Assembly (NCBI RefSeq): GCF_000980875.1
Contig: NZ_LAYO01000104.1
Location: forward strand, 1-64,000
Origin: Leucobacter sp. Ag1
Lineage (GTDB): Bacteria > Actinomycetota > Actinomycetes > Actinomycetales > Microbacteriaceae
DNA: 64,000 nt
Reading direction: 5' to 3'
Below the pieces are notes generated by a model. The model saw only the letters and a list, made by a program, of their open reading frames with translations, ran no database searches and was not told where the DNA came from. Positions 1 to 64,000 of this stretch are shown in pieces; positions within the stretch are counted from its first letter, which is position 1, and each line of letters begins with the position of its first letter. A program made the position numbers and the translations under genes.

Positions 1-3000
1 CCGCGGCCGCGGCACCACCGCCGAGCTTCGGGCGGCGTCCACCGCCCGTGCGGCGCCCGGCGCGGCGCTCCTTGCGCCGCTCCCGCCCGTGCTCGACCGC
101 GTAGTAGAGCGTGGGCAGCACGACGAGCGTCAGCACGGTCGAGGAGAGCAGGCCGCCGATCACCACGACCGCGAGCGGCTGCGAGATGAAGCCGCCGGAT
201 CCCGTGATGCCGAGGCCCATGGGCACGAGCGCCAGGATCGTCGCGAGCGCCGTCATGACGATGGGGCGCAGACGCAGGGAGGCGCCGTGCATCACCGCGT
301 GGTGCAGGCTCTCGCCCCGGTCGCGCAGCTGGTTCACGAGGTCGATGAGCACGATCGCGTTGGTCACGACGATGCCCACGAGCATGAGCACGCCGATGAG
401 CGAGGCCACACCGAGCGGGATGCCCGAGAGGATGAGGAGCAGGATCGCGCCGGTCGCCGCGAACGGCACCGAGATGAGCAGCAGCAGCGGCTGCAGCAGG
501 CTGCGGAAGGTCGCGACCATGACCACGTAGACGATGAGGATCGCGGCGAGCAGCGCGAGGCCGAGCTGCCCGAAGGCCTCGCCCTGCTGCGACATGACGC
601 CACCGATCTGGGCGTTCGCCCCGCTGGGCAGCTTGACCGAGTCGAGAGCATTGTTGACCTGCGTGCCCGCGGCGCTGAGATCGTCGCCCTTCGGCAGCGC
701 CGACACCGTGACGATGCGCGCGCCGTCCTCGCTCTTCACCGAGACCGGACCGTCGGCGACCTTGACGGTCGCGAGGCGGTCGAGGCGGACCTCGCCCGAC
801 TGGGTCTGCACGGGCAGCGCCTTGACCCCGGCCTCGTTCGCGGGAGCTGTGCCAAGCGACAGGTAGACGGACGTGGTGGTGGAGTCGAGCACCACCTGGC
901 CGACCTGCGCCGGCTGCATGCGCTGCGCGACCATGCTCGCGACCGCGGCCTCGCTGAGTCCGGCCCGCGTGGCCTTGTCGCGATCGACGACCACCTGCAG
1001 GTAGGGGCGCGACTGGCCGAGGTCGCTCTCGACCTGGATCAGACCCTTCTGCTTCTTGAGCTCGGCGACCATGGCCTCGCTCGCGGCGACCAGCGTCTTC
1101 TGATCGGGGGCGGTGACCTGCACCTCGATCGCGCTGGACTGGGTGATGCCGCCGCCCGACTGCCCGATCGAGAAGTCGCCGGCGTCCTTCAGGCCGTCGA
1201 CGGCGGTGCGGATCCGATCCTGCACCGCGGCCTGATCGGCATCCTCGCGCGTGGTGATCGCGTAGGTCACGCTGCCGTCGCTGCCCCCGCCGCCGAACAT
1301 GGCCGCGGCGCCGCCCGAGCTGCCGATCGTGACCTGCACCGTCTCGACGTCGGAGATCTTCTTCAGTTCGGCCTCGACCCGCTCGGCCTGCTTCAGCTGC
1401 GCGTCGAGGCTCGTGCCCGGCGCGAGGGTCTGCGTGAGACCGACCGAGTTCTGCTCGTCGGAGCCGATGAAGTTGGTCTTCATGAGCGGCGCCGCGGCCA
1501 TGGTCCCGACGAAGATCGCGACGGCGACGCCGAGCGTGATGACGGGGTGCGCCAGGGTCCACCCGATGATCGGGCGGTACCCGCGCTGCATCGCGTTCTC
1601 GGGCTCGTCGTCGATGGCCGGCCCCGAGTGCTCGGCCGCGTGCGCCGTGTTCCCCGCGGCGTGGGCAGGAGCGTGCTTCACCCGGATGAACCAGTAGGCC
1701 AGCACGGGCACGATGGTGAGCGCGACGAGCAGGGATGCGATGAGCGCGATGGTCACCGTGAAGGCGAACGGCCGGAACAGCTCGCCGACCATGCCGCTGA
1801 CGAAGGCGAGCGGCAGGAACACGGCGACGGTGGTGGCCGTCGACGCCGTGATGGCGCCCGCGACCTCGCGCACCGCCGCGACGATCGCGCGACCCCGGTC
1901 GGTGACGCCCGGATGCGAGAGGTGCCGCTTGATGTTCTCGATGACCACGATCGAGTCGTCGACCACGCGGCCGATCGAGATGGTCAGCGCGCCGAGCGTC
2001 AGCATGTTCAGCGTGTAGTCGGCGAAGTTGAGCCCGATGAAGGTGAGCAGCACCGAGGTCGGGATGGAGATGGCGGTGACGATCGTGGCCCGCACCGAGA
2101 GCAGGAACACCAGGATCACGATGATCGCGAAGCCGAGTCCGAGCAGCCCCTCGGTGGTGAGCGAGTGGATCGAGCGCTCCACGTAGGGCGCCTGGTCGAA
2201 GACGACCTTCAGCTGGGCGCCGTCGAGCTCCTTCTCGAGCTTCGGCAGTTCGTCCTGCACGGCCTTCGAGACGTCGACCGTGTTGGCCGAGGAGATCTTG
2301 GTGACGCCGATGGTGACCGCGGGCTTGCCGTCGACGCGCGAGATGCCTTGCACGGGGTTCGGCTCGAGCGCGACCTTGGCCACGTCCCCGATGGTGACCG
2401 TCGGCAGCGGCTCCGCCGCACTCTGGTTCTGAGTCTGCGCGCTCTGGCCTTGGCCCTGCTCCTGCGCGGCCGCGCCCTGCCCCTGCTGCTGGCTCGGGCG
2501 CTGCGCCTGCTGCTGCGCGGCCTGCTGCTGCGCCTGCGCCGCGAGCAGTTCGGGGCTGCGCACGAGCGGCAGTGCCTTGATGTCGTCGACGCTGGAGATC
2601 TTGGACCCGGCCTGCACGGCGAGCGTGCGGTCGCCGTCGGTCACGGTGCCGGCGGCGACGAGCACGCCGTTCTGCTGGAGCGCATCGGTGATCGACTGCG
2701 CGGTCAGGGCCTCCTCGCCCAGCTTCGCGAGGTCCGGGGTCACGGTGACGCGGTCGCCGCGGGCGCCGACGAGCTGGGCGTCGCGCACGCCCGTCAGGTC
2801 CTTGATCTTGGGCACCGCGAGGCGCTCGACCGCCTTCGCCGTCGTCTCGGCGTCGCCGCCCGAGGGCGGGGTCACGGCGATCTGCACGACCGGGAAGTCG
2901 TCGATGCTGCCCGACATGACCTGCGGGTCCACGTCCTTCGGCAGCACCTTCGAGAGCCGGCTGATGGCCCGCTCCACCTTCTGCTGCGTGGCCGCGGTGT

Positions 3001-3301
3001 CGACGCCGTAGGTGAACTGCGCGATCACGGTGGATGCGCCCGTGGACGAGGTCGCCGTGGTGTGCTCGAGGTTCGGCACGCTCTTGAGCGCCGTCTCGAT
3101 CGGCGTCGAGACGTCGTTGCTCACCACCTCGGGAGAGGCGCCCGGGTAGCTGGTGATGACCGCCACCGCCGGGTATTCGACCGAGGGCATGAGCTCCTGC
3201 TTGAGGGAGCCGATGCTGATCACTCCGAAGACCGCGGCGACCACCGTGACGAGTGCGATGAGCGCGCGGTTCTTCAGGCTGAGCCTGGTGAGGAGATGCA
3301 T
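1..3301 (-). CDS. RND-superfamily efflux permease (AcrB/MdtB-like), C-terminus outside window
   Basis: Membrane permease of the RND superfamily, which exports drugs or metabolites using the proton gradient. About 1100 codons are visible and the frame is still open at the left edge. The protein begins MHLLTRLSLKNRAL and runs into the first membrane helix. A VVDDSIVVIEN segment near residue 450 carries the paired Asp of the RND proton relay, and GGLLSSTVLTLVVLPTLYY near residue 1050 is the typical final helix. Residues about 250-297 form a Gln/Ala-rich insertion unlike the rest. I chose the ATG behind a GAGG; an in-frame ATG nine bases upstream is an alternative. No membrane-fusion protein gene is adjacent. 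It is divergent from the DUF445 gene. The substrate cannot be told from sequence. Confidence 0.93.
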   Translation of the reverse strand, partial: MHLLTRLSLKNRALIALVTVVAAVFGVISIGSLKQELMPSVEYPAVAVITSYPGASPEVVSNDVSTPIETALKSVPNLEHTTATSSTGASTVIAQFTYGVDTAATQQKVERAISRLSKVLPKDVDPQVMSGSIDDFPVVQIAVTPPSGGDAETTAKAVERLAVPKIKDLTGVRDAQLVGARGDRVTVTPDLAKLGEEALTAQSITDALQQNGVLVAAGTVTDGDRTLAVQAGSKISSVDDIKALPLVRSPELLAAQAQQQAAQQQAQRPSQQQGQGAAAQEQGQGQSAQTQNQSAAEPLPTVTIGDVAKVALEPNPVQGISRVDGKPAVTIGVTKISSANTVDVSKAVQDELPKLEKELDGAQLKVVFDQAPYVERSIHSLTTEGLLGLGFAIIVILVFLLSVRATIVTAISIPTSVLLTFIGLNFADYTLNMLTLGALTISIGRVVDDSIVVIENIKRHLSHPGVTDRGRAIVAAVREVAGAITASTATTVAVFLPLAFVSGMVGELFRPFAFTVTIALIASLLVALTIVPVLAYWFIRVKHAPAHAAGNTAHAAEHSGPAIDDEPENAMQRGYRPIIGWTLAHPVITLGVAVAIFVGTMAAAPLMKTNFIGSDEQNSVGLTQTLAPGTSLDAQLKQAERVEAELKKISDVETVQVTIGSSGGAAAMFGGGGSDGSVTYAITTREDADQAAVQDRIRTAVDGLKDAGDFSIGQSGGGITQSSAIEVQVTAPDQKTLVAASEAMVAELKKQKGLIQVESDLGQSRPYLQVVVDRDKATRAGLSEAAVASMVAQRMQPAQVGQVVLDSTTTSVYLSLGTAPANEAGVKALPVQTQSGEVRLDRLATVKVADGPVSVKSEDGARIVTVSALPKGDDLSAAGTQVNNALDSVKLPSGANAQIGGVMSQQGEAFGQLGLALLAAILIVYVVMVATFRSLLQPLLLLISVPFAATGAILLLILSGIPLGVASLIGVLMLVGIVVTNAIVLIDLVNQLRDRGESLHHAVMHGASLRLRPIVMTALATILALVPMGLGITGSGGFISQPLAVVVIGGLLSSTVLTLVVLPTLYYAVEHGRERRKERRAGRRTGGGRRPKLGGGAAAA

Positions 3302-3324
3302 GGGCCTCATTCTTCCATGCGCGG

Positions 3325-3362
3325 GTGACACGGCGGCCCCGCGCGGGTGGATAATGCTGCAA
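3325..3362 (+). promoter_or_regulatory. Promoter of the DUF445 gene, leaderless geometry
   Basis: A GTGACA (3325-3330) resembles a -35 box and GATAAT (3350-3355) a -10 box, with a 19-base spacer. The -10 ends six bases before the ATG at 3362, so transcription would start at or next to the start codon. There is no Shine-Dalgarno sequence. Confidence 0.55.
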
Positions 3363-4654
3363 TGCCGTTTCGCACCCGCCGCACCCTCGGTGCCGTCACC
3401 CCAGCGGACTTCGAGCGTCTGGCGCAGCTGAGGCGCATGCAGGCCATCGCGCTGGGACTCCTCATCGCGATGGGCGTGGTCTTCGTCGTCTCGTTCGCCC
3501 TGCAGCAGCGGTTCCCCTGGCTGGGCTACGTGCGCGCCGCCAGCGAGGGCGGCATGGTCGGCGCCCTCGCCGACTGGTTCGCCGTCACCGCCCTGTTCCG
3601 GCACCCACTCGGGCTCCGGATCCCCCACACCAATCTGATCTCGAACAAGAAGGATGAGATCGGCGAGGGACTGGGGTCCTTCATCGAGGAGAACTTCCTC
3701 GCGGACGACGTCGTCCACGCCAAGCTCTCCGAGATCAGCGGCGCGCGCATGGCCGGCGAGTGGCTGCGCGATCCCGGCAACGCCGAGCGCGCGGGCACGA
3801 TCCTGTCCGAGGCCGGCACCGCCGCGCTCACAGTGCTCGACGATCGCGATGTGCAGGACCTCATCGAAGGGCTCGTGCGCAAGCACGTCATCGATCCGAA
3901 GTGGGGACCCACCGTGGGCCACGGCCTGGAGACGGTGCTCGACGCGGGCCACCACGAATCGCTCATCGACATCGCGGCGGATCACCTGGAGCACTGGCTC
4001 GTCGCCCATCCCGAGGCCTTCGACCGGGTCGTCTCCTCCCGCCTGCCCAGCTGGGTGCCGAGCATCGTCGACCGCTTCGTCGACAACCGCCTGCACGCCG
4101 AGGCCGTGCGCTTCGCGCAGAACGTGGCGAGGGATCGTTCGCACCCGTTCCGCGCGGCGGCGAACAGCTTCCTGCGCGACCTCGCTCGGGACCTCGGGCA
4201 GAAGCCCGAGCTGCAGGATCAGCTCGAAGCGCTGAAGCACGAGATCTTCGACAGCCCGCGCATTCGCGCCCTTGCCGCGAGCACCTGGGCCTCCGCCCGG
4301 GCCGCGCTCGTCGAGATGCTCGCCGACCCGTCGAGCGAGCTGCGCACCCGGCTGGTTTCGGCGATGCAGGACTTCGGCCGCCGCCTCCTCGAGGACGCCA
4401 CCCTGCAGTACAAGATCGACGTCTGGGTGATGAACGCGGTCGAGCACGTCGTCCGACGCTCGCGCCACGAGATCGCGAGCGTCGTCACCGAGACGGTGCA
4501 GCGGTGGGACGCCAGCGAGGCCGCCGAGAAGATCGAGCTCCAGGTCGGCAAGGACCTGCAGTTCATCCGGATCAACGGCACCGTGGTCGGCTCGCTCGCC
4601 GGTCTCGCGATCTACACGATCGCGACCCTGGTCATCGCCCCGCTCGTGAGCTGA
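3362..4654 (+). CDS. DUF445 family membrane protein
   Basis: 430-residue member of the DUF445 (YjiN-like) family; the molecular role of this family is not established. A membrane helix lies near residues 27-48, followed by the family block with EGGMVGALADWFAVTALFRH. A long soluble helical middle follows, and a C-terminal hydrophobic segment (GSLAGLAIYTIATLVIAPLV) closes the protein. The length is normal for the family. I chose the ATG at 3362 over the in-frame GTG at 3347 because the bases between them look like a -10 box. It stands alone, divergent from the RND pump and convergent with the next gene. Confidence 0.85.
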   Translation: MPFRTRRTLGAVTPADFERLAQLRRMQAIALGLLIAMGVVFVVSFALQQRFPWLGYVRAASEGGMVGALADWFAVTALFRHPLGLRIPHTNLISNKKDEIGEGLGSFIEENFLADDVVHAKLSEISGARMAGEWLRDPGNAERAGTILSEAGTAALTVLDDRDVQDLIEGLVRKHVIDPKWGPTVGHGLETVLDAGHHESLIDIAADHLEHWLVAHPEAFDRVVSSRLPSWVPSIVDRFVDNRLHAEAVRFAQNVARDRSHPFRAAANSFLRDLARDLGQKPELQDQLEALKHEIFDSPRIRALAASTWASARAALVEMLADPSSELRTRLVSAMQDFGRRLLEDATLQYKIDVWVMNAVEHVVRRSRHEIASVVTETVQRWDASEAAEKIELQVGKDLQFIRINGTVVGSLAGLAIYTIATLVIAPLVS

Positions 4655-4681
4655 GCCGACTCGGCCCCGGTCCGCGCCGCG

Positions 4682-5326
4682 CTACTGCGCGAAGGCGATC
4701 GGCAGCTGCATGTCCTGCACCCGATCCTGCGCCGCGGTGTGATCGGCGCGCGTAGTGATGGCGCAGGCCACCTTGCGGCAGTCGAGGCCGTCCGAGCTCG
4801 CCTCCGGCACGAGCACCCGGGCGGTGAACGCGCCCTTGGAGGCGTCGGCGTAGCCGTGGCTCGCGAACGCCTTCCAGGCCCAGTCGTCGGTGATCCAGAC
4901 GCTCGGCTGCGCGCCCTCCTTCGCAGCCTTCCCCTGCTCGGCGCCCTTCGGGATCCCACCGAGGCACGGCGACGGCTTGCGGCCCGGCTCGGCCGGGATC
5001 GCGCACACGCCGACGTATATGCCGATCGACGCATCGAAGCCGGTCCCGGTCACCACGAGCTCGCTCCCCGGTGCGACTCGCGCGAGATCCGCGGGCTTCC
5101 CGTCGGGTGTGCGCACCTCGACGGTGCGCGTGCGACCGTCGGCGCCGGTGGCCTTCGACTCGCTCGCGAAGCCCTGCGGGACGGCCTGTCCGGAGCCTCC
5201 GGCGCTCTGGTGGGTCAGGATCGGCACGAGGATCGCGACCACGGCGACGAGCACGACGACGGCGACGGCGAGCACGGCGATCAGGATCGCTCGGGCCGGG
5301 CGTCGTCTGGGCTGGGTTGCACTCAC
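4682..5326 (-). CDS. Membrane-anchored protein with neocarzinostatin-like Ig domain
   Basis: 214-residue protein with an Arg-rich start, one long hydrophobic helix at about residues 13-36 and no lipobox, so it is likely an N-terminally anchored extracytoplasmic protein. The outer part contains GSELVVTGTGFD followed by IGIYVGVCAIP and a later DCRKVACAITTRADH segment. That arrangement and the paired cysteines recall the neocarzinostatin-like Ig fold seen in actinobacterial surface proteins. No chromophore or antibiotic function is implied. The GTG start is supported by a -10-like TAGCAT exactly six bases upstream. It is convergent with the DUF445 gene. The function is unknown. Confidence 0.65.
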   Translation of the reverse strand: MSATQPRRRPARAILIAVLAVAVVVLVAVVAILVPILTHQSAGGSGQAVPQGFASESKATGADGRTRTVEVRTPDGKPADLARVAPGSELVVTGTGFDASIGIYVGVCAIPAEPGRKPSPCLGGIPKGAEQGKAAKEGAQPSVWITDDWAWKAFASHGYADASKGAFTARVLVPEASSDGLDCRKVACAITTRADHTAAQDRVQDMQLPIAFAQ

Positions 5327-5332
5327 GCGATC

Positions 5333-5338
5333 ATGCTA
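5333..5338 (-). promoter_or_regulatory. -10 box (TAGCAT) six bases before the GTG at 5326
   Basis: TAGCAT on the minus strand is separated by six bases from the GTG of the neocarzinostatin-like gene, with no Shine-Dalgarno between. No convincing -35 is visible. Confidence 0.45.
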
Positions 5339-5455
5339 GCTCGCGGGCGTGGGGGAAGCGGACCGTGATAAGCTTGCGCCCATACGTCGATATTGTCAGG
5401 TCCATGCCTCGCGGAACATTCTTTCGCGGGGCCCGAATGTGTAAGGGGGTCACGC

Positions 5456-5641
5456 ATGGGGCGCGGCCGTCAAAAGGCAAAGCACACCAAGGTCGCACGG
5501 GAGCTGAAGTATTTCAGCCCCAACACCGACCTGTCTCAGCTGGAGCGGGAGCTCGCAGCGGGGCAGCATTCGGACGAAGATGCGTGGGCCGAATACGCTG
5601 ACAAGTACAACGACGACTCCGGCGACGAAGAGGAGAAGTGA
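5456..5641 (+). CDS. DUF3073 small acidic protein
   Basis: 61-residue protein matching the actinobacterial DUF3073 family: a basic N-terminus (MGRGRQKAKHTKVARELKY) followed by SPNTDLSQLEREL and a strongly acidic C-terminus (DEEEK). The family is small and widespread in Actinobacteria; its role is unknown. The ATG follows a GGGGG Shine-Dalgarno, and an in-frame upstream ATG at 5393 would add residues the family does not have. It is a single-gene unit ending in a strong hairpin. Confidence 0.85.
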   Translation: MGRGRQKAKHTKVARELKYFSPNTDLSQLERELAAGQHSDEDAWAEYADKYNDDSGDEEEK

Positions 5642-5663
5642 GGCAGGTCCTCACCCTCTGAGC

Positions 5664-5690
5664 CGAACGCCCCGTGAGACGGGGCGTTCG
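5664..5690 (+). terminator. Intrinsic-type hairpin after the DUF3073 gene
   Basis: Perfect 11-bp stem (CGAACGCCCCG with its complement) around a TGAGA loop, beginning 22 bases after the stop codon and followed by a short T-rich stretch. Confidence 0.75.
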
Positions 5691-5701
5691 TCGTTTCTCA
5701 C

Positions 5702-5755
5702 GCACGAGACCGTGCGATCACGTCCCCGACGTTCGTGATCGCACGGTCTTCGTGC
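5702..5755. terminator. Long stem-loop between converging DUF3073 and purM
   Basis: A perfect 16-bp inverted repeat (5707-5722 with 5734-5749) around an 11-base loop, extended by five more pairs after a one-base bulge. It sits between two convergent genes and could act in both directions. A clear T tract is missing. Confidence 0.55.
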
Positions 5756-5794
5756 TGTCCGGGCGATGACCGGTTCCGCTGCGGTGCGCGGATG

Positions 5795-5837
5795 CGCCGA
5801 GGGCGGACACCGACTCGATCGGCGCCCGCCCTCGGCG
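5795..5837. terminator. Stem-loop downstream of purM
   Basis: Perfect 12-bp inverted repeat (CGCCGAGGGCGG and its complement) around a 19-base loop, 39 bases past the purM stop when read on the minus strand. It is the third stem-loop in this 234-bp convergent gap. Confidence 0.45.
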
Positions 5838-5875
5838 GTGTCGCTCCGCGATCGCGGGGCGCCCGGTCGCGAACG

Positions 5876-6985
5876 CTATGCCGCGAACGCTCCGGTGAGG
5901 CGCACTGCGCCGCCGTCGACGCCCTTGGCGCCCTGCTCGAAGCCGGTGAAGTCGCGGGCCGCGGTCGAGACGGTACCCGTCTGCCAGACCGTGAGGCCCT
6001 CGGCACGCAGCCGCTCGGCGACCCGCTCGGCGCGCGCGGCCTCGACCACGGCGAACATGCCGATGCCGAGGTTCCAGGCGCCCTCGACCGATTCGAGCGA
6101 GTGCCCGCCCAGATCGGCGAGGTGACGGAACACGGGCAGCGGCGACCAGCTGGCGCGGTCGACCTCGGTCCAGGAGCCGACCGGCAGCACGCGGGCGAGG
6201 TTCGCCGCGATGCCGCCTCCGGTGACGTGGCTGAGCGCATGGATCGCACCGTCGAGCTCGGGATCCTCGATCGCGCGGAGCAGCGGCGAGGTGTAGAGCG
6301 CCGTCGGTACGAGCAGGGCCTCGCCGTAGTTCGAGCCGAGCTCGGCGCTGTGGTCGGCGTAGCCGATGCCGCGCTCGGCGAGGATGTGGCGCACGAGCGA
6401 GAAGCCGTTGGAGTGCAGACCGGACGCGCCCATCGCGAGCACGACGTCGCCGTCGGCGACGCGCTCGGGCCCGAGCACGCGGTCGGCCTCGACCACGCCC
6501 ACGGCCGCGCCGGCCACGTCGTAGTCGTCGACGCCCAGCAGGCCGGGGTGCTCGGCGGTCTCCCCGCCGACGAGGGCGGTGCCGGTGGCCTCGCAGGCTT
6601 CGGCGATGCCGCGGACGATGTCGGCGATGCGCTGCGGAACGACCTTGCCGCAGGCGATGTAGTCGGTCATGGCGAGCGGCTTCGCGCCGACCACCACGAT
6701 GTCGTCGACGATCATGGCGACGAGATCCTGGCCGATGGTGTGGTGGATGTCCATGGCCTGCGCGATCGCGACCTTGGTGCCGACGCCGTCGGTCGCGCTC
6801 GCGAGCAGCGGGCGGCGGTACTCCTTGAGTGCCGACGCGTCGAAGAGGCCGGCGAAACCGCCCACCCCGCCGATGACCTCGGGACCGTGGGTCCGCGCCA
6901 CCGCGGACTTCATCAGCTCGACGGCGAGGTCACCCGCAGCAGTATCGACTCCGGACTGGGCATAGATCGACGAGTTCTCGCTCAC
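5876..6985 (-). CDS. purM: Phosphoribosylformylglycinamidine cyclo-ligase
   Basis: AIR synthetase: closes the imidazole ring of formylglycinamidine ribonucleotide with ATP in de novo purine synthesis, in the cytoplasm. The 369 residues show the family blocks: a Gly-rich VIGGVGGFAGLFD, DGVGTKVAIA (about residues 66-75), DDIVVVGAKPL (about 94-104) and HVTGGGIAANLARVLP in the C-terminal domain. The length is typical. The GTG start is favoured because a TACGCT hexamer ends six bases before it. It is divergent from purF with 108 bases between, so the two can be co-regulated. I saw no clear operator. Confidence 0.97.
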   Translation of the reverse strand: MSENSSIYAQSGVDTAAGDLAVELMKSAVARTHGPEVIGGVGGFAGLFDASALKEYRRPLLASATDGVGTKVAIAQAMDIHHTIGQDLVAMIVDDIVVVGAKPLAMTDYIACGKVVPQRIADIVRGIAEACEATGTALVGGETAEHPGLLGVDDYDVAGAAVGVVEADRVLGPERVADGDVVLAMGASGLHSNGFSLVRHILAERGIGYADHSAELGSNYGEALLVPTALYTSPLLRAIEDPELDGAIHALSHVTGGGIAANLARVLPVGSWTEVDRASWSPLPVFRHLADLGGHSLESVEGAWNLGIGMFAVVEAARAERVAERLRAEGLTVWQTGTVSTAARDFTGFEQGAKGVDGGAVRLTGAFAA

Positions 6986-6991
6986 CCTGCC

Positions 6992-6997
6992 AGCGTA
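6992..6997 (-). promoter_or_regulatory. -10 box (TACGCT) of purM, leaderless geometry
   Basis: TACGCT, six bases, then the GTG start of purM on the minus strand. A GGCAGG directly abuts the GTG and is too close for a normal ribosome binding site. Confidence 0.45.
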
Positions 6998-7093
6998 CCC
7001 GGTCGCGGTCGCAGTCCAGGCCGGATGTGGGAGACTGGTCGGAGTCTCGTTTTCGTGGCCTCCCGCCCGTCTCGTTAGGGGAACACACGCAGC

Positions 7094-8554
7094 ATGTGTG
7101 GCATCGTCGGCATCGTCTCATCGGATCCCGTCAACCAGCAGATCTATGACAGCCTCCTTCTGCTGCAGCATCGCGGACAGGACTCGACGGGCATCGCGAC
7201 CGCCGAGGGCGACCAGTTCCACATGGTCAAGGCACGCGGACAGGTGCGCGAGGCGTACCGCACCCGCGACATGCGCAGCCTCGCCGGCACCGTCGGCCTC
7301 GGGCACGTGCGCTACGCGACGCGCGGCAACGCCCACCGTGAGGAGGAGGCGCAGCCGTTCTACGTGAACGCCCCCTACGGCATCATCCTCGTGCATAACG
7401 GCAACCTGACGAACACGCGCGAGCTCACCGCGGAGCTCTACAACGTGGATCGCCGCCACCTCAACACCCACTCGGACACCGAGCTGCTGCTCAACGTGCT
7501 CGCCAACGAACTGCAGTCGGGCATCCGCGGGCTCTCGTCGCTCGGCATCGACCAGGTGTTCGACGCCGTCGCGCGCGTGCACCGCAGGATCGAGGGCTCC
7601 TACTCGGTGATCTCGATGATCGCCGGGCACGGCCTGCTCGCCTTCCGCGACCCCTTCGGGATCCGCCCGCTCGTGCTCGGTCGCCGGTCGACCGAACAGG
7701 GCGACGACTGGATCGTCGCGTCCGAGTCGCTCGTGCTCGAGTCCGGCGGCTACGAGGTCGTGCGCGACGTCGAGCCCGGCGAAGCGATCCTCATCTCGCC
7801 CGACGGCACGATGTCGTCGCGCCAGTGCGCGCAGAACCCCGAGTTGGTGCCCTGCGCCTTCGAGTACATCTACCTCGCGCGCCCCGACTCCGTGCTCAGC
7901 GGTATCTCGGTCTACGAGGCGCGGCTGCGGCTCGGCAACGAGCTCGCCGACCAGGTCCGCGCCGAGCTGCCGGATCTCGACATCGACGTCGTCATGCCGA
8001 TCCCCGACTCGGGCCGACCGAGCGCCATGCAGCTCGCGCAGCGCCTCGGCGTGCCCTACCGTGAGGGCTTCTTCAAGAACCACTACGTCGGCCGCACGTT
8101 CATCATGCCCGGACAGGCGGTGCGCAAGCGCAGCGTTCGGCAGAAGCTGAACGCGATGCACGCCGAGTTCCGCGGCAAGAACGTGCTGCTCGTCGACGAC
8201 TCGATCGTGCGCGGCACCACCTCGCGCGAGATCGTCGAGATGGCCCGTGCCGCCGGCGCCAAGTCGGTCACCTTCGCGTCCGCCGCTCCCCCGGTGCTGT
8301 TCCCCCACGTCTACGGCATCAACATGCCGACGCGCGCCGAGCTCATCGCGCACGGTCGCACCACCGAGGAGATCGCCGCCGAGCTCGGCGCCGACCACCT
8401 CATCTACCAGACCGTCGAGGGCATGGACCGTGCCATCATGGCCGGCCAGAGCCATGTGACCCGGCTCGAGCAGAGCTGTTTCACGGGCGAGTACATCGCC
8501 GGCGACGTCGACGAGGAGTACCTCGCCTGGGTGGAGTCGAGCCAGACCAGCTAG
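7094..8554 (+). CDS. purF: Amidophosphoribosyltransferase
   Basis: First committed enzyme of purine synthesis: transfers ammonia from glutamine to PRPP, giving phosphoribosylamine. The 486-residue protein begins MCGIVGIVS with the Ntn-amidotransferase nucleophile at Cys2 and no propeptide. The glutaminase domain has LQHRGQDSTGIAT and GLGHVRYATRG, and the C-terminal phosphoribosyltransferase domain has the PRPP loop VLLVDDSIVRGTTS at about 364-377. CAFEYIYLARPDS and SCFTGEYI match segments with Fe-S ligand cysteines in the Bacillus-type enzyme. The ATG lies about ten bases after an AGGGGAA. A strong hairpin follows the gene. Confidence 0.97.
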   Translation: MCGIVGIVSSDPVNQQIYDSLLLLQHRGQDSTGIATAEGDQFHMVKARGQVREAYRTRDMRSLAGTVGLGHVRYATRGNAHREEEAQPFYVNAPYGIILVHNGNLTNTRELTAELYNVDRRHLNTHSDTELLLNVLANELQSGIRGLSSLGIDQVFDAVARVHRRIEGSYSVISMIAGHGLLAFRDPFGIRPLVLGRRSTEQGDDWIVASESLVLESGGYEVVRDVEPGEAILISPDGTMSSRQCAQNPELVPCAFEYIYLARPDSVLSGISVYEARLRLGNELADQVRAELPDLDIDVVMPIPDSGRPSAMQLAQRLGVPYREGFFKNHYVGRTFIMPGQAVRKRSVRQKLNAMHAEFRGKNVLLVDDSIVRGTTSREIVEMARAAGAKSVTFASAAPPVLFPHVYGINMPTRAELIAHGRTTEEIAAELGADHLIYQTVEGMDRAIMAGQSHVTRLEQSCFTGEYIAGDVDEEYLAWVESSQTS

Positions 8555-8612
8555 TCGCGTCGGGTGGGGCGCTGCGCTGAGGGTGAGCGCGGCACCCCGC
8601 CCCGCAACACGA

Positions 8613-8648
8613 GAAAGCGGGCGATCACCGAGGTGATCGCCCGCTTTC
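8613..8648. terminator. Bidirectional terminator between purF and tatA
   Basis: Perfect 17-bp stem (GAAAGCGGGCGATCACC and its complement) with a two-base centre. A-rich and T-rich outer ends suit termination from either side. It separates convergent purF and tatA. Confidence 0.75.
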
Positions 8649-8666
8649 GCAGTTCGTGGGGAGCCG

Positions 8667-8894
8667 CTACGGCTTCTCGGGAGCCGGCTTGCCCGAATCG
8701 GGGTCAGCGGATTCCGACTTCGCGGTGCCGTCGGCCTCGGCCGGCTTGTCGGCGTCGTTCGAGACCTCCTTGCGGAGGATCCGTGCGGACTGGCCCAGGC
8801 TCTTGGCGAGCGCCGGCAGCTTCGGCGCGCCGAAGAGCAGCAGGATGATGAAGAGGATGATGACGAAGTGCCATCCGCTCAGGTTGCCAAGCAT
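8667..8894 (-). CDS. tatA: Twin-arginine translocase subunit TatA/TatE-type
   Basis: 75-residue pore-forming component of the Tat system, which exports folded proteins. It shows the family plan: a short extracytoplasmic N-terminus (MLGNLSGWH), one membrane helix (VIILFIILLLFG), the APKLPALAKSLGQSARI amphipathic helix and a charged, disordered tail. TatB and TatC are not in the window. A Tat-type cupredoxin precursor at 52.7-53.1 kb is a plausible client. A GGAGC ten bases upstream of the ATG can serve as the ribosome binding site, and a TAGACA further up is a possible -10. Confidence 0.92.
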   Translation of the reverse strand: MLGNLSGWHFVIILFIILLLFGAPKLPALAKSLGQSARILRKEVSNDADKPAEADGTAKSESADPDSGKPAPEKP

Positions 8895-8927
8895 GTGGGA
8901 TCGCTCCGATCGAGTCGAGGTCTGTGT

Positions 8928-9311
8928 CTATCGTACGTCAGTCAGCTCTGCCGTGGCAGAACCGGTTCGCCGACGTGCGACGGCGCCGAGGATGACGGCC
9001 AGGATCCCGCCGAGCATCAGGCCGATGCCAGCGCCGATCATGCCGGTGAACCCGGCGACCTGCACCATCGAGTACTCGCCCACCGCGGGGTTGTTCTGGA
9101 TGGGGAGGAACAGGCAGGCGATCGCGCTCACCAGGCCGCCCAGGATCGCGAAACCGACGACGACGCGGCCGTAGCGCACCGAGCGGCGCACGCCCACCTC
9201 GACCTCGGTGACCGTGGCGACCGCGGCCGGGACGGCCGCCTCGGCGCCCTCGGGCGCGGTCGACTGGGCCGAGTCGGCGGACTCGGGGATCACGGCATCG
9301 GCGGTACTCAT
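8928..9311 (-). CDS. Conserved two-helix membrane protein, function unknown
   Basis: 127-residue protein with a 40-residue Ala-rich, acidic N-terminus, a short Arg-rich turn and two predicted membrane helices (about VVVGFAILGGLVSAIACLFL and FTGMIGAGIGLMLGGILAVI), ending in a basic then polar tail. I do not recognise a named family; such proteins are common in actinobacteria. It is encoded just upstream of tatA on the same strand, with a 33-base gap. A GACAAT hexamer ends six bases before the ATG, suggesting its own promoter. Confidence 0.7.
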   Translation of the reverse strand: MSTADAVIPESADSAQSTAPEGAEAAVPAAVATVTEVEVGVRRSVRYGRVVVGFAILGGLVSAIACLFLPIQNNPAVGEYSMVQVAGFTGMIGAGIGLMLGGILAVILGAVARRRTGSATAELTDVR

Positions 9312-9385
9312 ACCCCTATTGTCTCAGGTTCGCCTGTGAACCGGATCCGGTGCCGCCGGGCGGCGGGTACCGGCGGCGGGCCCGT

Positions 9386-9757
9386 TCAGCCGAGCCAGGT
9401 CGGCCGGATCAGCGGGAGCAGCGGCGCGAGGTCGGTGCGCAGGCCCGAGGCGATGACCCGGGTGCTGCCGAGCGCATCCTCCCAGGCGAGTCCGCCCGTG
9501 CCGAGCGCGACCCACGTCTCGGGGTCGGTCTCGATCACGCTCGGGGGCGTGCCCCGCGTGTGCTTCGGGCCGGCGACGCACTGTACGGCGCCGAACGGCG
9601 GCACCCGAACTTCGACGGCGTTGCCCGGAGCCCGCTCGGCGAGCTCCTCCAGCAGGAACCGCACGGCCGTGGCCCGATTGCCCCGGTCCGTCGCGCCCTC
9701 GAGCACCGCGCGCACGGCCGCACGCCCCTCGCCGTCCCCGATCCTGCGCTTCGCCAT
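9386..9757 (-). CDS. Sterol-carrier (SCP2-like) family protein
   Basis: 123-residue protein resembling the small actinobacterial 'sterol carrier family' proteins often found beside purine genes. It begins MAKRRIGDGEGRAAVRAVLE and shows AVEVRVPPFGAVQC and ETDPETWVALGTG, the last resembling the SCP2-type ETDPxTWxxLATG block. This suggests a hydrophobic-ligand-binding fold; the ligand is unknown. The ATG is supported by TAGAGT ending seven bases upstream. It is divergent from purD, and the two start codons are only 39 bases apart, so their promoters overlap. Confidence 0.75.
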   Translation of the reverse strand: MAKRRIGDGEGRAAVRAVLEGATDRGNRATAVRFLLEELAERAPGNAVEVRVPPFGAVQCVAGPKHTRGTPPSVIETDPETWVALGTGGLAWEDALGSTRVIASGLRTDLAPLLPLIRPTWLG

Positions 9758-9764
9758 GCGATCC

Positions 9765-9770
9765 ACTCTA
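9765..9770 (-). promoter_or_regulatory. -10 box (TAGAGT) of the sterol-carrier gene
   Basis: TAGAGT on the minus strand, seven bases, then the ATG at 9757. Its T-A core lies back to back with the purD -10 only 15 bases away. Confidence 0.45.
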
Positions 9771-9784
9771 GAGCCGGCTCCCGC

Positions 9785-9790
9785 TACTCT
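9785..9790 (+). promoter_or_regulatory. -10 box (TACTCT) of purD
   Basis: TACTCT, six bases (GGAGCG), then the GTG of purD. The GGAG is too close to act as a good Shine-Dalgarno, which favours a leaderless start. Confidence 0.45.
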
Positions 9791-9796
9791 GGAGCG

Positions 9797-11062
9797 GTGA
9801 AGATCCTCGTGCTGGGCCCGGGTGCCCGCGAACACGCCATCGTCCGCGCCCTGCTCGCCGAAGCGGCCGAGCACGAGATCGTCTGCGCTCCCGGCAACGC
9901 CGGGATCGCGGCGGAGGGCGTCGAGACGCCCGAGCTCGCCTACACCGACCCCGAGGCCGTCGCGGCGTTCGTGCGGGATCGCGGCTTCGACCTCGTCGTG
10001 GTCGGCCCCGAGGCCCCGCTCGTCGCGGGCGTCGCGGATCCGCTGCGCGCCGCGGGCGTGCCGGTGTTCGGCCCCGACGCCGCCGCAGCGCAGCTCGAGG
10101 GATCCAAGGCGTTCGCGAAGCGGATCATGGACGAGGCGGGCGTGCCGACCGGCCGCGCGGCCCGCGTCGCGTCGGTCGAGGAGGCCGGCCCCGTGCTCGA
10201 CGAGTTCGGCGCCCCCTACGTGGTCAAGGCCGACGGCCTCGCCGCGGGCAAGGGCGTGCTCGTCACCGAGGATCGCGCCGCCGCGCTCGACCACGTCGCC
10301 ACCTGGGCCCCGCACGGCGAGGTGCTGGTCGAGGAGTTCCTCGACGGCCAGGAGGTCTCGCTCTTCTTCTTCGCCGACGGCCACGACGTAGTGCCCCTCA
10401 CTCCGGCGCAGGACTACAAGCGCATCTTCGACGGCGACGCGGGTCCCAACACCGGCGGCATGGGCGCCTATTCGCCGCTGCCCTGGCTGCCGGGCGGGGT
10501 CGACGCGTTCGTCGAGGAGATCACCCGCACCGTCGCGCTCCCCACCGTGCGCCGGCTCGAGGCCGAGGGCACCCCGTTCTCGGGCCTGCTCTACTGCGGC
10601 CTCATCGTCACGTCGAAGGGCGTGCGCGTCATCGAGTTCAACGCGCGCTTCGGCGATCCCGAGACGCAGGTCGTGCTCGCCCGCCTCGAGTCGCCGCTGA
10701 GCCGGTACCTGCTCGCATCGGCGCAGGGCGCCCTCGCCGATCTGCCGGCCCCCGAGTTCTCCGACGAGCCCGCCGTGATCGTCGTGGTCGCGGGCGAGGG
10801 CTACCCGGGCGACGTGACCACCGGCCGCGAGCTGACCGGGCTCGACGCCGCTGCCGAGGTGCCGGGCGTGCACCTCGTGCACGCCGCCACCGCGCGCACC
10901 GACGACGGCGGCTGGATCGCGACCGGCGGCCGCGTACTCGGCGTCGTCGCGCGCGGCGAGGACTTCGCCGCGGCCCGCGCCCGAGCCTACGACGCGGTCG
11001 ACCGCATCGGGCTCGAGGGCGGCCAGCACCGCACCGACATCGCCGCGCGCGTCGCGAACTGA
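9797..11062 (+). CDS. purD: Phosphoribosylamine-glycine ligase
   Basis: GAR synthetase: ligates glycine to phosphoribosylamine with ATP. The 421-residue protein starts [15 protein letters not shown], the normal family N-terminus. The ATP-grasp domain shows [30 protein letters not shown] and [14 protein letters not shown], and [14 protein letters not shown] marks the Mg/ATP site. Length and order are typical. The GTG start is set by the conserved N-terminus. purC follows after 13 bases with an AGGAGG, so the two form an operon. Confidence 0.97.
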
Positions 11063-11075
11063 CCAGGAGGATCCC

Positions 11076-11969
11076 GTGACCCAGCTCCCCGCACCGCTCG
11101 AGCTCGCCGGGTGGACCCACGTCTACTCGGGCAAGGTCCGTGACCTGTACGTGCCCGAGGGGCGCACCCGCGACGACTCCCCCGTGCTGCTCGTGGTGGC
11201 GAGCAACCGGGTCAGCGCGTTCGACCACGTGCTCGATCCCGAGATCCCCGGCAAGGGCGCGCTGCTCACCGAGCTCTCGAACTGGTGGTTCGATCGGATC
11301 GAGCTGCCCAACCACCTCGTGCCCGCCGGAACCACGGACGTCCCGCCGGTGCCCGCCGAGGTCGCCGACCGCGCGGTCGTCAGCCGCCGCCTCGAGATGC
11401 ACCCCGTCGAGTGCGTCGTGCGCGGCGCGCTGACCGGATCCGGCTACGCCGAGTACACCCGCACCGGGGCGGTGTGCGGCATCGAGCTGCCCGCGGGGAT
11501 CGCCGACGGCGACCTGCTGCCCGAGCCGATCTACACCCCCGCCTACAAGGCACCCCTCGGCGAGCATGACGAGAACATCACCTACGAGCGCTCGGTCGAG
11601 CTCGTCGGCGCTGAGGCTGCGGCCGCGCTGCGCGACGCCTCGCTCGCGATCTTCACCGCGGCGCGCGAGCTCGCGGCCGAGCGCGGTGTGATCCTCGCCG
11701 ACACCAAGTTCGAGTTCGGCATCGACCCCGCCACCGGCGAGCTGGTGCTGGCCGACGAGGTGCTCACGAGCGACTCGTCGCGGTACTGGGACGGCAGGAT
11801 CTACGCCGCCGGCGGCCCCGGCCGCCTGGCGAGCTTCGACAAGCAGATCGTGCGCGACTGGCTCGCGGCGAACTGGGACAAGCAGGGCGTGCCGCCCGTG
11901 CTGCCCTCCGAGATCGTCGAGCGCACGCGCGAGCGCTACCAGGAGCTGCTCGACCGCCTGACCTCTTAG
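11076..11969 (+). CDS. purC: Phosphoribosylaminoimidazole-succinocarboxamide synthase
   Basis: SAICAR synthetase: joins aspartate to CAIR with ATP in purine synthesis. The 297 residues carry YSGKVRDLY near residues 17-25, ASNRVSAFDHVL, ECVVRGALTGSGY, ADTKFEFGID and ADEVLTSDSSRYW, all standard SAICAR synthetase blocks. The GTG start has an AGGAGG eight bases upstream and follows purD by 13 bases. A gap of 69 bases and two VOC genes separate it from purS-purQ. Confidence 0.97.
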   Translation: MTQLPAPLELAGWTHVYSGKVRDLYVPEGRTRDDSPVLLVVASNRVSAFDHVLDPEIPGKGALLTELSNWWFDRIELPNHLVPAGTTDVPPVPAEVADRAVVSRRLEMHPVECVVRGALTGSGYAEYTRTGAVCGIELPAGIADGDLLPEPIYTPAYKAPLGEHDENITYERSVELVGAEAAAALRDASLAIFTAARELAAERGVILADTKFEFGIDPATGELVLADEVLTSDSSRYWDGRIYAAGGPGRLASFDKQIVRDWLAANWDKQGVPPVLPSEIVERTRERYQELLDRLTS

Positions 11970-12038
11970 ACCATCGCGAGCGCGGTCCCGTTTCGGCCCG
12001 CTCTTGCGCCGCCCGATCGCCTCGGCGACACTGACGGC

Positions 12039-12446
12039 ATGGAACAGCGGGTCAGCTTCATCACCCTCGCGGTCGCGGACGTCGCACGCAGCCGAGCCTT
12101 CTACGTCGACGGCCTCGGCTGGACGCCGATCTTCGAGGACGACGAGGTGGTGATGCTGCCCGTCGGTGCGCACCTGATCCTGTCGCTCTGGAGCGTCGAA
12201 GGCTTCACCTCCGAGATCGGTGAGGCCCCGGCCGAAGGCCTCGCCCCGATCACCCTCGCGCACAACGTCGCTACCGAGGCGGAGGCCGACGCGGTCCTCG
12301 CACTCGCCGAGACGCTCGGGGCCGTCGCGCAGCCCGCGCAGCGCCGCGAGTGGGGCGGCTACTCGGGCTACTTCCGCGACCCCGACGGGTTCCGCTGGGA
12401 GATCGCGGTCAACGCGGGCGAGAGCGGCGCGTACGTGCTGCCGTGA
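12039..12446 (+). CDS. VOC (glyoxalase/bleomycin-resistance fold) protein
   Basis: 135-residue single-module VOC-fold protein: MEQRVSFITLAVADVARSRA at the N-terminus, FYVDGLGWTPIF, and GGYSGYFRDPDGFRWEIAVN near the end. Members bind metals or small molecules; the substrate here is unknown. It has a Glu in the C-terminal WEIAVN position but no obvious first-strand His, so it may not be a classic metal enzyme. A weak GACACT hexamer ends six bases before the ATG. It is read in the same direction as purC and precedes another VOC gene. Confidence 0.85.
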   Translation: MEQRVSFITLAVADVARSRAFYVDGLGWTPIFEDDEVVMLPVGAHLILSLWSVEGFTSEIGEAPAEGLAPITLAHNVATEAEADAVLALAETLGAVAQPAQRREWGGYSGYFRDPDGFRWEIAVNAGESGAYVLP

Positions 12447-12529
12447 TCCTGCGGGAATGCCCGCGGTACCCGGAGCGTTCCAGCAGGACGACCCGACCCC
12501 GCCCCCACCGGAAAGCCGACGCACCGCTC

Positions 12530-13414
12530 ATGACCGCCCAGCTCCAGACCGACCTGCTGCCCGACGCTACCGCGATGGGCGCGGTCACGCTCGCCGTCGC
12601 CGATCTCGACCGCATGCTCGACTTCTACCACGGCGCGATGGGCCTGCAGGTGCTCGCTCAGGAGCGCGGCACCGCGATCCTCGGCCGCCGAGGCGTGCCC
12701 GTGCTGGTGCTCGACCAGGACGGCGCGCTCGCGCACGCCCCGGCGACGGCGGCCGGGCTGTACCACACGGCGTTCCTCTTCGAATCGGCCGCCGAGCTCG
12801 CCTCGGTCGTCGCCTCCGTCGCCCGCGGCTACGCCGCCCGGTTCCAGGGATCCAGCGACCACCTCGTGTCGGAGGCCTTCTACTTCGCGGACCCCGAGGG
12901 CAACGGCGTCGAGCTCTACGTCGACCGGCCGCGTGACACCTGGAGCATCGCGAACGGTGGCGAGATCACCATGGGGACGCTCCCCCTCGACCCGAACCGC
13001 TACCTGCAGGAGCACCTCACCGAGGCCGGATCCCTGGCGGTCGCCGACACACCCGCATCGGTGGGCCACGTGCACCTCAAGGTCGGCGACATCGCCTCGG
13101 CCCGCGCGTTCTACGTCGACACCCTCGGCTTCGCCGTCACCGCGACCCTGCGCGACCAGGCGCTCTTCGTCTCGGCCGGCGGATACCACCACCACCTCGG
13201 CATGAACACGTGGGAGTCGCGCGGCGCGGGCGAGCGGTCCCCCGCGCTCGGCCTCGGCGAGGTGACCATCGAGCTGCCCACCGCCGACGCGATCGGGGCG
13301 CTCTCGGAGCGGCTCGGATCCCGAGGCGTCGCCCGCGAGTTCGACGGCCGGGAACTCACCGTTCTCGACCCGTGGCGCAACCGGGTCCGCGTGCGGGTGA
13401 GCGGCTCCGAGTAG
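12530..13414 (+). CDS. Two-module VOC dioxygenase-like protein (CatE type)
   Basis: 294-residue protein with two tandem VOC modules, as in Bacillus CatE-like extradiol (catechol 2,3-) dioxygenases. Module one has AVADLDRMLDFYHGAMGL, an AGLYHTAFLF His and NGVELYVDRP Glu. Module two opens VGHVHLKVGDIASARAFYVD and contains YHHHLGMNTW. The His/Glu positions suggest a metal site, but ring cleavage is only a family-level guess. The ATG lies 84 bases after the previous VOC stop with no strong ribosome binding site, so a start slightly elsewhere is possible. Only 64 bases separate it from purS. Confidence 0.8.
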   Translation: MTAQLQTDLLPDATAMGAVTLAVADLDRMLDFYHGAMGLQVLAQERGTAILGRRGVPVLVLDQDGALAHAPATAAGLYHTAFLFESAAELASVVASVARGYAARFQGSSDHLVSEAFYFADPEGNGVELYVDRPRDTWSIANGGEITMGTLPLDPNRYLQEHLTEAGSLAVADTPASVGHVHLKVGDIASARAFYVDTLGFAVTATLRDQALFVSAGGYHHHLGMNTWESRGAGERSPALGLGEVTIELPTADAIGALSERLGSRGVAREFDGRELTVLDPWRNRVRVRVSGSE

Positions 13415-13418
13415 CCGG

Positions 13419-13424
13419 TAGACT
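13419..13424 (+). promoter_or_regulatory. Candidate -10 box (TAGACT) upstream of purS
   Basis: TAGACT lies five bases after the VOC stop codon; transcription would start near 13431, leaving a leader of about 48 bases with a GGACGGAGA ribosome binding site before the purS GTG. Confidence 0.4.
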
Positions 13425-13478
13425 GGCCGGAGCGCGACCGCGCCGATTCGATGCCAGCGCCGATGGACGGAGACCCGG

Positions 13479-13750
13479 GTGCCCACGATTGTTGTTGATG
13501 TCATGCCCAAGGCCGAGCTGCTCGACCCGCAGGGCAAGGCCACGTCGGGAGCCCTCGACCGCCTCGGTCACGGCCGCTTCCACGACGTCCGCATCGGCAA
13601 GCGCTTCGAGCTGAACGTCGACGGCGAGGTCACCGCGGAGGTGCTCGCCGAGGTGCGCACCGTCGCGAACGAGATCCTCTCGAACGCGGTCATCGAGGAC
13701 GTCGTCGCGATCAGCGTCGACGGCGAGGCCGTAGCGGTCGAGGCCCAGTG

Positions 13751-13751
<1 letters not shown>
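13479..13751 (+). CDS. purS: Phosphoribosylformylglycinamidine synthase subunit PurS
   Basis: 90-residue small subunit that bridges PurL and PurQ in the multi-subunit FGAM synthase. It begins [20 protein letters not shown] and has [21 protein letters not shown], both typical PurS blocks. The GTG start is preceded by GGACGGAGA. Its stop TGA overlaps the purQ ATG (A shared), so the pair is translationally coupled. The large subunit purL is not in the window. Confidence 0.95.
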
Positions 13752-14455
<704 letters not shown>

Positions 14456-14473
14456 CCCGCCGGCACCCCGCAT

Positions 14474-14520
14474 ACGACGAAGCCCGCCCGCCCCTCACGG
14501 GGCCGGGCGGGCTTCGTCGT
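14474..14520. terminator. Terminator after purQ, shared with the converging pseudogene
   Basis: Perfect 17-bp inverted repeat (14474-14490 with 14504-14520) with additional C/G pairing in the loop. The outer end overlaps the stop codon of the opposing reading frame. Confidence 0.7.
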
Positions 14521-14972
14521 CACAGCAGAGCTTCAGAGGAGGTGCGTGCTTCGCGGCGTTCACGCCTCAGTGACACGAGCCCCAGGTAGACGGCGCTCAG
14601 CGCGATCGCTGCGAGCGTGGCGATCCGCGGCTCGGAGAGACCCGCGAGCAGCCCCATCGGGACCGATCCCAGCACCCCGGCGCTGAGTCCGAGCACGAGC
14701 GATCCGGATACGGACATCGTCCAGCCCAGGTGCCGTCTCGCCCGGCATCGGAGCGCGAAGCAGATCGCACCGATCACCACTCCGGCGAGGGCGTTCGGAA
14801 GCATCAGAAGGCCGCCGCCCCAGACCAGCCGGCCCCCGAACTCGTAGGGGGCTCGATGAGATCAGGATGAGGATGCACACGACGAAGGGCGCGCCCATCG
14901 CGATCGCCTGAGAACCATCAGGGAGATGAGCGGATGCTCCAGCAACGATCCGCTCCCGGACGTCGCGCTCAC
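14520..14972 (-). pseudogene. Frameshifted small membrane-protein gene (two compensating shifts)
   Basis: A GTG at 14972 with a good GGAGG upstream opens MSATSGSGSLLEHPLISLMV; that frame then meets a stop near 14862. A second frame carries AIAMGAPFVVCILILI, a clear membrane helix. From about 14845 the first frame resumes as YEFGGRLVWGGGLLMLPNAL and continues through three more hydrophobic segments to a basic end. Read together they give one roughly 150-residue, four-helix protein. The sequence needs one missing base near 14906-14912 and one extra base near the C5 run at about 14845-14851. It is either a decaying gene or the result of two sequencing errors. The family is not recognised. Confidence 0.6.
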
Positions 14973-15053
14973 CGTTCGGCCTCCTGGACTCGTCGGCACG
15001 ATCCGCCAACAGTTCCCGCGCCCATTCTCGATCCGCTGCCAGCCTCTTCCCGC

Positions 15054-15121
15054 CCCTGCCGAGTGAACGCTTGTCCACGAAAAGCGATGCCTTTTCGTGG
15101 ACAAGCGTTCACTCGGCAGGG
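15054..15121. repeat. Perfect 31-bp inverted repeat with 6-bp loop
   Basis: Arms 15054-15084 and 15091-15121 are exact reverse complements around CGATGC. The core of each arm reads GTCCACGAAAAG or its complement. It has no T tract and lies 80 bases outside the frameshifted gene, so it is not an obvious terminator. It would form a very stable cruciform or hairpin. Confidence 0.9.
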
Positions 15122-15168
15122 AGCGAGGGAGCGCGGGAGCGCAGGAGCGCAGGAGCGCAGGAGCGCAG
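15121..15168. repeat. Six tandem 8-bp units (GAGCGCAG type)
   Basis: Six head-to-tail octamers, the last four identical (GAGCGCAG) and the first two diverged, directly abutting the 31-bp inverted repeat. The octamer does not keep a reading frame, so this is not a coding repeat. Confidence 0.85.
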
Positions 15169-15187
15169 GAGGTATTCGACAGGCCGT

Positions 15188-15199
15188 GGGGGGGGGGGG
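15188..15199. repeat. Homopolymer of 12 G
   Basis: Twelve consecutive G bases in the non-coding gap between the pseudogene and hemL. It is a likely site of slippage, and its true length is uncertain. Confidence 0.8.
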
Positions 15200-15234
15200 A
15201 CGGGCGTCAGCACTGCGGCACGCGCTTTCATTCG

Positions 15235-15299
15235 GCAGGAGATTCGCGTTCGGAAGGATGAATCCGGTGGATTCGTCCTTCCGAACGCGAATCTCCTGC
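15235..15299. repeat. Dispersed palindromic element, copy A
   Basis: A 29-base arm (15235-15263) pairs with 15271-15299 with one G-T mismatch around a 7-base centre. It shares GGAGATYCGCGTTC, AAGGA, ATCCGGYGGA and GTCCTTC in the same order with the elements at 47081-47145 and 48445-48513. It ends 23 bases past the hemL stop and could also serve as its terminator. Confidence 0.85.
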
Positions 15300-15322
15300 T
15301 GATGGCGGAGCCGGAACAGCGC

Positions 15323-16675
15323 CTACGGACGGGCTGCCGCGGCGGCCGCGGCAGCGGCCGGCAGCACCTCCTCGATGCGGCTCAGCGCAGCGTCGTCGTG
15401 GGCGGCCGTCACGAACCACGCCTCGAACGCGCTCGGGGGCAGGTTCACGCCGCCGTCGAGCATGGCGTGGAAGAACGCGCGGTAGCGGAACGCCTCCTGC
15501 TGCTGCACCTCGGCGTAGGTGCGCGGCGCCTCGGCGAAGTCGCCGAACAGCACGCTGAACAGGGTCCCAGCGCGCTGCACACGGTGCGGGACGCCCGCCG
15601 TGCTCAGCGCGGCACCGACCGCGCCGGACAGGCGCTCGGACGCCGCCGAAAGACGCGCGTAGGCCGCGTCGTCCGCGCCGCGCAGCGTCGCGAGGCCCGC
15701 GGCCACGGCGACGGGGTTCCCCGAGAGGGTGCCCGCCTGGTAGACGGGACCGAGCGGGGCCAGTTGCTCCATCAGTTCGACGCGACCGCCGACCGCGGCG
15801 AGCGGCAGCCCGCCGCCCACGACCTTGCCGAAGGTGAAGAGGTCGGGCTGCACGCCGTCGGCGACGCCCGCGGACTCGATCCCCCAGTACCCCGCCGCGC
15901 TCGCGCGGAACCCGGTGAGCACCTCGTCGAGGATCACGAGCGCGCCGTGGCGGTGCGCGAGCTCGATCATCGCGGCGGTGAAGCCGGGCTCGGGCGGCAG
16001 CACGCCCATGTTGCAGGCCGCGGCCTCGGCGATGATGCCGGCGATCCGGTCGCCGTGCTCGGCGAAGACCGCTTCGAGCGCCGCGAGGTCGTTGTAGGAC
16101 AGCACGAGGGTCTGCCCGGCGGTCTCGGGGGTCACGCCCGCGGAGCCCGGCAGCGACAGCGTCGCGAGCCCGGATCCCGCCTCGGCGAGGAGCCCGTCGG
16201 AGTGGCCGTGGTAGTGCCCGGCGAACTTGATGAGCAGCGGTCGACCCGAGGCACCGCGCGCCAGACGGATCGCGGTCATGGTCGCCTCGGTGCCGGTCGA
16301 CACGAGCCGCAGCCGTTCGACGGCGGGCACGCGCGCGATGATCTCCTCGGCCAGCTCGGCCTCCCCCGGCGCCGAGGCGCCGAAGCCCAGGCCGGCGGCC
16401 GTCGCGCGCTGCACGGCGTCGATGACGGGCGGATGCGCGTGGCCGAGCAGGGCGGGGCCCCACGCGGCGACGAGGTCGACGTACTCGTTGCCGTCGGCGT
16501 CGGTCACGTACGGGCCGGTGCCCGAGACGAGGAAGCGGGGCGTGCCGCCGACCGAACCGAAGGCCCGCACGGGCGAGTTGACGCCGCCGGGGATCACGCG
16601 CGCCGCGCGCTCCTGCAGGGCCGCGCTCCGATCGGTGGCGGCGTCGGTCCCGGTGGTACCGGTGGTGGGGTTCAT
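15323..16675 (-). CDS. hemL: Glutamate-1-semialdehyde 2,1-aminomutase
   Basis: PLP enzyme that turns glutamate-1-semialdehyde into 5-aminolevulinate, the second step of the C5 heme pathway begun by HemA. The 450 residues show [18 protein letters not shown] near the N-terminus, the PLP lysine in [12 protein letters not shown] (Lys about 284) and [10 protein letters not shown]. An N-terminal Thr/Ala-rich stretch and a run of C-terminal Ala are not conserved. It is the last gene of the operon, and its ATG overlaps the hemB stop by four bases. Confidence 0.97.
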
Positions 16676-17655
16676 CGCAGTCGCTCCGCAACCTCGAGGG
16701 CGAAGTAGCTGAGGATCGCGTCGGCCCCCGCGCGACGGATCGAGATGAGGGATTCGTGGATGGCCGCCTCGCGGTCGATCCAGCCGTTGGCGGACGCCGC
16801 CTCGATCATCGCCGCCTCGCCCGAGACCTGGTAGGCCCAGACCGGCACGGGACTCGTAGCGGCGACGTCGGCGAGCACGTCGAGGTACGACATGGCCGGC
16901 TTCACCATGAGCACGTCGGCGCCCTCGGCGAGGTCGAGCTCGGCCTCGCGCAGCCCCTCCCGGCGGTTGGCGGGATCCTGCTGGTAACTGCGGCGGTCCC
17001 CCGTGAGCTGCGAGTCGACGGCCTCGCGGAAGGGGCCGTAGAAGGCCGATGCATACTTCGCGGCGTAGGCCAGGATCGCGGTGTCCGCGTGTCCGGCGGC
17101 GTCGAGCGCGTCGCGCACGGCGGCGACCTGGCCGTCCATCATGCCCGAGAGGCCGAGCATCGCGGCACCGGCGTCGGCCTGCGCCACGGCGGCCGAGCGG
17201 TAGCGCTCGAGCGTGGCGTCGTTGTCGACCGATCCGTCGCCCGCGAGCACGCCGCAGTGGCCGTGGTCGGTGAACTCATCGAGGCAGAGGTCGGTCTGCA
17301 CGACGAGCGCGTCGCCGACCTCCTGCTGCACCGCGCGGGTAGCGACGTTGAGGATCCCCTCGGGATCGTCGATGCCGGAACCGCGGGCGTCGCGCACCGC
17401 GGGCACGCCGAACAGCATCACGCCGCCGAGGCCGGCGGCCGCGGCCTCGGCCGAGATGCGGCGCAGCGAATCGACGGTGTGCTGCCGCACACCGGGCATG
17501 GCCTGCAGCTCGCGGGGCGCATCGATCCCCTCGCGGACGAAGAGCGGGAGCACGAGCTCGGCCGGGTGCAGCCGGGTCTCGGCGACGAGTCGGCGCATGG
17601 CCGGTGTGCTGCGCAGGCGGCGCGGGCGGATGCTGGGGGCGTCAGAGCTGGGCAT
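16672..17655 (-). CDS. hemB: Porphobilinogen synthase (5-aminolevulinate dehydratase)
   Basis: Condenses two 5-aminolevulinates into porphobilinogen. The 327 residues carry the two active lysines in [17 protein letters not shown] and [12 protein letters not shown]. The metal loop reads [14 protein letters not shown]: two of the three zinc-site cysteines are kept and the middle one is Asp, so metal dependence may be mixed. FRRxR-type N-terminal segment ([14 protein letters not shown]) is normal. It overlaps hemD by 14 bases and hemL by 4. Confidence 0.96.
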
Positions 17656-18508
17656 CAGGGTCCTTCTCGGGTGCGGTGCCGCCGTCGGGCGCGAGGCCCG
17701 CGAACGGCGAGGTCGATTCGAACGGCTGCGTGGGCTCGAGGGCGAACGCGGCCGAGAGGGCGTCGAGCAGTCCGTCGACGGTGTGCATCGGGGCGACCGT
17801 GTCGGCGCGCAGCCCGGCGTCGACGAGCGCCTGCGCCGTCGGACCTCCGATCGCCGCGACGCGGGTCTCCGCGGGGATCGCCGCGCAGGCCGCGGCCAGC
17901 GCGCGGGCGACGGACCCGCTCGTCACGAGCACGGCGTCGAAGCCGCCCGCCGCGAGCGTCGAGGCATGCGCCGGATCCGGCGCGACCTCGACCGTGCGGT
18001 ACGCGGTGACGCGCGACACCCAGTGGCCGGCATCGCGCAACGCCTCCTCCAGGCCGGTGCCCGCCTGGTCGGAGACGGGCAGCAGCACCTCGGCCGGGCC
18101 CGCGCCGAGCGCGGCGAGCATGGACGCGGCGAGCCCCTCGCCCGAGTAGTTGCGGGCCGGCATCACCGCGATGCGGAAGTCGTGCTGCTGCAGCGCCTCG
18201 GCCGTGCTGGGGCCGACGACCGCGACGCGCGAGTCCGCGCGCGGGCGGGCACCGGCGTTCACGAGCGCGGCGGCGGCGTTGGCGGAGGTGACCGCGAGCC
18301 AGTCGTAGTCGCCGCGGTTCCACGCCTCGACCGCGGCGCGCAGCGGCTCGCCGTCGTGCGGCGCGGCCAGTTCGATGAGCTGGCCGGTCACCGGCACTCC
18401 GCCGCGGCGACGTACCTCGGCGGCCACGCGCTCACCCCAGACGCCGCCGCGCGGCAGCAGGATCCGGCGGTCGGTGAGGGGCAGCGGTGCGCGCCGGACG
18501 GGGATCAT
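17642..18508 (-). CDS. hemD: Uroporphyrinogen-III synthase
   Basis: 288-residue protein placed between hemC and hemB; it closes and isomerises hydroxymethylbilane to uroporphyrinogen III. HemD is poorly conserved, but RRILLPRG at the start, [37 protein letters not shown] and [12 protein letters not shown] are the usual two-domain repeats. The ATG is chosen because it overlaps the hemC stop by four bases; the frame continues upstream but without family similarity. About 40 C-terminal residues are Pro/Asp-rich and probably disordered. Confidence 0.9.
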
Positions 18509-19509
18509 CGCGCGGCTCCCAGGTCGGCGAGCTGCGCGGCGCCCGCGTCGAGCAGCGCCCGCGCGACCGCGGCGCCGAGCGCGTAGGCGGTCTCGGCCCT
18601 GGCGAACGGGTCCTCGGGCAGCTGCGCCGAGTTCTCGCGCACGAGCGACGCGCTGCCGTCGACCCGGTACACGGCTCCGGCGAGCACGATGCGGCCGTCC
18701 TCGTCGATGCGCGCCCAGGCGCCGACCGGCGCGGCGCAGCCGGCCTCCAGCGTGCCGAGCAGGCTGCGCTCGGCGAGCGCCGTGCAGCGGGAATCGGTGT
18801 GCTCCACGGCGGCGAGCGCCGTGGCGATCGCGCCGGGCGTCGCGGCGTCCTCCGTGCGCGCCTCGATGGCGAGGGCGCCCTGACCGGGGGCGGTCGGGGC
18901 GTCTTCGAGCGGGAAGCGCTCGGTGATGGATCCGCCGCGGCCGATCCGCTCGAGTCCGGCGACGGCGAGCACCACGGCGTCGAGGTCGCGGCCCACGCGG
19001 CCGAGCCGGGTGTCGACGTTGCCGCGCAGGTCGTGCACGGCGAGGTCGGGGCGGCGCGCGAGCAGCTGCGCCGCGCGGCGCGGCGATCCGGTCCCGACGT
19101 CGGCGCCCTGCGGGAGCTCCGCGAGGGTCAGGCCGTCGCGGGCGCAGAGCGCGTCGCGGGGATCGACGCGCTCTGGGATCGCGCCGAGCGCGATCCCTTC
19201 GCACGGGCCGGTCGGCAGGTCCTTGAGCGAGTGCACGGCGAGGTCGCACTCGCCGGCGAGGAGGGCGTCGCGCAGCGCGCTCACGAACACGCCGGTGCCG
19301 CCGAGCTGCGAGAGGGGCGCCCGCGAGGTGTCGCCGTGAGTGGTGATGATCACGAGCACGACCTCGGCGCCCGTCGCCGCGGCGATCCGCTCGGCGACGC
19401 CCGTCGTCTGGGTGACGGCGAGCGCGCTGCCGCGCGTGCCGACGCGGATCAGGCCGTCGCGGGCCCGCACGGGCTCGCGCGAGACCAGGATCCCGCTGGG
19501 TGCGGTCAT
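18505..19509 (-). CDS. hemC: Hydroxymethylbilane synthase (porphobilinogen deaminase)
   Basis: Polymerises four porphobilinogens on a covalent dipyrromethane cofactor. The 334 residues contain IRVGTRGSALAVTQT, VHSLKDLP, GTGSPRRAAQL, LRGNVDTRL and the cofactor cysteine in LEAGCAAPVGAWA. Roughly 18 extra N-terminal residues precede the family start, so an internal start is possible. The ATG overlaps the cpfC stop by four bases, which supports the longer form. Confidence 0.96.
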   Translation of the reverse strand: MTAPSGILVSREPVRARDGLIRVGTRGSALAVTQTTGVAERIAAATGAEVVLVIITTHGDTSRAPLSQLGGTGVFVSALRDALLAGECDLAVHSLKDLPTGPCEGIALGAIPERVDPRDALCARDGLTLAELPQGADVGTGSPRRAAQLLARRPDLAVHDLRGNVDTRLGRVGRDLDAVVLAVAGLERIGRGGSITERFPLEDAPTAPGQGALAIEARTEDAATPGAIATALAAVEHTDSRCTALAERSLLGTLEAGCAAPVGAWARIDEDGRIVLAGAVYRVDGSASLVRENSAQLPEDPFARAETAYALGAAVARALLDAGAAQLADLGAAR

Positions 19510-20675
19510 GCGTCGGCCGCCTGCATCGCTCGGGCGCGGTGCGCGCGCACGGCGGCCTGGCGCTCCTCGGTGTCGCAGCAGCCCTCGCCGCACACGTCGA
19601 ACCAGGGGCCGAGCGCGAGCTCGGAGGCGCGCTCGGCGACGGGGGTGCCGTCGCTGCGCTCGAGCACGAGGTCGATGAGTCCGCTCACGTAGGCCGGGTG
19701 GGTGCCGGGGGTCGGCACGCGCACGACCTCGAGGCCGTGCTCTCCCGCGGTCTCGATGGCCTCGGTGTCGAGGTCCCAGAGGACCTCCATGTGGTCGCTC
19801 ACGAAGCCGACGGGCACGATGACGATCGCCTTCGCGCTGCCCTCGGGAATCTCGGCGATGAAGTCGTTGATGTCGGGCTCGAGCCACGGCTGGTGCGCGG
19901 GGCCGCTGCGCGACTGGTACACGAGGTCCCACGCCGCGCCCTCGCCGGCGGCCTCGGCCACCGCGGCGCTCACCGCCAGGTGCTGGGCCTCGTACGCCCC
20001 GGCGCCGCCGAGCGCCTCGGGGTGCGGCCCGAAGTCGCCCGTGTAGCTGTTCGGCACCGAGTGGGTGGCGAACAGGATCCGGACATCCTGCGCGGGGTCG
20101 AGGCCGGGGATCTTCTCGCGCAGTTCGGCGATGCCGCCGCGCAGCGCCTCGACGAACGGCGCGATGAAGCCCGGGTGATCGAAGTAGGGGCGGGCCTTGT
20201 CGATGGTCAGGCGGCCCGCGAGGCCGGTCTCGGCGAGCGCGTCGTCGATGTTCTCCTGATACTGCTTGCACCCCGAGTAGGAGGCGTAGGCGCTCGTCGC
20301 GAGCGCGAGGATCCGGCGGAAACCGTGGGCTTCCGCCTCCCGCAGCGCGTCCGGCAGGGTCGGATCCCAGTTGCGGTTGCCCCACAGCACCGGCAGGTCG
20401 ATGCCGCGGCGATCCAGCTCGGCCGCGAGCGCGTCGCGCAGTTCGTGGTTCTGCCGATTGATGGGGCTGACCCCGCCGAAGTGGCGGTAGTGGTGCGCGA
20501 CCTCTTCGAGGCGCTCGTCCGGGATCCCGCGCCCGCGGGTGACGTTGCGCAGGAACGGGATCACGTCGTCCTGCCCCTCCGGGCCGCCGAAGCCGAGCAG
20601 CAGGATCGCGTCGTACTCGTGAGGCTGCTCGTCGAACGCGGCCGGTGCGGCGGCGAGGGCGGGATCGGTGCTCAT
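19506..20675 (-). CDS. cpfC: Coproporphyrin III ferrochelatase
   Basis: Inserts ferrous iron into coproporphyrin III in the coproporphyrin-dependent heme pathway; the HemH name is also used. The 389 residues have AILLLGFGGPEGQDDV at the start, VLWGNRNWDPTL, LALATSAYASYSGCKQY and FATHSVPNS. A Cys in YSGCKQY plus CGEGCC near the C-terminus match the four cysteines that hold a [2Fe-2S] cluster in actinobacterial ferrochelatases. It overlaps chdC and hemC by four bases each. Confidence 0.95.
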   Translation of the reverse strand: MSTDPALAAAPAAFDEQPHEYDAILLLGFGGPEGQDDVIPFLRNVTRGRGIPDERLEEVAHHYRHFGGVSPINRQNHELRDALAAELDRRGIDLPVLWGNRNWDPTLPDALREAEAHGFRRILALATSAYASYSGCKQYQENIDDALAETGLAGRLTIDKARPYFDHPGFIAPFVEALRGGIAELREKIPGLDPAQDVRILFATHSVPNSYTGDFGPHPEALGGAGAYEAQHLAVSAAVAEAAGEGAAWDLVYQSRSGPAHQPWLEPDINDFIAEIPEGSAKAIVIVPVGFVSDHMEVLWDLDTEAIETAGEHGLEVVRVPTPGTHPAYVSGLIDLVLERSDGTPVAERASELALGPWFDVCGEGCCDTEERQAAVRAHRARAMQAADA

Positions 20676-21388
20676 CGAAGGACCTCCAGTGCTTCGGTTT
20701 CGGTGATTCGGCGGCCCGTGAAGAACGGGACCTCCTCGCGCATGTGGCGTCGCGCGTCGGTGTTGCGCAGCTCGCGCATCATGTCGACCAGGTCGGTCAG
20801 CTCATCGGACTCCATCGGCAGGAGCCACTCGTAGTCGCCCAGCGCGAACGACGAGACGGTGTTCGCCACGACCGAGCGGAACGCGGCGCCCTTGCGCCCG
20901 TGGTCGGCGAGCATGCGGCGGCGATCCTCGTCGGGCAGCAGGTACCACTCGGCGTCGCGCACGAAGGGGTAGAGCACGAGCCAGTCGCGCGCGGACTCGC
21001 CGCGCAGGAAGCCGGGCACGTGGGCGCGGTTGAACTCGGCGGTGCGGTGCACGCCGAGCGCGTTCCACGTCGGCAGCAGGCGGTCGATGGCGGCCGTGCG
21101 GCGCAGCACGCGCAGGGCGGCCTGCAGCCCCTCGGCGGTGTCTCCGTGCAGCCAGACCATCAGGTCGGCGTCGGCGCGCAGACCCGACACGTCGTACCAC
21201 CCGCGCAGCACGGTCCCGTCGGCGGCGAGCCGCTCGCCGGCGGCCGTCAGCTCGGCCAGCTCGCTCTGCGCGGCGGCGTCGCCCGCGGGCGCGGGGCGCT
21301 GAGGATCGCGACGGAACACCGCGAACAGGGTGTAGCCGCTCGGGCCGGGCTCGGCGGGGTGCGCCGCGGACTGCTCGTGTGCGCTCAT
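20672..21388 (-). CDS. chdC: Coproheme decarboxylase (HemQ)
   Basis: Removes two propionates from coproheme to give heme b, the final step of the actinobacterial route. In the 238-residue protein His123 (RAHVPGF), Tyr140 (LVLYPFVR) and His163 (LADHGRKG) keep the spacing of 17 and 23 residues of the distal His, redox Tyr and proximal His of actinobacterial enzymes (118, 135 and 158 in C. diphtheriae numbering). The C-terminal RRHMREEVPFFTGRR is also typical. The ATG overlaps the cgoX stop by four bases. Confidence 0.95.
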   Translation of the reverse strand: MSAHEQSAAHPAEPGPSGYTLFAVFRRDPQRPAPAGDAAAQSELAELTAAGERLAADGTVLRGWYDVSGLRADADLMVWLHGDTAEGLQAALRVLRRTAAIDRLLPTWNALGVHRTAEFNRAHVPGFLRGESARDWLVLYPFVRDAEWYLLPDEDRRRMLADHGRKGAAFRSVVANTVSSFALGDYEWLLPMESDELTDLVDMMRELRNTDARRHMREEVPFFTGRRITETEALEVLR

Positions 21389-22932
21389 GGGGTGTGACTC
21401 CTCTGCTGGGACTCGCTGCGGGTGGACGGTTCGGGGGATCCGCCGGGGGCGGGGGGTCGTTCGGCCGACCGGGACAGGCCGGCCAGCAGCTCGCGCGCGG
21501 CGGCGCGCGCGTGCGGGATCACCTGGGCGAGGCCCGTGACGGAGGCGGCCTCGCCGGTCCGGGCGACCGGGACTCGGGGTGCGGTGCTTCCTGCGACGGT
21601 TCCCGCGGTCCCCGCCGCGGCTCCGGCGACGCCGGAGTCCTGCGCAGCGGCGCGCGGCATGGTCCAGACGGCACGGTGCATCTCGCGCACGTCGCCGGCG
21701 CGCAGCTCGACGCCCAGGAGCTCGGCCGCATCGGCGACGGCGCGCTCGCGCACGGCCGCGTCCCCGAGCCCGCGCGTGGCCGGGATCCAGTCCGCGCTGC
21801 CGTAGGAGAGCCGCACGAGGTGCCGGCCGGGGCCGAGCCCCTCGGCCGAGGCGCGCCACTTCGCCGAGGTGTGGGTCAGGGCTTTCGCGGCGGGACCTCC
21901 GCGGTCGCTCCCCGCGACGAGCAGGCCGGTGCCGCGGGGGGCCGCGTCGAGTCGCGGATCCTCGATGGCGAGCAGCACGACCTCCACGTCGAAGCCGGGA
22001 TCCCGCACGAGGCCCGGGAGCTGAGCCGCGAGCAGCACCGCATCGACGCGGATCGTCTCGCCGGCGAGCTGCACGTCCCAGCCGTCGTCGACGCCGCTCA
22101 CCTCGACGACCTCGGCGCCGAGGCGGATCGCGACGCCGAGCTCGCGCAGTTCGTCTTCGAGCCGTTCAGGCAGCCGGTGCATGCCGCCGCCGACGCGGGC
22201 GACCGCGCCGCCGGCGGAGGTCCGTCGCGCGTTCGCCGCACGCACCGCCCGGGTGAGCGAACGGCCCTTCGCGAGGGTCGACGCCAGACCGGGGGCGACG
22301 CGCGCGACGGGCAGGCTCTCGGGATCCGTCGAGTAGACGCCGCGGGCGACGGGGCGCACGAGGCGGTCGAGCACCCTGGAGCCGAAGCGGGCCTCGACGA
22401 GGCCGCCGAGGGACCGCTCGTCGCGGCCGACCGCGCGCGGCAGCAGCGGCTCGATCGCGGCGCGCAGCGCCCCGCCGAGCCCGAGGGCCCGGCGGGCAGC
22501 ACGCGAGAACGGCCGTGCGGGGATCCCGAGCAGACCCGGGGGCAGCGCGTACGCGGTCCCGCTGTCGTAGGCCCACGAGCCCAGCTGCTGCGGCGCCTCG
22601 ATCCGGTCGATCATGCCGAGCTCGGTCAGCAGCACGGCGACGCCGTCGCCGCGGGTGGCGTAGGCCTCGGCCCCGAGATCGGCGACCACGGCATCGGTGC
22701 CGGCCCACGCCGCGATCCGCTCGCCGCGCAGCTTGCCGCCGAGCCGGTCGTCGCGTTCGATCACCGTGACCTCGGCCCCGCCGAGCGCGAGATCGCGCGC
22801 GGCGACGAGACCGGCGATCCCGCCGCCGACCACAGCGACGCGCCGCGCCGCGCCACGGTTCGCAGCAGCGGGGAGCGCCGCAGCCCGTCGCGCGGCGCGG
22901 CCGAGGGGTTGGTCCTCGTCGTCAGCGCCCAT
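21385..22932 (-). CDS. cgoX: Coproporphyrinogen III oxidase (FAD, HemY/CgoX type)
   Basis: Oxidises coproporphyrinogen III to coproporphyrin III with FAD and oxygen. The 515-residue protein has an N-terminal dinucleotide fold VAVVGGGIAGLVAARDL (GGGIAG at about 36-41) after a 30-residue Ala/Arg-rich tail. The second FAD block is near the C-terminus before an Ala-rich stretch. The chdC/cpfC neighbours identify it as the coproporphyrin-type enzyme and not a protoporphyrinogen oxidase. The C-terminal 50 residues are Pro/Ser-rich. The ATG overlaps the hemE end by 11 bases. Confidence 0.9.
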   Translation of the reverse strand: MGADDEDQPLGRAARRAAALPAAANRGAARRVAVVGGGIAGLVAARDLALGGAEVTVIERDDRLGGKLRGERIAAWAGTDAVVADLGAEAYATRGDGVAVLLTELGMIDRIEAPQQLGSWAYDSGTAYALPPGLLGIPARPFSRAARRALGLGGALRAAIEPLLPRAVGRDERSLGGLVEARFGSRVLDRLVRPVARGVYSTDPESLPVARVAPGLASTLAKGRSLTRAVRAANARRTSAGGAVARVGGGMHRLPERLEDELRELGVAIRLGAEVVEVSGVDDGWDVQLAGETIRVDAVLLAAQLPGLVRDPGFDVEVVLLAIEDPRLDAAPRGTGLLVAGSDRGGPAAKALTHTSAKWRASAEGLGPGRHLVRLSYGSADWIPATRGLGDAAVRERAVADAAELLGVELRAGDVREMHRAVWTMPRAAAQDSGVAGAAAGTAGTVAGSTAPRVPVARTGEAASVTGLAQVIPHARAAARELLAGLSRSAERPPAPGGSPEPSTRSESQQRSHTP

Positions 22933-24040
22933 GGACCCGCTCCACGAGCCGGGTGAGCACCGACGGATCGGCCTCGGGCGGGACCCCGTGGCCGAGGTTC
23001 AGCACGTGCGCGGGCGCGCGCCGCCCGCGGGCGATCACGTCATCGACGTGCGCGTCGAGCACCTCGGCGGGCGCCGCCAGGAACGCCGGATCGATGTTGC
23101 CCTGCAGCACCACCGCGTCGCCCAGCGCCCGGCTGGCCTCGTCGAGCGGAGTGCGCCAGTCGACGCCGACGGCGTCGACGCCGAGGCCCGCGAACTGGTC
23201 GGCCAGGTGACCGGCGCCGACGGCGAAGTGGATGCGCGGCACCCGTGCCCCGGCAGCGGCGTAGCCCTCGAGGCCGGGATCCGGCGCGTGCAGGTGGCGC
23301 ACGGCGTCGAGCGCCTTCGCCGAGTGGACCGCGACCGAATCGCGGTAGTCGACGGGGCGCAGCGATCCGGCCCAGGAGTCGAACAGCTGGACGGCGCTCG
23401 CGCCCGCCAGCACCTGCGCTTCGAGGAACGCGCCGCTGAGTTCGGCGGCCCAGTCGAGCAGCGCCGCCCACGTCTCGGGCTCCGCGTGCATGAGCGCGCG
23501 AGCGCGCAGGTGGTCGCGCGACGGCCCGCCCTCGACCAGGTAGGAGGCGAGCGTGAAGGGCGCGCCCGCGAAGCCGATCAGCGGGGTCGATCCGAGTTCG
23601 GCGACGGTGATCTCGACGGCGCGGCGGATCGGATCCAGGTGCTCGCGCAGGCGGTCCGCACCGTGCTCGGCGCGGAGCCGTGCGACCTGCTCGGCGGTGC
23701 GCACCGGTTCGGCGAACACGGGGCCGCGGCCCGCGACGATCTGCACGTCGACCCCGGCGAGGAGCAGGGGCACCACGATGTCGCTGAAGAAGATGCCGGC
23801 GTCGACGCCGTGCCGGCGCACCGGCTGCAGCGTGATCTCGGCGGCCAGCTCGGGGGTGGTGCAGGCCTCGAGCATGTCGCCGCCGGCGCGCAGCTCGCGG
23901 TACTCGGGGAGCGAGCGTCCGGCCTGGCGCATGAACCAGACCGGGGTCGTCTCGGGGCGGTCACCGCGGAGTGCTCGGACGAGCGGAGCGGCCGAGGTGC
24001 GGCCGTCGCGGAGGGGGTGCGAGGAGGGCAGGGCATTCAT
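22922..24040 (-). CDS. hemE: Uroporphyrinogen decarboxylase
   Basis: Decarboxylates the four acetates of uroporphyrinogen III to coproporphyrinogen III. The 372 residues carry the signature VWFMRQAGRSLPEYRELR (about 34-51), IFFSDIVVPLLLAGVDVQ, GFAGAPFTLASYLVEGG and LQGNIDP. It is the first gene of the eight-gene operon. The ATG has no Shine-Dalgarno; a TAGCAT hexamer ends nine bases upstream, so the mRNA leader is at most a few bases long. Confidence 0.97.
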   Translation of the reverse strand: MNALPSSHPLRDGRTSAAPLVRALRGDRPETTPVWFMRQAGRSLPEYRELRAGGDMLEACTTPELAAEITLQPVRRHGVDAGIFFSDIVVPLLLAGVDVQIVAGRGPVFAEPVRTAEQVARLRAEHGADRLREHLDPIRRAVEITVAELGSTPLIGFAGAPFTLASYLVEGGPSRDHLRARALMHAEPETWAALLDWAAELSGAFLEAQVLAGASAVQLFDSWAGSLRPVDYRDSVAVHSAKALDAVRHLHAPDPGLEGYAAAGARVPRIHFAVGAGHLADQFAGLGVDAVGVDWRTPLDEASRALGDAVVLQGNIDPAFLAAPAEVLDAHVDDVIARGRRAPAHVLNLGHGVPPEADPSVLTRLVERVHGR

Positions 24041-24073
24041 CAGATGATGATGCTAACGTATTCATCCGATGAA
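24036..24073. promoter_or_regulatory. Twin palindrome operator in the hemE-hemA divergent promoter
   Basis: Two copies of a 13-base palindrome TTCATCNGATGAA: 24061-24073 is perfect and 24036-24048 has one mismatch. Their centres are 25 bases apart. Between them lie back-to-back -10-like hexamers, TAGCAT reading toward hemE (24055-24050) and TAACGT reading toward hemA (24054-24059). One site overlaps the hemE start codon. A dimeric repressor bound here could control both heme units. No regulator gene is adjacent. Confidence 0.6.
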
Positions 24074-24142
24074 GATGCACACTCTCGTTCAGCTTGCTCT
24101 CAGGCACCGGGATTCCGCACGATTCCGCGGAGTTCCAGCCTG

Positions 24143-25402
24143 ATGAGCCTGCTCTGCGTATCCGTCGACCACCACCGGGCCGACCTCGAACTGCTCGAAC
24201 ACATCGAGCGACGCGCCGACGACCTCACGGCGCGGCTGACCGATCCCGCATTCGCCACGGGAGCCGTCGTGGTGGCCACGTGCAACCGCTTCGAGGCCTA
24301 CCTCGACTCCCCCGTGCTCGACCGCGACGCGGTGCTCCGCAGCCTCGCCGAGGCCGCGGAGCTGCCCGCCGAGCGCTTCGCGGACGCGAGCGCCGTGCAC
24401 GCCGGCAGCGAGGTGCCCGAGCACCTGTTCGCCGTCGCCGGCGGCCTCGAATCGGCCGTCGTCGGCGAGGGCGAGATCGCCGGCCAGGTGCGCCGCGCGC
24501 TCGACCGGGCTCGCACCGCGGGCACCGTCACGACCGAGCTCGAACGCCTCTTCCAGCGCGCCACCGGCGTCTCGAAGGCGATCAAGCACCGCACCGGGAT
24601 CCAGTCGAAGGGCCGCTCGCTCGTCCGCCTCGCCCTGCGCATGGCGGAGAGCCGCATCGGCGACTGGCGCGGCACCCGTATCGTGCTCGTCGGTACCGGC
24701 GCCTACGCGGGCGCCAGCCTCGCCGCGCTCCGCGCGCGCGGCGCCGAACGCATCGGGGTCTACTCCCCCTCGGGCCGGGCCCAGCAGTTCGCCGCGTCGC
24801 ACGGGGTGCGGGCGATCCCGCACGAGGCGCTCGAACTCGAGCTGGAGCGCGCCGACCTCGTGATCGCGTGCAGCCACGCGCAGGATCCGCTGCTCGACCG
24901 AGAGCGCTTCGCCCGCACCGTCGCACCGTCGCGCGCGCCGTTCTGCCACGCGCTCGCGGGCGGCGCGGTGTCGAACGCCGACCGGCCGCGCCCCCGTCTC
25001 CTCATCGACCTCGGCGTGCCCCGCAACATCGACCCCGCTTCGGCCACCGTGCCGGGCGTCGAACTGCTGGACCTCGAGACCGTCGCGAAGCACGCCCCCA
25101 TCGCCGAGCTCAGCGCCGAAGCGGAGGCGCGCGAGATCGTCGCCGACGCCGCCGCCGAGTTCGCGGCCGACCGCGCCGAGCTCGACGCGGTACCCGCCCT
25201 CGTGACGTTGCGCGGGCACGTGCACGGGATCCTGGAGGACGAGATCGCGCGCTCGGGCGACCCGGACGTCGCTGCCGCACTCCGGCACTTCGCGGGACGC
25301 CTCATGCACCAGCCCACCGTGCGGGTGCGCCAGCTGGGCCGCGCCGGACGCGCACCGGAGGCGCGGGCCGCGGTCGAGGCGCTGTTCGGGCCGGGCGAAT
25401 AG
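24143..25402 (+). CDS. hemA: Glutamyl-tRNA reductase
   Basis: NADPH-dependent reductase that makes glutamate-1-semialdehyde from Glu-tRNA, the entry step of the C5 pathway. The 419 residues begin MSLLCVSVDHHRADLELLE and have the nucleophile in VVATCNRFEAYL (Cys47). The dinucleotide fold is VLVGTGAYAGASLAALRARG. HVHGILEDEIARSGD and HFAGRLMHQPTVRVRQ are standard C-terminal blocks. Start chosen by conservation. It is transcribed divergently from the eight-gene operon that uses its product. Confidence 0.96.
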   Translation: MSLLCVSVDHHRADLELLEHIERRADDLTARLTDPAFATGAVVVATCNRFEAYLDSPVLDRDAVLRSLAEAAELPAERFADASAVHAGSEVPEHLFAVAGGLESAVVGEGEIAGQVRRALDRARTAGTVTTELERLFQRATGVSKAIKHRTGIQSKGRSLVRLALRMAESRIGDWRGTRIVLVGTGAYAGASLAALRARGAERIGVYSPSGRAQQFAASHGVRAIPHEALELELERADLVIACSHAQDPLLDRERFARTVAPSRAPFCHALAGGAVSNADRPRPRLLIDLGVPRNIDPASATVPGVELLDLETVAKHAPIAELSAEAEAREIVADAAAEFAADRAELDAVPALVTLRGHVHGILEDEIARSGDPDVAAALRHFAGRLMHQPTVRVRQLGRAGRAPEARAAVEALFGPGE

Positions 25403-25441
25403 GGCGGGGTCGGGCTCCCTCTCCGGCCCCCTTCGCCGAGA

Positions 25442-25487
25442 GGCGGCAAACTCATCGAATCAGCGCGCAATCCAGGAGTTTGACGCC
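25442..25487. repeat. Imperfect 12-bp inverted repeat downstream of hemA
   Basis: GGCGGCAAACTC (25442-25453) pairs with GAGTTTGACGCC (25476-25487) with one mismatch and a 22-base loop. It lies 40 bases past hemA and lacks a T tract. The rest of the 206-base gap to the GNAT gene holds only low-complexity C/G-rich sequence. Confidence 0.45.
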
Positions 25488-25608
25488 ACTCGACGACCTG
25501 CGGCGAGCGCACACACGCTCGGGGCCTCCCCTCCCGACGCCCCCGAGTCCCGACCCAGGCCCAAGCCAGAGGCGAGGCCGAACCCCGTCCGAGTTTCAGC
25601 CCCGGGAT

Positions 25609-26655
25609 CTAGACGTCGTATCCGTAGGCGAGCAGGTGCACCACGGTGCCGTCGGGTCGGGTGAACTGGCGCTCTCGGTCGACGAGGCGCTCGAAGCCGA
25701 GGCGCTCGTAGAGCCTCCAGGCGGGTTCCATCATCAGGCCGGTGTTGAGCACGAGCCGACTGTTGCCGCGGAGTCGGGCCAGGGTGATGCCGAGCCGGGT
25801 GAGCCGTTCGCCGATGCCGCGTCCGCGGGCCGCGGCGCCGACACCGAGGAGGCGGATGTCGAGCTCGCCGGGGCGCGCGACGTCGCTGAGCGTCTTCCCG
25901 GGGCGGGGCGTCGTGATCGTGCCGAGCAGTTCGCCGCTGTCCCGGTCCTCGGCGACCCACACGATGCCGTCGCGCATGCGTCCGGCGACGTCCGCGATCT
26001 CGTGCAGGTAGCCCGAGTCGAGCCCCTCGTAGGTGTCCCGGTACGCAGCGAGCACGAGCGCGCTGACCGCTTCGACGTCGGTGCTCCGGATCTCGCGCAC
26101 CCGCACGCTCGTATCGATCGGGCCCGCGGCGTCGCCGCCTAGGGGGTAGGCGTAGGTGAGGGATCCTCCGTATCCGCCGTCCGCGAGACTCGTGTCGCGT
26201 TCGGGGGTGCGCTCGTAGCCGAGCTTCGCGTAGAGGTGCTGGGCGGGGTTGCGTTCGCCGGTGTCGAGACGGATCGCGTCGACGCCCCACCGCAGGGCGA
26301 ACTCGGTGCCGGCGCGGGTGAGCGCGGCGCCGAGTCCTGAGCCCTGCGCCGCCGGGTCGACGGCGACGAGGCGGAGTTCGGCTTCGCCCGGTGCCGCGAG
26401 CTTGGTGTACGCGCCTCCGCCGCGGAGCACGCTGACCGCACCGACCACTTCGCCGGGGGCCTCGGTGCGAGCGGCGACGAGCACGCGCCCGGCGGCATCG
26501 CGTCCGGCGGTGTCGCGCTCGGTGGCGAGCCACGCTTCGTTGCCGTCGAGGTCGGCGGCGTAGGGGCCGGCGGCGTACGCCCGGTGCAACAGATCGGCTT
26601 CCGCGGTGTGTTCTTCGGGGCGGATGGGACGGATCTCGAAGGCGCTGCTGCTCAC
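25609..26655 (-). CDS. Tandem GNAT N-acetyltransferase
   Basis: 348-residue protein with two consecutive GNAT folds. Domain one starts FEIRPIRPEEH and has RLVAVDPAAQGSGLGAALTR as its acetyl-CoA loop. Domain two starts VREIRSTDVEAVSALVLAAY and has RLLGVGAAARGRGIGERLTR. Both pyrophosphate loops look intact, so both halves could bind CoA. The acceptor is unknown. The GTG start sits six bases after TAAACT. It is divergent from the YceI gene. Confidence 0.85.
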   Translation of the reverse strand: MSSSAFEIRPIRPEEHTAEADLLHRAYAAGPYAADLDGNEAWLATERDTAGRDAAGRVLVAARTEAPGEVVGAVSVLRGGGAYTKLAAPGEAELRLVAVDPAAQGSGLGAALTRAGTEFALRWGVDAIRLDTGERNPAQHLYAKLGYERTPERDTSLADGGYGGSLTYAYPLGGDAAGPIDTSVRVREIRSTDVEAVSALVLAAYRDTYEGLDSGYLHEIADVAGRMRDGIVWVAEDRDSGELLGTITTPRPGKTLSDVARPGELDIRLLGVGAAARGRGIGERLTRLGITLARLRGNSRLVLNTGLMMEPAWRLYERLGFERLVDRERQFTRPDGTVVHLLAYGYDV

Positions 26656-26661
26656 CGCTCA

Positions 26662-26667
26662 AGTTTA
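26662..26667 (-). promoter_or_regulatory. -10 box (TAAACT) of the tandem GNAT gene
   Basis: TAAACT, six bases, then the GTG at 26655 on the minus strand. No good -35 and no Shine-Dalgarno are seen. Confidence 0.45.
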
Positions 26668-26834
26668 CGGCTGTCGCATCGCGCTCGTTTCTCTCCGCTT
26701 GTGGAGCGGGCTCCCAGCCTGCCCATGGGTTTTCACGTGAGAGTAGTTGCTACGGGGTCGTATTCACCGCAGGTGCGGTGGAGGCGTCGCCGTCGACTTT
26801 TTGTTTCTCGAAGGATTCTGCGGAGGGCTGGCGC

Positions 26835-27542
26835 ATGAGACGACGGACCAAGGTGCTGATCGGCTCCGCCGTCGCGTTGGTACTGATCGGTGGTGCTGTG
26901 GCGATCGGAGGGCCGATCGTGTACCGCGACGTGATCGCGAAGCCGGCGGACGCCGTGCCGACCATCTCGGCGGGCCCCGGCACGCTCAGCAGCACCCCGA
27001 CCGGCCGTCTCTCGGCGGCGGATGTCGATGGAGTCTGGTCCGTGGGCTCCGGTTCGGAGGCGGGGTACCGGGTGAACGAGGTGCTGAACGGCACCGACGT
27101 GACCGTGACCGGCAGAACCTCCGAGGTGACGGGGTCGTTGACGGTACAGGATCTGACGCTCACGAAGGCGGATCTCTCGGTCGATGTGGCGTCGATCGCG
27201 ACCGACAGCCAGAATCGCGACGATTACTTCCGCTCGACGGCGCTGCGCACCGATCGGTTCCCGAAGGCCACCCTCGTGCTGACGAAAGCGGCGAAGCCGG
27301 CAGCCGCCCCGAAGGCCGGCGAAACCGTGAAGCAGTCGGTGACGGGCGACCTGACGCTCGCGGGCAAGACGCGGTCGGTCACGTTCGAGGTCGAGGTTCG
27401 CTCGGACAGTTCGCAGACCCAGATCGCCGGGCAGATCCCGATCACGTTCGCCGACTACGGCGTCGAAGCGCCCAGCCTCGGATTCGTGAAGGTGGAGCCC
27501 AAGGGGTTCGTCGAGTTCCAGCTGCTGGCGCACAAGGGCTAA
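26835..27542 (+). CDS. YceI-family lipocalin-like secreted protein
   Basis: 235-residue protein with an N-terminal hydrophobic anchor or signal (VLIGSAVALVLIGGAVAIGG) and a YceI domain: DGVWSVGSGSEAGYRVNEVL, then DLSVDVASIATDSQNRDDYF and a C-terminal LGFVKVEPKGFVEFQL. YceI domains bind polyisoprenoid-type ligands in a beta-barrel; the ligand here is unknown. The ATG follows a GGAGGG. The upstream 180 bases contain a 7-bp hairpin and a T-rich stretch but no clear promoter. Its stop overlaps the stop of the convergent Ig-like gene. Confidence 0.85.
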   Translation: MRRRTKVLIGSAVALVLIGGAVAIGGPIVYRDVIAKPADAVPTISAGPGTLSSTPTGRLSAADVDGVWSVGSGSEAGYRVNEVLNGTDVTVTGRTSEVTGSLTVQDLTLTKADLSVDVASIATDSQNRDDYFRSTALRTDRFPKATLVLTKAAKPAAAPKAGETVKQSVTGDLTLAGKTRSVTFEVEVRSDSSQTQIAGQIPITFADYGVEAPSLGFVKVEPKGFVEFQLLAHKG

Positions 27543-28492
27543 CCGGCCGCACGAGCGAGACCGCGCACCCGCCGCAGCCGCCGCACGCCCTGTAGCCCTG
27601 CAGCGGTGAGCGCCAGCAGGACCCCCGCGAAGGCTCCCGCCTGCGCCGGTGTCTCGGCCGATTCCGTCGCGACGAAGAACGACACCGATTCGCCGGTGCC
27701 GCCCTCGGCCCGGGCGGTCACGGTGTGCGCGCCGTCGGGAAGTTCTGGGAGTTCCACCGCCCAGGCACCGTCCGCCCCGGCGACGGCCCGACCGAGTTCC
27801 GTTCCGTCGGAGCCGGTCAGGATGACCGTGGCGCCCGGCTCGGCGGCCCCGAACACGACGGGAGTCGCGGTGTCGACGGTCTCGCCCGAGACTGGCCCCT
27901 CGATACGCAGCGACGCCTCGCCGCTCGCCTCGGCCAGCAGCCGAGTGTCGAGCAGTTCGACGGCTTCGGAGGACGTGCCGCCCGTCGACCACGCGTCGGA
28001 TTCCATCTTCCAGACGCCGTAGAGCTGCAGCGAGTCGCCCGGTCGGAGCGCCGACACGATGCGCGCACCCGCGTGCGAGTCGAACTGCTGCGGCACGAGC
28101 GCGAAGACCTGATCGGCTGCACCGCTGCACTCGGTGAACCCGACGTGGTTCGTCGGCAGGAGCGTGAGGCATTCCGACCCGGAGGTGATCGGCCCGTGCC
28201 TGCCGACCCCGGGGAACTCCGCGGTGATCGCCTGCTCGGGCCTGCCACCGTTGACGAAGGCGATGCGCTGGGCACCGTGCTGGATCGGGTAGTCGCTCGT
28301 CGCGTGCCGCATCACCCAGGGGCCGGTGAGGCGGACCTGCTGATCGGCGGCGGCCGTGACGGCGGGGGCAGGCGCCGCACCCGCGGCTGCGGCCCGGGCG
28401 GCCGGCCCGAAGGCGAGCAGTGCGGCCACAAGTGCGATCGCGGCGGTCAGGGCGCACGAGGCGCTGCCGATGGTGGGACGAATGGACTGCAC
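27539..28492 (-). CDS. Secreted Ig-like-domain protein with C-terminal anchor
   Basis: 317-residue protein: a signal peptide (AALLAFGPAARAAAAGA), an unrecognised N-terminal region of about 150 residues with two cysteines, a bacterial Ig-like repeat (VVFGAAEPGATVILTGSDG to PDGAHTVTARA), and a C-terminal hydrophobic helix followed by Arg-rich residues. That layout suggests a cell-surface protein tethered at its C-terminus. The GTG start has AGGAGG four bases upstream; longer in-frame starts lack a ribosome binding site and would bury the signal peptide. Function unknown. Confidence 0.7.
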   Translation of the reverse strand: MQSIRPTIGSASCALTAAIALVAALLAFGPAARAAAAGAAPAPAVTAAADQQVRLTGPWVMRHATSDYPIQHGAQRIAFVNGGRPEQAITAEFPGVGRHGPITSGSECLTLLPTNHVGFTECSGAADQVFALVPQQFDSHAGARIVSALRPGDSLQLYGVWKMESDAWSTGGTSSEAVELLDTRLLAEASGEASLRIEGPVSGETVDTATPVVFGAAEPGATVILTGSDGTELGRAVAGADGAWAVELPELPDGAHTVTARAEGGTGESVSFFVATESAETPAQAGAFAGVLLALTAAGLQGVRRLRRVRGLARAAG

Positions 28493-28519
28493 TGGGCCTC
28501 CTGCGGCTCGGATCCGGAA

Positions 28520-28537
28520 CAGCGGCGATCGCCGCTG
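28520..28537. promoter_or_regulatory. Perfect 18-bp palindrome before the Ig-like gene
   Basis: CAGCGGCGATCGCCGCTG is exactly self-complementary. It lies between a possible -10 (TAGCTT on the minus strand, about 28553-28548) and the GTG at 28492, so it is either an operator just downstream of the transcription start or a leader hairpin. Confidence 0.4.
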
Positions 28538-28663
28538 CGGTGAATCCAAGCTATGAACGCTCCCCCGGCTCAGGCCAGGCGCGTCTGCGCCCTGTGTATA
28601 ACTCGAGCGGCCAAAGCAGCCCAAGCCGCCGAAGCCACCAGGACCGCCGAGCCGCCGAGGCCC

Positions 28664-29863
28664 CTACTGCCCCTCGGCGAGCTCCTGCGCCTCCTTCGAC
28701 AGCTTGCGCACGCGCGCACGCCGCCGCCGGCGCTCGGGGATCATGCTGCGCATCTCCTCCAGCTTGCCGAAGCACAGCAGGCGATCCTCCGCCTCGAGCA
28801 CCTGGTGCTTGCGAGGGTTCGGGATCACCTGCACGCCGCGGTGGAGCGTGAGCGCCGTGATGTCGCGATCCCACAGGCCCAGATCGCCGAGGGTCTTGCC
28901 GACCTGCTCCGCCCCCGAGTGGATGAGGAGTTCGGCGACGCCGTAGCCGGTCGACACCGAGAGCCGCTGACGCACGTCGATCTCGGGGAAGTTCACCTGC
29001 CCGGCGATGTAGTCGATGATCGCGCCCGCGACGTCGAGCCCGGTGGCGGCCTCGATGCCCTGGAGGCCCGGCGAGGAGTTGACCTCCATGACGAGCGGCC
29101 CCTCGTCGCCCTCGAGCATGTCGACGCCGGCGACGCGCAGCCCCATGATCTGCGCCGCGCGCACCGCGGTCTGCTCGTAGGCCGCGTCGAGCTGCACGGC
29201 CTCGACCGTGCCGCCGCGGTGCACGTTCGAGCGGAACTCGTCGCCCGCGGCGCTGCGCCGCATCGCGGCGACCACCCGGTCGCCGACCACGAGCGCGCGG
29301 ATGTCGCGCCCGCGGCTCTCCGAGACGAAGCGCTGGATCAGCACGTTCTGGCGCGTCGAGTGCAGGGTCTCGATGATGGCCTCCGCCACCTTCACCTGCG
29401 GCGCGAGGATCACGCCGATGCCCTGGGTGCCCTCGAGCAGCTTGATGACGACGGGCGCGCCGCCGACACTCTCGATCGCGGGACGCACGTCGGCGCGGTT
29501 GCGCACGAACGCGGTCGCGGGCATGTCGATGTTGTGCCGCGACAGGATCTGGATCGCGCGCAGCTTGTCGCGCGCGTTCGCGATCCCGTTCGAGGTGTTG
29601 GGCGTGTACACGTCCATCTGCTCGAACTGCCGCACCACGGCGGTGCCGAAGTAGGTGATCGAGTTGCCGATGCGCGGCAGGATCGCGTCGTAGTCGCTCA
29701 GCTGCTTGCCCCGGTACTGCAGGTCGGGCTCGTCGCTCGTGAGGTCGATCGCGAAGCGCAGCGTATTGAGCACCTTGGGGGTGTGACCGCGCTGCTCGGC
29801 GGCCGCGCGGAGTCGTTGCGTGGAATACGCCTGAGGGGCGCGCGAGAGAATCGCGAGTTTCAC
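28664..29863 (-). CDS. rimK: RimK-family ATP-grasp ligase with C-terminal RCK_C-like domain
   Basis: 399-residue ATP-grasp ligase of the RimK family, which adds glutamates to the C-terminus of ribosomal protein S6 in proteobacteria. It shows KLAILSRAPQAYSTQRL, ILPRIGNSITYFG, APVVIKLLEGTQGIGVIL and VMEVNSSPGLQGIE. After about residue 300 there is an extra module (AELLIHSGAEQVGKTLGDLG to EDRLLCFGKLEEM) resembling the TrkA-C/RCK_C ligand-binding domain, then a basic tail. The GTG has AGGAAA upstream. The S6 target is not proven in actinobacteria. It is divergent from the RimB-like gene. Confidence 0.88.
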   Translation of the reverse strand: MKLAILSRAPQAYSTQRLRAAAEQRGHTPKVLNTLRFAIDLTSDEPDLQYRGKQLSDYDAILPRIGNSITYFGTAVVRQFEQMDVYTPNTSNGIANARDKLRAIQILSRHNIDMPATAFVRNRADVRPAIESVGGAPVVIKLLEGTQGIGVILAPQVKVAEAIIETLHSTRQNVLIQRFVSESRGRDIRALVVGDRVVAAMRRSAAGDEFRSNVHRGGTVEAVQLDAAYEQTAVRAAQIMGLRVAGVDMLEGDEGPLVMEVNSSPGLQGIEAATGLDVAGAIIDYIAGQVNFPEIDVRQRLSVSTGYGVAELLIHSGAEQVGKTLGDLGLWDRDITALTLHRGVQVIPNPRKHQVLEAEDRLLCFGKLEEMRSMIPERRRRRARVRKLSKEAQELAEGQ

Positions 29864-29887
29864 GTGGTTTCCTGCCAAGATAGGTGC

Positions 29888-30367
29888 GTGATCGAACCCC
29901 ACCATTCAAGCACCCTGACGGGCTGGCGTGAATGGGTTCGCCTGCCCGCGGCGGGAGTTCCCTGGATCAAGGCGAAGGTCGACTCGGGCGCGCAGACCTC
30001 CGCGCTGCACGCGGCCGAGCTCGAGGAGTTCGAGCGCGACGGCGTGGCGTGGGTCCGCTTCGAGGTGCATCCCTGGCAGAACTCGGAGGAGGACGCCGTC
30101 CGGGTGGAGCTCCCGGTGCACGATCGCCGCACCGTGCGGAGCTCGTCGGGCCACTCCCAGGATCGCATCGTCGTGCTCATGGACATCGAGCTGGTGGGCC
30201 GGCGCGTCCCCGCCGAGGTGACGCTGACGAGCCGGGACGAGATGGTGTTCCGCATGCTCATCGGCCGGGAGGCGCTGCGCCAGGGGTTCCTGGTCGACTC
30301 GGCGGCCTCGTACGTCGGCGAGAAGCCGGAGCGCAAGATCCGCCGGAAGAATCGCGGGCGTTCCTAG
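29888..30367 (+). CDS. RimB-like retropepsin-fold protease (PF05618)
   Basis: 159-residue protein of the 'ATP-dependent zinc protease' family (PF05618), now viewed as retropepsin-like aspartic proteases; RimB of Pseudomonas belongs here. It has the catalytic triad KVDSGAQTSALHA (Asp32-Ser33-Gly34) and MLIGREALRQGFLVDSAASY. The GTG start is the first codon giving the family N-terminus. The divergent rimK, 24 bases away, suggests that the pair adds and removes glutamate tails on the same target. That link is known for pseudomonads and inferred here. Confidence 0.85.
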   Translation: MIEPHHSSTLTGWREWVRLPAAGVPWIKAKVDSGAQTSALHAAELEEFERDGVAWVRFEVHPWQNSEEDAVRVELPVHDRRTVRSSSGHSQDRIVVLMDIELVGRRVPAEVTLTSRDEMVFRMLIGREALRQGFLVDSAASYVGEKPERKIRRKNRGRS

Positions 30368-30378
30368 ACGAGCCGGGC

Positions 30379-30384
30379 TACGCT
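30379..30384 (+). promoter_or_regulatory. -10 box (TACGCT) of the N-formylglutamate hydrolase-like gene
   Basis: TACGCT, six bases, then the ATG at 30391; it lies in the 23-base gap after the RimB-like stop codon. The downstream gene may therefore have its own leaderless transcript as well as read-through. Confidence 0.45.
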
Positions 30385-30390
30385 GAGGCC

Positions 30391-31503
30391 ATGAGCGACG
30401 CCGATCTCGACCTCATCCCGTCCGGCACGGTCTTCACGCCCGAACAGATCACCCACTTCGTCGGCGGCGCCGACGGTTCACGCAGCCTCGAGGACGCGAT
30501 CCGGCAGGCCGATCTGCTGGTCAGCACACCCCACTCGGGCGCCGCGATCCCCGAGGAGATCGCGGAGTTCCTCTCCCCCGCGCTCACGAAGCGCCTGCAG
30601 TACGACTTCAGCGACGTCGCGACCGCCGCGGTGGTGCGCCGCTGGGCCGAGATCGATCCGCGGATCGTCGCGGTCATCAACCCGCACCCGCGGTTGATCC
30701 GCGATCCCAACCGCCCGAAGCCCGACGATGTGCGGGGCACCCTCGCGCAGGCCGTCGAGCGGATGCGCGCGGCCGGGCCCTGGCAACGCGTCGATCTCAC
30801 CGGCGTCGACGCGATCCGCCCGGTCACGTTCTCGTTCTTCCCGATCCTCGAGATCCCCGATACCGAGGCCGGGATCGCCCGCCTCGTCGATGCCTTCGCG
30901 CGCACCGCCGAGCAGGGGCTCGGGGTCTACGAGGCGACGCGGGACCGTCTCACCGAGCAGTTCCTCACGATGAAGCTCGCGCGCGGCGGTACGTTCACGC
31001 GGCTCTCGTTCCACGACACCATGAACACCACGACCACCCGCGACGGCGCGGTGAACGTGCCGCGCGCCGAGCGGGATCGCCTGCCCGACGTCGTGGCGCT
31101 GTCGAACCGCGGCGATGCGCTCGGCGAGCCGCGCGAGGCGGCCGGGCCCGCGGATCCGCCCACCATGCCGGGCGACGCGCTGCGCGCGCTCGCCGACGCC
31201 CATCGCGCGGGCTTCGCGGTCGAACGGTCCGACGCCGTCGCGCTCAACCAGCCGTACCTCGGCAGCCAGGAGATCCTGGCCGCGGGAGCGCAGTTCCGCG
31301 AAGTGGCGGCGGTCGCCGAGGCGGCCGAGCTGCGGCTCGGAGCGGTGCAGGCCGAGTTCCTGCGCGAGTACCTGCTCGGCCCGGCGGCGACGGCCGAACT
31401 GCACGAGCCCGGCACCGGCTGGATCGACGAGGATCCGGCCCGGGTCGATGCGCTGGCGCGCGCTTGCAAGCGCGCCTGGGACGCGTTCCGCGCCCGCGAT
31501 TAG
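30391..31503 (+). CDS. N-formylglutamate amidohydrolase family protein
   Basis: 370-residue protein of the FGase family, whose members cleave N-formylglutamate or related N-acyl amino acids. Typical blocks are LLVSTPHSGAAIPEEI, VINPHPRLIRDPNRPKPDD and RLSFHDTMNTT; the His and Asp/Arg positions fit a metal hydrolase. No hut (histidine degradation) genes are nearby, so a role in histidine breakdown is not supported. Its place 23 bases after the RimB-like gene and beside rimK suggests glutamate-derived substrates, which is inference. Confidence 0.8.
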   Translation: MSDADLDLIPSGTVFTPEQITHFVGGADGSRSLEDAIRQADLLVSTPHSGAAIPEEIAEFLSPALTKRLQYDFSDVATAAVVRRWAEIDPRIVAVINPHPRLIRDPNRPKPDDVRGTLAQAVERMRAAGPWQRVDLTGVDAIRPVTFSFFPILEIPDTEAGIARLVDAFARTAEQGLGVYEATRDRLTEQFLTMKLARGGTFTRLSFHDTMNTTTTRDGAVNVPRAERDRLPDVVALSNRGDALGEPREAAGPADPPTMPGDALRALADAHRAGFAVERSDAVALNQPYLGSQEILAAGAQFREVAAVAEAAELRLGAVQAEFLREYLLGPAATAELHEPGTGWIDEDPARVDALARACKRAWDAFRARD

Positions 31504-31563
31504 GCGCCCCGCGGCGTTCCGGGACCGCGACCATCCGCTTGCGCTGCCGAAGGCAGTCGGTGT

Positions 31564-31589
31564 TATTATCTGCGCATGAACGCGGATAA
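31564..31589 (+). promoter_or_regulatory. Promoter and operator of the ArsR-type metal sensor
   Basis: TATTAT (31564-31569) ends six bases before the ATG. An imperfect palindrome TTATCTGCGCAT (31566-31577) with GAACGCGGATAA (31578-31589) overlaps the -10 box and start codon; TTATC and GCG match their partners. This is the placement expected of an ArsR/SmtB autorepressor site. TTGCGC at 31539-31544 is a possible -35 with a 19-base spacer. Confidence 0.5.
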
Positions 31590-31968
31590 GAAGATATGCG
31601 GCCTGGACCCCTCATCCGACTACGTCGACCTCGCCGCCGAGGTCCTGGGGATCCTCTCCGACCCGACCCGCATTCGGATCGTGCTCGCGCTGCGTCGCGC
31701 CGAGGAGCTCCCCGTCAACGCCCTGGCCGAGATCGTCGGGAAGAAGCCGTCGGGCGTGTCCCAGCACCTGGCCCGCATGCGCATGGCGCGCATGGTGACC
31801 ACCCGGCACGAGGGCACGAGCGTGCTCTACCGGCTCACGGACGAGCACGCGTCGGCCCTGGTGATCGAAGCGATCAAGCAGGCCGAGCACGCCATCGCCA
31901 ACGGGCAGCTGCCCCCGCACCACAGCTCACCGCCCGAGTTCCGGCCGCGCGAATCCCCCGACGCATGA
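31576..31968 (+). CDS. ArsR/SmtB-family metal sensor, KmtR-like
   Basis: 130-residue winged-helix repressor (LAAEVLGILSDPTRIRIVLALR; recognition helix around KKPSGVSQHLARMRMA). It has His91, Glu104, His105, His115 and His116. The first three reproduce the spacing of the nickel/cobalt ligands of mycobacterial KmtR (H88, E101, H102), and the His pair parallels H110/H111. A Ni/Co response is therefore likely but untested. The ATG overlaps its own -10/operator region. The stop codon overlaps the start of the MFS exporter (ATGA), so both are co-expressed. Confidence 0.85.
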   Translation: MNADKKICGLDPSSDYVDLAAEVLGILSDPTRIRIVLALRRAEELPVNALAEIVGKKPSGVSQHLARMRMARMVTTRHEGTSVLYRLTDEHASALVIEAIKQAEHAIANGQLPPHHSSPPEFRPRESPDA

Positions 31969-33209
31969 TCGAGGTCCTGCGGAACCCGAGCTATGCCCGG
32001 CTCTTCGGGGCGCAGGTGATCGCGCTCCTCGGCACCGGGCTGCTCACGGTGGCGCTCGGCCTCCTCGCCTTCGACATCGCCGGGGGCGACGCCGGAGCCG
32101 TGCTCGGCATCGCCATGACCATCAAGATGGTCGCGTACGTCGCCGTCTCGCCGATCACCGCGGCGCTGACCGCCCGCCTCCCGCGGAAGACGGTGCTCGT
32201 CGCCGCGGACCTCGTTCGCGCCGGCATCGCGGTCTCGCTCCCGTTCGTGAGCGAGACCTGGCAGATCTACGTCCTGATCTTCGTGCTGCAATCGGCGTCC
32301 GCGACGTTCACCCCGGCGTTCCAAGCGGTGATCCCCTCGGTGCTCCCCGACGAGCGCGAATACACCCGAGCGCTCTCGCTCTCCCGTCTGGCGTACGACC
32401 TCGAATCGCTCGTCAGCCCGTTGCTCGCTGCGGCGCTCCTCACCGTGGTGAGCTTCCACGCCCTGTTCGCGGGAACCGTGGTCGGCTTCCTCGCCTCCGC
32501 TGCACTGGTGATCGGTACGCGATTCCCCCGCGTCGAGACACCCCCTGCCGCGCCGTTCCTCGACCGCCTCACCCGCGGGATCCGGGTGTTCTGGGGGAAC
32601 CGCGAGCTGCGCGGGCTCCTCGCCCTCAATCTGGTGGTCGCCACGACCACGGCGATGGTGATCGTCAACACGGTCGTGCTCGTCCAGGGCCGCCTCGAAC
32701 GGCCGCAGGCCGACACCGCCCTGCTGCTCGGCGCGTACGGCGGAGGGTCGATGCTCGTCGCGCTCGGCATGCCCGCACTGCTCGAACGGCTTCCCGACCG
32801 TCGGGTGATGCTCGTCGGAGGCGCGGCCCTTCCGGTGCTCCTACTCTCCGCAGCAGTCGCGATCGAGACGCTGAGCGGCGCTGCGCAGTGGATCGCGCTC
32901 CTGCTGCTCTGGGCCGCGATCGGCGCAGCGACTTCGACGGTTCTCACGCCGTCCTCGAGACTCCTCCGCCGCAACAGCACCGGCGGGAATCGGCCGGCGG
33001 TCTTCGCCGCACAGTTCTCCCTCTCCCACGCCTGCTTCTTGGCCACTTACCCGCTGGCCGGGATCCTCGGCACCGCGATCGGGCTGCCCGGGGTGGCGCT
33101 GCTGCTCGTCGCCATCGGCTCGATCGGCGCGGGCCTCGCCGCGATCGCCTGGCTCGGCTCTACCCGCCCCAGAGTGCCCCGAACAGCGCGCCCGCGGCGA
33201 TCGTCGTGA
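31965..33209 (+). CDS. MFS exporter, NreB-like (likely nickel/cobalt efflux)
   Basis: 414-residue, 12-helix major facilitator transporter beginning MIEVLRNPSYARLFGAQVIA. LLGTGLLTVALGLLAFDIA, LPRKTVLVAADLVRAG and EYTRALSLSRLAYDLESL resemble the NreB/nickel-resistance MFS group. Translationally coupled to the KmtR-like sensor by a four-base overlap, it is probably the regulated exporter. The substrate is inferred from the pair. The last 50 bases overlap the 3' end of the opposing dcu-type gene. Confidence 0.8.
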   Translation: MIEVLRNPSYARLFGAQVIALLGTGLLTVALGLLAFDIAGGDAGAVLGIAMTIKMVAYVAVSPITAALTARLPRKTVLVAADLVRAGIAVSLPFVSETWQIYVLIFVLQSASATFTPAFQAVIPSVLPDEREYTRALSLSRLAYDLESLVSPLLAAALLTVVSFHALFAGTVVGFLASAALVIGTRFPRVETPPAAPFLDRLTRGIRVFWGNRELRGLLALNLVVATTTAMVIVNTVVLVQGRLERPQADTALLLGAYGGGSMLVALGMPALLERLPDRRVMLVGGAALPVLLLSAAVAIETLSGAAQWIALLLLWAAIGAATSTVLTPSSRLLRRNSTGGNRPAVFAAQFSLSHACFLATYPLAGILGTAIGLPGVALLLVAIGSIGAGLAAIAWLGSTRPRVPRTARPRRSS

Positions 33210-34503
33210 CCGCGAGGATCAGCGTCGGCAGGAAGAACGCGTGGTCGACGAGCTTCGTGCCGAGCTTGGTGCTGCCCGAGACGTCGAAGTTCGCGGCCGC
33301 GATCTGCGATCCGTTGGTGGGCAGCAGGTAGATCCCGGCGAACGCACCGGCCCACATGCCCGAGAGCAGCCCGAGCGGGATCCCGGCGGCGAGGCCGATC
33401 GGCACGATCGTGCGCGTCGCCGTCGACTGGCTCGTGGTGAGCACGCAGACGAGGAACACGCCGAGCGCGAAGACCCACGGCGCCGCGGTGACGAGTCCGC
33501 CGACGCCCTCGGCGATGAGCTTCGTGTGCGCGCCGAGGAAGGTGTCGGTGAGCCAGGCCAGGCCGAACAGCGCGATCGCCGACACCATTCCGGCTTTGAA
33601 CACCGTCATGGTGGGGATCTCGGCGACCTTCGGGCGCGACACGAGCAGGATCAGGGTGCCGACCACGAACATGACGATCTCGATGACCGGGGTCATGGAG
33701 ATCGCCGCGCCCTCGGCATCGAGCGGACGCAGCCCCTTGAAGAGACCGAAGATCACGATCGCTGCGACGCCGAGGAGGAAGATGAGCGCCGCGTTGCGCC
33801 CTGCCGCGGTGACGGTCACCGCCGCCTTGACCTCCTGCGCGTCGGCGTGCGGCGCCTCGAGCTCGCCCTTCGCGATCTTCGCCTGGATCTCGGGGTCGTC
33901 GGCGATGTCCTTGCCGAGTCGGTTCACCGCGATGCTGGAGAGCACGATGCCCACGATCGCGGCGGGGATCGTGACCTTCAGGATGTCGATGAGCTCGAAG
34001 TTCCAGGGTGCAGTGTCCGTGAGCGTGACCATGGCGGCCATCGCCGCCGAGACCGGGCTGCAGGCGAGCGCGACGCCCGTGGCGACGACCGAGAGCGACA
34101 GCGGGCGCGAGGGGCGGATTCCGTTGCGGTAGGAGAGGTCCTGGATCACGGGCAGGAGCGGGTAGAGGATGTTGGAGGTGCCCGCGCCGACCGAGAACAG
34201 GAACGAGACGAGCGGCGCGACGAGCGTGATCTGCTTGGGACTGCGCGAGATGAGCTTCGCCGCGATCGACACCATCCAGTCGATGCCGCCCGCCGCCTGC
34301 ATCATCGAGGAGGCGAGCACGACCGACAGCACGATGAGCAGCGCGTCCACGGGCGGCGAGCCCGGCGCGAGGCGGAACCCGAACACCAGGATCGCCACGC
34401 CCGTACCGCCCCAGAGCCCGAGGCCGACGCCGCTCGACCGGGTGCCCATGACGATGCAGCCGAGCACGACGACGAGCTGCGCGATGAAGAGCGCGATGTC
34501 CAT
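33160..34503 (-). CDS. Dcu-family C4-dicarboxylate transporter
   Basis: 447-residue membrane carrier of the anaerobic C4-dicarboxylate (DcuA/DcuB) family, which exchanges fumarate, malate, aspartate and succinate. Family segments include LGLWGGTGVAILVFGFRLAP, GTSNILYPLLPVIQDLSYR, PWNFELIDILKVTIPAA, TTSQSTATRTIVPIGLAAG and LLPTNGSQIAAANFDVSGST. The length is normal. The ATG follows GGGGGATCCCG. Its end overlaps the MFS gene by 50 bases in opposite orientation. Confidence 0.92.
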   Translation of the reverse strand: MDIALFIAQLVVVLGCIVMGTRSSGVGLGLWGGTGVAILVFGFRLAPGSPPVDALLIVLSVVLASSMMQAAGGIDWMVSIAAKLISRSPKQITLVAPLVSFLFSVGAGTSNILYPLLPVIQDLSYRNGIRPSRPLSLSVVATGVALACSPVSAAMAAMVTLTDTAPWNFELIDILKVTIPAAIVGIVLSSIAVNRLGKDIADDPEIQAKIAKGELEAPHADAQEVKAAVTVTAAGRNAALIFLLGVAAIVIFGLFKGLRPLDAEGAAISMTPVIEIVMFVVGTLILLVSRPKVAEIPTMTVFKAGMVSAIALFGLAWLTDTFLGAHTKLIAEGVGGLVTAAPWVFALGVFLVCVLTTSQSTATRTIVPIGLAAGIPLGLLSGMWAGAFAGIYLLPTNGSQIAAANFDVSGSTKLGTKLVDHAFFLPTLILAVTTIAAGALFGALWGG

Positions 34504-34582
34504 CGGGATCCCCCATCCCGGGCCGCTCCGGCGACCCGCCTGCCCCGAGCGTACTGGCGCGGCCGCTCCGGGACCAGAGCCG

Positions 34583-34602
34583 TCCGGTACTTCAGTACCG
34601 GA
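34583..34602. promoter_or_regulatory. 8-bp inverted repeat between the Dcu and acyltransferase genes
   Basis: TCCGGTAC-TTCA-GTACCGGA is a perfect palindrome with a four-base centre, 80 bases upstream of the dcu-type start and 54 upstream of the next gene. It may be an operator for either divergent gene or a leader hairpin. Confidence 0.4.
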
Positions 34603-34656
34603 TGATGGCCCCCTCGTCCGATGCGCGCACCCAGCCGTTCAGGAGAGGGTGGAAGC

Positions 34657-35985
34657 ATGTCCACGAGCACGCCGACCGGCCCGGCCCGGATCCACGTCCC
34701 CGTTCCCGCTTCGACCTCCGCCCGCGCGACGGCCGGAGCACCCCGTGTCCGCTACTTCGGCGTCGACCTCGCCCGGTTCCTCGCGATCGCCGGAATGATG
34801 GCCACGCACCTCGTCGCGATCTCCGCCATGCTGCCCGGGCTGAGCCCGTTCGAGCAGACCGCGGGATCGGTCGCGCAGACGCTCACCTCGGGCATCGCGG
34901 CGCCCCTGTTCGCCGTGCTGGGCGGCCTCAGCCTCGTCTTCGCGTCGCGCGCCCCGCTGCGCGACGGCCGCCGCGGCGCGGCGATCTCCGGGATCCTGAT
35001 CCGCGGCGCGATCCTCGTGCTCATCGGCATGCTCCTCGGCATGATGCAGGTGCCCATCGTCGTCGTCCTCGCCTACTACGGCCTCGCGATGATCATCGCG
35101 GCGCCCGCGATCCTGCTCCCGTCCTGGGCGATCGCGGGGATCGCCGCGGTGCTCGCCGTCGCGGTGCCGCCGCTCAACGCGATGGCGCGATCCGCGCTCG
35201 GCGTCGTAAACGAGGGCGGCTCCGTCACCTTCGAGTCGTTCTCGGGTGACCCCGCCGGCGCGATCCGCGGCCTGTTCCTCACCGGCGAGTACCCGGCCGT
35301 CACGTGGGTCGTGTACCTCCTGGTCGGAATCCTCATCGCCCGTGTCTTCGTCGCCGCCACCGAGCGCGGTTCGCTGCGCCGCACCGCGCTCGTCGCGGCC
35401 GCCACCGGTGCGGCCGTCGCCGCAGCCGCGCAGGGCGTTTCGATGTGGGTCGTCGCCCACCTCGACCGCTTCGGCTTCGTGCTGCCCGAGGGCGTGGATC
35501 CCGAGATGTTCCGCACCATGCTCGTCTCGCCGACCTTCGGCGCCCCGTTCTCGGCCGATCCGTGGGCGATGCTCGTCGCGACCCCGCACTCCGGATCGCC
35601 GCTCGACCTCCTGCGCACCGTCGGCATCTCACTGCTGGTGATCGGACTGCTCGTCGCGATCTTCGACGGCGGGCGTTCGCGCCGCGAGCCCGGTTTCGCA
35701 CTGAACGTGTTCCGTTCGGCGGGCGCCGCCCCGCTCACCATCTACTCGCTGCACGTGGTCGCGACCGCGCTGCTCGTGCAGCCGGCGATGGAAGCGCTCA
35801 TGCTGCAGGACGTTCCCGACCCGGGCACGCTGCCCTGGTACTCGATCGGTATGCCGGCCTTCGGCCTGCAGCTCGCGGGCGCGATCCTCATCGGCGCGAT
35901 CCTCGCCGCCCTGCACCGCCGCGGCCCGCTCGAGGCCCTCGTCTCGGGCGCGGTGCGCCTGCTCACGGGGCAGCGCAAGCGCTAG
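34657..35985 (+). CDS. DUF1624/HGSNAT-like multi-spanning membrane protein
   Basis: 442-residue protein with about ten membrane helices. It opens with a 30-residue polar tail, then RVRYFGVDLARFLAIAGMMA and THLVAI. The R-x-x-x-D-x-x-R pattern followed by a membrane His recalls the heparan-alpha-glucosaminide N-acetyltransferase/DUF418 group of membrane acyltransferases. A later His in TIYSLHVVATALLVQP fits too. The acyl donor and acceptor are unknown. The ATG follows AGGAGAGGGTGGAAGC. It is convergent with the aldo/keto reductase. Confidence 0.75.
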   Translation: MSTSTPTGPARIHVPVPASTSARATAGAPRVRYFGVDLARFLAIAGMMATHLVAISAMLPGLSPFEQTAGSVAQTLTSGIAAPLFAVLGGLSLVFASRAPLRDGRRGAAISGILIRGAILVLIGMLLGMMQVPIVVVLAYYGLAMIIAAPAILLPSWAIAGIAAVLAVAVPPLNAMARSALGVVNEGGSVTFESFSGDPAGAIRGLFLTGEYPAVTWVVYLLVGILIARVFVAATERGSLRRTALVAAATGAAVAAAAQGVSMWVVAHLDRFGFVLPEGVDPEMFRTMLVSPTFGAPFSADPWAMLVATPHSGSPLDLLRTVGISLLVIGLLVAIFDGGRSRREPGFALNVFRSAGAAPLTIYSLHVVATALLVQPAMEALMLQDVPDPGTLPWYSIGMPAFGLQLAGAILIGAILAALHRRGPLEALVSGAVRLLTGQRKR

Positions 35986-35991
35986 GCGCGC

Positions 35992-36918
35992 CTAAGGGAT
36001 CGTGTACCCCGCCGCGGCGAGCAGTTCATACCACTCGGCCCGGGAGAGCCGGACGTCGATGCCCGCCGCGGCCTCGCGCAGCCGCTCGGGCCGGGTGGTG
36101 CCGACGATCGTCTGGATCTCGGCCGGGTGCCGCGCGATCCAGGCCGCAGCGACGCTGGACGGCGTGAGCCCGTGCACATCTGCGACCCGCTGGAGCGCCT
36201 GGCGCAGGGCCTTCGGCGCGTCGCGGTCGAACAGCGACCCGGCGAAGAAACCGCGGCGGAACGGCGACCAGGCCTGCAGCCGCACCCCGTTCAGCCGGGA
36301 CCAGTCGACGAGCCCGCCGTCGCGCATCTCCGACTGCGGGAGGCCCTCCATGTTCGCGGCGACGCCCTGCGCCACGAGCCCCGCGTGCCCCAGCCCGAAC
36401 TGCACCTGATCGGCGATGAGGGGCTGACGCACCGCGGACCGAAGCAGCTCGATCTGCGCGGGCGTATGGTTCGAGACGCCGAACGCGCGCACCTTTCCCG
36501 AGCGCTCGAGCTCCGCGAAGGCGCGCGCCACCTCCTCCGGCTCGACCAGAGCGTCGGGCCGGTGCAGCAGGAGCACGTCGAGCCGGTCGGTGCGCAACGC
36601 TTCCAGGGATCCCTCGACCTGCCGCACGATGTGCTCGGCCGAGAAGTCGAAGCCGCCGACGTCGCGCTGGATCCCGCACTTCGACTGGATCACGATCGCG
36701 TCGCGCTCGGACGGTGCGAGCCGGAGCGCCTCGCCGAATCGGCGCTCGCACGCATGCCACTCGGAGCCGTAGATGTCGGCATGGTCGAACACATCGACCC
36801 CGAGTTCACGGGCCGTGCCGAACAGTTCTCTGACCTGCGCGTCATCGAGCGGCTCCAGTCCCATCATGCCGAGGCCCAGCATCGACGCGTCCCGCGCTCC
36901 CAATCGTGTCCGTCGCAT
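35992..36918 (-). CDS. Aldo/keto reductase, YdhF-like
   Basis: 308-residue NADPH-dependent oxidoreductase with the AKR barrel: MRRTRLGARDASMLGLGMMG, FDHADIYGSEWHACERRFG (catalytic Asp/Tyr), IQSKCGIQ (catalytic Lys), DVLLLHRPD (catalytic His) and the C-terminal IVGTTRPERLREA coenzyme loop. The pattern resembles E. coli YdhF. The substrate is unknown. The ATG has a GGAAGGGCGG upstream. It is divergent from the PatB-type gene with 103 bases between. Confidence 0.9.
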   Translation of the reverse strand: MRRTRLGARDASMLGLGMMGLEPLDDAQVRELFGTARELGVDVFDHADIYGSEWHACERRFGEALRLAPSERDAIVIQSKCGIQRDVGGFDFSAEHIVRQVEGSLEALRTDRLDVLLLHRPDALVEPEEVARAFAELERSGKVRAFGVSNHTPAQIELLRSAVRQPLIADQVQFGLGHAGLVAQGVAANMEGLPQSEMRDGGLVDWSRLNGVRLQAWSPFRRGFFAGSLFDRDAPKALRQALQRVADVHGLTPSSVAAAWIARHPAEIQTIVGTTRPERLREAAAGIDVRLSRAEWYELLAAAGYTIP

Positions 36919-37021
36919 GTGTCCGCCCTTCCGCGCGGACTCCGCCGCGTCGCATTCCCAGTATGACGCCGCCTTACCCGTCGCCTTGGGAGCCCCGGGC
37001 TACGTGCGCGAGCATGAGGGC

Positions 37022-38302
37022 ATGTCATCCGACGGCGACCCCGACTGCCCCGGCCCGCGCGGCTCCGACCCCAGCGGCACCCCCTTCGCGCAGCTCGATC
37101 CCGCGTCGTTGCGCGCGCAGCGCAGCAGCCAGAAGTGGAGCCGCTACCCGGCGGATGTGCTGCCGCTCTTCGTCGCGGAGATGGACTACACCGTCGCCCC
37201 CGAGATCCGCTCGGCGCTCGCCGAACGGGTTGCAGCCTCGGACTTCGGGTACCTCGACGGACAGGCGCAGAGCCCGCTCGCCCCGGTGTTCGCCGACTTC
37301 GCGCGCGACCGCTGGGGCTGGGACGTCGACCCCGGACGCGTGCACCTCGCCACCGACGTGAGCGCCGGCGTCGTGGAGGTGCTCCGGCTCGTCCTCGCGG
37401 ATCGCGCGGGCGGCGGTACCGCGACGGGCACGCGCGGCCGGGTCGCCCTCGCGACCCCCGCCTACCCCTCCTTCTTCGAGATGCTCGAGGAGCTCGGGGT
37501 CGAGATCGTCGAGGTGCCTCTGGCGGTCTCCGACTCCGCCGACGGACCGACCGCGACGCTCGATCTCGCGGCCGTCGAAGCGTCGTTCGCCGGGGAAACC
37601 GGCGTCGACGCGTTCCTGCTCTGCAACCCGCACAACCCCCACGGCCTCGCGCACGCGGCCGAAACCCTGGCCGCGCTCGCCGCGCTCGCGGCGCGCCACG
37701 ACGTGTTCGTGCTCTCCGACGAGATCCACGCCCCGCTCGTGCACCGCGGCGTCGCGTTCACCCCGTTCGCCCCCGTCGCGGAGGCCGCCGGTGCCCGCTC
37801 GGTCACGGCGACCTCGGCGAGCAAGGGCTGGAACCTCGCGGGGACCAAGTGCTCGCTCGTGATCGCCGCGACCGCTGCCGATGCCGCACTCCTGGATGAG
37901 CTGCCGCCGGAGGTCGGATCCCGCGCGAGCATCCTCGGCGTGCACGCCAGCATCGCCGCGTTCCGCGACGCCCGAGCCTGGCTCGATCGCGCCGTCGAGA
38001 CCGTCGAGGCGAACGTCGCGCTGCTACGCGAGCTCGTCACCGACCGCCTACCCGGCGTGCGCGTCACGGTGCCCCGCGCGGGCTATCTCGCCTGGCTCGA
38101 CCTCCGCGACGCCGGCCTCGGCGAGGATCCCCACGCGCGGATCCTCGCGGAGGCCCGGGTCGCGCTGAGCAACGGCCACGCATTCGGCGCGGGCGGCGCC
38201 GGCCACGTGCGCATCAATCTCGCCTGCGCGCCGGACACCCTGCGCACGGCCATCGACCGCATCGCCGCACTGCCGCCCGTTCGCGAAGGAGCCACGGAAT
38301 GA
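37022..38302 (+). CDS. PatB/MalY-type PLP C-S lyase
   Basis: 426-residue fold-type I PLP enzyme of the MalY/PatB group, which splits cystathionine or cysteine conjugates. It shows SQKWSRYPADVLPLFVAEMD, LCNPHNPHGLAH, VLSDEIHAPLVH and the PLP lysine in TSASKGWNLAGTK. About 25 N-terminal residues are polar and not conserved, so an internal start is possible. It overlaps the metY-like gene by four bases. The pair likely joins sulfur transfer from cysteine with homocysteine formation. Confidence 0.88.
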   Translation: MSSDGDPDCPGPRGSDPSGTPFAQLDPASLRAQRSSQKWSRYPADVLPLFVAEMDYTVAPEIRSALAERVAASDFGYLDGQAQSPLAPVFADFARDRWGWDVDPGRVHLATDVSAGVVEVLRLVLADRAGGGTATGTRGRVALATPAYPSFFEMLEELGVEIVEVPLAVSDSADGPTATLDLAAVEASFAGETGVDAFLLCNPHNPHGLAHAAETLAALAALAARHDVFVLSDEIHAPLVHRGVAFTPFAPVAEAAGARSVTATSASKGWNLAGTKCSLVIAATAADAALLDELPPEVGSRASILGVHASIAAFRDARAWLDRAVETVEANVALLRELVTDRLPGVRVTVPRAGYLAWLDLRDAGLGEDPHARILAEARVALSNGHAFGAGGAGHVRINLACAPDTLRTAIDRIAALPPVREGATE

Positions 38303-39708
38303 CCGCCACCGCACAGCCGATCTACGACTGGGACGGCTTCGACTTCGATACGCGCCAGGTGCACGCCGGCGAGTACCCCGACAAGAACCACGGCCTCCGG
38401 GTCCCGCCGATCGCGCTCTCCGCCGGATACCTCTTCGAGGACTTCGACGACCAGGTGAGCCGCTTCGACGGCAGCATCCACTGGCGCGCCGAGGACGACG
38501 GACCCCGCGGCGAGGGCGAGGCCTTCTCGCCCAGCGAGCACGCACCCATCTACTCCCGCCAGGGCAATCCCTCGAACTGGGTCGCCGAGGAGCGCCTCGC
38601 CTCGCTCGAGGGCGGCACCGTCTCGGTCGCTGTGTCGAGCGGGCAGGCCGCGATCTCCTCCGCGCTGTTCGCGCTCGCCCAGCAGGGCGATCACATCGTC
38701 TCGACGGCGTCCGTCTACGGCGGCACCCGGATCCTGTTCGGCCGCAGCTTCAAGCGCTTCGGCATCGAGTTCGACTACGTCTGGGACGCCGAGGACGACG
38801 CCGAGTGGGAGCGGGCGATCCGCCCGAACACCAAGGCGATCTACACCGAGACCGTGCCGAACCCCTGCAACGACATCACCGACCTGCGCCGTATCGCCGC
38901 GGTCGCGGCGCGCTACAACCTGCCGCTCGTGGTCGACAACACGGTCGGCACCCCGGCGCTCATCCGCCCGTTCGAGCACGGCGCCAACATCGTCGTGCAC
39001 TCGGCGACGAAGTTCCTCACCGGGCACGGAGCGGCGGTCGGCGGCGCGATCGTCGACGGCGGCAACTTCGACTGGGAGGCCGCCGAGCGGGCCGGACGAT
39101 CCTTCCCGCTCATCACGCGGTCGTCGCGCCCGGGGGTCGCCTCGATGCTCGACCGTTTCGGCGCCGGCGCCTACGCCCGCGCCGCGCGCGAGTCCGTCGT
39201 CAACGACATCGGCCCGACCCTGTCGCCGCTGCACGGCTTCCTCATGCACCAGGGCATGGAGACGCTCTCGCTGCGCATGGAGCGCCACGTCGCCTCGTCG
39301 ATCCGGATCGCAGCCTGGCTCGAGCGGCAGCCCGAGGTGCTCTCGGTCGACTACGCCGGCCTGCCGTCGTCGGGCTTCCACGCGCTCGCGGCGCGCGACT
39401 ACGGGCTCGACGCCAACGGCTACGGTCGCACGGGATCGGTGTTCGGCGTCACGGTGCGCGGCGGGATCGACGGCGCGCGGGCGTTCGTGAACGGGCTGCG
39501 CCTGTTCTCGCGCATGACCGGGATCGGCGACACCCGCTCGATGGTGCTACACCCGCACACCTCCACGCACTCGACCTTCGCGCCCGAGATCAACGAGCGC
39601 CTCGGCATCACGCCGGGCCTGCTGCGCCTCTCGGTCGGGATCGAGTCGGCGGACGACCTGATCCGGGACCTGCGCGGTGCGCTCGATCGGGTGGCGGCCG
39701 CCGTCTGA
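38299..39708 (+). CDS. metY: O-acetylhomoserine sulfhydrylase/cystathionine-synthase family enzyme
   Basis: 469-residue Cys/Met-metabolism PLP enzyme. It has TRQVHAGEYPDKNHGLRVPP, YSRQGNPSNWVAEERLASLE, SSGQAAISSALFAL, LVVDNTVGTPALIRPFEHGA and the PLP lysine in VVHSATKFLTGHG. The length and the N-terminal block favour O-acetylhomoserine sulfhydrylase (MetY) over cystathionine gamma-synthase, but the reaction cannot be fixed by sequence. An AAGGAG lies upstream of the ATG, which overlaps the PatB stop. It is convergent with panB 13 bases away. Confidence 0.85.
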   Translation: MTATAQPIYDWDGFDFDTRQVHAGEYPDKNHGLRVPPIALSAGYLFEDFDDQVSRFDGSIHWRAEDDGPRGEGEAFSPSEHAPIYSRQGNPSNWVAEERLASLEGGTVSVAVSSGQAAISSALFALAQQGDHIVSTASVYGGTRILFGRSFKRFGIEFDYVWDAEDDAEWERAIRPNTKAIYTETVPNPCNDITDLRRIAAVAARYNLPLVVDNTVGTPALIRPFEHGANIVVHSATKFLTGHGAAVGGAIVDGGNFDWEAAERAGRSFPLITRSSRPGVASMLDRFGAGAYARAARESVVNDIGPTLSPLHGFLMHQGMETLSLRMERHVASSIRIAAWLERQPEVLSVDYAGLPSSGFHALAARDYGLDANGYGRTGSVFGVTVRGGIDGARAFVNGLRLFSRMTGIGDTRSMVLHPHTSTHSTFAPEINERLGITPGLLRLSVGIESADDLIRDLRGALDRVAAAV

Positions 39709-39721
39709 GCGGACGACACCG

Positions 39722-40576
39722 CTAGTCCGTGAGCGCCGCCAGCGTTGCGCGGGCGGCCTCGACGGCCTCGTCGCTCGCGGCGTACTGGTGCTCGGTCCCG
39801 GGGAACTCCCCCGCGCGCACCTCCGCGGCGTAGGCGGAGAGCGCGGCGGTCATGTCGTCGCCGACGGTGCCGAAGCGCTTCACGAACTTGGCCGTGCGCC
39901 CCTCGGTGATGCCGAGCAGGTCGTGCAGCACGAGCACCTGACCGTCGACGCGACCCGCGCCGATCCCGATGATCGGGATCCGCAGCGCGGAACGCAGCAG
40001 CTCGGTGATCTCGGCCGGAACCGCCTCGATCACCAGGCAGAACGCGCCCGCGGCCTGCACGCCGAGCGCCTCCGCGACGAGCCGCTCGGCGCTCGCGGTG
40101 GTGCGCCCCTGCGCACGGAGCCCGCCGAGCGCGACCGCGGTCTGCGGAGTGAGGCCGATGTGCCCCACGACGGGGATCCCCGCCGCGACGATCGCGCGGA
40201 TCCGACTGAGCCTCGCCTCGGATCCGCCCTCGAGCTTGACCGAGTCGGCGCCCGCCTCCTTCGCGAAGCGGATCGCGGTCTCGACGGCCTGCGCGTCCGA
40301 CACCTCGGTCGATCCGAACGGGACGTCGCACACGATGAAGGCGCGCTCGGTGCCGCGGCGCACGGCCTTCGCGAGCACGAGCATCTCGTCGGTGGTGACC
40401 GAGACGGTGGAGTCGTGTCCGAGCACGACCTGCGCGCCCGAGTCGCCCACCAGCACCATGTCGACGCCGGCGCGCTCGGCGGCACGGGCGCCCGGGAAGT
40501 CGTAGGCCGTGACCATGACGATGGGCTCGCCCGCAGCCTTCTTGGCCTCGAGCTCGGGAATGGTGATGCGGGTCAT
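39722..40576 (-). CDS. panB: 3-methyl-2-oxobutanoate hydroxymethyltransferase
   Basis: Makes ketopantoate from 2-oxoisovalerate and methylene-tetrahydrofolate for pantothenate and CoA. The 284 residues show VMVTAYDFPGARAAERAGVD, VLVGDSGAQVVLGHDSTVSV, VVGHIGLTPQTAVALGG, VIEAVPAEI and IIGIGAGRVDGQVLVLHD. It is the last gene of the six-gene minus-strand operon; its ATG overlaps the panC stop by four bases. Confidence 0.96.
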   Translation of the reverse strand: MTRITIPELEAKKAAGEPIVMVTAYDFPGARAAERAGVDMVLVGDSGAQVVLGHDSTVSVTTDEMLVLAKAVRRGTERAFIVCDVPFGSTEVSDAQAVETAIRFAKEAGADSVKLEGGSEARLSRIRAIVAAGIPVVGHIGLTPQTAVALGGLRAQGRTTASAERLVAEALGVQAAGAFCLVIEAVPAEITELLRSALRIPIIGIGAGRVDGQVLVLHDLLGITEGRTAKFVKRFGTVGDDMTAALSAYAAEVRAGEFPGTEHQYAASDEAVEAARATLAALTD

Positions 40577-41451
40577 ACCGCCCCTCCTTCGGTTCCGGCG
40601 ACCGGCTCGATCACGGCGTTGTCGATGAGGCGCACCTCTCCGACACGGGCCGCGATCGCGCACAGCACGGGTGCGTCCATCGTACGTACGGGCTCGAGCG
40701 ATGCGGGATCCACGAACGCGAGGTACTCGGGTTCGATCCCGGCGTCGGCGAGGACCGCGGCCGCGACCCCGTGCACCGCCTCCGCGGAGGCCTCGCCGCC
40801 GCTCACCGCCGCGGCCGCAGCCGCGAGCGCGCGCGGGATCGCGAGCGCGCGCGTCCGGTCCTCGGCGCTCAGGCGGACGTTGCGGCTCGACCGGGCGAGT
40901 CCGTCGTCGTCTCGCGAGGTCGGGCAGGCGACGATCCGGGTCGGGATCCCGAGGTCGGCGACCATGCGCGTGACGACGAGCACCTGCTGGGCGTCCTTCT
41001 GCCCGAAGTAGGCCGCGTCGGCCCCGACCGCGAGCAGCAGCTTCGCGACGACGGTGGCAACGCCGTCGAAGTGCGCGCCGCCGCGGGCCGCGCCCTCGAG
41101 CGTCTCGGTGAGAGCGCCCGAGAGGTGCACGGTCGTGGCGAAGCCGCTCGGGTACACCTCGGAGGCTTCGGGGGCGAAGATCAGGTCGACGCCGGCGCCC
41201 GCGGCGAGCGCGGCGTCGGCGGCCTCCTGGCGCGGGTAGCCGGAGAGGTCGGCGGCCTCGGTGAACTGGGTCGGGTTCACGAAGATCGACAGCACCACGA
41301 CGTCGTTCTCGGCGCGCGCCGCGCGCACGAGCGACAGGTGTCCCTCGTGGAGCGCGCCCATGGTCGGCACGAAGCCGACCCGGCCGCGCCCGTCGGCCCG
41401 GGCCTCGTCCAGTTCGCGGCGCAGGTCCTGCACGGTGCGGACGATCTTCAT
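40573..41451 (-). CDS. panC: Pantoate-beta-alanine ligase
   Basis: Joins pantoate and beta-alanine with ATP to give pantothenate. The 292 residues carry FVPTMGALHEGHLSLVRAAR (HxGH-type nucleotide motif), VVLSIFVNPTQF, YFGQKDAQQVLVV and SSRNVRLSAEDR. The start overlaps the DUF2520 stop by four bases. Confidence 0.97.
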   Translation of the reverse strand: MKIVRTVQDLRRELDEARADGRGRVGFVPTMGALHEGHLSLVRAARAENDVVVLSIFVNPTQFTEAADLSGYPRQEAADAALAAGAGVDLIFAPEASEVYPSGFATTVHLSGALTETLEGAARGGAHFDGVATVVAKLLLAVGADAAYFGQKDAQQVLVVTRMVADLGIPTRIVACPTSRDDDGLARSSRNVRLSAEDRTRALAIPRALAAAAAAVSGGEASAEAVHGVAAAVLADAGIEPEYLAFVDPASLEPVRTMDAPVLCAIAARVGEVRLIDNAVIEPVAGTEGGAV

Positions 41452-42221
41452 CGGGAGCCTTTCTGCTGGGCGGCGAGCGCGCGCGTCGCCGTGACGAGCG
41501 CGTCGAAGAGGTCGAGGTCGGACGGTGCGCGCTCCGCGACTGCGGCGCGCTGCCGCGCGACCGTCTCGTCGTCTCCGCGCGCGACGGGACCGGTGAGCGC
41601 CGCTGCGGCGCCCTCGCGGGCCCAGTTCGCGAGTGCGGCCTCGGCGAGCGGTGCGAGCGCCTCGCGGGGCACGCCAGCGGTGGCGGCCAGCCGTTCGGCG
41701 AGGCCCTCGACCACGACGAGGAAGTTGGCGGCCACCGAGGCCGCCGCGTGATACGCCGGGCGATCCCGCTCGGCGATCCGGAAGACGCGCAGGCCGAGAC
41801 GCTCGGCGAGCGACTCCGCGGCGGCGCGGGCGTGCTCGTTCGTGCCGTCGATCGCCGCGAAGGCGCCGGCGAAGGCGGTGTCTTCGTCGCTCGTGTCTTC
41901 GCCGTTCGTGCCGGTGTCGCCCGCGGTCGGGCTTCCCGTGACCGTGAGCAGCGGGTGCAGGCTGAAGCCGTCCCGGGCTCCGAGCGCTCCGAGGCCGGTC
42001 GCGCCCGAGAGGTGCCCGAGCAGCGGTCCGGGCCGGATGGCCGCCGCCGCGTCGGCGATGGCGGCGTCGGGCACGGCGAGCAGCACGAGGTCGACGGGCG
42101 AGCCGTCGGGCCCGGTGCCGTCGGCGCCGCGACTCCCGATGGTGACGTCGAGGTCGTCGGCCGCGAGCGCGGCGGCCAGGGCCGCGCTCATGCGGCCCCG
42201 GCCCACGATCTGGATCCGCAC
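41448..42221 (-). CDS. DUF2520 Rossmann-fold protein, possible ketopantoate reductase
   Basis: 257-residue protein with an N-terminal dinucleotide fold (MRIQIVGRGRMSAALAAALA, VDLVLLAVPDAAI) and the DUF2520 C-terminal helical half (YHAAASVAANFLVVVEGLAE). An acidic Thr/Asp/Glu insertion lies near residues 95-115. This family regularly precedes panC in actinobacteria, and no panE is present here, so it may supply the NADPH-dependent ketopantoate reduction. That is inference from position and fold. GTG start. It lies ten bases after murB and overlaps panC. Confidence 0.8.
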   Translation of the reverse strand: MRIQIVGRGRMSAALAAALAADDLDVTIGSRGADGTGPDGSPVDLVLLAVPDAAIADAAAAIRPGPLLGHLSGATGLGALGARDGFSLHPLLTVTGSPTAGDTGTNGEDTSDEDTAFAGAFAAIDGTNEHARAAAESLAERLGLRVFRIAERDRPAYHAAASVAANFLVVVEGLAERLAATAGVPREALAPLAEAALANWAREGAAAALTGPVARGDDETVARQRAAVAERAPSDLDLFDALVTATRALAAQQKGSR

Positions 42222-42231
42222 GGCGCCCGGG

Positions 42232-43401
42232 TTACAGCTCGATGCCGATGAGGTTCGGCTCGGGCACCAGGATCACGCCGAACTCCGACTGCACGAGCTG
42301 GATCACGAAGCGCGCGAGCTGTGCGACGTCCTCGGCCGTGGCCGCTCCGCGGTTGGTGATCGCGAGGGTGTGCTTCTCGGAGATGGACGCGCCGGAGCCC
42401 GGGATCCGGAAGCCCTTGGGGATCCCGGCGTTCTCGATGAGCCAGGCCGCCGAGAGCTTGACCTGCGGGGGCTGCGGGGTCGGCGGCACGCGCAGCGGCA
42501 CGCCGGCCTCGAGCTCCTCGAAAGTGGTCACGGCGGGCGCCGGTTCGAGGCCCTTGACCGGGAACCGGGGCGCGTTCGTCGGCAGGCCGCGGGCGGACCG
42601 CTCGGTGATGATCGGGTTGGTGAAGAACGAGCCTGCGCTCCACGTGTCGTGGTCGGCAGCGTCGAGCACCATGCCCTTGGAGGCGCGGAGCCGCAGCACC
42701 GAACGGCGCAGTTCGCGGATCGACACCCGGTCGCCGACCGTGACGCCGAGCGCGTCGGCGAGCTGCCCGTAGGCGATGGGGGCGCTCAGCGGGTTGGCGG
42801 TGTCTTCGCTCTCGGTGAGCAGCAGGTCGATGGAGAGCACTACGCCCTCGCGGCCGGACTTGATCGAGGAGCTGCGGTAGTCGAGCTCGAGCTCCGCGGC
42901 GGGGATGCGCAGCACCTCACCGATCTCGCGATCGAGGAAGGTGATCGAGTGGAGCACGTCGGAGAGCTCCTGGCCGTAGGCGCCGATGTTCTGCACCGGG
43001 GCCGCACCGGCGAGCCCGGGGATCCCCGAGAGCGCTTCGATTCCGGCCCAGCCGTGCTCGACGCAGGTCTCGACGAGCTCGTCCCAGTTGTGTCCGGCCT
43101 GCACGCGCAGGCGCACCGTTCCGGGTTCGGCGTCGATGCGTTCGATCCCCGTGTTGCGCACGAGCACCGCCGTGCCCTCGAACCCTTCGTCGGCCATGAC
43201 CGTGTTCGAGCCGCCGCCGAGCAGCAGCCACGGGTCGTCGTACTCCCACAGCTGCAGCGCGGCACGCACCAGCTCGTCGGAGCTGCGCGCCTCGATGAGG
43301 TGTTCCGCCGGTCCCCCGACCCGCATGGTGGTCAGCTCGGAGAAGGGCGTGTCGGCCGCGAGGTCGGCGCCCGCGTGCCCGCCCGAGGAGGTCTCGGTCA
43401 C
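42232..43401 (-). CDS. murB: UDP-N-acetylenolpyruvoylglucosamine reductase
   Basis: FAD enzyme that makes UDP-N-acetylmuramate for peptidoglycan. The 389 residues begin with a 20-residue polar tail, then FSELTTMRVGGPAEHLIEA, LLGGGSNTVMADEGFEGTA, NIGAYGQELSDVL and the active-site block SAGSFFTNPII. The catalytic Glu near EKHTLAITNRG completes it. The length and extended C-terminus are normal for actinobacteria. The GTG overlaps the HadB-like stop by four bases. Confidence 0.96.
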   Translation of the reverse strand: MTETSSGGHAGADLAADTPFSELTTMRVGGPAEHLIEARSSDELVRAALQLWEYDDPWLLLGGGSNTVMADEGFEGTAVLVRNTGIERIDAEPGTVRLRVQAGHNWDELVETCVEHGWAGIEALSGIPGLAGAAPVQNIGAYGQELSDVLHSITFLDREIGEVLRIPAAELELDYRSSSIKSGREGVVLSIDLLLTESEDTANPLSAPIAYGQLADALGVTVGDRVSIRELRRSVLRLRASKGMVLDAADHDTWSAGSFFTNPIITERSARGLPTNAPRFPVKGLEPAPAVTTFEELEAGVPLRVPPTPQPPQVKLSAAWLIENAGIPKGFRIPGSGASISEKHTLAITNRGAATAEDVAQLARFVIQLVQSEFGVILVPEPNLIGIEL

Positions 43402-43829
43402 GCGAAGGCCACCAGCAGCTGCGCCTTGCCGAGCACCGTCTGCCCGTCGAAGACCACCTTGAGGTCGAAGCGCGCGGTGCGGGCTTCGGCGTCGAGGGGG
43501 CCGACGGTCGCGGTGACCGTGACCTCGGCGCCGGCTTCGGCATCCACCGGGATGGGGCGGGTGAAGCGCGACTGGTAGTCGACCACGCTGGCCGCGGCGC
43601 CGAGGAGCTCGATCGTGGGCGAAGCGGCCGCGCCCATGGTCAGCATGCCGTGCGCGAGCACGCCGGGCAGACCGACCGACTGCGCGACGTCGTCGCGGTA
43701 GTGGATCGGGTTGAAGTCGCCCGATGCGCCCGCGTAGCGGACGAGGCGGTCGCGGGTGAGCTCGAGCGTCGCCTCGCTGAACACGTCGCCGGTCGCGAGC
43801 GACTCGAAGGTCGGGGTCTGAGCGGTCAT
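43398..43829 (-). CDS. MaoC-like hydratase, HadB-type
   Basis: 143-residue hot-dog-fold protein with the hydratase motif RYAGASGDFNPIHYRDDVAQ (catalytic Asp and His) and LPGVLAHGMLTMGAAA. In mycobacteria HadB pairs with HadA/HadC as the 3-hydroxyacyl-ACP dehydratase of FAS-II. This pair has the same order and sits beside murB. The substrate in a non-mycolate organism is unknown. It overlaps both neighbours by four bases. Confidence 0.85.
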   Translation of the reverse strand: MTAQTPTFESLATGDVFSEATLELTRDRLVRYAGASGDFNPIHYRDDVAQSVGLPGVLAHGMLTMGAAASPTIELLGAAASVVDYQSRFTRPIPVDAEAGAEVTVTATVGPLDAEARTARFDLKVVFDGQTVLGKAQLLVAFA

Positions 43830-44272
43830 TCGTCTCCTCCTCGCACCACGAGCGTCGAGAGCGCGGTCACGACGTGCGCGCCGTCCGCATCGACGATCTC
43901 GCTCGACGCGGTGACCATCGAGTGGCCACCGAGCTGCTTGACCGATGCGACGGTGAGCGTCGCGGTGAGCTCGTCGCCCGCGACGATGGGCCGGGTGTAG
44001 CTGAAGCGCTGGTCGCCGTGCACGACGCGCGAGAAGTCGATCCCCGCCTCGGGGTCGGCGAGCAGCTGCTGCAGCGTGCTCTCCTGCACCACCACCGCGA
44101 AGGTCGGCGGAGCGACCACGTCGGCATAGCCCGCGGCGCGCGCGGCCTCGGGATCGTGATGGATCGAGGCCGAGCTGAGGATGGCACGAGCGAACTCGCG
44201 CACCTTCTCGCGTCCGACCTGGTAGGACTCGGTGGGCGGATACGTGCGCCCCTGAATGTCTGGGTTGACCAC
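43826..44272 (-). CDS. MaoC N-terminal-like dehydratase subunit, HadA/HadC-type
   Basis: 148-residue protein of the FAS1-like dehydratase (UPF0336) group: IQGRTYPPTESYQVGREKVR, VVAPPTFAVVVQE and RVVHGDQRFSYTRPIVAGDE. It lacks the Asp/His motif of its partner, as the HadA/HadC partner subunits do, so it probably forms a heterodimer with the HadB-like protein. The GTG start lies six bases after TAGACT. It is the first gene of the six-gene operon that ends at panB. Confidence 0.85.
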   Translation of the reverse strand: MVNPDIQGRTYPPTESYQVGREKVREFARAILSSASIHHDPEAARAAGYADVVAPPTFAVVVQESTLQQLLADPEAGIDFSRVVHGDQRFSYTRPIVAGDELTATLTVASVKQLGGHSMVTASSEIVDADGAHVVTALSTLVVRGGDE

Positions 44273-44278
44273 GACGCC

Positions 44279-44284
44279 AGTCTA
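44279..44284 (-). promoter_or_regulatory. -10 box (TAGACT) of the hadA-hadB-murB-panC-panB operon
   Basis: TAGACT, six bases (GGCGTC), then GTG at 44272 on the minus strand. This would be the main promoter for the whole six-gene run, since no internal gap exceeds ten bases. Confidence 0.5.
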
Positions 44285-44379
44285 GAAGATGCCGCTGCGC
44301 GAGCCCGGAACATGACGCCCGGGCCCGGCAACTGCGGCTGCGATCGCGTCTGCGACTGCGGCCGCAGCCACGGCAGCGA

Positions 44380-45003
44380 CTACTTCTTGCCGCCGAAGAG
44401 CCCGCCGAGCAGGTCGCCCAGGCCACCGCCGGCCGACTGCCCGCCACCTGATCCACCACCGAGCAGCCCGCCCAGCAGATCGCCCAGGCCACCGCCGGCC
44501 GACTGCCCGCCACCTGATCCACCACCGAGCAGCCCGCCCAGCAGATCGCCGATGCCACCGCCCGAGGTCGGAGCCGATTCCGAGCCCGACTGCTGCTTCG
44601 AGAACGCGCCCGAGAGGAACTGCATGACGATGGGGGCGAGCAGCGGGAGCAGCACGGGAATGAGCTTCGCGATGGTCGAATCGCCGCTGTTCGCGCCGAG
44701 CGCCTGGGCGACCTCGCCCTGCTTGTCGCCGAGGACGTGGTTGACGATCTTGCCGCCGTCCTCCTCGTCGATCGCGTTGAGGTCGATGGTGCCGGACGCG
44801 GGAGCGTGCTTGCCGAGCGCGGCTTCGAGCTTGCCCGCACCCTCAGCGTCCTGCGCGTTGACGGCCATGCCGCCGAGCAGGCCGGGCAGCGCCTGCTGTA
44901 CCGCCGCGCCCATGGTGCTCTCGTCGACGCCGAAACGCTGGGCGAGATCGCCCAGGGGAATCTGCTGCATGAGGTCGTCGAGGTTCACGGAGTTCTGTGC
45001 CAT
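44380..45003 (-). CDS. DUF937 protein with Gly-rich C-terminal tandem repeats
   Basis: 207-residue protein of the YidB/DUF937 type: NLDDLMQQIPLGDLAQRFGV, LPGLLGGMAVNAQDAEGAG, INHVLGDKQGEVAQ-like block (IVNHVLGDKQGEVAQAL) and a short hydrophobic LIPVLLPLLAPIVMQFL. The last 60 residues repeat a 22-residue unit (GGLGDLLGGLLGGGSGGGQ type) nearly three times. The family function is unknown. The ATG follows GAAGGAGCAACCCGA. A TACGCT about 75 bases upstream is a possible -10. The 223-base gap upstream holds nothing else clear. Confidence 0.85.
   Translation of the reverse strand: MAQNSVNLDDLMQQIPLGDLAQRFGVDESTMGAAVQQALPGLLGGMAVNAQDAEGAGKLEAALGKHAPASGTIDLNAIDEEDGGKIVNHVLGDKQGEVAQALGANSGDSTIAKLIPVLLPLLAPIVMQFLSGAFSKQQSGSESAPTSGGGIGDLLGGLLGGGSGGGQSAGGGLGDLLGGLLGGGSGGGQSAGGGLGDLLGGLFGGKK
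44398..44562 (-). repeat. 66-bp direct repeats inside the DUF937 gene
   Basis: Units begin at about 44416, 44482 and 44548 with a period of exactly 66 bases. The first two full copies differ at only a few bases, suggesting recent duplication or gene conversion. The period keeps the reading frame. Confidence 0.85.
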
Positions 45004-45213
45004 TCGGGTTGCTCCTTCGCGCGGTTCGGTGCCGAGTTCTGGAGCCGCTTCTGCAGCGGATCCGCTCGTCTGGAGGCCAGCGTAGCGGCAGGTCACCGCC
45101 ACCGCGACGGATCCCGCGCAGATGCGCTGGGGAGGGCGAAGCACTGTAGCCATCGGCAACGATTCTCCGAGAGGTTTGTCGTGCATATCCAAGGATCGGG
45201 GCCACCCCTCCAA

Positions 45214-45219
45214 TAGGCT
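45214..45219 (+). promoter_or_regulatory. -10 box (TAGGCT) of the biotin carboxylase gene
   Basis: TAGGCT, seven bases, then the ATG at 45227. No Shine-Dalgarno is present before the ATG. Confidence 0.45.
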
Positions 45220-45226
45220 GTTGAGC

Positions 45227-46993
45227 ATGTCGCGCATTCGTAAAGTGCTCATCGCCAACCGCGGCGAGATCGCCGTCCGCATCATCCGCGCCGCGAAAGA
45301 CAGCGGGATCGCCTCGGTCGCGATCTACGCCGATCAGGATCGCGACGCGATGCACGCCCAGCTCGCCGACGAGGCCTACGCGCTGAACGGAACCACCAGC
45401 GCCGAGACCTACCTCGTCATCGACAAGATCCTCGCCGTCGCCCGCCGCTCGGGCGCCGACGCCGTGCACCCCGGCTACGGCTTCCTCGCCGAGAACGCCG
45501 AGTTCGCCCGCTCCGTCATCGACGCAGGGCTGACCTGGATCGGCCCGAGCCCCGACGCCATCGAGCGCCTCGGCGACAAGGTCTCGGCGCGCCACGTGGC
45601 CGAGAAGGTCGGCGCGCCCCTCGCGGCCGGCACCAGCGACCCGGTCGAGAACGCGGACGAGGTGCTCGCCTTCGCCGACGAGGTCGGTCTCCCCATCGCC
45701 ATCAAGGCCGCCTTCGGCGGCGGTGGCCGCGGTCTCAAGGTCGCCTACGAGCGCGACGAGGTCGCCGAGCTGTTCGAGTCGGCCACCCGCGAGGCCGTCG
45801 CCGCGTTCGGCCGCGGCGAGTGCTTCGTCGAGAAGTACCTCGAGAAGCCCCGCCACGTCGAGACCCAGTGCCTCGCCGACGCCCACGGCAACGTGGTGGT
45901 CGTCTCCACCCGCGACTGCTCGCTGCAGCGCCGCCACCAGAAGCTCGTCGAGGAGGCGCCCGCGCCGTTCCTCACCGACGAGCAGATCGAGCAGCTCTAC
46001 TCCTCGTCGAAGGCGATCCTCAAGGAGGTCGGCTACGTGGGCGCCGGCACCTGCGAGTTCCTCGTGGCGAAGGACGGCACGGTCTCGTTCCTCGAGGTCA
46101 ACACCCGCCTCCAGGTCGAGCACTGCGTCTCCGAGGAGGTCACCGGCATCGACCTCGTGCGCGAGCAGTTCCGCATTGCCGAGGGCGGCGTCATCGACTA
46201 CGCCGATCCGATCGCGCACGGCCACTCCTTCGAGTTCCGCCTGAACGGCGAGGATCCGGGCAACGGCTTCCTCCCCGCGCCGGGCCCCGTCGCGCTCTTC
46301 CGTCCGCCGCTCGGCCCGGGCGTCCGCGTCGACACCGGCGTGCAGTCGGGCGACGTCATCTCGGGCTCATTCGACTCGATGCTCGGCAAGCTCATCGTCA
46401 CGGGGTCGACCCGCGAGGAGGCGCTCGAGCGCTCCCGCCGCGCCCTCGACGAGTTCGAGATCCAGGGCCTGCCCACCGTGCTCCCGTTCCACCGCAAGAT
46501 CGTCCGCGACCCGGCGTTCACCGCGCCCGACAGTCGATTCGGTGTCTACACCCTGTGGATCGAGAACGAGTTCCACAACGACATCGAGCCGTGGGAGGGT
46601 GAGGTCGCCCCCGTCGTGCAGGATCCGAAGCGCCAGACCGTGGTGGTCGAGGTCGACGGACGCCGCGTCGAGGTCGTCATGCCCGCCACCCTGATCCCGC
46701 TCGCCGACCAGCAGATCACTCGCGGTCCCGCGCCCAAGCGCGCGAAGGGCGCCGGTGTCTCCGCCGCGACGGGCGACTCGGTCGCGGCCCCCATGCAGGC
46801 AACCGTCGTGAAGCTCGCCGTCGAAGAGGGCCAGCAGGTCGAGGCCGGCGAACTCGTCGTCGTGCTCGAGGCCATGAAGATGGAGCAGGCGATCTACGCG
46901 CACCGCGACGGCGTCGTGCGCGGCATCGACGCACCCCTCGGCCAGACTGTGTCGAACGGCCACGTGCTGCTCAGCATCGTCGACGCCGAGTAA
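45227..46993 (+). CDS. Acyl-CoA carboxylase alpha subunit (biotin carboxylase-BCCP)
   Basis: 588-residue fusion of biotin carboxylase and biotin carboxyl carrier protein, the alpha subunit of actinobacterial acetyl/propionyl-CoA carboxylases. It begins [20 protein letters not shown], has the ATP-grasp loop [35 protein letters not shown], and the biotin site EAMKMEQ (Lys551) in a C-terminal carrier domain. The beta (carboxyltransferase) subunit is not in the window. ATG chosen because it matches the family start. A strong terminator follows. Confidence 0.95.
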
Positions 46994-47002
46994 CCCAGAC
47001 GC

Positions 47003-47051
47003 ACAGCGCAAGGCGCCCGGGCTCCGAGGGAGTCCGGGCGCCTTGTGCTGT
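47003..47051 (+). terminator. Terminator after the biotin carboxylase gene
   Basis: 18-bp stem (47003-47020 with 47034-47051) with one G-T pair and a 13-base loop, ten bases after the stop. Confidence 0.7.
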
Positions 47052-47080
47052 TCACGCACGGATGCGCCGGGCCTCCCCCA

Positions 47081-47145
47081 GGAGATCCGCGTTCCTAAGG
47101 AGAGATCCGGCGGAATCGTCCTTCTCACGCCGGATCACCTTCGGA
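47081..47145. repeat. Dispersed palindromic element, copy B
   Basis: Shares the ordered blocks GGAGATCCGCGTTC, AAGGAG, ATCCGGCGGAAT, GTCCTTCTCACGCCGGAT with copy C (about 40 of the first 44 bases identical) and with copy A at 15235-15299. Its outer stem is degraded compared with C. The remaining 155 bases up to the next gene are unusually A/C-rich and hold no other recognisable feature. Confidence 0.85.
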
Positions 47146-47288
47146 AGCGGACCGAGCGACACGAACGCGGTATCAGGATCAGGTACCACACACGCTCACG
47201 GCCTCAGCCCACCGCATGCCCCACCACATCCACACATGAAGCAAACAGAACACTCACGCTCAACTTGTAACCGCCCACATGTTAGCGA

Positions 47289-47294
47289 TAGCCT
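47289..47294 (+). promoter_or_regulatory. -10 box (TAGCCT) of the two-gene accessory module
   Basis: TAGCCT, six bases (CTCCAC), then the ATG at 47301, with no Shine-Dalgarno. The two accessory genes thus have their own promoter. Confidence 0.5.
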
Positions 47295-47300
47295 CTCCAC

Positions 47301-47765
47301 ATGTCCGATGTGTCACTGCCCGCAGTCCTGCGAACCTTCGAATCCCAGCGAATCGCGTCAAGCCGCAAACTCGCCTCTCTCGAAGCGGACCTCGCAGCAG
47401 AGCAGGCTCTCCAGGAACATCTGGCCCAGGCTATCCAGGCAATTCAGGCGATGACCCGCAATGACGAATCCAACGCGACCCAGGACGCGTCGGCGGCTCC
47501 CCTTCTCCCGCCTGCGCCCGCAGGAGAGGACTTCGATTTCCGCCTCGAAGGCGGCCGGGTGAGATCGGTCGAGATGGTTCGATTCGTCGTGGAGGAATCC
47601 CGCTCCGGTCTGACACGGGAAGAACTCCACCAGGCGTTCTTCGCACGCTGGGGCGAGCAGACCTGGATCAACCCGAGGAACGCGTTGAGCACGGCGATCG
47701 CACGCGCTGTCGAACGCGGCATCGTCCGCGAAGGCAAAGACGGCAAGCTCCGGCGTGCGAAGTGA
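47301..47765 (+). CDS. Coiled-coil and winged-helix protein, unknown
   Basis: 154-residue protein with no named family that I recognise. Residues about 5-52 are a predicted coiled coil (TFESQRIASSRKLASLEADL onward, rich in Gln/Leu/Ala). An acidic, Pro-rich linker follows. Residues about 85-154 look like a winged helix: VEMVRFVVEESRSGLTREEL, NALSTAIARAVERGIV and a final GKDGKLRRAK wing. A DNA-binding or antitoxin-like role is possible. Base composition is lower in GC than the neighbours. Its stop overlaps the GTG of the next gene (GTGA), so the two are coupled. Confidence 0.7.
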   Translation: MSDVSLPAVLRTFESQRIASSRKLASLEADLAAEQALQEHLAQAIQAIQAMTRNDESNATQDASAAPLLPPAPAGEDFDFRLEGGRVRSVEMVRFVVEESRSGLTREELHQAFFARWGEQTWINPRNALSTAIARAVERGIVREGKDGKLRRAK

Positions 47766-48316
47766 CCGACCTCGCGGCTTTTCCAGCCCGAAGCTCGGTG
47801 TTCGTCGATGAGTCAAAAGCCAGGGAGTTCATCCTGGCCGCGAGCTTCACCTCGAGTTCCTCGCACGCGGAGACGAACCAAAAACTGCGCGGACTCGTCC
47901 GCAGAGGTCAACGTCGCATTCATTTCAAGAGCGAATCCGATTCTTCTCGGAAACGCCTACTGTCCGAGATGGCAGCCCTCGACGTCACGGCTCAGGTGTA
48001 CATCGCACCGCATCAGGTTCCAGCCGCGGCACGGACCCAATGCCTCGAACACCTCATCGATGATCTCGTCGATTCGTCGGCATCGCGTCTGATCCTCGAA
48101 CGCGATGAATCCGTCCAGGTTTCCGACCGACGCGTCATACGAGCACGCTTGGATCAGAGGAACTACCGCCGCAGCCTCTCCTACGATCACGCCTCACCGC
48201 ACGAATATCCGCTGCTCTGGGTCAGCGACGCGGTTGCGTGGTGCTGCCAGGCCGGCGGGGATTGGCGCCGCCGCTCCGAACCTCTGATCGGCGGCGTCGT
48301 ACGCCTTGCCGAATAG
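47762..48316 (+). CDS. DUF3800-like predicted nuclease-fold protein
   Basis: 184-residue protein recalling DUF3800/RNase H-like proteins: SSVFVDESKA (Asp16, Glu17), RRIHFKSESDSSRKR (His54, Glu58), RLILERDESVQVSDRR (Glu113, Asp115) and WVSDAVAWCCQAGG (Asp156). The spread of acidic residues over beta-strand-like segments fits a metal-dependent RNase H fold, but activity is a prediction. Such proteins occur as small orphan genes in actinobacteria. It is translationally coupled to the winged-helix gene and stands between element copies B and C. Confidence 0.65.
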   Translation: MTDLAAFPARSSVFVDESKAREFILAASFTSSSSHAETNQKLRGLVRRGQRRIHFKSESDSSRKRLLSEMAALDVTAQVYIAPHQVPAAARTQCLEHLIDDLVDSSASRLILERDESVQVSDRRVIRARLDQRNYRRSLSYDHASPHEYPLLWVSDAVAWCCQAGGDWRRRSEPLIGGVVRLAE

Positions 48317-48444
48317 GCCGGGAAAGAGCGCGAGCCCGGCTCGTCGTACCGTCCGGAAGACTGCCAGGCTCACTTCTTGGGGCTACTGCCCCGCGCTCCT
48401 CCAGAATAGCATCGAACGTTCGTGGGTGCTCGATGCCCCGGCGT

Positions 48445-48513
48445 CCGAAGGAGATCCGCGTTCCGAAGGAGCAATCCGGCGGAATGGTCCTTCTCACGCC
48501 GGATCTCCTTCGG
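48445..48513. repeat. Dispersed palindromic element, copy C
   Basis: The best-preserved accessory-region copy: a 14-bp perfect outer stem (CCGAAGGAGATCCG at 48445-48458 with 48500-48513) and an inner GAAGGA/TCCTTC stem. Same orientation as copy B, 1.37 kb away. It fills the gap between the DUF3800-like gene and the Eis-like gene. Confidence 0.85.
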
Positions 48514-48559
48514 CGGGCCAGGCAGGCCGGGCCTGCCAGGCAGCAGCCGCAGCAGCCGC

Positions 48560-49894
48560 CTAGAACTCCCAGTCGGCACCGGCCGCGATGGGCCACGACC
48601 ACGCGACGGCGGCCGCCGCCAGCATGCGCGGATCCCGCGCCTCGACGCGTCCCGCGAGCGCGAGCGCCGCGAGCGACGTCGAGCCGAGGTGCGCCGCGCC
48701 GAGCGCGTCGATGTCGAGCACGAGGTCAGCAGCGCCACCAGCGCCACCAGCACCAAGAACACCACCAGCACCGACCCGCTCCACGGACGCGGGCCCGAAC
48801 GCCTCCGCCACGGTGACGCGCCAGCGCCCCGCGTTCTCGGGGATCAGCGCGTCGTGCACGTCGAGCACCAGGTCGATGGGTGCCGCGTAGCGGCGGGCGG
48901 CGAGGGCGGCGGGCAGGTCGAGGATCCGCACCCAGACGAGGTCGCGCAGGCGCGGTTCGGCGGCCCGCACGTCGATGAGCAGGTGCATGATCGGGTCGTC
49001 GACGGGCAGCATGTCGACGGCCGCGCGGTTCGTGAGGTCGAGGTCGAGCAGCAGACTCCAGAGCCGGTGCGCCGCAGCGGGGGTCAGGGCGACGATGTCT
49101 CGCACCTCCACCGTGCCGTCGGGTACCGCGCCGTCCCAGTTGACGGATCGCCGGAACCGCGCGTACCCCTGCGCCTGCCCTGACGCGTCGCTCACGACGA
49201 GGAGCCGCAGCGCCTCCTTGCCGCGGTGCAGGATCGCCGGGTCGGCGTCCTGCGCGCGGCGCAGCTCCGGGGTCTCCCAGGTGGCCCATCCCGGGCGACC
49301 GATCCCGGCGGGCACCTGCGCGACCGAGCGGTGCAGCGCGTCGACGAGGTCGCCGTGCGCCTCGGGGTCCCAGGTGAGGAATTCGCCGCGGAGGGCGTCG
49401 GATCCTTCCACCGGGCGCAGCTCGGCGCCCCGCGGCACCGTGAGCGACAGGGTGGGCGCCGCGTGACCGTACCCGAAGCGGCCGTAGATCCCCGCCTCGG
49501 CGGCGTTGAGCACCGACAGCGATTCCCCGCGTCCGCGCGCCTCGGCGAAGTGGTGGGCGATCATCGATCGGAGCAGGCCGCGCCTGCGGTGGCTCGGGTG
49601 CACTCCGACCCAGGTCACCCAACTGCACGCGGTCTCGTCGCCGGGCACCGGGAAGGCGCGCAGGTCGTAGGCGCCGTACATCCCGGCGAGGGCGTTCGCG
49701 GGCGCCAGGGATCCTGCGGGCGGCTCGACGGCTTCGATGCCCCACATCCGTCCCCAGGGCAGCGGGCTGGGCAGCGGCCGCAGCTCGTCGAGGCCGTGCT
49801 CGATGGGGAACGCCCACGTGTCGACCTCGAGCACGTCGTCGAGACGGGCGCGGTCGTCGAGCGGGATGATGCGGTAGCCGTCGGGAAGGGTCAT
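48560..49894 (-). CDS. Eis-like GNAT acetyltransferase
   Basis: 444-residue three-part GNAT of the Eis (enhanced intracellular survival) family, which acetylates amines, including aminoglycosides in mycobacteria. The acetyl-CoA loop is VGVHPSHRRRGLLRSM (about 96-111), the general-acid Tyr is in AEAGIYGRFGYG (Tyr137), and the chain ends in Phe444, whose carboxylate acts as base in Eis. A Gly/Ala-rich insertion (VGAGGVLGAGGAGGAA) lies near residue 395. The physiological acceptor is unknown. The ATG has GGAGG upstream and GATACT ends six bases before it. Confidence 0.88.
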   Translation of the reverse strand: MTLPDGYRIIPLDDRARLDDVLEVDTWAFPIEHGLDELRPLPSPLPWGRMWGIEAVEPPAGSLAPANALAGMYGAYDLRAFPVPGDETACSWVTWVGVHPSHRRRGLLRSMIAHHFAEARGRGESLSVLNAAEAGIYGRFGYGHAAPTLSLTVPRGAELRPVEGSDALRGEFLTWDPEAHGDLVDALHRSVAQVPAGIGRPGWATWETPELRRAQDADPAILHRGKEALRLLVVSDASGQAQGYARFRRSVNWDGAVPDGTVEVRDIVALTPAAAHRLWSLLLDLDLTNRAAVDMLPVDDPIMHLLIDVRAAEPRLRDLVWVRILDLPAALAARRYAAPIDLVLDVHDALIPENAGRWRVTVAEAFGPASVERVGAGGVLGAGGAGGAADLVLDIDALGAAHLGSTSLAALALAGRVEARDPRMLAAAAVAWSWPIAAGADWEF

Positions 49895-49900
49895 GCCTCC

Positions 49901-49906
49901 AGTATC
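49901..49906 (-). promoter_or_regulatory. -10-like box (GATACT) of the Eis-like gene
   Basis: GATACT, six bases (GGAGGC), then ATG at 49894. The intervening GGAGG is too close to be an efficient ribosome binding site, so it may just belong to the spacer. Confidence 0.4.
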
Positions 49907-49917
49907 GCGAGGAAGGC

Positions 49918-50199
49918 TCAGAGGTCGCGAGCCTGCCACCAGCCGAAGGCGATCCAGAACCCGATCGTGTCGACGAGGATCCCGGCGAGGAACAGCCACA
50001 GCTCGGCTCCCGCGATGCTCGGCGCGAGGCCCATCAGGTAGAAGCCGCCGAAGACGAGGATCGCCGATACGACGAACACGGGGATCGTCAGCGGGTGCGC
50101 GCGATCGCTGCGCGGGGCGAAGAGCCCCTCCCCCTCACGGGCGGGCCGGTGGGCCGCGACGGTCTCGGCGGTCTCGGTCGTGGTGCGCTCGTCGGACAC
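49918..50199 (-). CDS. Small two-helix membrane protein
   Basis: 93-residue protein with a 40-residue hydrophilic N-terminus (Thr/Glu/Arg-rich) and two membrane helices (IPVFVVSAILVFGGFYLMGL and LWLFLAGILVDTIGFWIAFG). Not a family I recognise. The GTG start has GGAGG upstream. It is divergent from the OhrR-like regulator across a palindromic operator, which makes it a likely target of that regulator. Confidence 0.7.
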   Translation of the reverse strand: MSDERTTTETAETVAAHRPAREGEGLFAPRSDRAHPLTIPVFVVSAILVFGGFYLMGLAPSIAGAELWLFLAGILVDTIGFWIAFGWWQARDL

Positions 50200-50213
50200 G
50201 GATCCTCCATTCG

Positions 50214-50240
50214 TTCATGCACGAATACTTGGTGCATGAA
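50214..50240. promoter_or_regulatory. MarR/OhrR-type operator
   Basis: Perfect inverted repeat TTCATGCAC (50214-50222) and GTGCATGAA (50232-50240), centre spacing 18 bases. A second overlapping palindrome TTCGT...ACGAA lies at 50210-50225. The site is between divergent genes, 41 bases upstream of the regulator and 15 upstream of the membrane-protein start. Confidence 0.6.
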
Positions 50241-50268
50241 ATAACCATACGCCCAGGAACCGATCCGC

Positions 50269-50274
50269 GATAAT
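50269..50274 (+). promoter_or_regulatory. -10 box (GATAAT) of the OhrR-like gene
   Basis: GATAAT, six bases (CGAGGG), then ATG at 50281; it lies 29 bases past the operator. Confidence 0.5.
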
Positions 50275-50280
50275 CGAGGG

Positions 50281-50754
50281 ATGACCGCAGCGGACCCGCT
50301 CTCCCTCGACCACCAGGTGTGCTTCGCCCTGACCGTCGCCTCGCGCAGCATCGTCTCGGCGTACAAGCCGGTGCTCGACCCCCTGGGGATCACGCACCCG
50401 CAGTACCTGGTGCTGCTCGCCCTCTGGGAGCACGAACGGCTCAGCCTCGGCAGTCTCGCGACGCTCCTGCATCAGGACGCGTCGACGCTGTCCCCGCTCA
50501 TCAAGCGACTGGAGCAGCAGGGGCTGCTCGCGCGGCAGCGATCCGCCGCGGACGAGCGCCGTCTCGACATCACGCTCACCGACGCCGGGCGTGCGCTGCG
50601 CACCCGCGCGCTCGAGGTCCCGCCGCAGATGGCGCAGCGGCTCGACATGACCGAGGACGAGCTGCGCGAGCTCCACGGGTCGATGATCCGCCTCATCGAC
50701 GCGAGCCGCAGCTCGGTCGGCGAGCCGCCGATCGCGGCGAGTCGCGGGGAATAG
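50281..50754 (+). CDS. OhrR-like MarR-family regulator
   Basis: 157-residue MarR winged-helix protein. The N-terminal [20 protein letters not shown] contains Cys14 at the position of the peroxide-sensing Cys15 of OhrR, followed by [16 protein letters not shown]. The recognition helix is around [19 protein letters not shown] response to organic hydroperoxides is likely by family. No ohr peroxidase gene is next to it; the divergent membrane protein and the downstream flavin monooxygenase are the candidate targets. Confidence 0.85.
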
Positions 50755-50782
50755 GCGCCCGAGCGCCCCGGTTGCACTCCGC

Positions 50783-51790
50783 ATGACTGCCGTTCCGCTC
50801 TCCGTGCTCGATCTCGCCGCAATCGAAGAGGACGGAGACATCCGGTCGGCGCTGTCCCACTCGGTCGATCTGGCCTGCGCGGCCGAGGCCGGCGGCTACC
50901 GCCGGGTCTGGTACGCCGAGCACCACAACATGCCCTCGATCGCATCGAGCGCGACCTCGGTGCTCATCGCGCACATCGCGGCGCACACGAGCACGATCCG
51001 CCTGGGTGCCGGCGGGATCATGCTCCCGAACCACTCGCCGCTCGTGATCGCCGAGCAGTTCGGCACCCTCGCCGAACTGCACCCCGGCCGCATCGACCTC
51101 GGCCTCGGGCGCGCGCCGGGCAGCGACGGCGCCACCTTCCGCGCGCTGCGCCGCACGCACTCCGCGTCCGAGAGCTTCCCGAGCGACGTGCTCGAGCTGC
51201 AGGCCTACCTGTCCGACGAGCTGCCGCGCGCGGCCGTCAACGCCTACCCCGGCCGCGGCACGAAGGTGCCGCTCACGGTCCTCGGGTCGAGCATGTTCGG
51301 CGCGAGCCTCGCCGCGCAGCTCGGCCTCCCCTACGCCTTCGCCTCGCACTTCGCACCGCAGGCGCTGACGGGCGCCGTCGCGCACTACCGCGCCACCTAC
51401 CAGCCGAGCGAGGGGCACCCCGAGCCGCACGTGATCGCGGGCGTCAACGTGGTCGCGGCCGAGACCGATGAGGCGGCCGAGGCGCTCTTCGCCCGCGCCG
51501 AGCTCGACCGGGTCCGCCGATTCCTGTCGCGCGGGCGCGAGCGCGAGCTCACGGCCGACGAGGCGGCGCCGCTCCTGGACACTCCCGCCGGGCAGGAGAT
51601 CCGCGGGATGCTGCGCTACACCGCGATCGGCGGACCGAAGCGCGTGCGCGAGGAGCTGGAGGCGTTCGCGAAGCACGCGGACGCCGACGAACTGATCACC
51701 GTGCACGTCGCGCCGACGCGGGCCGAGCAGCTCGTCTCACTGCGGATCGCGGCTCCTGAGGCCACGATCGACGAGGCGTCCGCGGCCTGA
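50783..51790 (+). CDS. LLM-class flavin-dependent monooxygenase (MsnO8 group)
   Basis: 335-residue bacterial luciferase-like oxidoreductase: [55 protein letters not shown] and [17 protein letters not shown]. These match the 'LLM class, MsnO8 family' barrel that uses reduced flavin. The substrate is unknown. It lies 28 bases after the OhrR-like gene in the same direction, so it is probably co-transcribed. No strong ribosome binding site is seen. Confidence 0.9.
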
Positions 51791-51824
51791 CCCGGGCGCC
51801 CGCGGCGCCGCGCCGGGCCGTGAG

Positions 51825-52655
51825 TCAGAACTCCTCGTAGACCGCGGGGTCCTGATCCTTCAAGCGGCCGTCGGAGCGGCCGAGCGCGGTGATCTCGGAG
51901 ACCTCCTCTGCCGAGAGCCCCACATCGGCGGCCCGCAGGTTCTCGGCCTGCCGGCCCGGATCCGCGGACTTCGGGATCGGCACCGCGCCACGGGCGACGT
52001 GCCAGGCCAGGATCGCCTGCACGGGCGAGATGCCATGGGCTGCGGCGATGCGCTGCACCACGGGTTCCGCGGCCATGATCGGCCCACGCCCCACGGGGCT
52101 CCACGCCTCCGTGATGATGCCGCGCTCGCGGTGGTACGCCAGCTGCTCCTCCTGCGGGAAGAACGGGTGCAGCTCGATCTGGTTGACCGACGGCCGCATG
52201 CCCGTCTCGGCCTCGAGCCGTTCGAGGTGCTCGGGCAGGAAATTGGAGACGCCGATGTGCCGCACGAGCCCGCGCTCGCGCGCCTCGATGAGCGCGCGCC
52301 AGGCAGCGACGAAGTCGCCGCTGATCGGGTTCGGCCAGTGGATCAGGTACAGGTCGATACGGTCGAGGCCGGTGCGGAAGACACTCTCCTGGATCGTGCG
52401 GAGCGCGGCGTCGGTCGCGTGATGCCGACCCGGGAGCTTGCTCGTGACGATCAGCTCGTCGCGGTCGACCGCGGCGTCGCGCACCCCGCGCCCCACCGCT
52501 CCCTCGTTCTCGTAGTTGAACGCGGAATCGATGAGGCGGTAGCCCGCCTCGATGCCGCTCCTGACCGCCGCGGCGCCCGCAATGCCGTTCAGGCGGTAGG
52601 TGCCGAAGCCGATCGGGGGAAGCACGAGGCCGTCGTGCGAGCGCTGCTCAGTCAT
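51825..52655 (-). CDS. Aldo/keto reductase (AKR5-like, 2,5-diketogluconate reductase type)
   Basis: 276-residue AKR barrel: LPPIGFGTYRLNG, GYRLIDSAFNYENEGAVGRG (Asp, Tyr), LIVTSKLPGRHH (Lys), IDLYLIHWPNP (His), GVSNFLPEHLERL and AVPIPKSADPGRQAEN. All four catalytic residues are present. The substrate is unknown; such enzymes reduce ketones or sugars with NADPH. The start lies six bases after TAGGCT. It is a single gene, convergent with the monooxygenase. Confidence 0.92.
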   Translation of the reverse strand: MTEQRSHDGLVLPPIGFGTYRLNGIAGAAAVRSGIEAGYRLIDSAFNYENEGAVGRGVRDAAVDRDELIVTSKLPGRHHATDAALRTIQESVFRTGLDRIDLYLIHWPNPISGDFVAAWRALIEARERGLVRHIGVSNFLPEHLERLEAETGMRPSVNQIELHPFFPQEEQLAYHRERGIITEAWSPVGRGPIMAAEPVVQRIAAAHGISPVQAILAWHVARGAVPIPKSADPGRQAENLRAADVGLSAEEVSEITALGRSDGRLKDQDPAVYEEF

Positions 52656-52661
52656 GCGGTC

Positions 52662-52667
52662 AGCCTA
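52662..52667 (-). promoter_or_regulatory. -10 box (TAGGCT) of the AKR5-like gene
   Basis: TAGGCT, six bases (GACCGC), then ATG at 52655 on the minus strand. Confidence 0.5.
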
Positions 52668-52686
52668 CGCCCGGCCGCCGGCCCGA

Positions 52687-53088
52687 CTAGGCCGTCTTGA
52701 CGTGCACGACGCCCTTCATCTCGGGATGGATCGAGCACAGGTACGCGTAGTCGCCGGCCTTGGCGAACCGGTGCGTGTAGCTGCCCTCGCGCTGCAGTTT
52801 GCTCGCGAACTCCCCGTCGGACTGGATCACGTCGTGCTGGTCCGGGCCGATGAACTCCCACCGCACGGCCTGCCCCGGGGCGATCGAGACCTCGGCGGGC
52901 TCGTACGCGTTGTCGACGACCTTCACGGTGACCGCGGCCTGCACGCCGTCGTCGGACGGCACGAACTTCGGCTTCGCCGGGGTGCAGCCGACGAGCGCCG
53001 CGGCGCCCACGCCGACGAGCCCGAGCGCGCCGCCGAGCAACGCGCGTCGACCGAGGACCGCGTTCGCCGCGGGACGGCGAGTGCTCAC
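52687..53088 (-). CDS. Tat-exported lipoprotein cupredoxin
   Basis: 133-residue type-1 copper protein. The signal has twin arginines (LGRRALLGG, Arg14-Arg15), a hydrophobic core and a lipobox ending in Cys35 (ALVGC), so it should be exported folded by Tat and lipid-anchored. The cupredoxin fold keeps copper ligands His85 (DQHDVI), Cys118 and His121 (YLCSIHPEM) and Met124. It probably carries electrons at the outer membrane face. The GTG start lies eight bases after the lpdA stop, so the two form an operon. Confidence 0.9.
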   Translation of the reverse strand: MSTRRPAANAVLGRRALLGGALGLVGVGAAALVGCTPAKPKFVPSDDGVQAAVTVKVVDNAYEPAEVSIAPGQAVRWEFIGPDQHDVIQSDGEFASKLQREGSYTHRFAKAGDYAYLCSIHPEMKGVVHVKTA

Positions 53089-53096
53089 GGCGCCGC

Positions 53097-54536
53097 TCAC
53101 CGCTGGTGCAGGGCGCGGGCCGCGTCGGTGATCGCACCCGTCATCGACGGGTAGACCGTGAACGCCGAGGCGACCTGGTCGACCGTGAGCCGGTGCTCGA
53201 CGGCGAGCGCGAGGCCGAAGATGAGCTCGCTCGCGCGGTGGGACACGATGACGCCGCCGATGACGGTGCCGGAGGCCTGCCAGGCGAACAGCTTCACGAA
53301 GCCGTCGGTGAAGCCGATCATCTTCGCGCGCGGGTTCACGCTGAGCGGGATCGTGTGCGAGATGGCCTTGGCCATGTCGCTCGCGTCGGCGAGGCTGTGC
53401 TCGTTCCAGCCGACGGTCGCGATCTCGGGGTAGGTGAAGACGTTCGACGAGACGTTGCGCAGATCGATGGGGCGCACGAAGTCGCCGAGCGCGTGCATGA
53501 TCGCAGTGCGCCCCTGCATCGCCGCGACCGACGCCAGCGGGTAGAAGTCGGTGCAGTCGCCGGCCGCGTAGATCGACGGGATCGAGGTGCGCGCGACCTT
53601 GTTGACGTGGATGTGCCCGCTCTCGGTCAGGCCGACACCGGCCTCCTCGAGGCCGAGCCCCGCGGTGTTGGGGATCGAGCCGACGGCCATGAGGCAGTGC
53701 GACGCTTCGATGGTGCGGCCGTCGGAGAGCTCGACGAGCACGCCGTTCTCGGTGCGGGTGACGGAGTCGGCGCGCGACTTCGACATGACGTTCATGCCGA
53801 GGCGCTTGAATTCGCGCTCGATCACGGCCGCCGCGTCCTTGTCCTCGCCGGGGAGCACCTGCTCGCGGCTCGACACGAGGGTGACCTCGGCGCCGAGGGT
53901 GCGGTAGGCGTTCGCGAACTCGGCACCGGTGACGCCGGAGCCGACGACCACGAGATGCTCGGGGATCGCGGGCAGGTCGTACAGCTGCTTCCAGGTGAGG
54001 ATCCGCTCGCCGTCGGGCTTCGCGCTGTCGAGCTCGCGCGGGCTCGCGCCGACCGAGACGACGATGGTGTCGGCCTCGATGCGGTCGAAGTCGGTGCCCT
54101 CGGCGCCCGCCGTGGTCGCCACGACCACGGCGTTGGGGCCGTCGAGGCGGCCCTCGCCGTGCACGATGCGCACGCCGGCCTGCTCGAGGGTGCGGTGCAT
54201 GTCGTCGGACTGCGCCGCCGCCATGGCGAGCAGGCGCTTGTTGACGGCCTTGAGGTTGACGGCGATCTCGGGGCGCACGGGCTTGCCGTCGCCGCCGGGC
54301 ACGAACGCCTGCACGCCGAGCTTGCCCGAGTCGCGCACGGCCTGCACGCCGCCGGCCGTTCCGATGAGGCTCTTGGAGGGGACCACGTCGGTGAGCACGG
54401 CGGCCCCGCCGACGCCGACTCTCTCGATGAGGGTCACTTCGGCCCCCAGCTGGGCGCCCGCGAGCGCCGCCTCGTATCCGCCGGGACCGCCGCCCAGCAC
54501 CGCGATCCGGTGCTTCCGATCGAACGCATTCGCCAT
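53097..54536 (-). CDS. lpdA: NAD(P)H-quinone dehydrogenase, LpdA type
   Basis: 479-residue flavoprotein of the lipoamide-dehydrogenase fold: IAVLGGGPGGYEAALAGAQL (FAD), VVVGSGVTGAEFANAYRTLG (NAD), YAAGDCTDFYPLASVAAMQG. The redox-active Cys pair of true lipoamide dehydrogenases is missing; the position reads GVGGAAVLTDVVPSKSLIG. This is the pattern of mycobacterial LpdA (Rv3303c), a quinone reductase. Pairing with a cupredoxin suggests an electron-transfer role. The ATG lies seven bases after TAGACT. Confidence 0.9.
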   Translation of the reverse strand: MANAFDRKHRIAVLGGGPGGYEAALAGAQLGAEVTLIERVGVGGAAVLTDVVPSKSLIGTAGGVQAVRDSGKLGVQAFVPGGDGKPVRPEIAVNLKAVNKRLLAMAAAQSDDMHRTLEQAGVRIVHGEGRLDGPNAVVVATTAGAEGTDFDRIEADTIVVSVGASPRELDSAKPDGERILTWKQLYDLPAIPEHLVVVGSGVTGAEFANAYRTLGAEVTLVSSREQVLPGEDKDAAAVIEREFKRLGMNVMSKSRADSVTRTENGVLVELSDGRTIEASHCLMAVGSIPNTAGLGLEEAGVGLTESGHIHVNKVARTSIPSIYAAGDCTDFYPLASVAAMQGRTAIMHALGDFVRPIDLRNVSSNVFTYPEIATVGWNEHSLADASDMAKAISHTIPLSVNPRAKMIGFTDGFVKLFAWQASGTVIGGVIVSHRASELIFGLALAVEHRLTVDQVASAFTVYPSMTGAITDAARALHQR

Positions 54537-54543
54537 GCCTCAC

Positions 54544-54549
54544 AGTCTA
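54544..54549 (-). promoter_or_regulatory. -10 box (TAGACT) of the lpdA-cupredoxin operon
   Basis: TAGACT, seven bases (GTGAGGC), then ATG at 54536 on the minus strand. Confidence 0.5.
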
Positions 54550-54710
54550 TGCGCCCGCGCGCCCCTCCGGCTGTCCGGGATGCCGGGCGACCGGGGCCGT
54601 CATCTTCACCGTCGGGGCATACCTCTCCGCGTAGACTCGGACACCGAATCGCACCGGGGGGACAGCTCGGAGCGTGGCCTGCGCACCGCTGCCCGAAGGA
54701 GACGTCACCG

Positions 54711-57407
54711 ATGACCCCCACGCTTGAGAACCAGCTCGAACGCGATCCGGGCATGCCGGCGAGCAGTTGGCGGTTGCGCAGCGATGCGTGGGAGTTCCTG
54801 CGCTTCGCCGTGAAGCGGATCGCGCTCGAGGGGAACTCGGGCGATGCGCTCGCGAGCGACGGCGAGATCCGCCGCTCCCTGCGAGCGCTCGAGACGATCG
54901 AGCTCTACTGGGCCGGCTTCGGCCAGCGCTACGTGCGCCAGATCGGCGAGCTGCTGGCGCAGGGCGATGCCGCGGGCGCTCTCGATCGCATCGGCCGGGT
55001 GGTCCACCGGCTGCGCCGCACCACCGTCCCGGGTTCGGCGGAGGACTCGTTCGACGACGCGGAGCTCGCGGAGCAGCAGGACGATCAGGATCCCCGCCCG
55101 CGCTTCGAGGTGCTGCTCGTCGACGAGACGACCGCGGGCGACCGCGACGCGCTCTACGCCGAGGCCCAGCGACTGCGCACCAGCGCCGACGCGTTCATCT
55201 ACGACTTCGTGATCGTGCCGTCCGCCGACGACGCCATCGCCGCGCTGCTCACCAACCCCAACATCCTCGCCTGCATCGTGCGCCCCGGGTTCAGCGACCG
55301 CAGCCGCCAGGCGCTGAGCCGCGACCTGCGCGACTCGATCGAGCTGGCGCATCAGCAGCAGCCGGGGGCGGCACCCGCGTCCTCGCGGAGCGCGCTCGCC
55401 TCGGTGCACCGGGTCATGCAGCTCGCCGACACGCTCGCCGCGCTGCGACCGGAGGTCGACCTGTACCTCGTCGCGGGCGCCCACATCGAGGACCTCGCGG
55501 GCGCGCTCACGCACCGGTTCCGCCGCGTGTTCCGCCGGGAGGATCAGCTCGAGCTCCACCTCTCGCTGCTGCGCCGCGTCTCCCACCTCTACGACACCCC
55601 GTTCTTCTCGGCGATCCAGGATCATGCCCGCCGTCCGGTCGGCGTGTTCCACGCGCTCCCGGTCGGCCGCGGCGGCTCGGTCGTCAGTTCGAAGTGGATC
55701 CGCGATCTCGCCGATTTCTACGGCATGAACCTGCTGCTCGCCGAGACCTCGGCCACTTCGGGCGGGCTCGATTCGCTGCTCGCGCCGACGGGCGCGATCA
55801 AGAAGGCGCAGGATCTCGCGGCCCGCGCGTTCGGCGCGCACCGCACCTTCCTCGTGACCAACGGCACCTCGACCGCGAACAAGATCGTGCACCAGGCGCT
55901 CGTCGAGCCCGACGACGTGGTGCTCGTCGACCGCAACTGCCACAAGTCCCACCACCACGCCCTCATGCTCACGGGCGGGCGCACCGCCTACCTCGAGGCG
56001 TACCCGCTCAACGACTTCGCGTTCTACGGCGCTGTTCCGCTCAGCCGGATCAAGCAGCTGCTCCTCGACTACCGGGCCGCGGGCCGGCTCGACGAGGTCC
56101 ACATGATCACGCTGACGAACTGCACCTTCGACGGCATCGTCTACGACCCCGAGCGTGTGATGGCCGAGTGCCTCGCGATCAAGCCCGACCTCGTGTTCCT
56201 CTGGGACGAGGCCTGGTTCGCGTTCGCGGCGTTCCACCCCGTGACCCGGCGCCGCACCGCGATGGCCGCGGCGAAGCGGCTCGAGGGCCGGCTCCGCTCC
56301 GCGGCGCACGCGTCCGCGTACGAGGAGCAGCGCGCGCGCCTCTTCGATCCCGAGACCGGCGCGCCGCGCGACGACGCGGCCTGGCTGTCAGAACGGCTGC
56401 TGCCCGCGCCCGACGCCCGGATCCGCGTGTACGCCACCCAGTCGACCCACAAGACGCTGACCGCGCTGCGACAGGGATCCATGATCCACGTGTACGACCA
56501 GGACTGGGCGCTCGAGGCCGAGTACGCGTTCCACGAGGCGTTCATGACCCACACCTCGACCTCGCCGAACTACCAGATCCTCGCCTCGCTCGACCTCGGC
56601 CGGCGCCAGGTGGAGCTCGAGGGCTTCGAACTGGTGCAGCGCCAGCTCGACCTCGCGACGAGCCTCGCGCAGGCCGTCGCGCGGCACCCGCTGCTGCGCC
56701 GCACCTTCCGGGTGCTGACCGCCCACGACCTCGTCCCCGCCGACTACCGCGAGAGCAGCAGGCCGATGCCGCTGCGCGACGGGCTGGCCGAGATGTGGCG
56801 GGCCTGGGACGACGACGAGTTCGTCGTGGACCCGAGCCGGGTCACCATCGAGATCACGCGCACGGGCGTCGACGGCGACACGTTCAAGCACCAGTACCTC
56901 ATGGACCAGTACGGGATCCAGGTCAACAAGACGAGCCGCAACACCGTGCTGTTCATGACCAACATCGGCACCTCGCGCAGCGCGATCGCGTACCTCATCG
57001 AGGTGCTCGTGAAGCTCGCGCAACGGTTCGAGCGGGATCGCGTCGCCCACGGTCTGCCGCCCGTCGCGTCCGACGCGGAGGAGATGCCGCCGCTGCCCGA
57101 CTTCAGCGCGTTCGCGCCGGCGTATGCGCACGGTTCCGGGCTGCCGGACGGCGACCTGCGTTCCGCGTTCACCGACGGGCAGCGCCGCCAGCTGATCGAG
57201 TACGTCACGCCGGAGGAGCTGCGCGAGCGCGTCGGCCGCGGCGAGGAGCCGGTGTCCGCCGGGTTCGTGACGCCCTACCCGCCCGGGTTCCCCGTCCTCG
57301 TCCCCGGCCAGGTGATCACGGCCGAGGTGCTCGACTTCATGGCCGCGCTCGACACCCGCGAGATCCACGGCTTCGACCCGGCGAAGGGCTACCGCGTCAT
57401 CCGCTAG
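54711..57407 (+). CDS. Orn/Lys/Arg decarboxylase family protein (large form)
   Basis: 898-residue PLP decarboxylase of the fold-type I Orn/Lys/Arg group. The first 300 residues are a helical extension and a receiver-like wing domain (FEVLLVDETTAGDRDAL). The PLP domain has FLVTNGTSTANKIVHQALVE, VLVDRNCHKSHHHALMLTGG, LVFLWDEAWFAFAAFHP and the PLP lysine in YATQSTHKTLTALRQGSM (Lys581). A typical C-terminal domain follows. Which diamine it makes (putrescine, cadaverine or agmatine) cannot be told. The ATG has GAAGGAG upstream. It is followed directly by sulP. Confidence 0.88.
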   Translation: MTPTLENQLERDPGMPASSWRLRSDAWEFLRFAVKRIALEGNSGDALASDGEIRRSLRALETIELYWAGFGQRYVRQIGELLAQGDAAGALDRIGRVVHRLRRTTVPGSAEDSFDDAELAEQQDDQDPRPRFEVLLVDETTAGDRDALYAEAQRLRTSADAFIYDFVIVPSADDAIAALLTNPNILACIVRPGFSDRSRQALSRDLRDSIELAHQQQPGAAPASSRSALASVHRVMQLADTLAALRPEVDLYLVAGAHIEDLAGALTHRFRRVFRREDQLELHLSLLRRVSHLYDTPFFSAIQDHARRPVGVFHALPVGRGGSVVSSKWIRDLADFYGMNLLLAETSATSGGLDSLLAPTGAIKKAQDLAARAFGAHRTFLVTNGTSTANKIVHQALVEPDDVVLVDRNCHKSHHHALMLTGGRTAYLEAYPLNDFAFYGAVPLSRIKQLLLDYRAAGRLDEVHMITLTNCTFDGIVYDPERVMAECLAIKPDLVFLWDEAWFAFAAFHPVTRRRTAMAAAKRLEGRLRSAAHASAYEEQRARLFDPETGAPRDDAAWLSERLLPAPDARIRVYATQSTHKTLTALRQGSMIHVYDQDWALEAEYAFHEAFMTHTSTSPNYQILASLDLGRRQVELEGFELVQRQLDLATSLAQAVARHPLLRRTFRVLTAHDLVPADYRESSRPMPLRDGLAEMWRAWDDDEFVVDPSRVTIEITRTGVDGDTFKHQYLMDQYGIQVNKTSRNTVLFMTNIGTSRSAIAYLIEVLVKLAQRFERDRVAHGLPPVASDAEEMPPLPDFSAFAPAYAHGSGLPDGDLRSAFTDGQRRQLIEYVTPEELRERVGRGEEPVSAGFVTPYPPGFPVLVPGQVITAEVLDFMAALDTREIHGFDPAKGYRVIR

Positions 57408-57410
57408 GCT
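57405..57410 (+). promoter_or_regulatory. -10 box (TAGGCT) of sulP, sharing the decarboxylase stop codon
   Basis: TAGGCT begins with the TAG stop of the decarboxylase gene and is followed by six bases (TCCCCG) and the GTG of sulP. The anion transporter can therefore be transcribed alone. Confidence 0.45.
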
Positions 57411-57416
57411 TCCCCG

Positions 57417-58880
57417 GTGCTCGCTGCCCTGAAGTCCCCACGCCTCCTCACCCGGGAAGTGCTCGCGGGACTCGTCGTCGCGCTGGCGCTGATCCCCGAG
57501 GCGATCTCGTTCTCGATCATCGCGGGCGTGGACCCCAAGGTCGGCCTGTTCTCGTCGTTCATCATGGCGGTCACCATCGCGTTCGTGGGCGGCCGGCCGG
57601 CGATGATCAGCGCGGCCACCGGCGCCGTCGCCCTCGTGATCGCGCCCGTGGCCCGTCAATACGGCTTCGACTACTTCATCGCCACGGTGCTGCTCGCAGG
57701 CGTGTTCCAGATCGTGCTCGGCGCGCTCGGCGTCGCGAAGCTGATGCGGTTCATCCCGCGCAGCGTCATGGTCGGTTTCGTCAACGCGCTCGCGATCCTC
57801 GTCTTCGCCGCCCAGTTCCCGCAGCTCATCGGGGTGCCGTGGATGGTCTACCCGCTCGTCGCGGGCGGCCTCGCGATCCTGATCCTGCTGCCGCGGATCA
57901 CGCGGGTCGTGCCCGCCCCGCTGGTGACCGTCGTCGTCATCACCGTGCTGGTCGTCGTGTTCGCGATCAACGTGCCGACCGTGGGCGATCAGGGCGAGCT
58001 GCCGCGCAGCCTGCCCGAACTGTTCGTGCCGAACGTGCCGCTGACCTGGGAGACGTTCACCACCATCGCACCGTTCGCCCTGGGCATGGCCCTCGTGGGG
58101 CTCATGGAGTCGCTCCTCACCGCGAAGCTCGTCGACGACATCACCGACACGCACTCGAACAAGACCCGCGAGTCCTGGGGGCAGGGCGTCGCCAACATCG
58201 TCTCGGGCCTCTTCGGAGGCATGGGCGGCTGCGCCGTCGTCGGGCAGACGATGATCAACGTGAAGGTGTCGGGAGCCCGCACCCGCATCTCGACGTTCCT
58301 CGCGGGCGCCTTCCTCCTGATCCTGGTCGTCGCGCTCGGCGACGTGGTGGCCGTGATCCCGATGGCCGCGCTCGTCGCCGTCATGATCGTCGTATCTGCG
58401 AGCACCTTCGACTGGCACTCGGTGCGCCCGTCGACACTGAAGCGCATGCCGCTCAGCGAGACCCTGGTGATGGTGGCGACCGTGGTCGTCGTGCTCGCGA
58501 CCCACAACCTCGCGATCGGCGTGGTCGCCGGGGTGTTCGTCGCGTCGGTGCTGTTCGTGCGGCGCGTGGCCCGCGTCGTCTCGGTCGAGCGCGAGCTCAC
58601 CGAGGTCGACGGGCTGCCTCAGGCGCGCTACACCGTGACGGGCGAGCTGTTCTTCGCGTCGAGCAACGACCTCACGACCCAGTTCGCGTACGCCGAGGAT
58701 CCGGCGCGCGTCGTCGTCGACCTCAGCCGCTCGCACGTGTGGGACGCGTCGAGCGTCGCCGCGCTCGACGCCGTGGTCACCAAGTACGGCCACCGCGGCA
58801 CGACCGTCGAGATCGTCGGAATGAATCCGATCTCGAACGACTTCCACGCCCGGCTGAGCGGCGGGCTCGGCGCGAGCTGA
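57417..58880 (+). CDS. SulP-family anion transporter with STAS domain
   Basis: 487-residue transporter of sulfate, bicarbonate or other anions. It has about 10-12 membrane helices: VLAGLVVALALIPEAISFSI, VDPKVGLFSSFIMAV, GAVALVIAPVARQYGF, GMGGCAVVGQTMINVKVSGA. From about residue 395 there is a STAS domain with VDLSRSHVWDASSVAALDAV. The substrate is not determinable; bicarbonate import would fit next to a decarboxylase but is a guess. GTG start. Convergent with the Lrp gene ten bases away. Confidence 0.9.
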   Translation: MLAALKSPRLLTREVLAGLVVALALIPEAISFSIIAGVDPKVGLFSSFIMAVTIAFVGGRPAMISAATGAVALVIAPVARQYGFDYFIATVLLAGVFQIVLGALGVAKLMRFIPRSVMVGFVNALAILVFAAQFPQLIGVPWMVYPLVAGGLAILILLPRITRVVPAPLVTVVVITVLVVVFAINVPTVGDQGELPRSLPELFVPNVPLTWETFTTIAPFALGMALVGLMESLLTAKLVDDITDTHSNKTRESWGQGVANIVSGLFGGMGGCAVVGQTMINVKVSGARTRISTFLAGAFLLILVVALGDVVAVIPMAALVAVMIVVSASTFDWHSVRPSTLKRMPLSETLVMVATVVVVLATHNLAIGVVAGVFVASVLFVRRVARVVSVERELTEVDGLPQARYTVTGELFFASSNDLTTQFAYAEDPARVVVDLSRSHVWDASSVAALDAVVTKYGHRGTTVEIVGMNPISNDFHARLSGGLGAS

Positions 58881-58890
58881 TCCCGGCGCG

Positions 58891-59772
58891 TCACTCGTAG
58901 CTCTCGCGCACCACGTCCAGGTGCATCCACGAGGTCACGGTGCTGACCCCGTCGAGGGCTCGGATCCCGTCGAGGGCGGAGTGCAGGGAGCGGAGCGTGG
59001 GGCCCGAGATGGTCATCACGATGTCGAACTGGCCGACCGCGACCGCGCCGAACTCGACGGCGGGCATCGCCCGCAGCGCGTCGATCAGTTCCGGGTTCTC
59101 GCCGCTCAGCCGGAGGCTCGCGCCCATCTGCATCCGGCGCGCCGGGCCCGGATCATCGAGCTCGCAAGTGACCCGCAGCATGCCGCTCTGCGTGAGCCGT
59201 GCCAGCCGCGCGCGCACCGCACCGACCGAGAGCCCGACCTCGCTTCCGAGCTCGCGATACGGCATCCGCCCGTCTTCGCGCAGTAGAGCGATGATCCGCG
59301 CGTCGGTCCCGTCGGGCGAGGGGAAGACGGTCTCGGTGAGTTCGCTCGCCGTCTCGAACCTGCTCTTGAAGATCCGGACGAACTGGGAGTTCGCGGTCTC
59401 ACGCACTCCGGGCACTGCGCGGATCCGGGCCAGCAGCTCATCGAGATGCGCCCGGCTCTCCGCCCCCACCTCGACGACCACGTCGCAATTGCCCGCGACC
59501 GCGGTGATGAAGGTCGCCTCGCGGAAGCGGTGGAGCGCCTCGAGCACCGGAGCGGTCGCACCGTCGACCCAGATCATCACGTCGCAGAAGGTGTGGATCC
59601 CGAGCAGTGCCGGATGCACGTTCGCCACGATCCGCATCGCCCCGCTGTCCAGCAGCGTGCGCATCCGTTCCTGGACCCGACGCCGCGGGACGTCGAGCCG
59701 ACGCGCGATCTCGCTGACCGGCAGCCGTCCGTTGTCGCGCAGTGCATCGATCAGTGCTCCGTCGAAGTCCAT
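58891..59772 (-). CDS. Double-length Lrp/AsnC-family regulator
   Basis: 293-residue protein made of two full Lrp units. Unit one starts IDALRDNGRLPVSEIARRLD with recognition helix RRRVQERMRTL and an RAM/ligand part. Unit two starts IIALLREDGRMPYRELGSEV with SVGAVRARLARL and AVGQFDIVMTISGP. Double-unit Lrps are common in actinobacteria. The regulator is divergent from the ABC/TIM-barrel operon, 238 bases away, and is the likely controller. Its ligand is probably the imported compound (inference). A TATAAC is a possible -10. Confidence 0.9.
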   Translation of the reverse strand: MDFDGALIDALRDNGRLPVSEIARRLDVPRRRVQERMRTLLDSGAMRIVANVHPALLGIHTFCDVMIWVDGATAPVLEALHRFREATFITAVAGNCDVVVEVGAESRAHLDELLARIRAVPGVRETANSQFVRIFKSRFETASELTETVFPSPDGTDARIIALLREDGRMPYRELGSEVGLSVGAVRARLARLTQSGMLRVTCELDDPGPARRMQMGASLRLSGENPELIDALRAMPAVEFGAVAVGQFDIVMTISGPTLRSLHSALDGIRALDGVSTVTSWMHLDVVRESYE

Positions 59773-59868
59773 GCCGCCACTTTCTCGTCACCGATTCGTT
59801 ATACAGAATCTTGCATCGCCGCGCGATCAGTTTTGCACAAGCGAGCCCGATCTGATCATCATCGAAAC

Positions 59869-59884
59869 ATCGAGAATGCTCGAT
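59869..59884. promoter_or_regulatory. Inverted repeat in the Lrp-ABC intergenic region
   Basis: ATCGAG-AATG-CTCGAT is a perfect 6-bp inverted repeat with a four-base A/T-rich centre, like Lrp-type sites. It lies in an AT-rich stretch between the divergent Lrp gene and ABC operon. A TACTGT at about 59952 could be the operon -10. The rest of the 238-base gap shows no other clear signal. Confidence 0.4.
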
Positions 59885-60010
59885 TCGGTCAAAAATGCTT
59901 GAAATGGGCGCGATCATCCGCATTTCTGCGCTCGCACCGCTCTCCGCTTCCCGCTACTGTCGTCCCTGCGCACCGTCCCAGCGCTGCGCGAGTCACCCGA
60001 AGGAGGGCCC

Positions 60011-60796
60011 GTGGACACACCCGCAGCGCCAGCAGCAACGCCGCTGCTCGATGCGCGCAACCTGCACAAGAGCTACGGAGATCGGTCCGTGCTGCGCGGC
60101 GTCGATCTCTCGATCCGTCCCGGGCAGGTCAAGGCCATGCTCGGTCCGAGCGGTTCGGGCAAGTCCACGACGCTCCGCCTCATCAATCTGCTGGAACGCG
60201 CCGACCAGGGGACCATCGAGATCGATGGCCAGCGGCTGGGCACCGTCGGCGGGCCCGGGTCCGAACGCCCGGCACCCGAGCGGATCCTCGCGAAGCAGCG
60301 GCAGTCCGTCGGCATGGTGTTCCAGCAGTTCAACCTCTTCCCGCACCTGAACGCGACGCGGAACGTGATGAGCGGGCTGACCACGGTGCAGCGCGTGCCG
60401 CACCGCGAGGCCGAGGAGCGCGCCGTGATGATGCTCGAGCGGGTCGGCCTCGGCGCCCACGCCGGCAAGTACCCCTCGGAGCTCTCCGGCGGGCAGCAGC
60501 AGCGCGTCGCCATCGCCCGCGCCCTGGTGATGGAGCCGAAGCTCATGCTCTTCGACGAGCCCACCAGCGCGCTCGACCCGGAACTCGTCGGCGAGGTGCT
60601 CCGCGTGATGGAGGGCCTGGCCCGCGACGGGATGACCATGCTCGTCGTGACCCACGAGACGCGCTTCGCGCGCCGGGTCGCCGACGAGGTCGTCCTGTTC
60701 GACGACGGCGTCATCGTCGAGCAGCAGGAGCCCGAGGGCTTCTTCGAGAATCCGCAGAGCGAGCGCACCAAGGAGTTCCTCCGTCATGTCCACTGA
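60011..60796 (+). CDS. Polar amino-acid-type ABC transporter ATP-binding protein
   Basis: 261-residue ATPase that drives the importer encoded downstream. Walker A is GPSGSGKST (45-53), the Q-loop VFQQFNLFPHL, the signature LSGGQQQR (158-165) and Walker B LMLFDEPTSALDP (178-190). An insertion of about 20 residues (GPGSERPAPERILAKQRQ) precedes the Q-loop. The protein belongs to the GlnQ/HisP-like group. The GTG has GAAGGAGG upstream. It overlaps the TIM-barrel gene by 11 bases. Confidence 0.93.
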   Translation: MDTPAAPAATPLLDARNLHKSYGDRSVLRGVDLSIRPGQVKAMLGPSGSGKSTTLRLINLLERADQGTIEIDGQRLGTVGGPGSERPAPERILAKQRQSVGMVFQQFNLFPHLNATRNVMSGLTTVQRVPHREAEERAVMMLERVGLGAHAGKYPSELSGGQQQRVAIARALVMEPKLMLFDEPTSALDPELVGEVLRVMEGLARDGMTMLVVTHETRFARRVADEVVLFDDGVIVEQQEPEGFFENPQSERTKEFLRHVH

Positions 60797-61985
60797 TCAG
60801 AACCACGCGGCTGTTCCCGTTCCGACCCCGACGATCGCCGACGTGCGCGAGTACGTCACCTGCCGGGCCGACGACCTCGAGGCAGCCGGCCCGGCGATCG
60901 CAGATCGCAGCGTCCGGGGCGCCGAGGTGTTCATGGCCGACCTGGCTCCGCGCACCGAGCCCCTCGCGGCGTCCTCCGAGGATCGCGAGCGTCTGCTCGC
61001 CGCGCTCCGCGCCGCCCGGGTGCGGCGCGTCCACTCCTCCTACTGGGCGGCCCCGACTCCCTTCGTCGCGGACGTGGGCTACGGGGAGCTCGTCGAACGG
61101 TTCGAGGGCAGCGAGAAGGTCCGCGAGTACTTCGGCGACCTCACCGGTGACCACATGTTCGGCCGGTGGCGCGACGAGTACGCGCTCGCCCGCGATCTCG
61201 GCGCGGACGCCTACGTGTTCCACCTGATCGACTACATGCCCGTCGACGGCGCCTGGGCGTTCTCGGTCGACCGACGAGCGGTGCTCGACGCCATGATCGT
61301 GCTCACCCAGCGATTCCTCCGCGTGCTCGAGCAGCACGGCCTCATCGACGCCGCCTCCCCCGTGATCGAGCTGGAGAACGCCGGCTGGGGACTTGAGTTC
61401 GGCGCGCAGACGGCGGACGACTTCGCCCAGGTGTTCGCGGAGGTGCACGATCCGTCGGACCGCCTGCGCCTGGGCTGGGACCTCAACCACCTCCTGCACG
61501 CCACCGGGCTGCGCGGCGGCGCCGGATCCTTCCTGCTCCCCGACGTCGAGCTGACGCCCGCGATGCGGGAGCTGGAGCGGAAGGCCGGAGGCGATATCCG
61601 GGCCCTGTCCGCGGAGTGGATCGCGCTGAACGTGCTCGACGAGCGGCTCGTCGACCGGGTCTCGGCGCTGCACCTCTCCGACTGCCCGGCGAAGGAGGTC
61701 GAGTACTTCCGCAACGGCCTGCTCGCTCCCGAGTACGCCATCGAGGGGACCGTGGAGGAGCGCGCCGACGCGGGACTCCGCATCGTGCTCGACCACTACG
61801 ACAACCACGTCTGCCTGGGCGACGGCGTCCTCGATCCGGCCGAAGTCCGCCGGGTCATCGCCGCCCTCGCCGACCGGCACCCGCTCATGCTCCTGCACGA
61901 GCTGAAGAACGCGCCGGACGTCTGGGCCGAGCTGGATCGCCAGCGCGCCCGGCTCTGGTCGGACGCGCCCGCGAGCGCCGTCTGA
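60786..61985 (+). CDS. Xylose-isomerase-like TIM-barrel protein
   Basis: 399-residue protein resembling sugar-phosphate isomerase/epimerase-type TIM barrels. Putative metal-ligand segments appear in order: RVRRVHSSYWAAP (His), VIELENAGWGLEFG (Glu), LGWDLNHLLHATG (Asp, His), VSALHLSDCPAKE (His, Asp) and MLLHELKNAP (Glu). No substrate can be named; related barrels act on inositol derivatives, sugars or hydroxypyruvate. It overlaps the ATPase gene by 11 bases, so it is part of the import operon. Confidence 0.75.
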   Translation: MSTDQNHAAVPVPTPTIADVREYVTCRADDLEAAGPAIADRSVRGAEVFMADLAPRTEPLAASSEDRERLLAALRAARVRRVHSSYWAAPTPFVADVGYGELVERFEGSEKVREYFGDLTGDHMFGRWRDEYALARDLGADAYVFHLIDYMPVDGAWAFSVDRRAVLDAMIVLTQRFLRVLEQHGLIDAASPVIELENAGWGLEFGAQTADDFAQVFAEVHDPSDRLRLGWDLNHLLHATGLRGGAGSFLLPDVELTPAMRELERKAGGDIRALSAEWIALNVLDERLVDRVSALHLSDCPAKEVEYFRNGLLAPEYAIEGTVEERADAGLRIVLDHYDNHVCLGDGVLDPAEVRRVIAALADRHPLMLLHELKNAPDVWAELDRQRARLWSDAPASAV

Positions 61986-62065
61986 CTCCGGCGCCGCCCA
62001 CCCTCATCAGGCACCACCCGTTTCATCCCGCACCACACACGAACACGGAATCGAAGGAGATCCCC

Positions 62066-62923
62066 ATGCGACACCGCGCGAAGATCCTGGCCGGCATCGG
62101 CGCCGCAGCGATCCTGGCTGCGTCCCTCACGGCCTGCAGCTCGGACGCCCCGACCGACGGCTCGAAGGGCGGCCCAGCGGGCCTGCACGAGGCCGGCGTG
62201 CTCAACGACTGCGTCGCACTGAGCTACGAACCGCTCGAGTACTACGAGAACGGCACGAGCGGGAAGGTCATCGGCTGGGACGTCGACGCCGCGCGCGAGG
62301 TCGGCAAGCTCCTCGGCGTCGAGACCAAGGTCAACGTGATGGACTTCGACGGTCTGATCCCGGGGCTGCAGTCGGGCAAGTGCGACCTCGTCTGGTCGGG
62401 CGCCTACGTCAACGAGAAGCGCGTCCAGGTGGCCGACGCGGTGCCCGTGCTGCGCACCGGTACCGAGGTCGTGCTGCGGAGCAGCGTCGCGGGGCGGGTG
62501 AAGGATCCGCTCGATCTCTGCGGGTTGAGGCTCGCCGCGCAGACCGGCACCGAGGACGAGGCGCACGTCAAGGAAGTCAGCGACACGTGCACCGCCGCCG
62601 GGAAGAAGGCGATCGAGGTCACCGGATATCCGGGATCGGTCGACGCCGTGCCGGCCATCCGCAGCGGCAAGCTCGACGGCCTCGCGGACACCACCGTGCT
62701 GGCGGCGACGCTCGCCAAGAAGAACGACGATCTGAAGGCCGTGCCCGGCCTCTTCCCCTCGAGCTACTGGTTCGGCGCGTTCACGAACAAGGGCAGCAAG
62801 CTCTCGCCCGAGGTCGAGCAGGCGATCCACACCCTGATCGAGAACGGCACGCTCGCGAAGCTCGCCGAGAAGTACGGCCTGAACCCCGACGACGTCGCGA
62901 AGGTCGACACGAAGGCGCTGTAG
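62066..62923 (+). CDS. ABC transporter substrate-binding lipoprotein (family 3)
   Basis: 285-residue extracellular solute-binding protein of the polar amino-acid group (SBP_bac_3). It has a lipoprotein signal ending LTACSS (Cys24), then YEPLEYYENGTSGKVIGWDV, VNVMDFDGLIPGLQSGKCDL and LRLAAQTGTEDEAHV. Four mature cysteines could form disulfides, which is unusual for the family. It is the receptor for the importer. The ATG has GAAGGAG upstream. A strong hairpin follows. Confidence 0.92.
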   Translation: MRHRAKILAGIGAAAILAASLTACSSDAPTDGSKGGPAGLHEAGVLNDCVALSYEPLEYYENGTSGKVIGWDVDAAREVGKLLGVETKVNVMDFDGLIPGLQSGKCDLVWSGAYVNEKRVQVADAVPVLRTGTEVVLRSSVAGRVKDPLDLCGLRLAAQTGTEDEAHVKEVSDTCTAAGKKAIEVTGYPGSVDAVPAIRSGKLDGLADTTVLAATLAKKNDDLKAVPGLFPSSYWFGAFTNKGSKLSPEVEQAIHTLIENGTLAKLAEKYGLNPDDVAKVDTKAL

Positions 62924-62929
62924 CCGACC

Positions 62930-62957
62930 GGTGCCCCGCGCTCCGGCGCGGGGCACC
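62930..62957 (+). terminator. Intra-operon stem-loop after the substrate-binding gene
   Basis: Perfect 12-bp stem (GGTGCCCCGCGC and its complement) with a TCCG loop, six bases after the stop codon and without a T tract. It likely protects the upstream mRNA or partly terminates transcription, so that more receptor than permease is made. Confidence 0.6.
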
Positions 62958-62974
62958 CATCGAATGAGGTTGAA

Positions 62975-63673
62975 ATGAGCTTTGATCCGTCCATCTTCTG
63001 GGAGCAGCTGATCTCCCCGGTCTACCTGCAGGGCGCCGTGGTCGCGGTGCTGGTCGCCCTCGGCAGCCTCGTGCTGGCCGTCGCGATCGGGCTCGCCATC
63101 GCCCTCATGAAGTCGTCCAAGAGCCGGGTGGCGCTCGCGTCGGCGAACACCTACCTGTGGTTCTTCCGCGCGCTGCCCTCCATGCTGCTCCTGCTCATCT
63201 GCTGGAACGCCCTTCCGCAGCTGATCCCGGCGCTCCGCAGCGACTGGTACAACCCGTTCATCGCGGCGATCCTCGCGCTCGGCATCAGCGAGGCGGCCTA
63301 CGTCGCCGAGATGCTCCGCTCGGCGCTGATGTCGGTCGACGACGGGCAGCGGCTCGCGGCCCGCGCGCTCGGCATGACCCCGGTGCAGGCCTTCTTCAAG
63401 GTCATCGTGCCGCAGGCCACCCGGATCGCGCTTCCCCCGCTCGGTAACGAGCTCGTCGCCCTCGTCAAGCTCACCGCGATCGCGAGCGTGATCTCGCTGC
63501 AGGAGCTGCTGCGCGTGGCGACGATCGGCGTGCAGGCGACCTACCGCTACGCCGAGTACTACGCGGTCGCGATCATCTACTACCTGGTCGTCGTCTCGCT
63601 CATCATGATCCTCCAGAGCGTGCTCGAGAAGCGCTTCCGGTGGACCTCGAAGAAAGGCCGGATCGCCCGGTGA
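62975..63673 (+). CDS. Polar amino-acid-type ABC transporter permease
   Basis: 232-residue permease with about five membrane helices: VYLQGAVVAVLVALGSLVLA, YLWFFRALPSMLLLLICWNA, IAAILALGISEAAYVAEMLR. The EAA loop GQRLAARALGMTPVQAFFKV docks the ATPase. Only one permease is seen, so a homodimer is likely. The ATG has GAGGTTGAA upstream. It overlaps the next gene by four bases (GTGA). Confidence 0.93.
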   Translation: MSFDPSIFWEQLISPVYLQGAVVAVLVALGSLVLAVAIGLAIALMKSSKSRVALASANTYLWFFRALPSMLLLLICWNALPQLIPALRSDWYNPFIAAILALGISEAAYVAEMLRSALMSVDDGQRLAARALGMTPVQAFFKVIVPQATRIALPPLGNELVALVKLTAIASVISLQELLRVATIGVQATYRYAEYYAVAIIYYLVVVSLIMILQSVLEKRFRWTSKKGRIAR

Positions 63674-64000
63674 ACGACATGAATCAGCACCCGACCGCCC
63701 TCGACCGCTGGCGCGGGCTCTTCCCGACGCCGAAGCCGGTGCTCGCGATGCTCCACCTCGGCGGCGACGGCCCCGTCGAGAAGGTGGCCCGTGCACGCGC
63801 CGAGGCGAGCATCCTCGCCGACGGCGGCGTCGACGCGGTGATCGTCGAGAACTACTTCGGCGACTCGGACGACGTGCGGCGCGCACTCGAAGCCGTCTGC
63901 GCCGACGCGCCGACGACCGTGATCGGCCTGAACGTGCTGCGCGACCACGAGCTGGCGTTCGCCCTCGCCGAGGAATTCCCGGTCGGCTTCGTGCAGCTCG
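63670..64000 (+). CDS. BtpA/SgcQ-family TIM-barrel protein, C-terminus outside window
   Basis: First 110 residues visible: a short polar lead, then KPVLAMLHLGGDGPVEKVAR, GGVDAVIVENYFGDSDDVRR and VIGLNVLRDHELAFALAEEF. This matches the start of the BtpA/SgcQ barrel family (PF03437), known from photosystem I biogenesis in cyanobacteria and the uncharacterised sgc operon of E. coli; its chemistry is not established. The GTG overlaps the permease stop; an in-frame ATG at 63679 is an alternative. Its place in an import operon suggests a catabolic role. Confidence 0.75.
   Translation, partial: MNDMNQHPTALDRWRGLFPTPKPVLAMLHLGGDGPVEKVARARAEASILADGGVDAVIVENYFGDSDDVRRALEAVCADAPTTVIGLNVLRDHELAFALAEEFPVGFVQL

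Follow-up and report, generated by a model that had tools for sequence, protein, structure and literature searches.

In the 64,000-nucleotide stretch of Leucobacter sp. Ag1 DNA analysed here (the window), two short coupled genes lie between palindromic repeats, and a preliminary description had read them as a regulator followed by a nuclease-like effector, in the manner of a toxin–antitoxin (TA) or defence module. Are these two genes in fact partners, and if they are not, with what is the nuclease-like gene paired? The layout itself was confirmed. The two ORFs overlap by GTGA at 47762-47765, the GC content of the gene pair is lower than that of its surroundings (0.60-0.64 in 500-base blocks from 47000 to 48499, as against 0.66-0.77 elsewhere in 40000-56000), and repeat copies B and C have the same orientation and are 92% identical over 65 nt (Table 1). 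A pattern made from the 32-nt palindrome core, allowing up to 3 mismatches, occurs 2 times in 64 kb where 0.00 are expected, and in the organism's own genome 10 of the 13 listed places, copies B and C counted in, resemble the element by eye; the palindromes are dispersed intergenic repeats of this genome. A third, related palindrome, a near-perfect inverted pair, is found at 15235-15299 of the window.

Table 1. Features of the locus, in window coordinates.
Feature	Position	Strand	Basis or remark
Palindromic repeat copy B	47080-47144	.	Pairwise identity, pattern scan, genome repeats
Gene 1 ORF (rare small protein, 154 aa)	47301-47765	+	Overlaps nuclease gene; accessory, not conserved partner
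Gene 2 ORF (divergent DUF3800 protein, 184 aa)	47762-48316	+	Predicted RNase HII-like fold; candidate toxin/effector nuclease
Structured RNA element	48322-48405	-	Model R1 70.3 bits, E 7.7e-17; covariation; strand evidence
Predicted -10 box of RNA promoter, TATTCT	48403-48408	-	Position and sequence; offset conserved in homologues
Weak candidate -35 box of RNA promoter, TCGAGC	48428-48433	-	Spacing 19; clearer in homologues such as L048, L074 and L162
Palindromic repeat copy C	48449-48513	.	Pairwise identity, pattern scan, genome repeats

In the sister species G020, the end of the biotin-carboxylase gene (94.9% identical) and the acetyltransferase gene on the other side (90.1% identical) have only a short intergenic stretch between them, and the module is absent. 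Because the same spot holds nothing but this stretch, the segment is, by this comparison, recent in its own lineage. The expectation that a relative would lack the segment cleanly, with one element copy left behind, held in part: the segment is missing from G020, but the empty site carries a different palindrome, of which only the outer arms look alike. A GC-rich inverted repeat that follows the biotin-carboxylase gene (window ~47009-47051) and is common to G020 is, by eye, a probable terminator. When close relatives of the whole locus were sought, 0 of 47 stretches from genome contigs were confirmed, and in viral contigs the only close relative was that of phage Gaia.

Gene 1, whose product had been read as a coiled coil plus winged helix, has none of the distribution expected of a conserved partner. 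Family-model searches with its product gave no match above the cut-off, no plasmid relatives were found at E<=0.1, and the gene occurs in 2 of 199 genomes of the family, its own genome among them. A survey of neighbourhoods at six fetched loci with nuclease homologues (from plasmids and phage Gaia), a check named in the preliminary description for conserved pairing, revealed upstream neighbours that differ from locus to locus. The winged-helix gene is ruled out as the conserved partner by these rare occurrences, the lack of plasmid relatives and the differing neighbours. The sole relative of gene 1, in genome G896 (locus L113), has no convincing DUF3800 match within 3.3 kb (best tblastn E 0.75); a recombinase-like ORF, judged by eye, lies nearby. 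One might still suppose, from the GTGA overlap and the flanking repeats, that the winged-helix regulator and the nuclease form a protein–protein TA pair mobilised by the palindromes; with gene 1 not conserved alongside gene 2, and the palindromes being dispersed repeats, we regard this as extremely improbable.

The product of gene 2 matches Pfam DUF3800 (PF12686) over nearly its full length at 20.2 bits (E 0.001), under the gathering cut-off of 21, and 4 of 41 homologues match that family at E<=0.01; judged by these scores, the protein is a divergent DUF3800 relative that falls below the curated Pfam line. The DUF3800-like nuclease fold suggested earlier gained support from structure prediction as well, which returned a fold of the RNase H type in which acidic residues are conserved. 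Among the residues that had been singled out, D16, E17, H54 and E58 do not vary across 34 homologues, and D156 hardly varies. E113 is mostly E and sometimes D, and D115 varies. In a set of 41 homologues, H54 and E58 are again invariant, and D16, E17 and D156 are conserved in at least 90%. Two residues missing from the original list, D122 and R91, are invariant in both sets. (Note that both alignments, of 34 and 41 rows, leave out several loci, including L053, which has a stop in frame, and the decayed copies.) The model points to a nuclease-like protein, with an RNase HII fold of the metal type, in a divergent branch of DUF3800. A sequence search of the PDB with this protein gave an unrelated best match (E 0.037), and searches of PADLOC and NCBIfam found no match at E<=1, toxins of the ToxN/AbiQ/CptN/TenpN kind included. 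Relatives of the protein are present on 97 plasmid records, and among 36 other genomes of the genus a DUF3800 match was found only in G028, at 30% identity. To call the module TA- or defence-like was therefore a fair guess with respect to the RNase H-type fold, its occurrence on mobile DNA elsewhere and its absence from the G020 spot, but not with respect to gene 1 as the partner.

With relatives placed side by side, the DNA just 3' of the gene 2 stop codon proved far better conserved than the protein. This DNA contains a structured RNA, which lies within the coordinates of the preliminary description and had been missed there. We drew its structure by hand on 23 aligned copies, and this structure underlies model R1. 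It has the architecture of a three-way junction, with a closing stem (P1), a long hairpin (P2) with an inner helix (P2b), and a further hairpin (P3); the predicted transcript runs on the minus strand from ~48396 down to ~48322, roughly 75 nt. In the 23 copies, 84% of cells are paired, as compared with 74% after shuffling; changes on both sides are seen in 12 of 22 pairs (5.8 +- 1.4 when shuffled), the covariation score is 0.230 (0.089 when shuffled), and pairing falls to 30-41% when the partners are slid by 1-3 columns. Stem P2 is paired in 99.4% of cells and P1 is weak (68%), and the loops and joints are conserved in primary sequence. (Some rows of the MAFFT alignment A1 are misplaced, and RNAalifold gave only 10 pairs there.)

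Model R1 finds one copy in the organism's own genome, that of the window, and 3 of 37 genomes have a match, all 3 together with the protein. Rfam 15 gave 0 matches in the window at E<=1; at E<=10 there were six, which score far under the gathering cut-offs and which we attribute to chance. Across 27 homologous loci no Rfam 15 model matches the RNA, the only matches being unrelated or weak and away from it. One of the unrelated structures, on a conjugative Arthrobacter plasmid (L020, 593-788), is a c-di-AMP riboswitch that scores 63.4 bits and precedes an NlpC/P60 gene. In G028, of the same genus, the 30%-identical DUF3800 gene (L006) is followed by a hairpin pair that resembles the RNA by eye; model R1 does not detect it at E<=1, and it may be a diverged variant. 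Similar hairpins were seen, again by eye only, at L044 and L161 as well, and none was recognisable at L078.

To measure linkage we used 394 genomes of the class and scored an RNA as linked if it lay within 700 nt of a protein match at a strict cut-off. The protein is present in 52 of these genomes, the RNA in 46 and both in 39 (Fisher p 2e-35). Protein matches with E<1e-20 have the RNA in 33 of 33 cases, and those with E<1e-12 in 37 of 42; in the remaining 5 the RNA is present at 19.8-32.8 bits, 3 times upstream of the gene, such that the nine matches between 1e-20 and 1e-12 comprise 4 with a strict RNA and 5 with lower-scoring ones. Weaker protein matches, some of them fragments of a single gene, have the RNA in 17 of 51 cases in the strict search. 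Where regions were fetched for matches that lacked a strict RNA, 6 of 7 contained a lower-scoring copy, the exception being G763 (L161). By these comparisons, the conserved partner of the nuclease-like gene is the structured RNA, and the proposed pairing of genes 1 and 2 as regulator and effector gives way to a pairing of gene 2 with the RNA. The arrangement is also regular: the orientation of RNA to gene is the same in 55 of 55 adjacent pairs, and in most loci the RNA follows the stop codon. At L074/L145, L075 and L146 it lies upstream of the gene and would be transcribed away from it. Second copies of the RNA occur in the same orientation at L144 and L160 and in the opposite orientation at L143, a locus outside the 55-pair set.

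An A.C mismatch on one strand is a G.U pair on the other, and counts of the two on the gene strand (7:0 in P2, 21:4 in P3 and 21:10 in P1) therefore point to the strand opposite the gene; the inner helix P2b, with 15 A.C as against 17 U.G, does not, and slightly favours the gene strand, against the antisense reading. The antisense fold is the more stable one in 79 of 87 copies (mean -38.3 vs -32.9 kcal/mol). On the same strand, the best promoter-like site upstream of the RNA has its -10 box at one offset in 60 of 87 copies, and matches of at least 9/12 number 16 of 87 on the antisense strand, as compared with 1 on the sense strand and 1.5 after shuffling. (Promoter and consensus counts leave out five chance-like model matches and L038, at 16.8 bits; pair counts leave out the five only.) At L074, where the RNA is upstream of the gene, the promoter match is TTGATA-17-TATCAT. 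The weakness of the window's own -35 box counts against an antitoxin role for the RNA. These data suggest that the RNA is likely read from the strand opposite the gene, convergently with it, from its own sigma-70-like promoter.

Two alternatives are bound up with strand and position. The element might be a feature of the DNA or of the sense strand, such as a 3' untranslated structure, a terminator or a recombination site, with no separate RNA; its place after the stop codon in most loci, the single orientation of the 55 adjacent pairs and the P2b wobble pairs would agree with this. We consider it improbable nevertheless, given the conserved sequence of loops and joints, the predicted promoter at a fixed offset on the other strand, the loci at which the gene is missing or the RNA upstream, and the oppositely oriented second copy at L143. 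Slightly more improbable still is that the RNA is a type I-like antisense regulator that base pairs with the mRNA of the gene, in its 3' untranslated region. Convergent transcription would indeed make the RNA fully complementary to the mRNA 3' end, but at the loci with an upstream RNA it would be transcribed away from the gene, orphan copies have no adjacent target, and pairing alone would not demand the degree of conservation seen in structure and loops.

Such orphan copies are found on chromosomes, on a plasmid and in phages. In the class set, 19 of 74 RNA places have no protein match within 700 nt; a profile search of the stretches examined revealed gene remnants at 5 of these (L120, L125, L147, L156 and L158), intact diverged genes at 2 (L153 and L155) and nothing at 12. 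The RNA is intact at places that lack an intact protein gene, and in several the promoter is intact as well. At L120 and L147, the remnants of the DUF3800 gene, joined over a gap inside it, stand beside high-scoring RNAs (86.2 and 81.8 bits). Plasmid pTY66_01 carries the RNA with no DUF3800 gene in the 5 kb examined. Among phages, blast with two RNA copies detected the RNA in Gordonia phages Belphegor, Verity, Delrey21, DoctorFroggo and Zipp and in Mycobacterium phage Nebkiss, besides Gaia; two further RNA-query blast searches of phages found nothing, and the RNA pattern CACTTC...TGCCC had 0 matches in viral contigs. A search of the phage collection with the gene 2 protein gave Gaia as its single match at E<=0.01. 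Model R1 confirmed two of the Gordonia phage loci (48.6 and 41.6 bits), in both of which the RNA lies between a tail-assembly-chaperone gene and a gene annotated as minor capsid or tail completion protein. A 134-nt block comprising the RNA, the promoter and the last bases of the gene is identical in Gaia and Nebkiss; Gaia has the gene, and at that place Nebkiss is without the rest of it. In Nebkiss the RNA is overlapped, on its transcribed strand, by gene 132 (L187, 1997-2275), whose annotation is that of a DNA binding domain protein; the gene call may be spurious, or else the sequence is used twice.

A core pattern occurs in 16 viral contigs, and in 11 of them the RNA scores at least 30 bits; the protein accompanies it in 2, is missing from the stretch examined in 8, and 1 contig is cut at the stretch end. 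At viral loci that have the RNA but no adjacent DUF3800 gene, its strand is by eye in line with the neighbouring genes in 9 of 11 cases (Belphegor, Verity, Nebkiss, L171, L174, L179, L182, L183 and L185). In the phage-like contigs L172 and L181, which have shorter matches, the RNA would run against its neighbours, and this counts against the antitoxin reading.

The comparisons show that gene and RNA are paired, how the RNA is folded and on which strand it likely lies, that the protein has a nuclease fold, that the module is distributed on mobile DNA, and that chromosomes, a plasmid and phages carry copies of the RNA alone. The reading that we favour, at a probability of roughly 0.55, is that of a two-part protein–RNA module in which a nuclease of RNase HII fold is accompanied by a convergent RNA of ~75 nt that acts like an RNA antitoxin. 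The RNA would be made in excess, bind the protein and block it; were the supply of RNA to stop, upon takeover of transcription by a phage or loss of a plasmid, the protein would be freed and nucleic acid cut. RNA-only copies could then be relics, harmless once the toxin gene is gone, and those in phages might be decoys that silence the host's module. We infer every one of these steps: binding, inhibition, release and decoy action. Strong protein matches are never without the RNA, whereas the RNA is also found where the protein has decayed or is missing; this asymmetry is what a toxin in need of its antitoxin predicts, and therefore supports the antitoxin reading. A point against it is that most loci have a single copy of the RNA, whereas type III antitoxins consist of repeats.

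Alternatively, the RNA could be a working cofactor or guide of the RNase H-fold nuclease, which would be RNA-guided or RNA-activated in the broad style of TnpB/IscB, in place of an inhibitor. An RNA of this type would give much of the same pattern, but no obvious variable, guide-like stretch is present at its 5' side, between promoter and structured core, and the persistence of the RNA beside decayed protein genes and alone in phages is less easily explained; a short guide at the 3' side is conceivable, and we hold a cofactor or guide to be unlikely, though by no means negligible. Taken further, the antitoxin reading would make the module a new protein–RNA TA or defence class, widespread on plasmids of actinobacteria. 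One convergent structured RNA would restrain an RNase HII-like toxin, and Gordonia and Mycobacterium phages would counter the module with the RNA alone, placed among their own gene clusters, as a natural RNA anti-defence. This larger claim we put forward as a tentative possibility.

Candidate RNAs associated with DUF3800 reportedly stem from the work of Weinberg et al. in 2017, and we know of no function for the DUF3800 proteins and linked RNAs that have been listed for years. The present branch provides a test case of only 0.75 kb in which the RNA's strand, promoter and structure are clear and the nuclease model is confident. Natural experiments are at hand as well: some loci have lost the gene and kept the RNA, and sister phages differ in whether they have the gene. 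Should the RNA prove to be an antitoxin, what a whole set of orphan RNAs does could be tested directly, and the RNA-only copies of phages would be ready candidates for RNA counter-defence elements.

A published study links DUF3800 genes to other candidate RNAs (PMC10910872), and the Rfam names DUF3800-I (RF02969) and DUF3800-IX (RF02968) appear in another (PMC11701678); the passages on DUF3800 that were consulted hold no description of the present RNA. As in those cases, a structured RNA here adjoins a DUF3800-type gene. Unlike them, it matches no Rfam 15 model (in the window and 27 loci), and most members of its protein branch go undetected by Pfam (4 of 41 match), which may be why the RNA was overlooked. 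The predicted fold of the gene 2 protein is that of RNase HII and the catalytic subunit of RNase H2, to which it is 11-16% identical; D16, E17, E/D113, D122 and D156, which are conserved to differing degrees, may include counterparts of the four-residue acidic site of RNase HII. It differs from these enzymes in the additional invariant His54 and Glu58 and in being always or nearly always linked to an RNA.

Passages on AbiF/RCd22 (Rfam abiF motif RF03085) report a noncoding RNA motif that was shown to be an RNA antitoxin, neutralising its toxin in cis and in trans (PMC12373285). With this system and with type III TA systems (ToxIN, CptIN), the present module shares a nuclease-type or toxic protein, a linked structured noncoding RNA and mobility. 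In those systems, however, the RNA consists of upstream repeats that share the toxin's transcript, and the fold of the present protein is RNase HII-like. The present RNA is mostly a single copy, mostly 3' of the gene, on the opposite strand and with its own predicted promoter; the tandem-repeat RNA upstream in a shared transcript that marks type III systems is lacking, and the protein is not a toxin of the ToxN/AbiQ/CptN/TenpN kind. For ToxIN, one report describes a phage pseudo-ToxI RNA that mimics the antitoxin RNA of the host (PMC3475682). The match in our case is one of structural homology only; like the carriers of pseudo-ToxI, phages here bear an RNA that resembles the candidate antitoxin RNA of the host, with the toxin absent.
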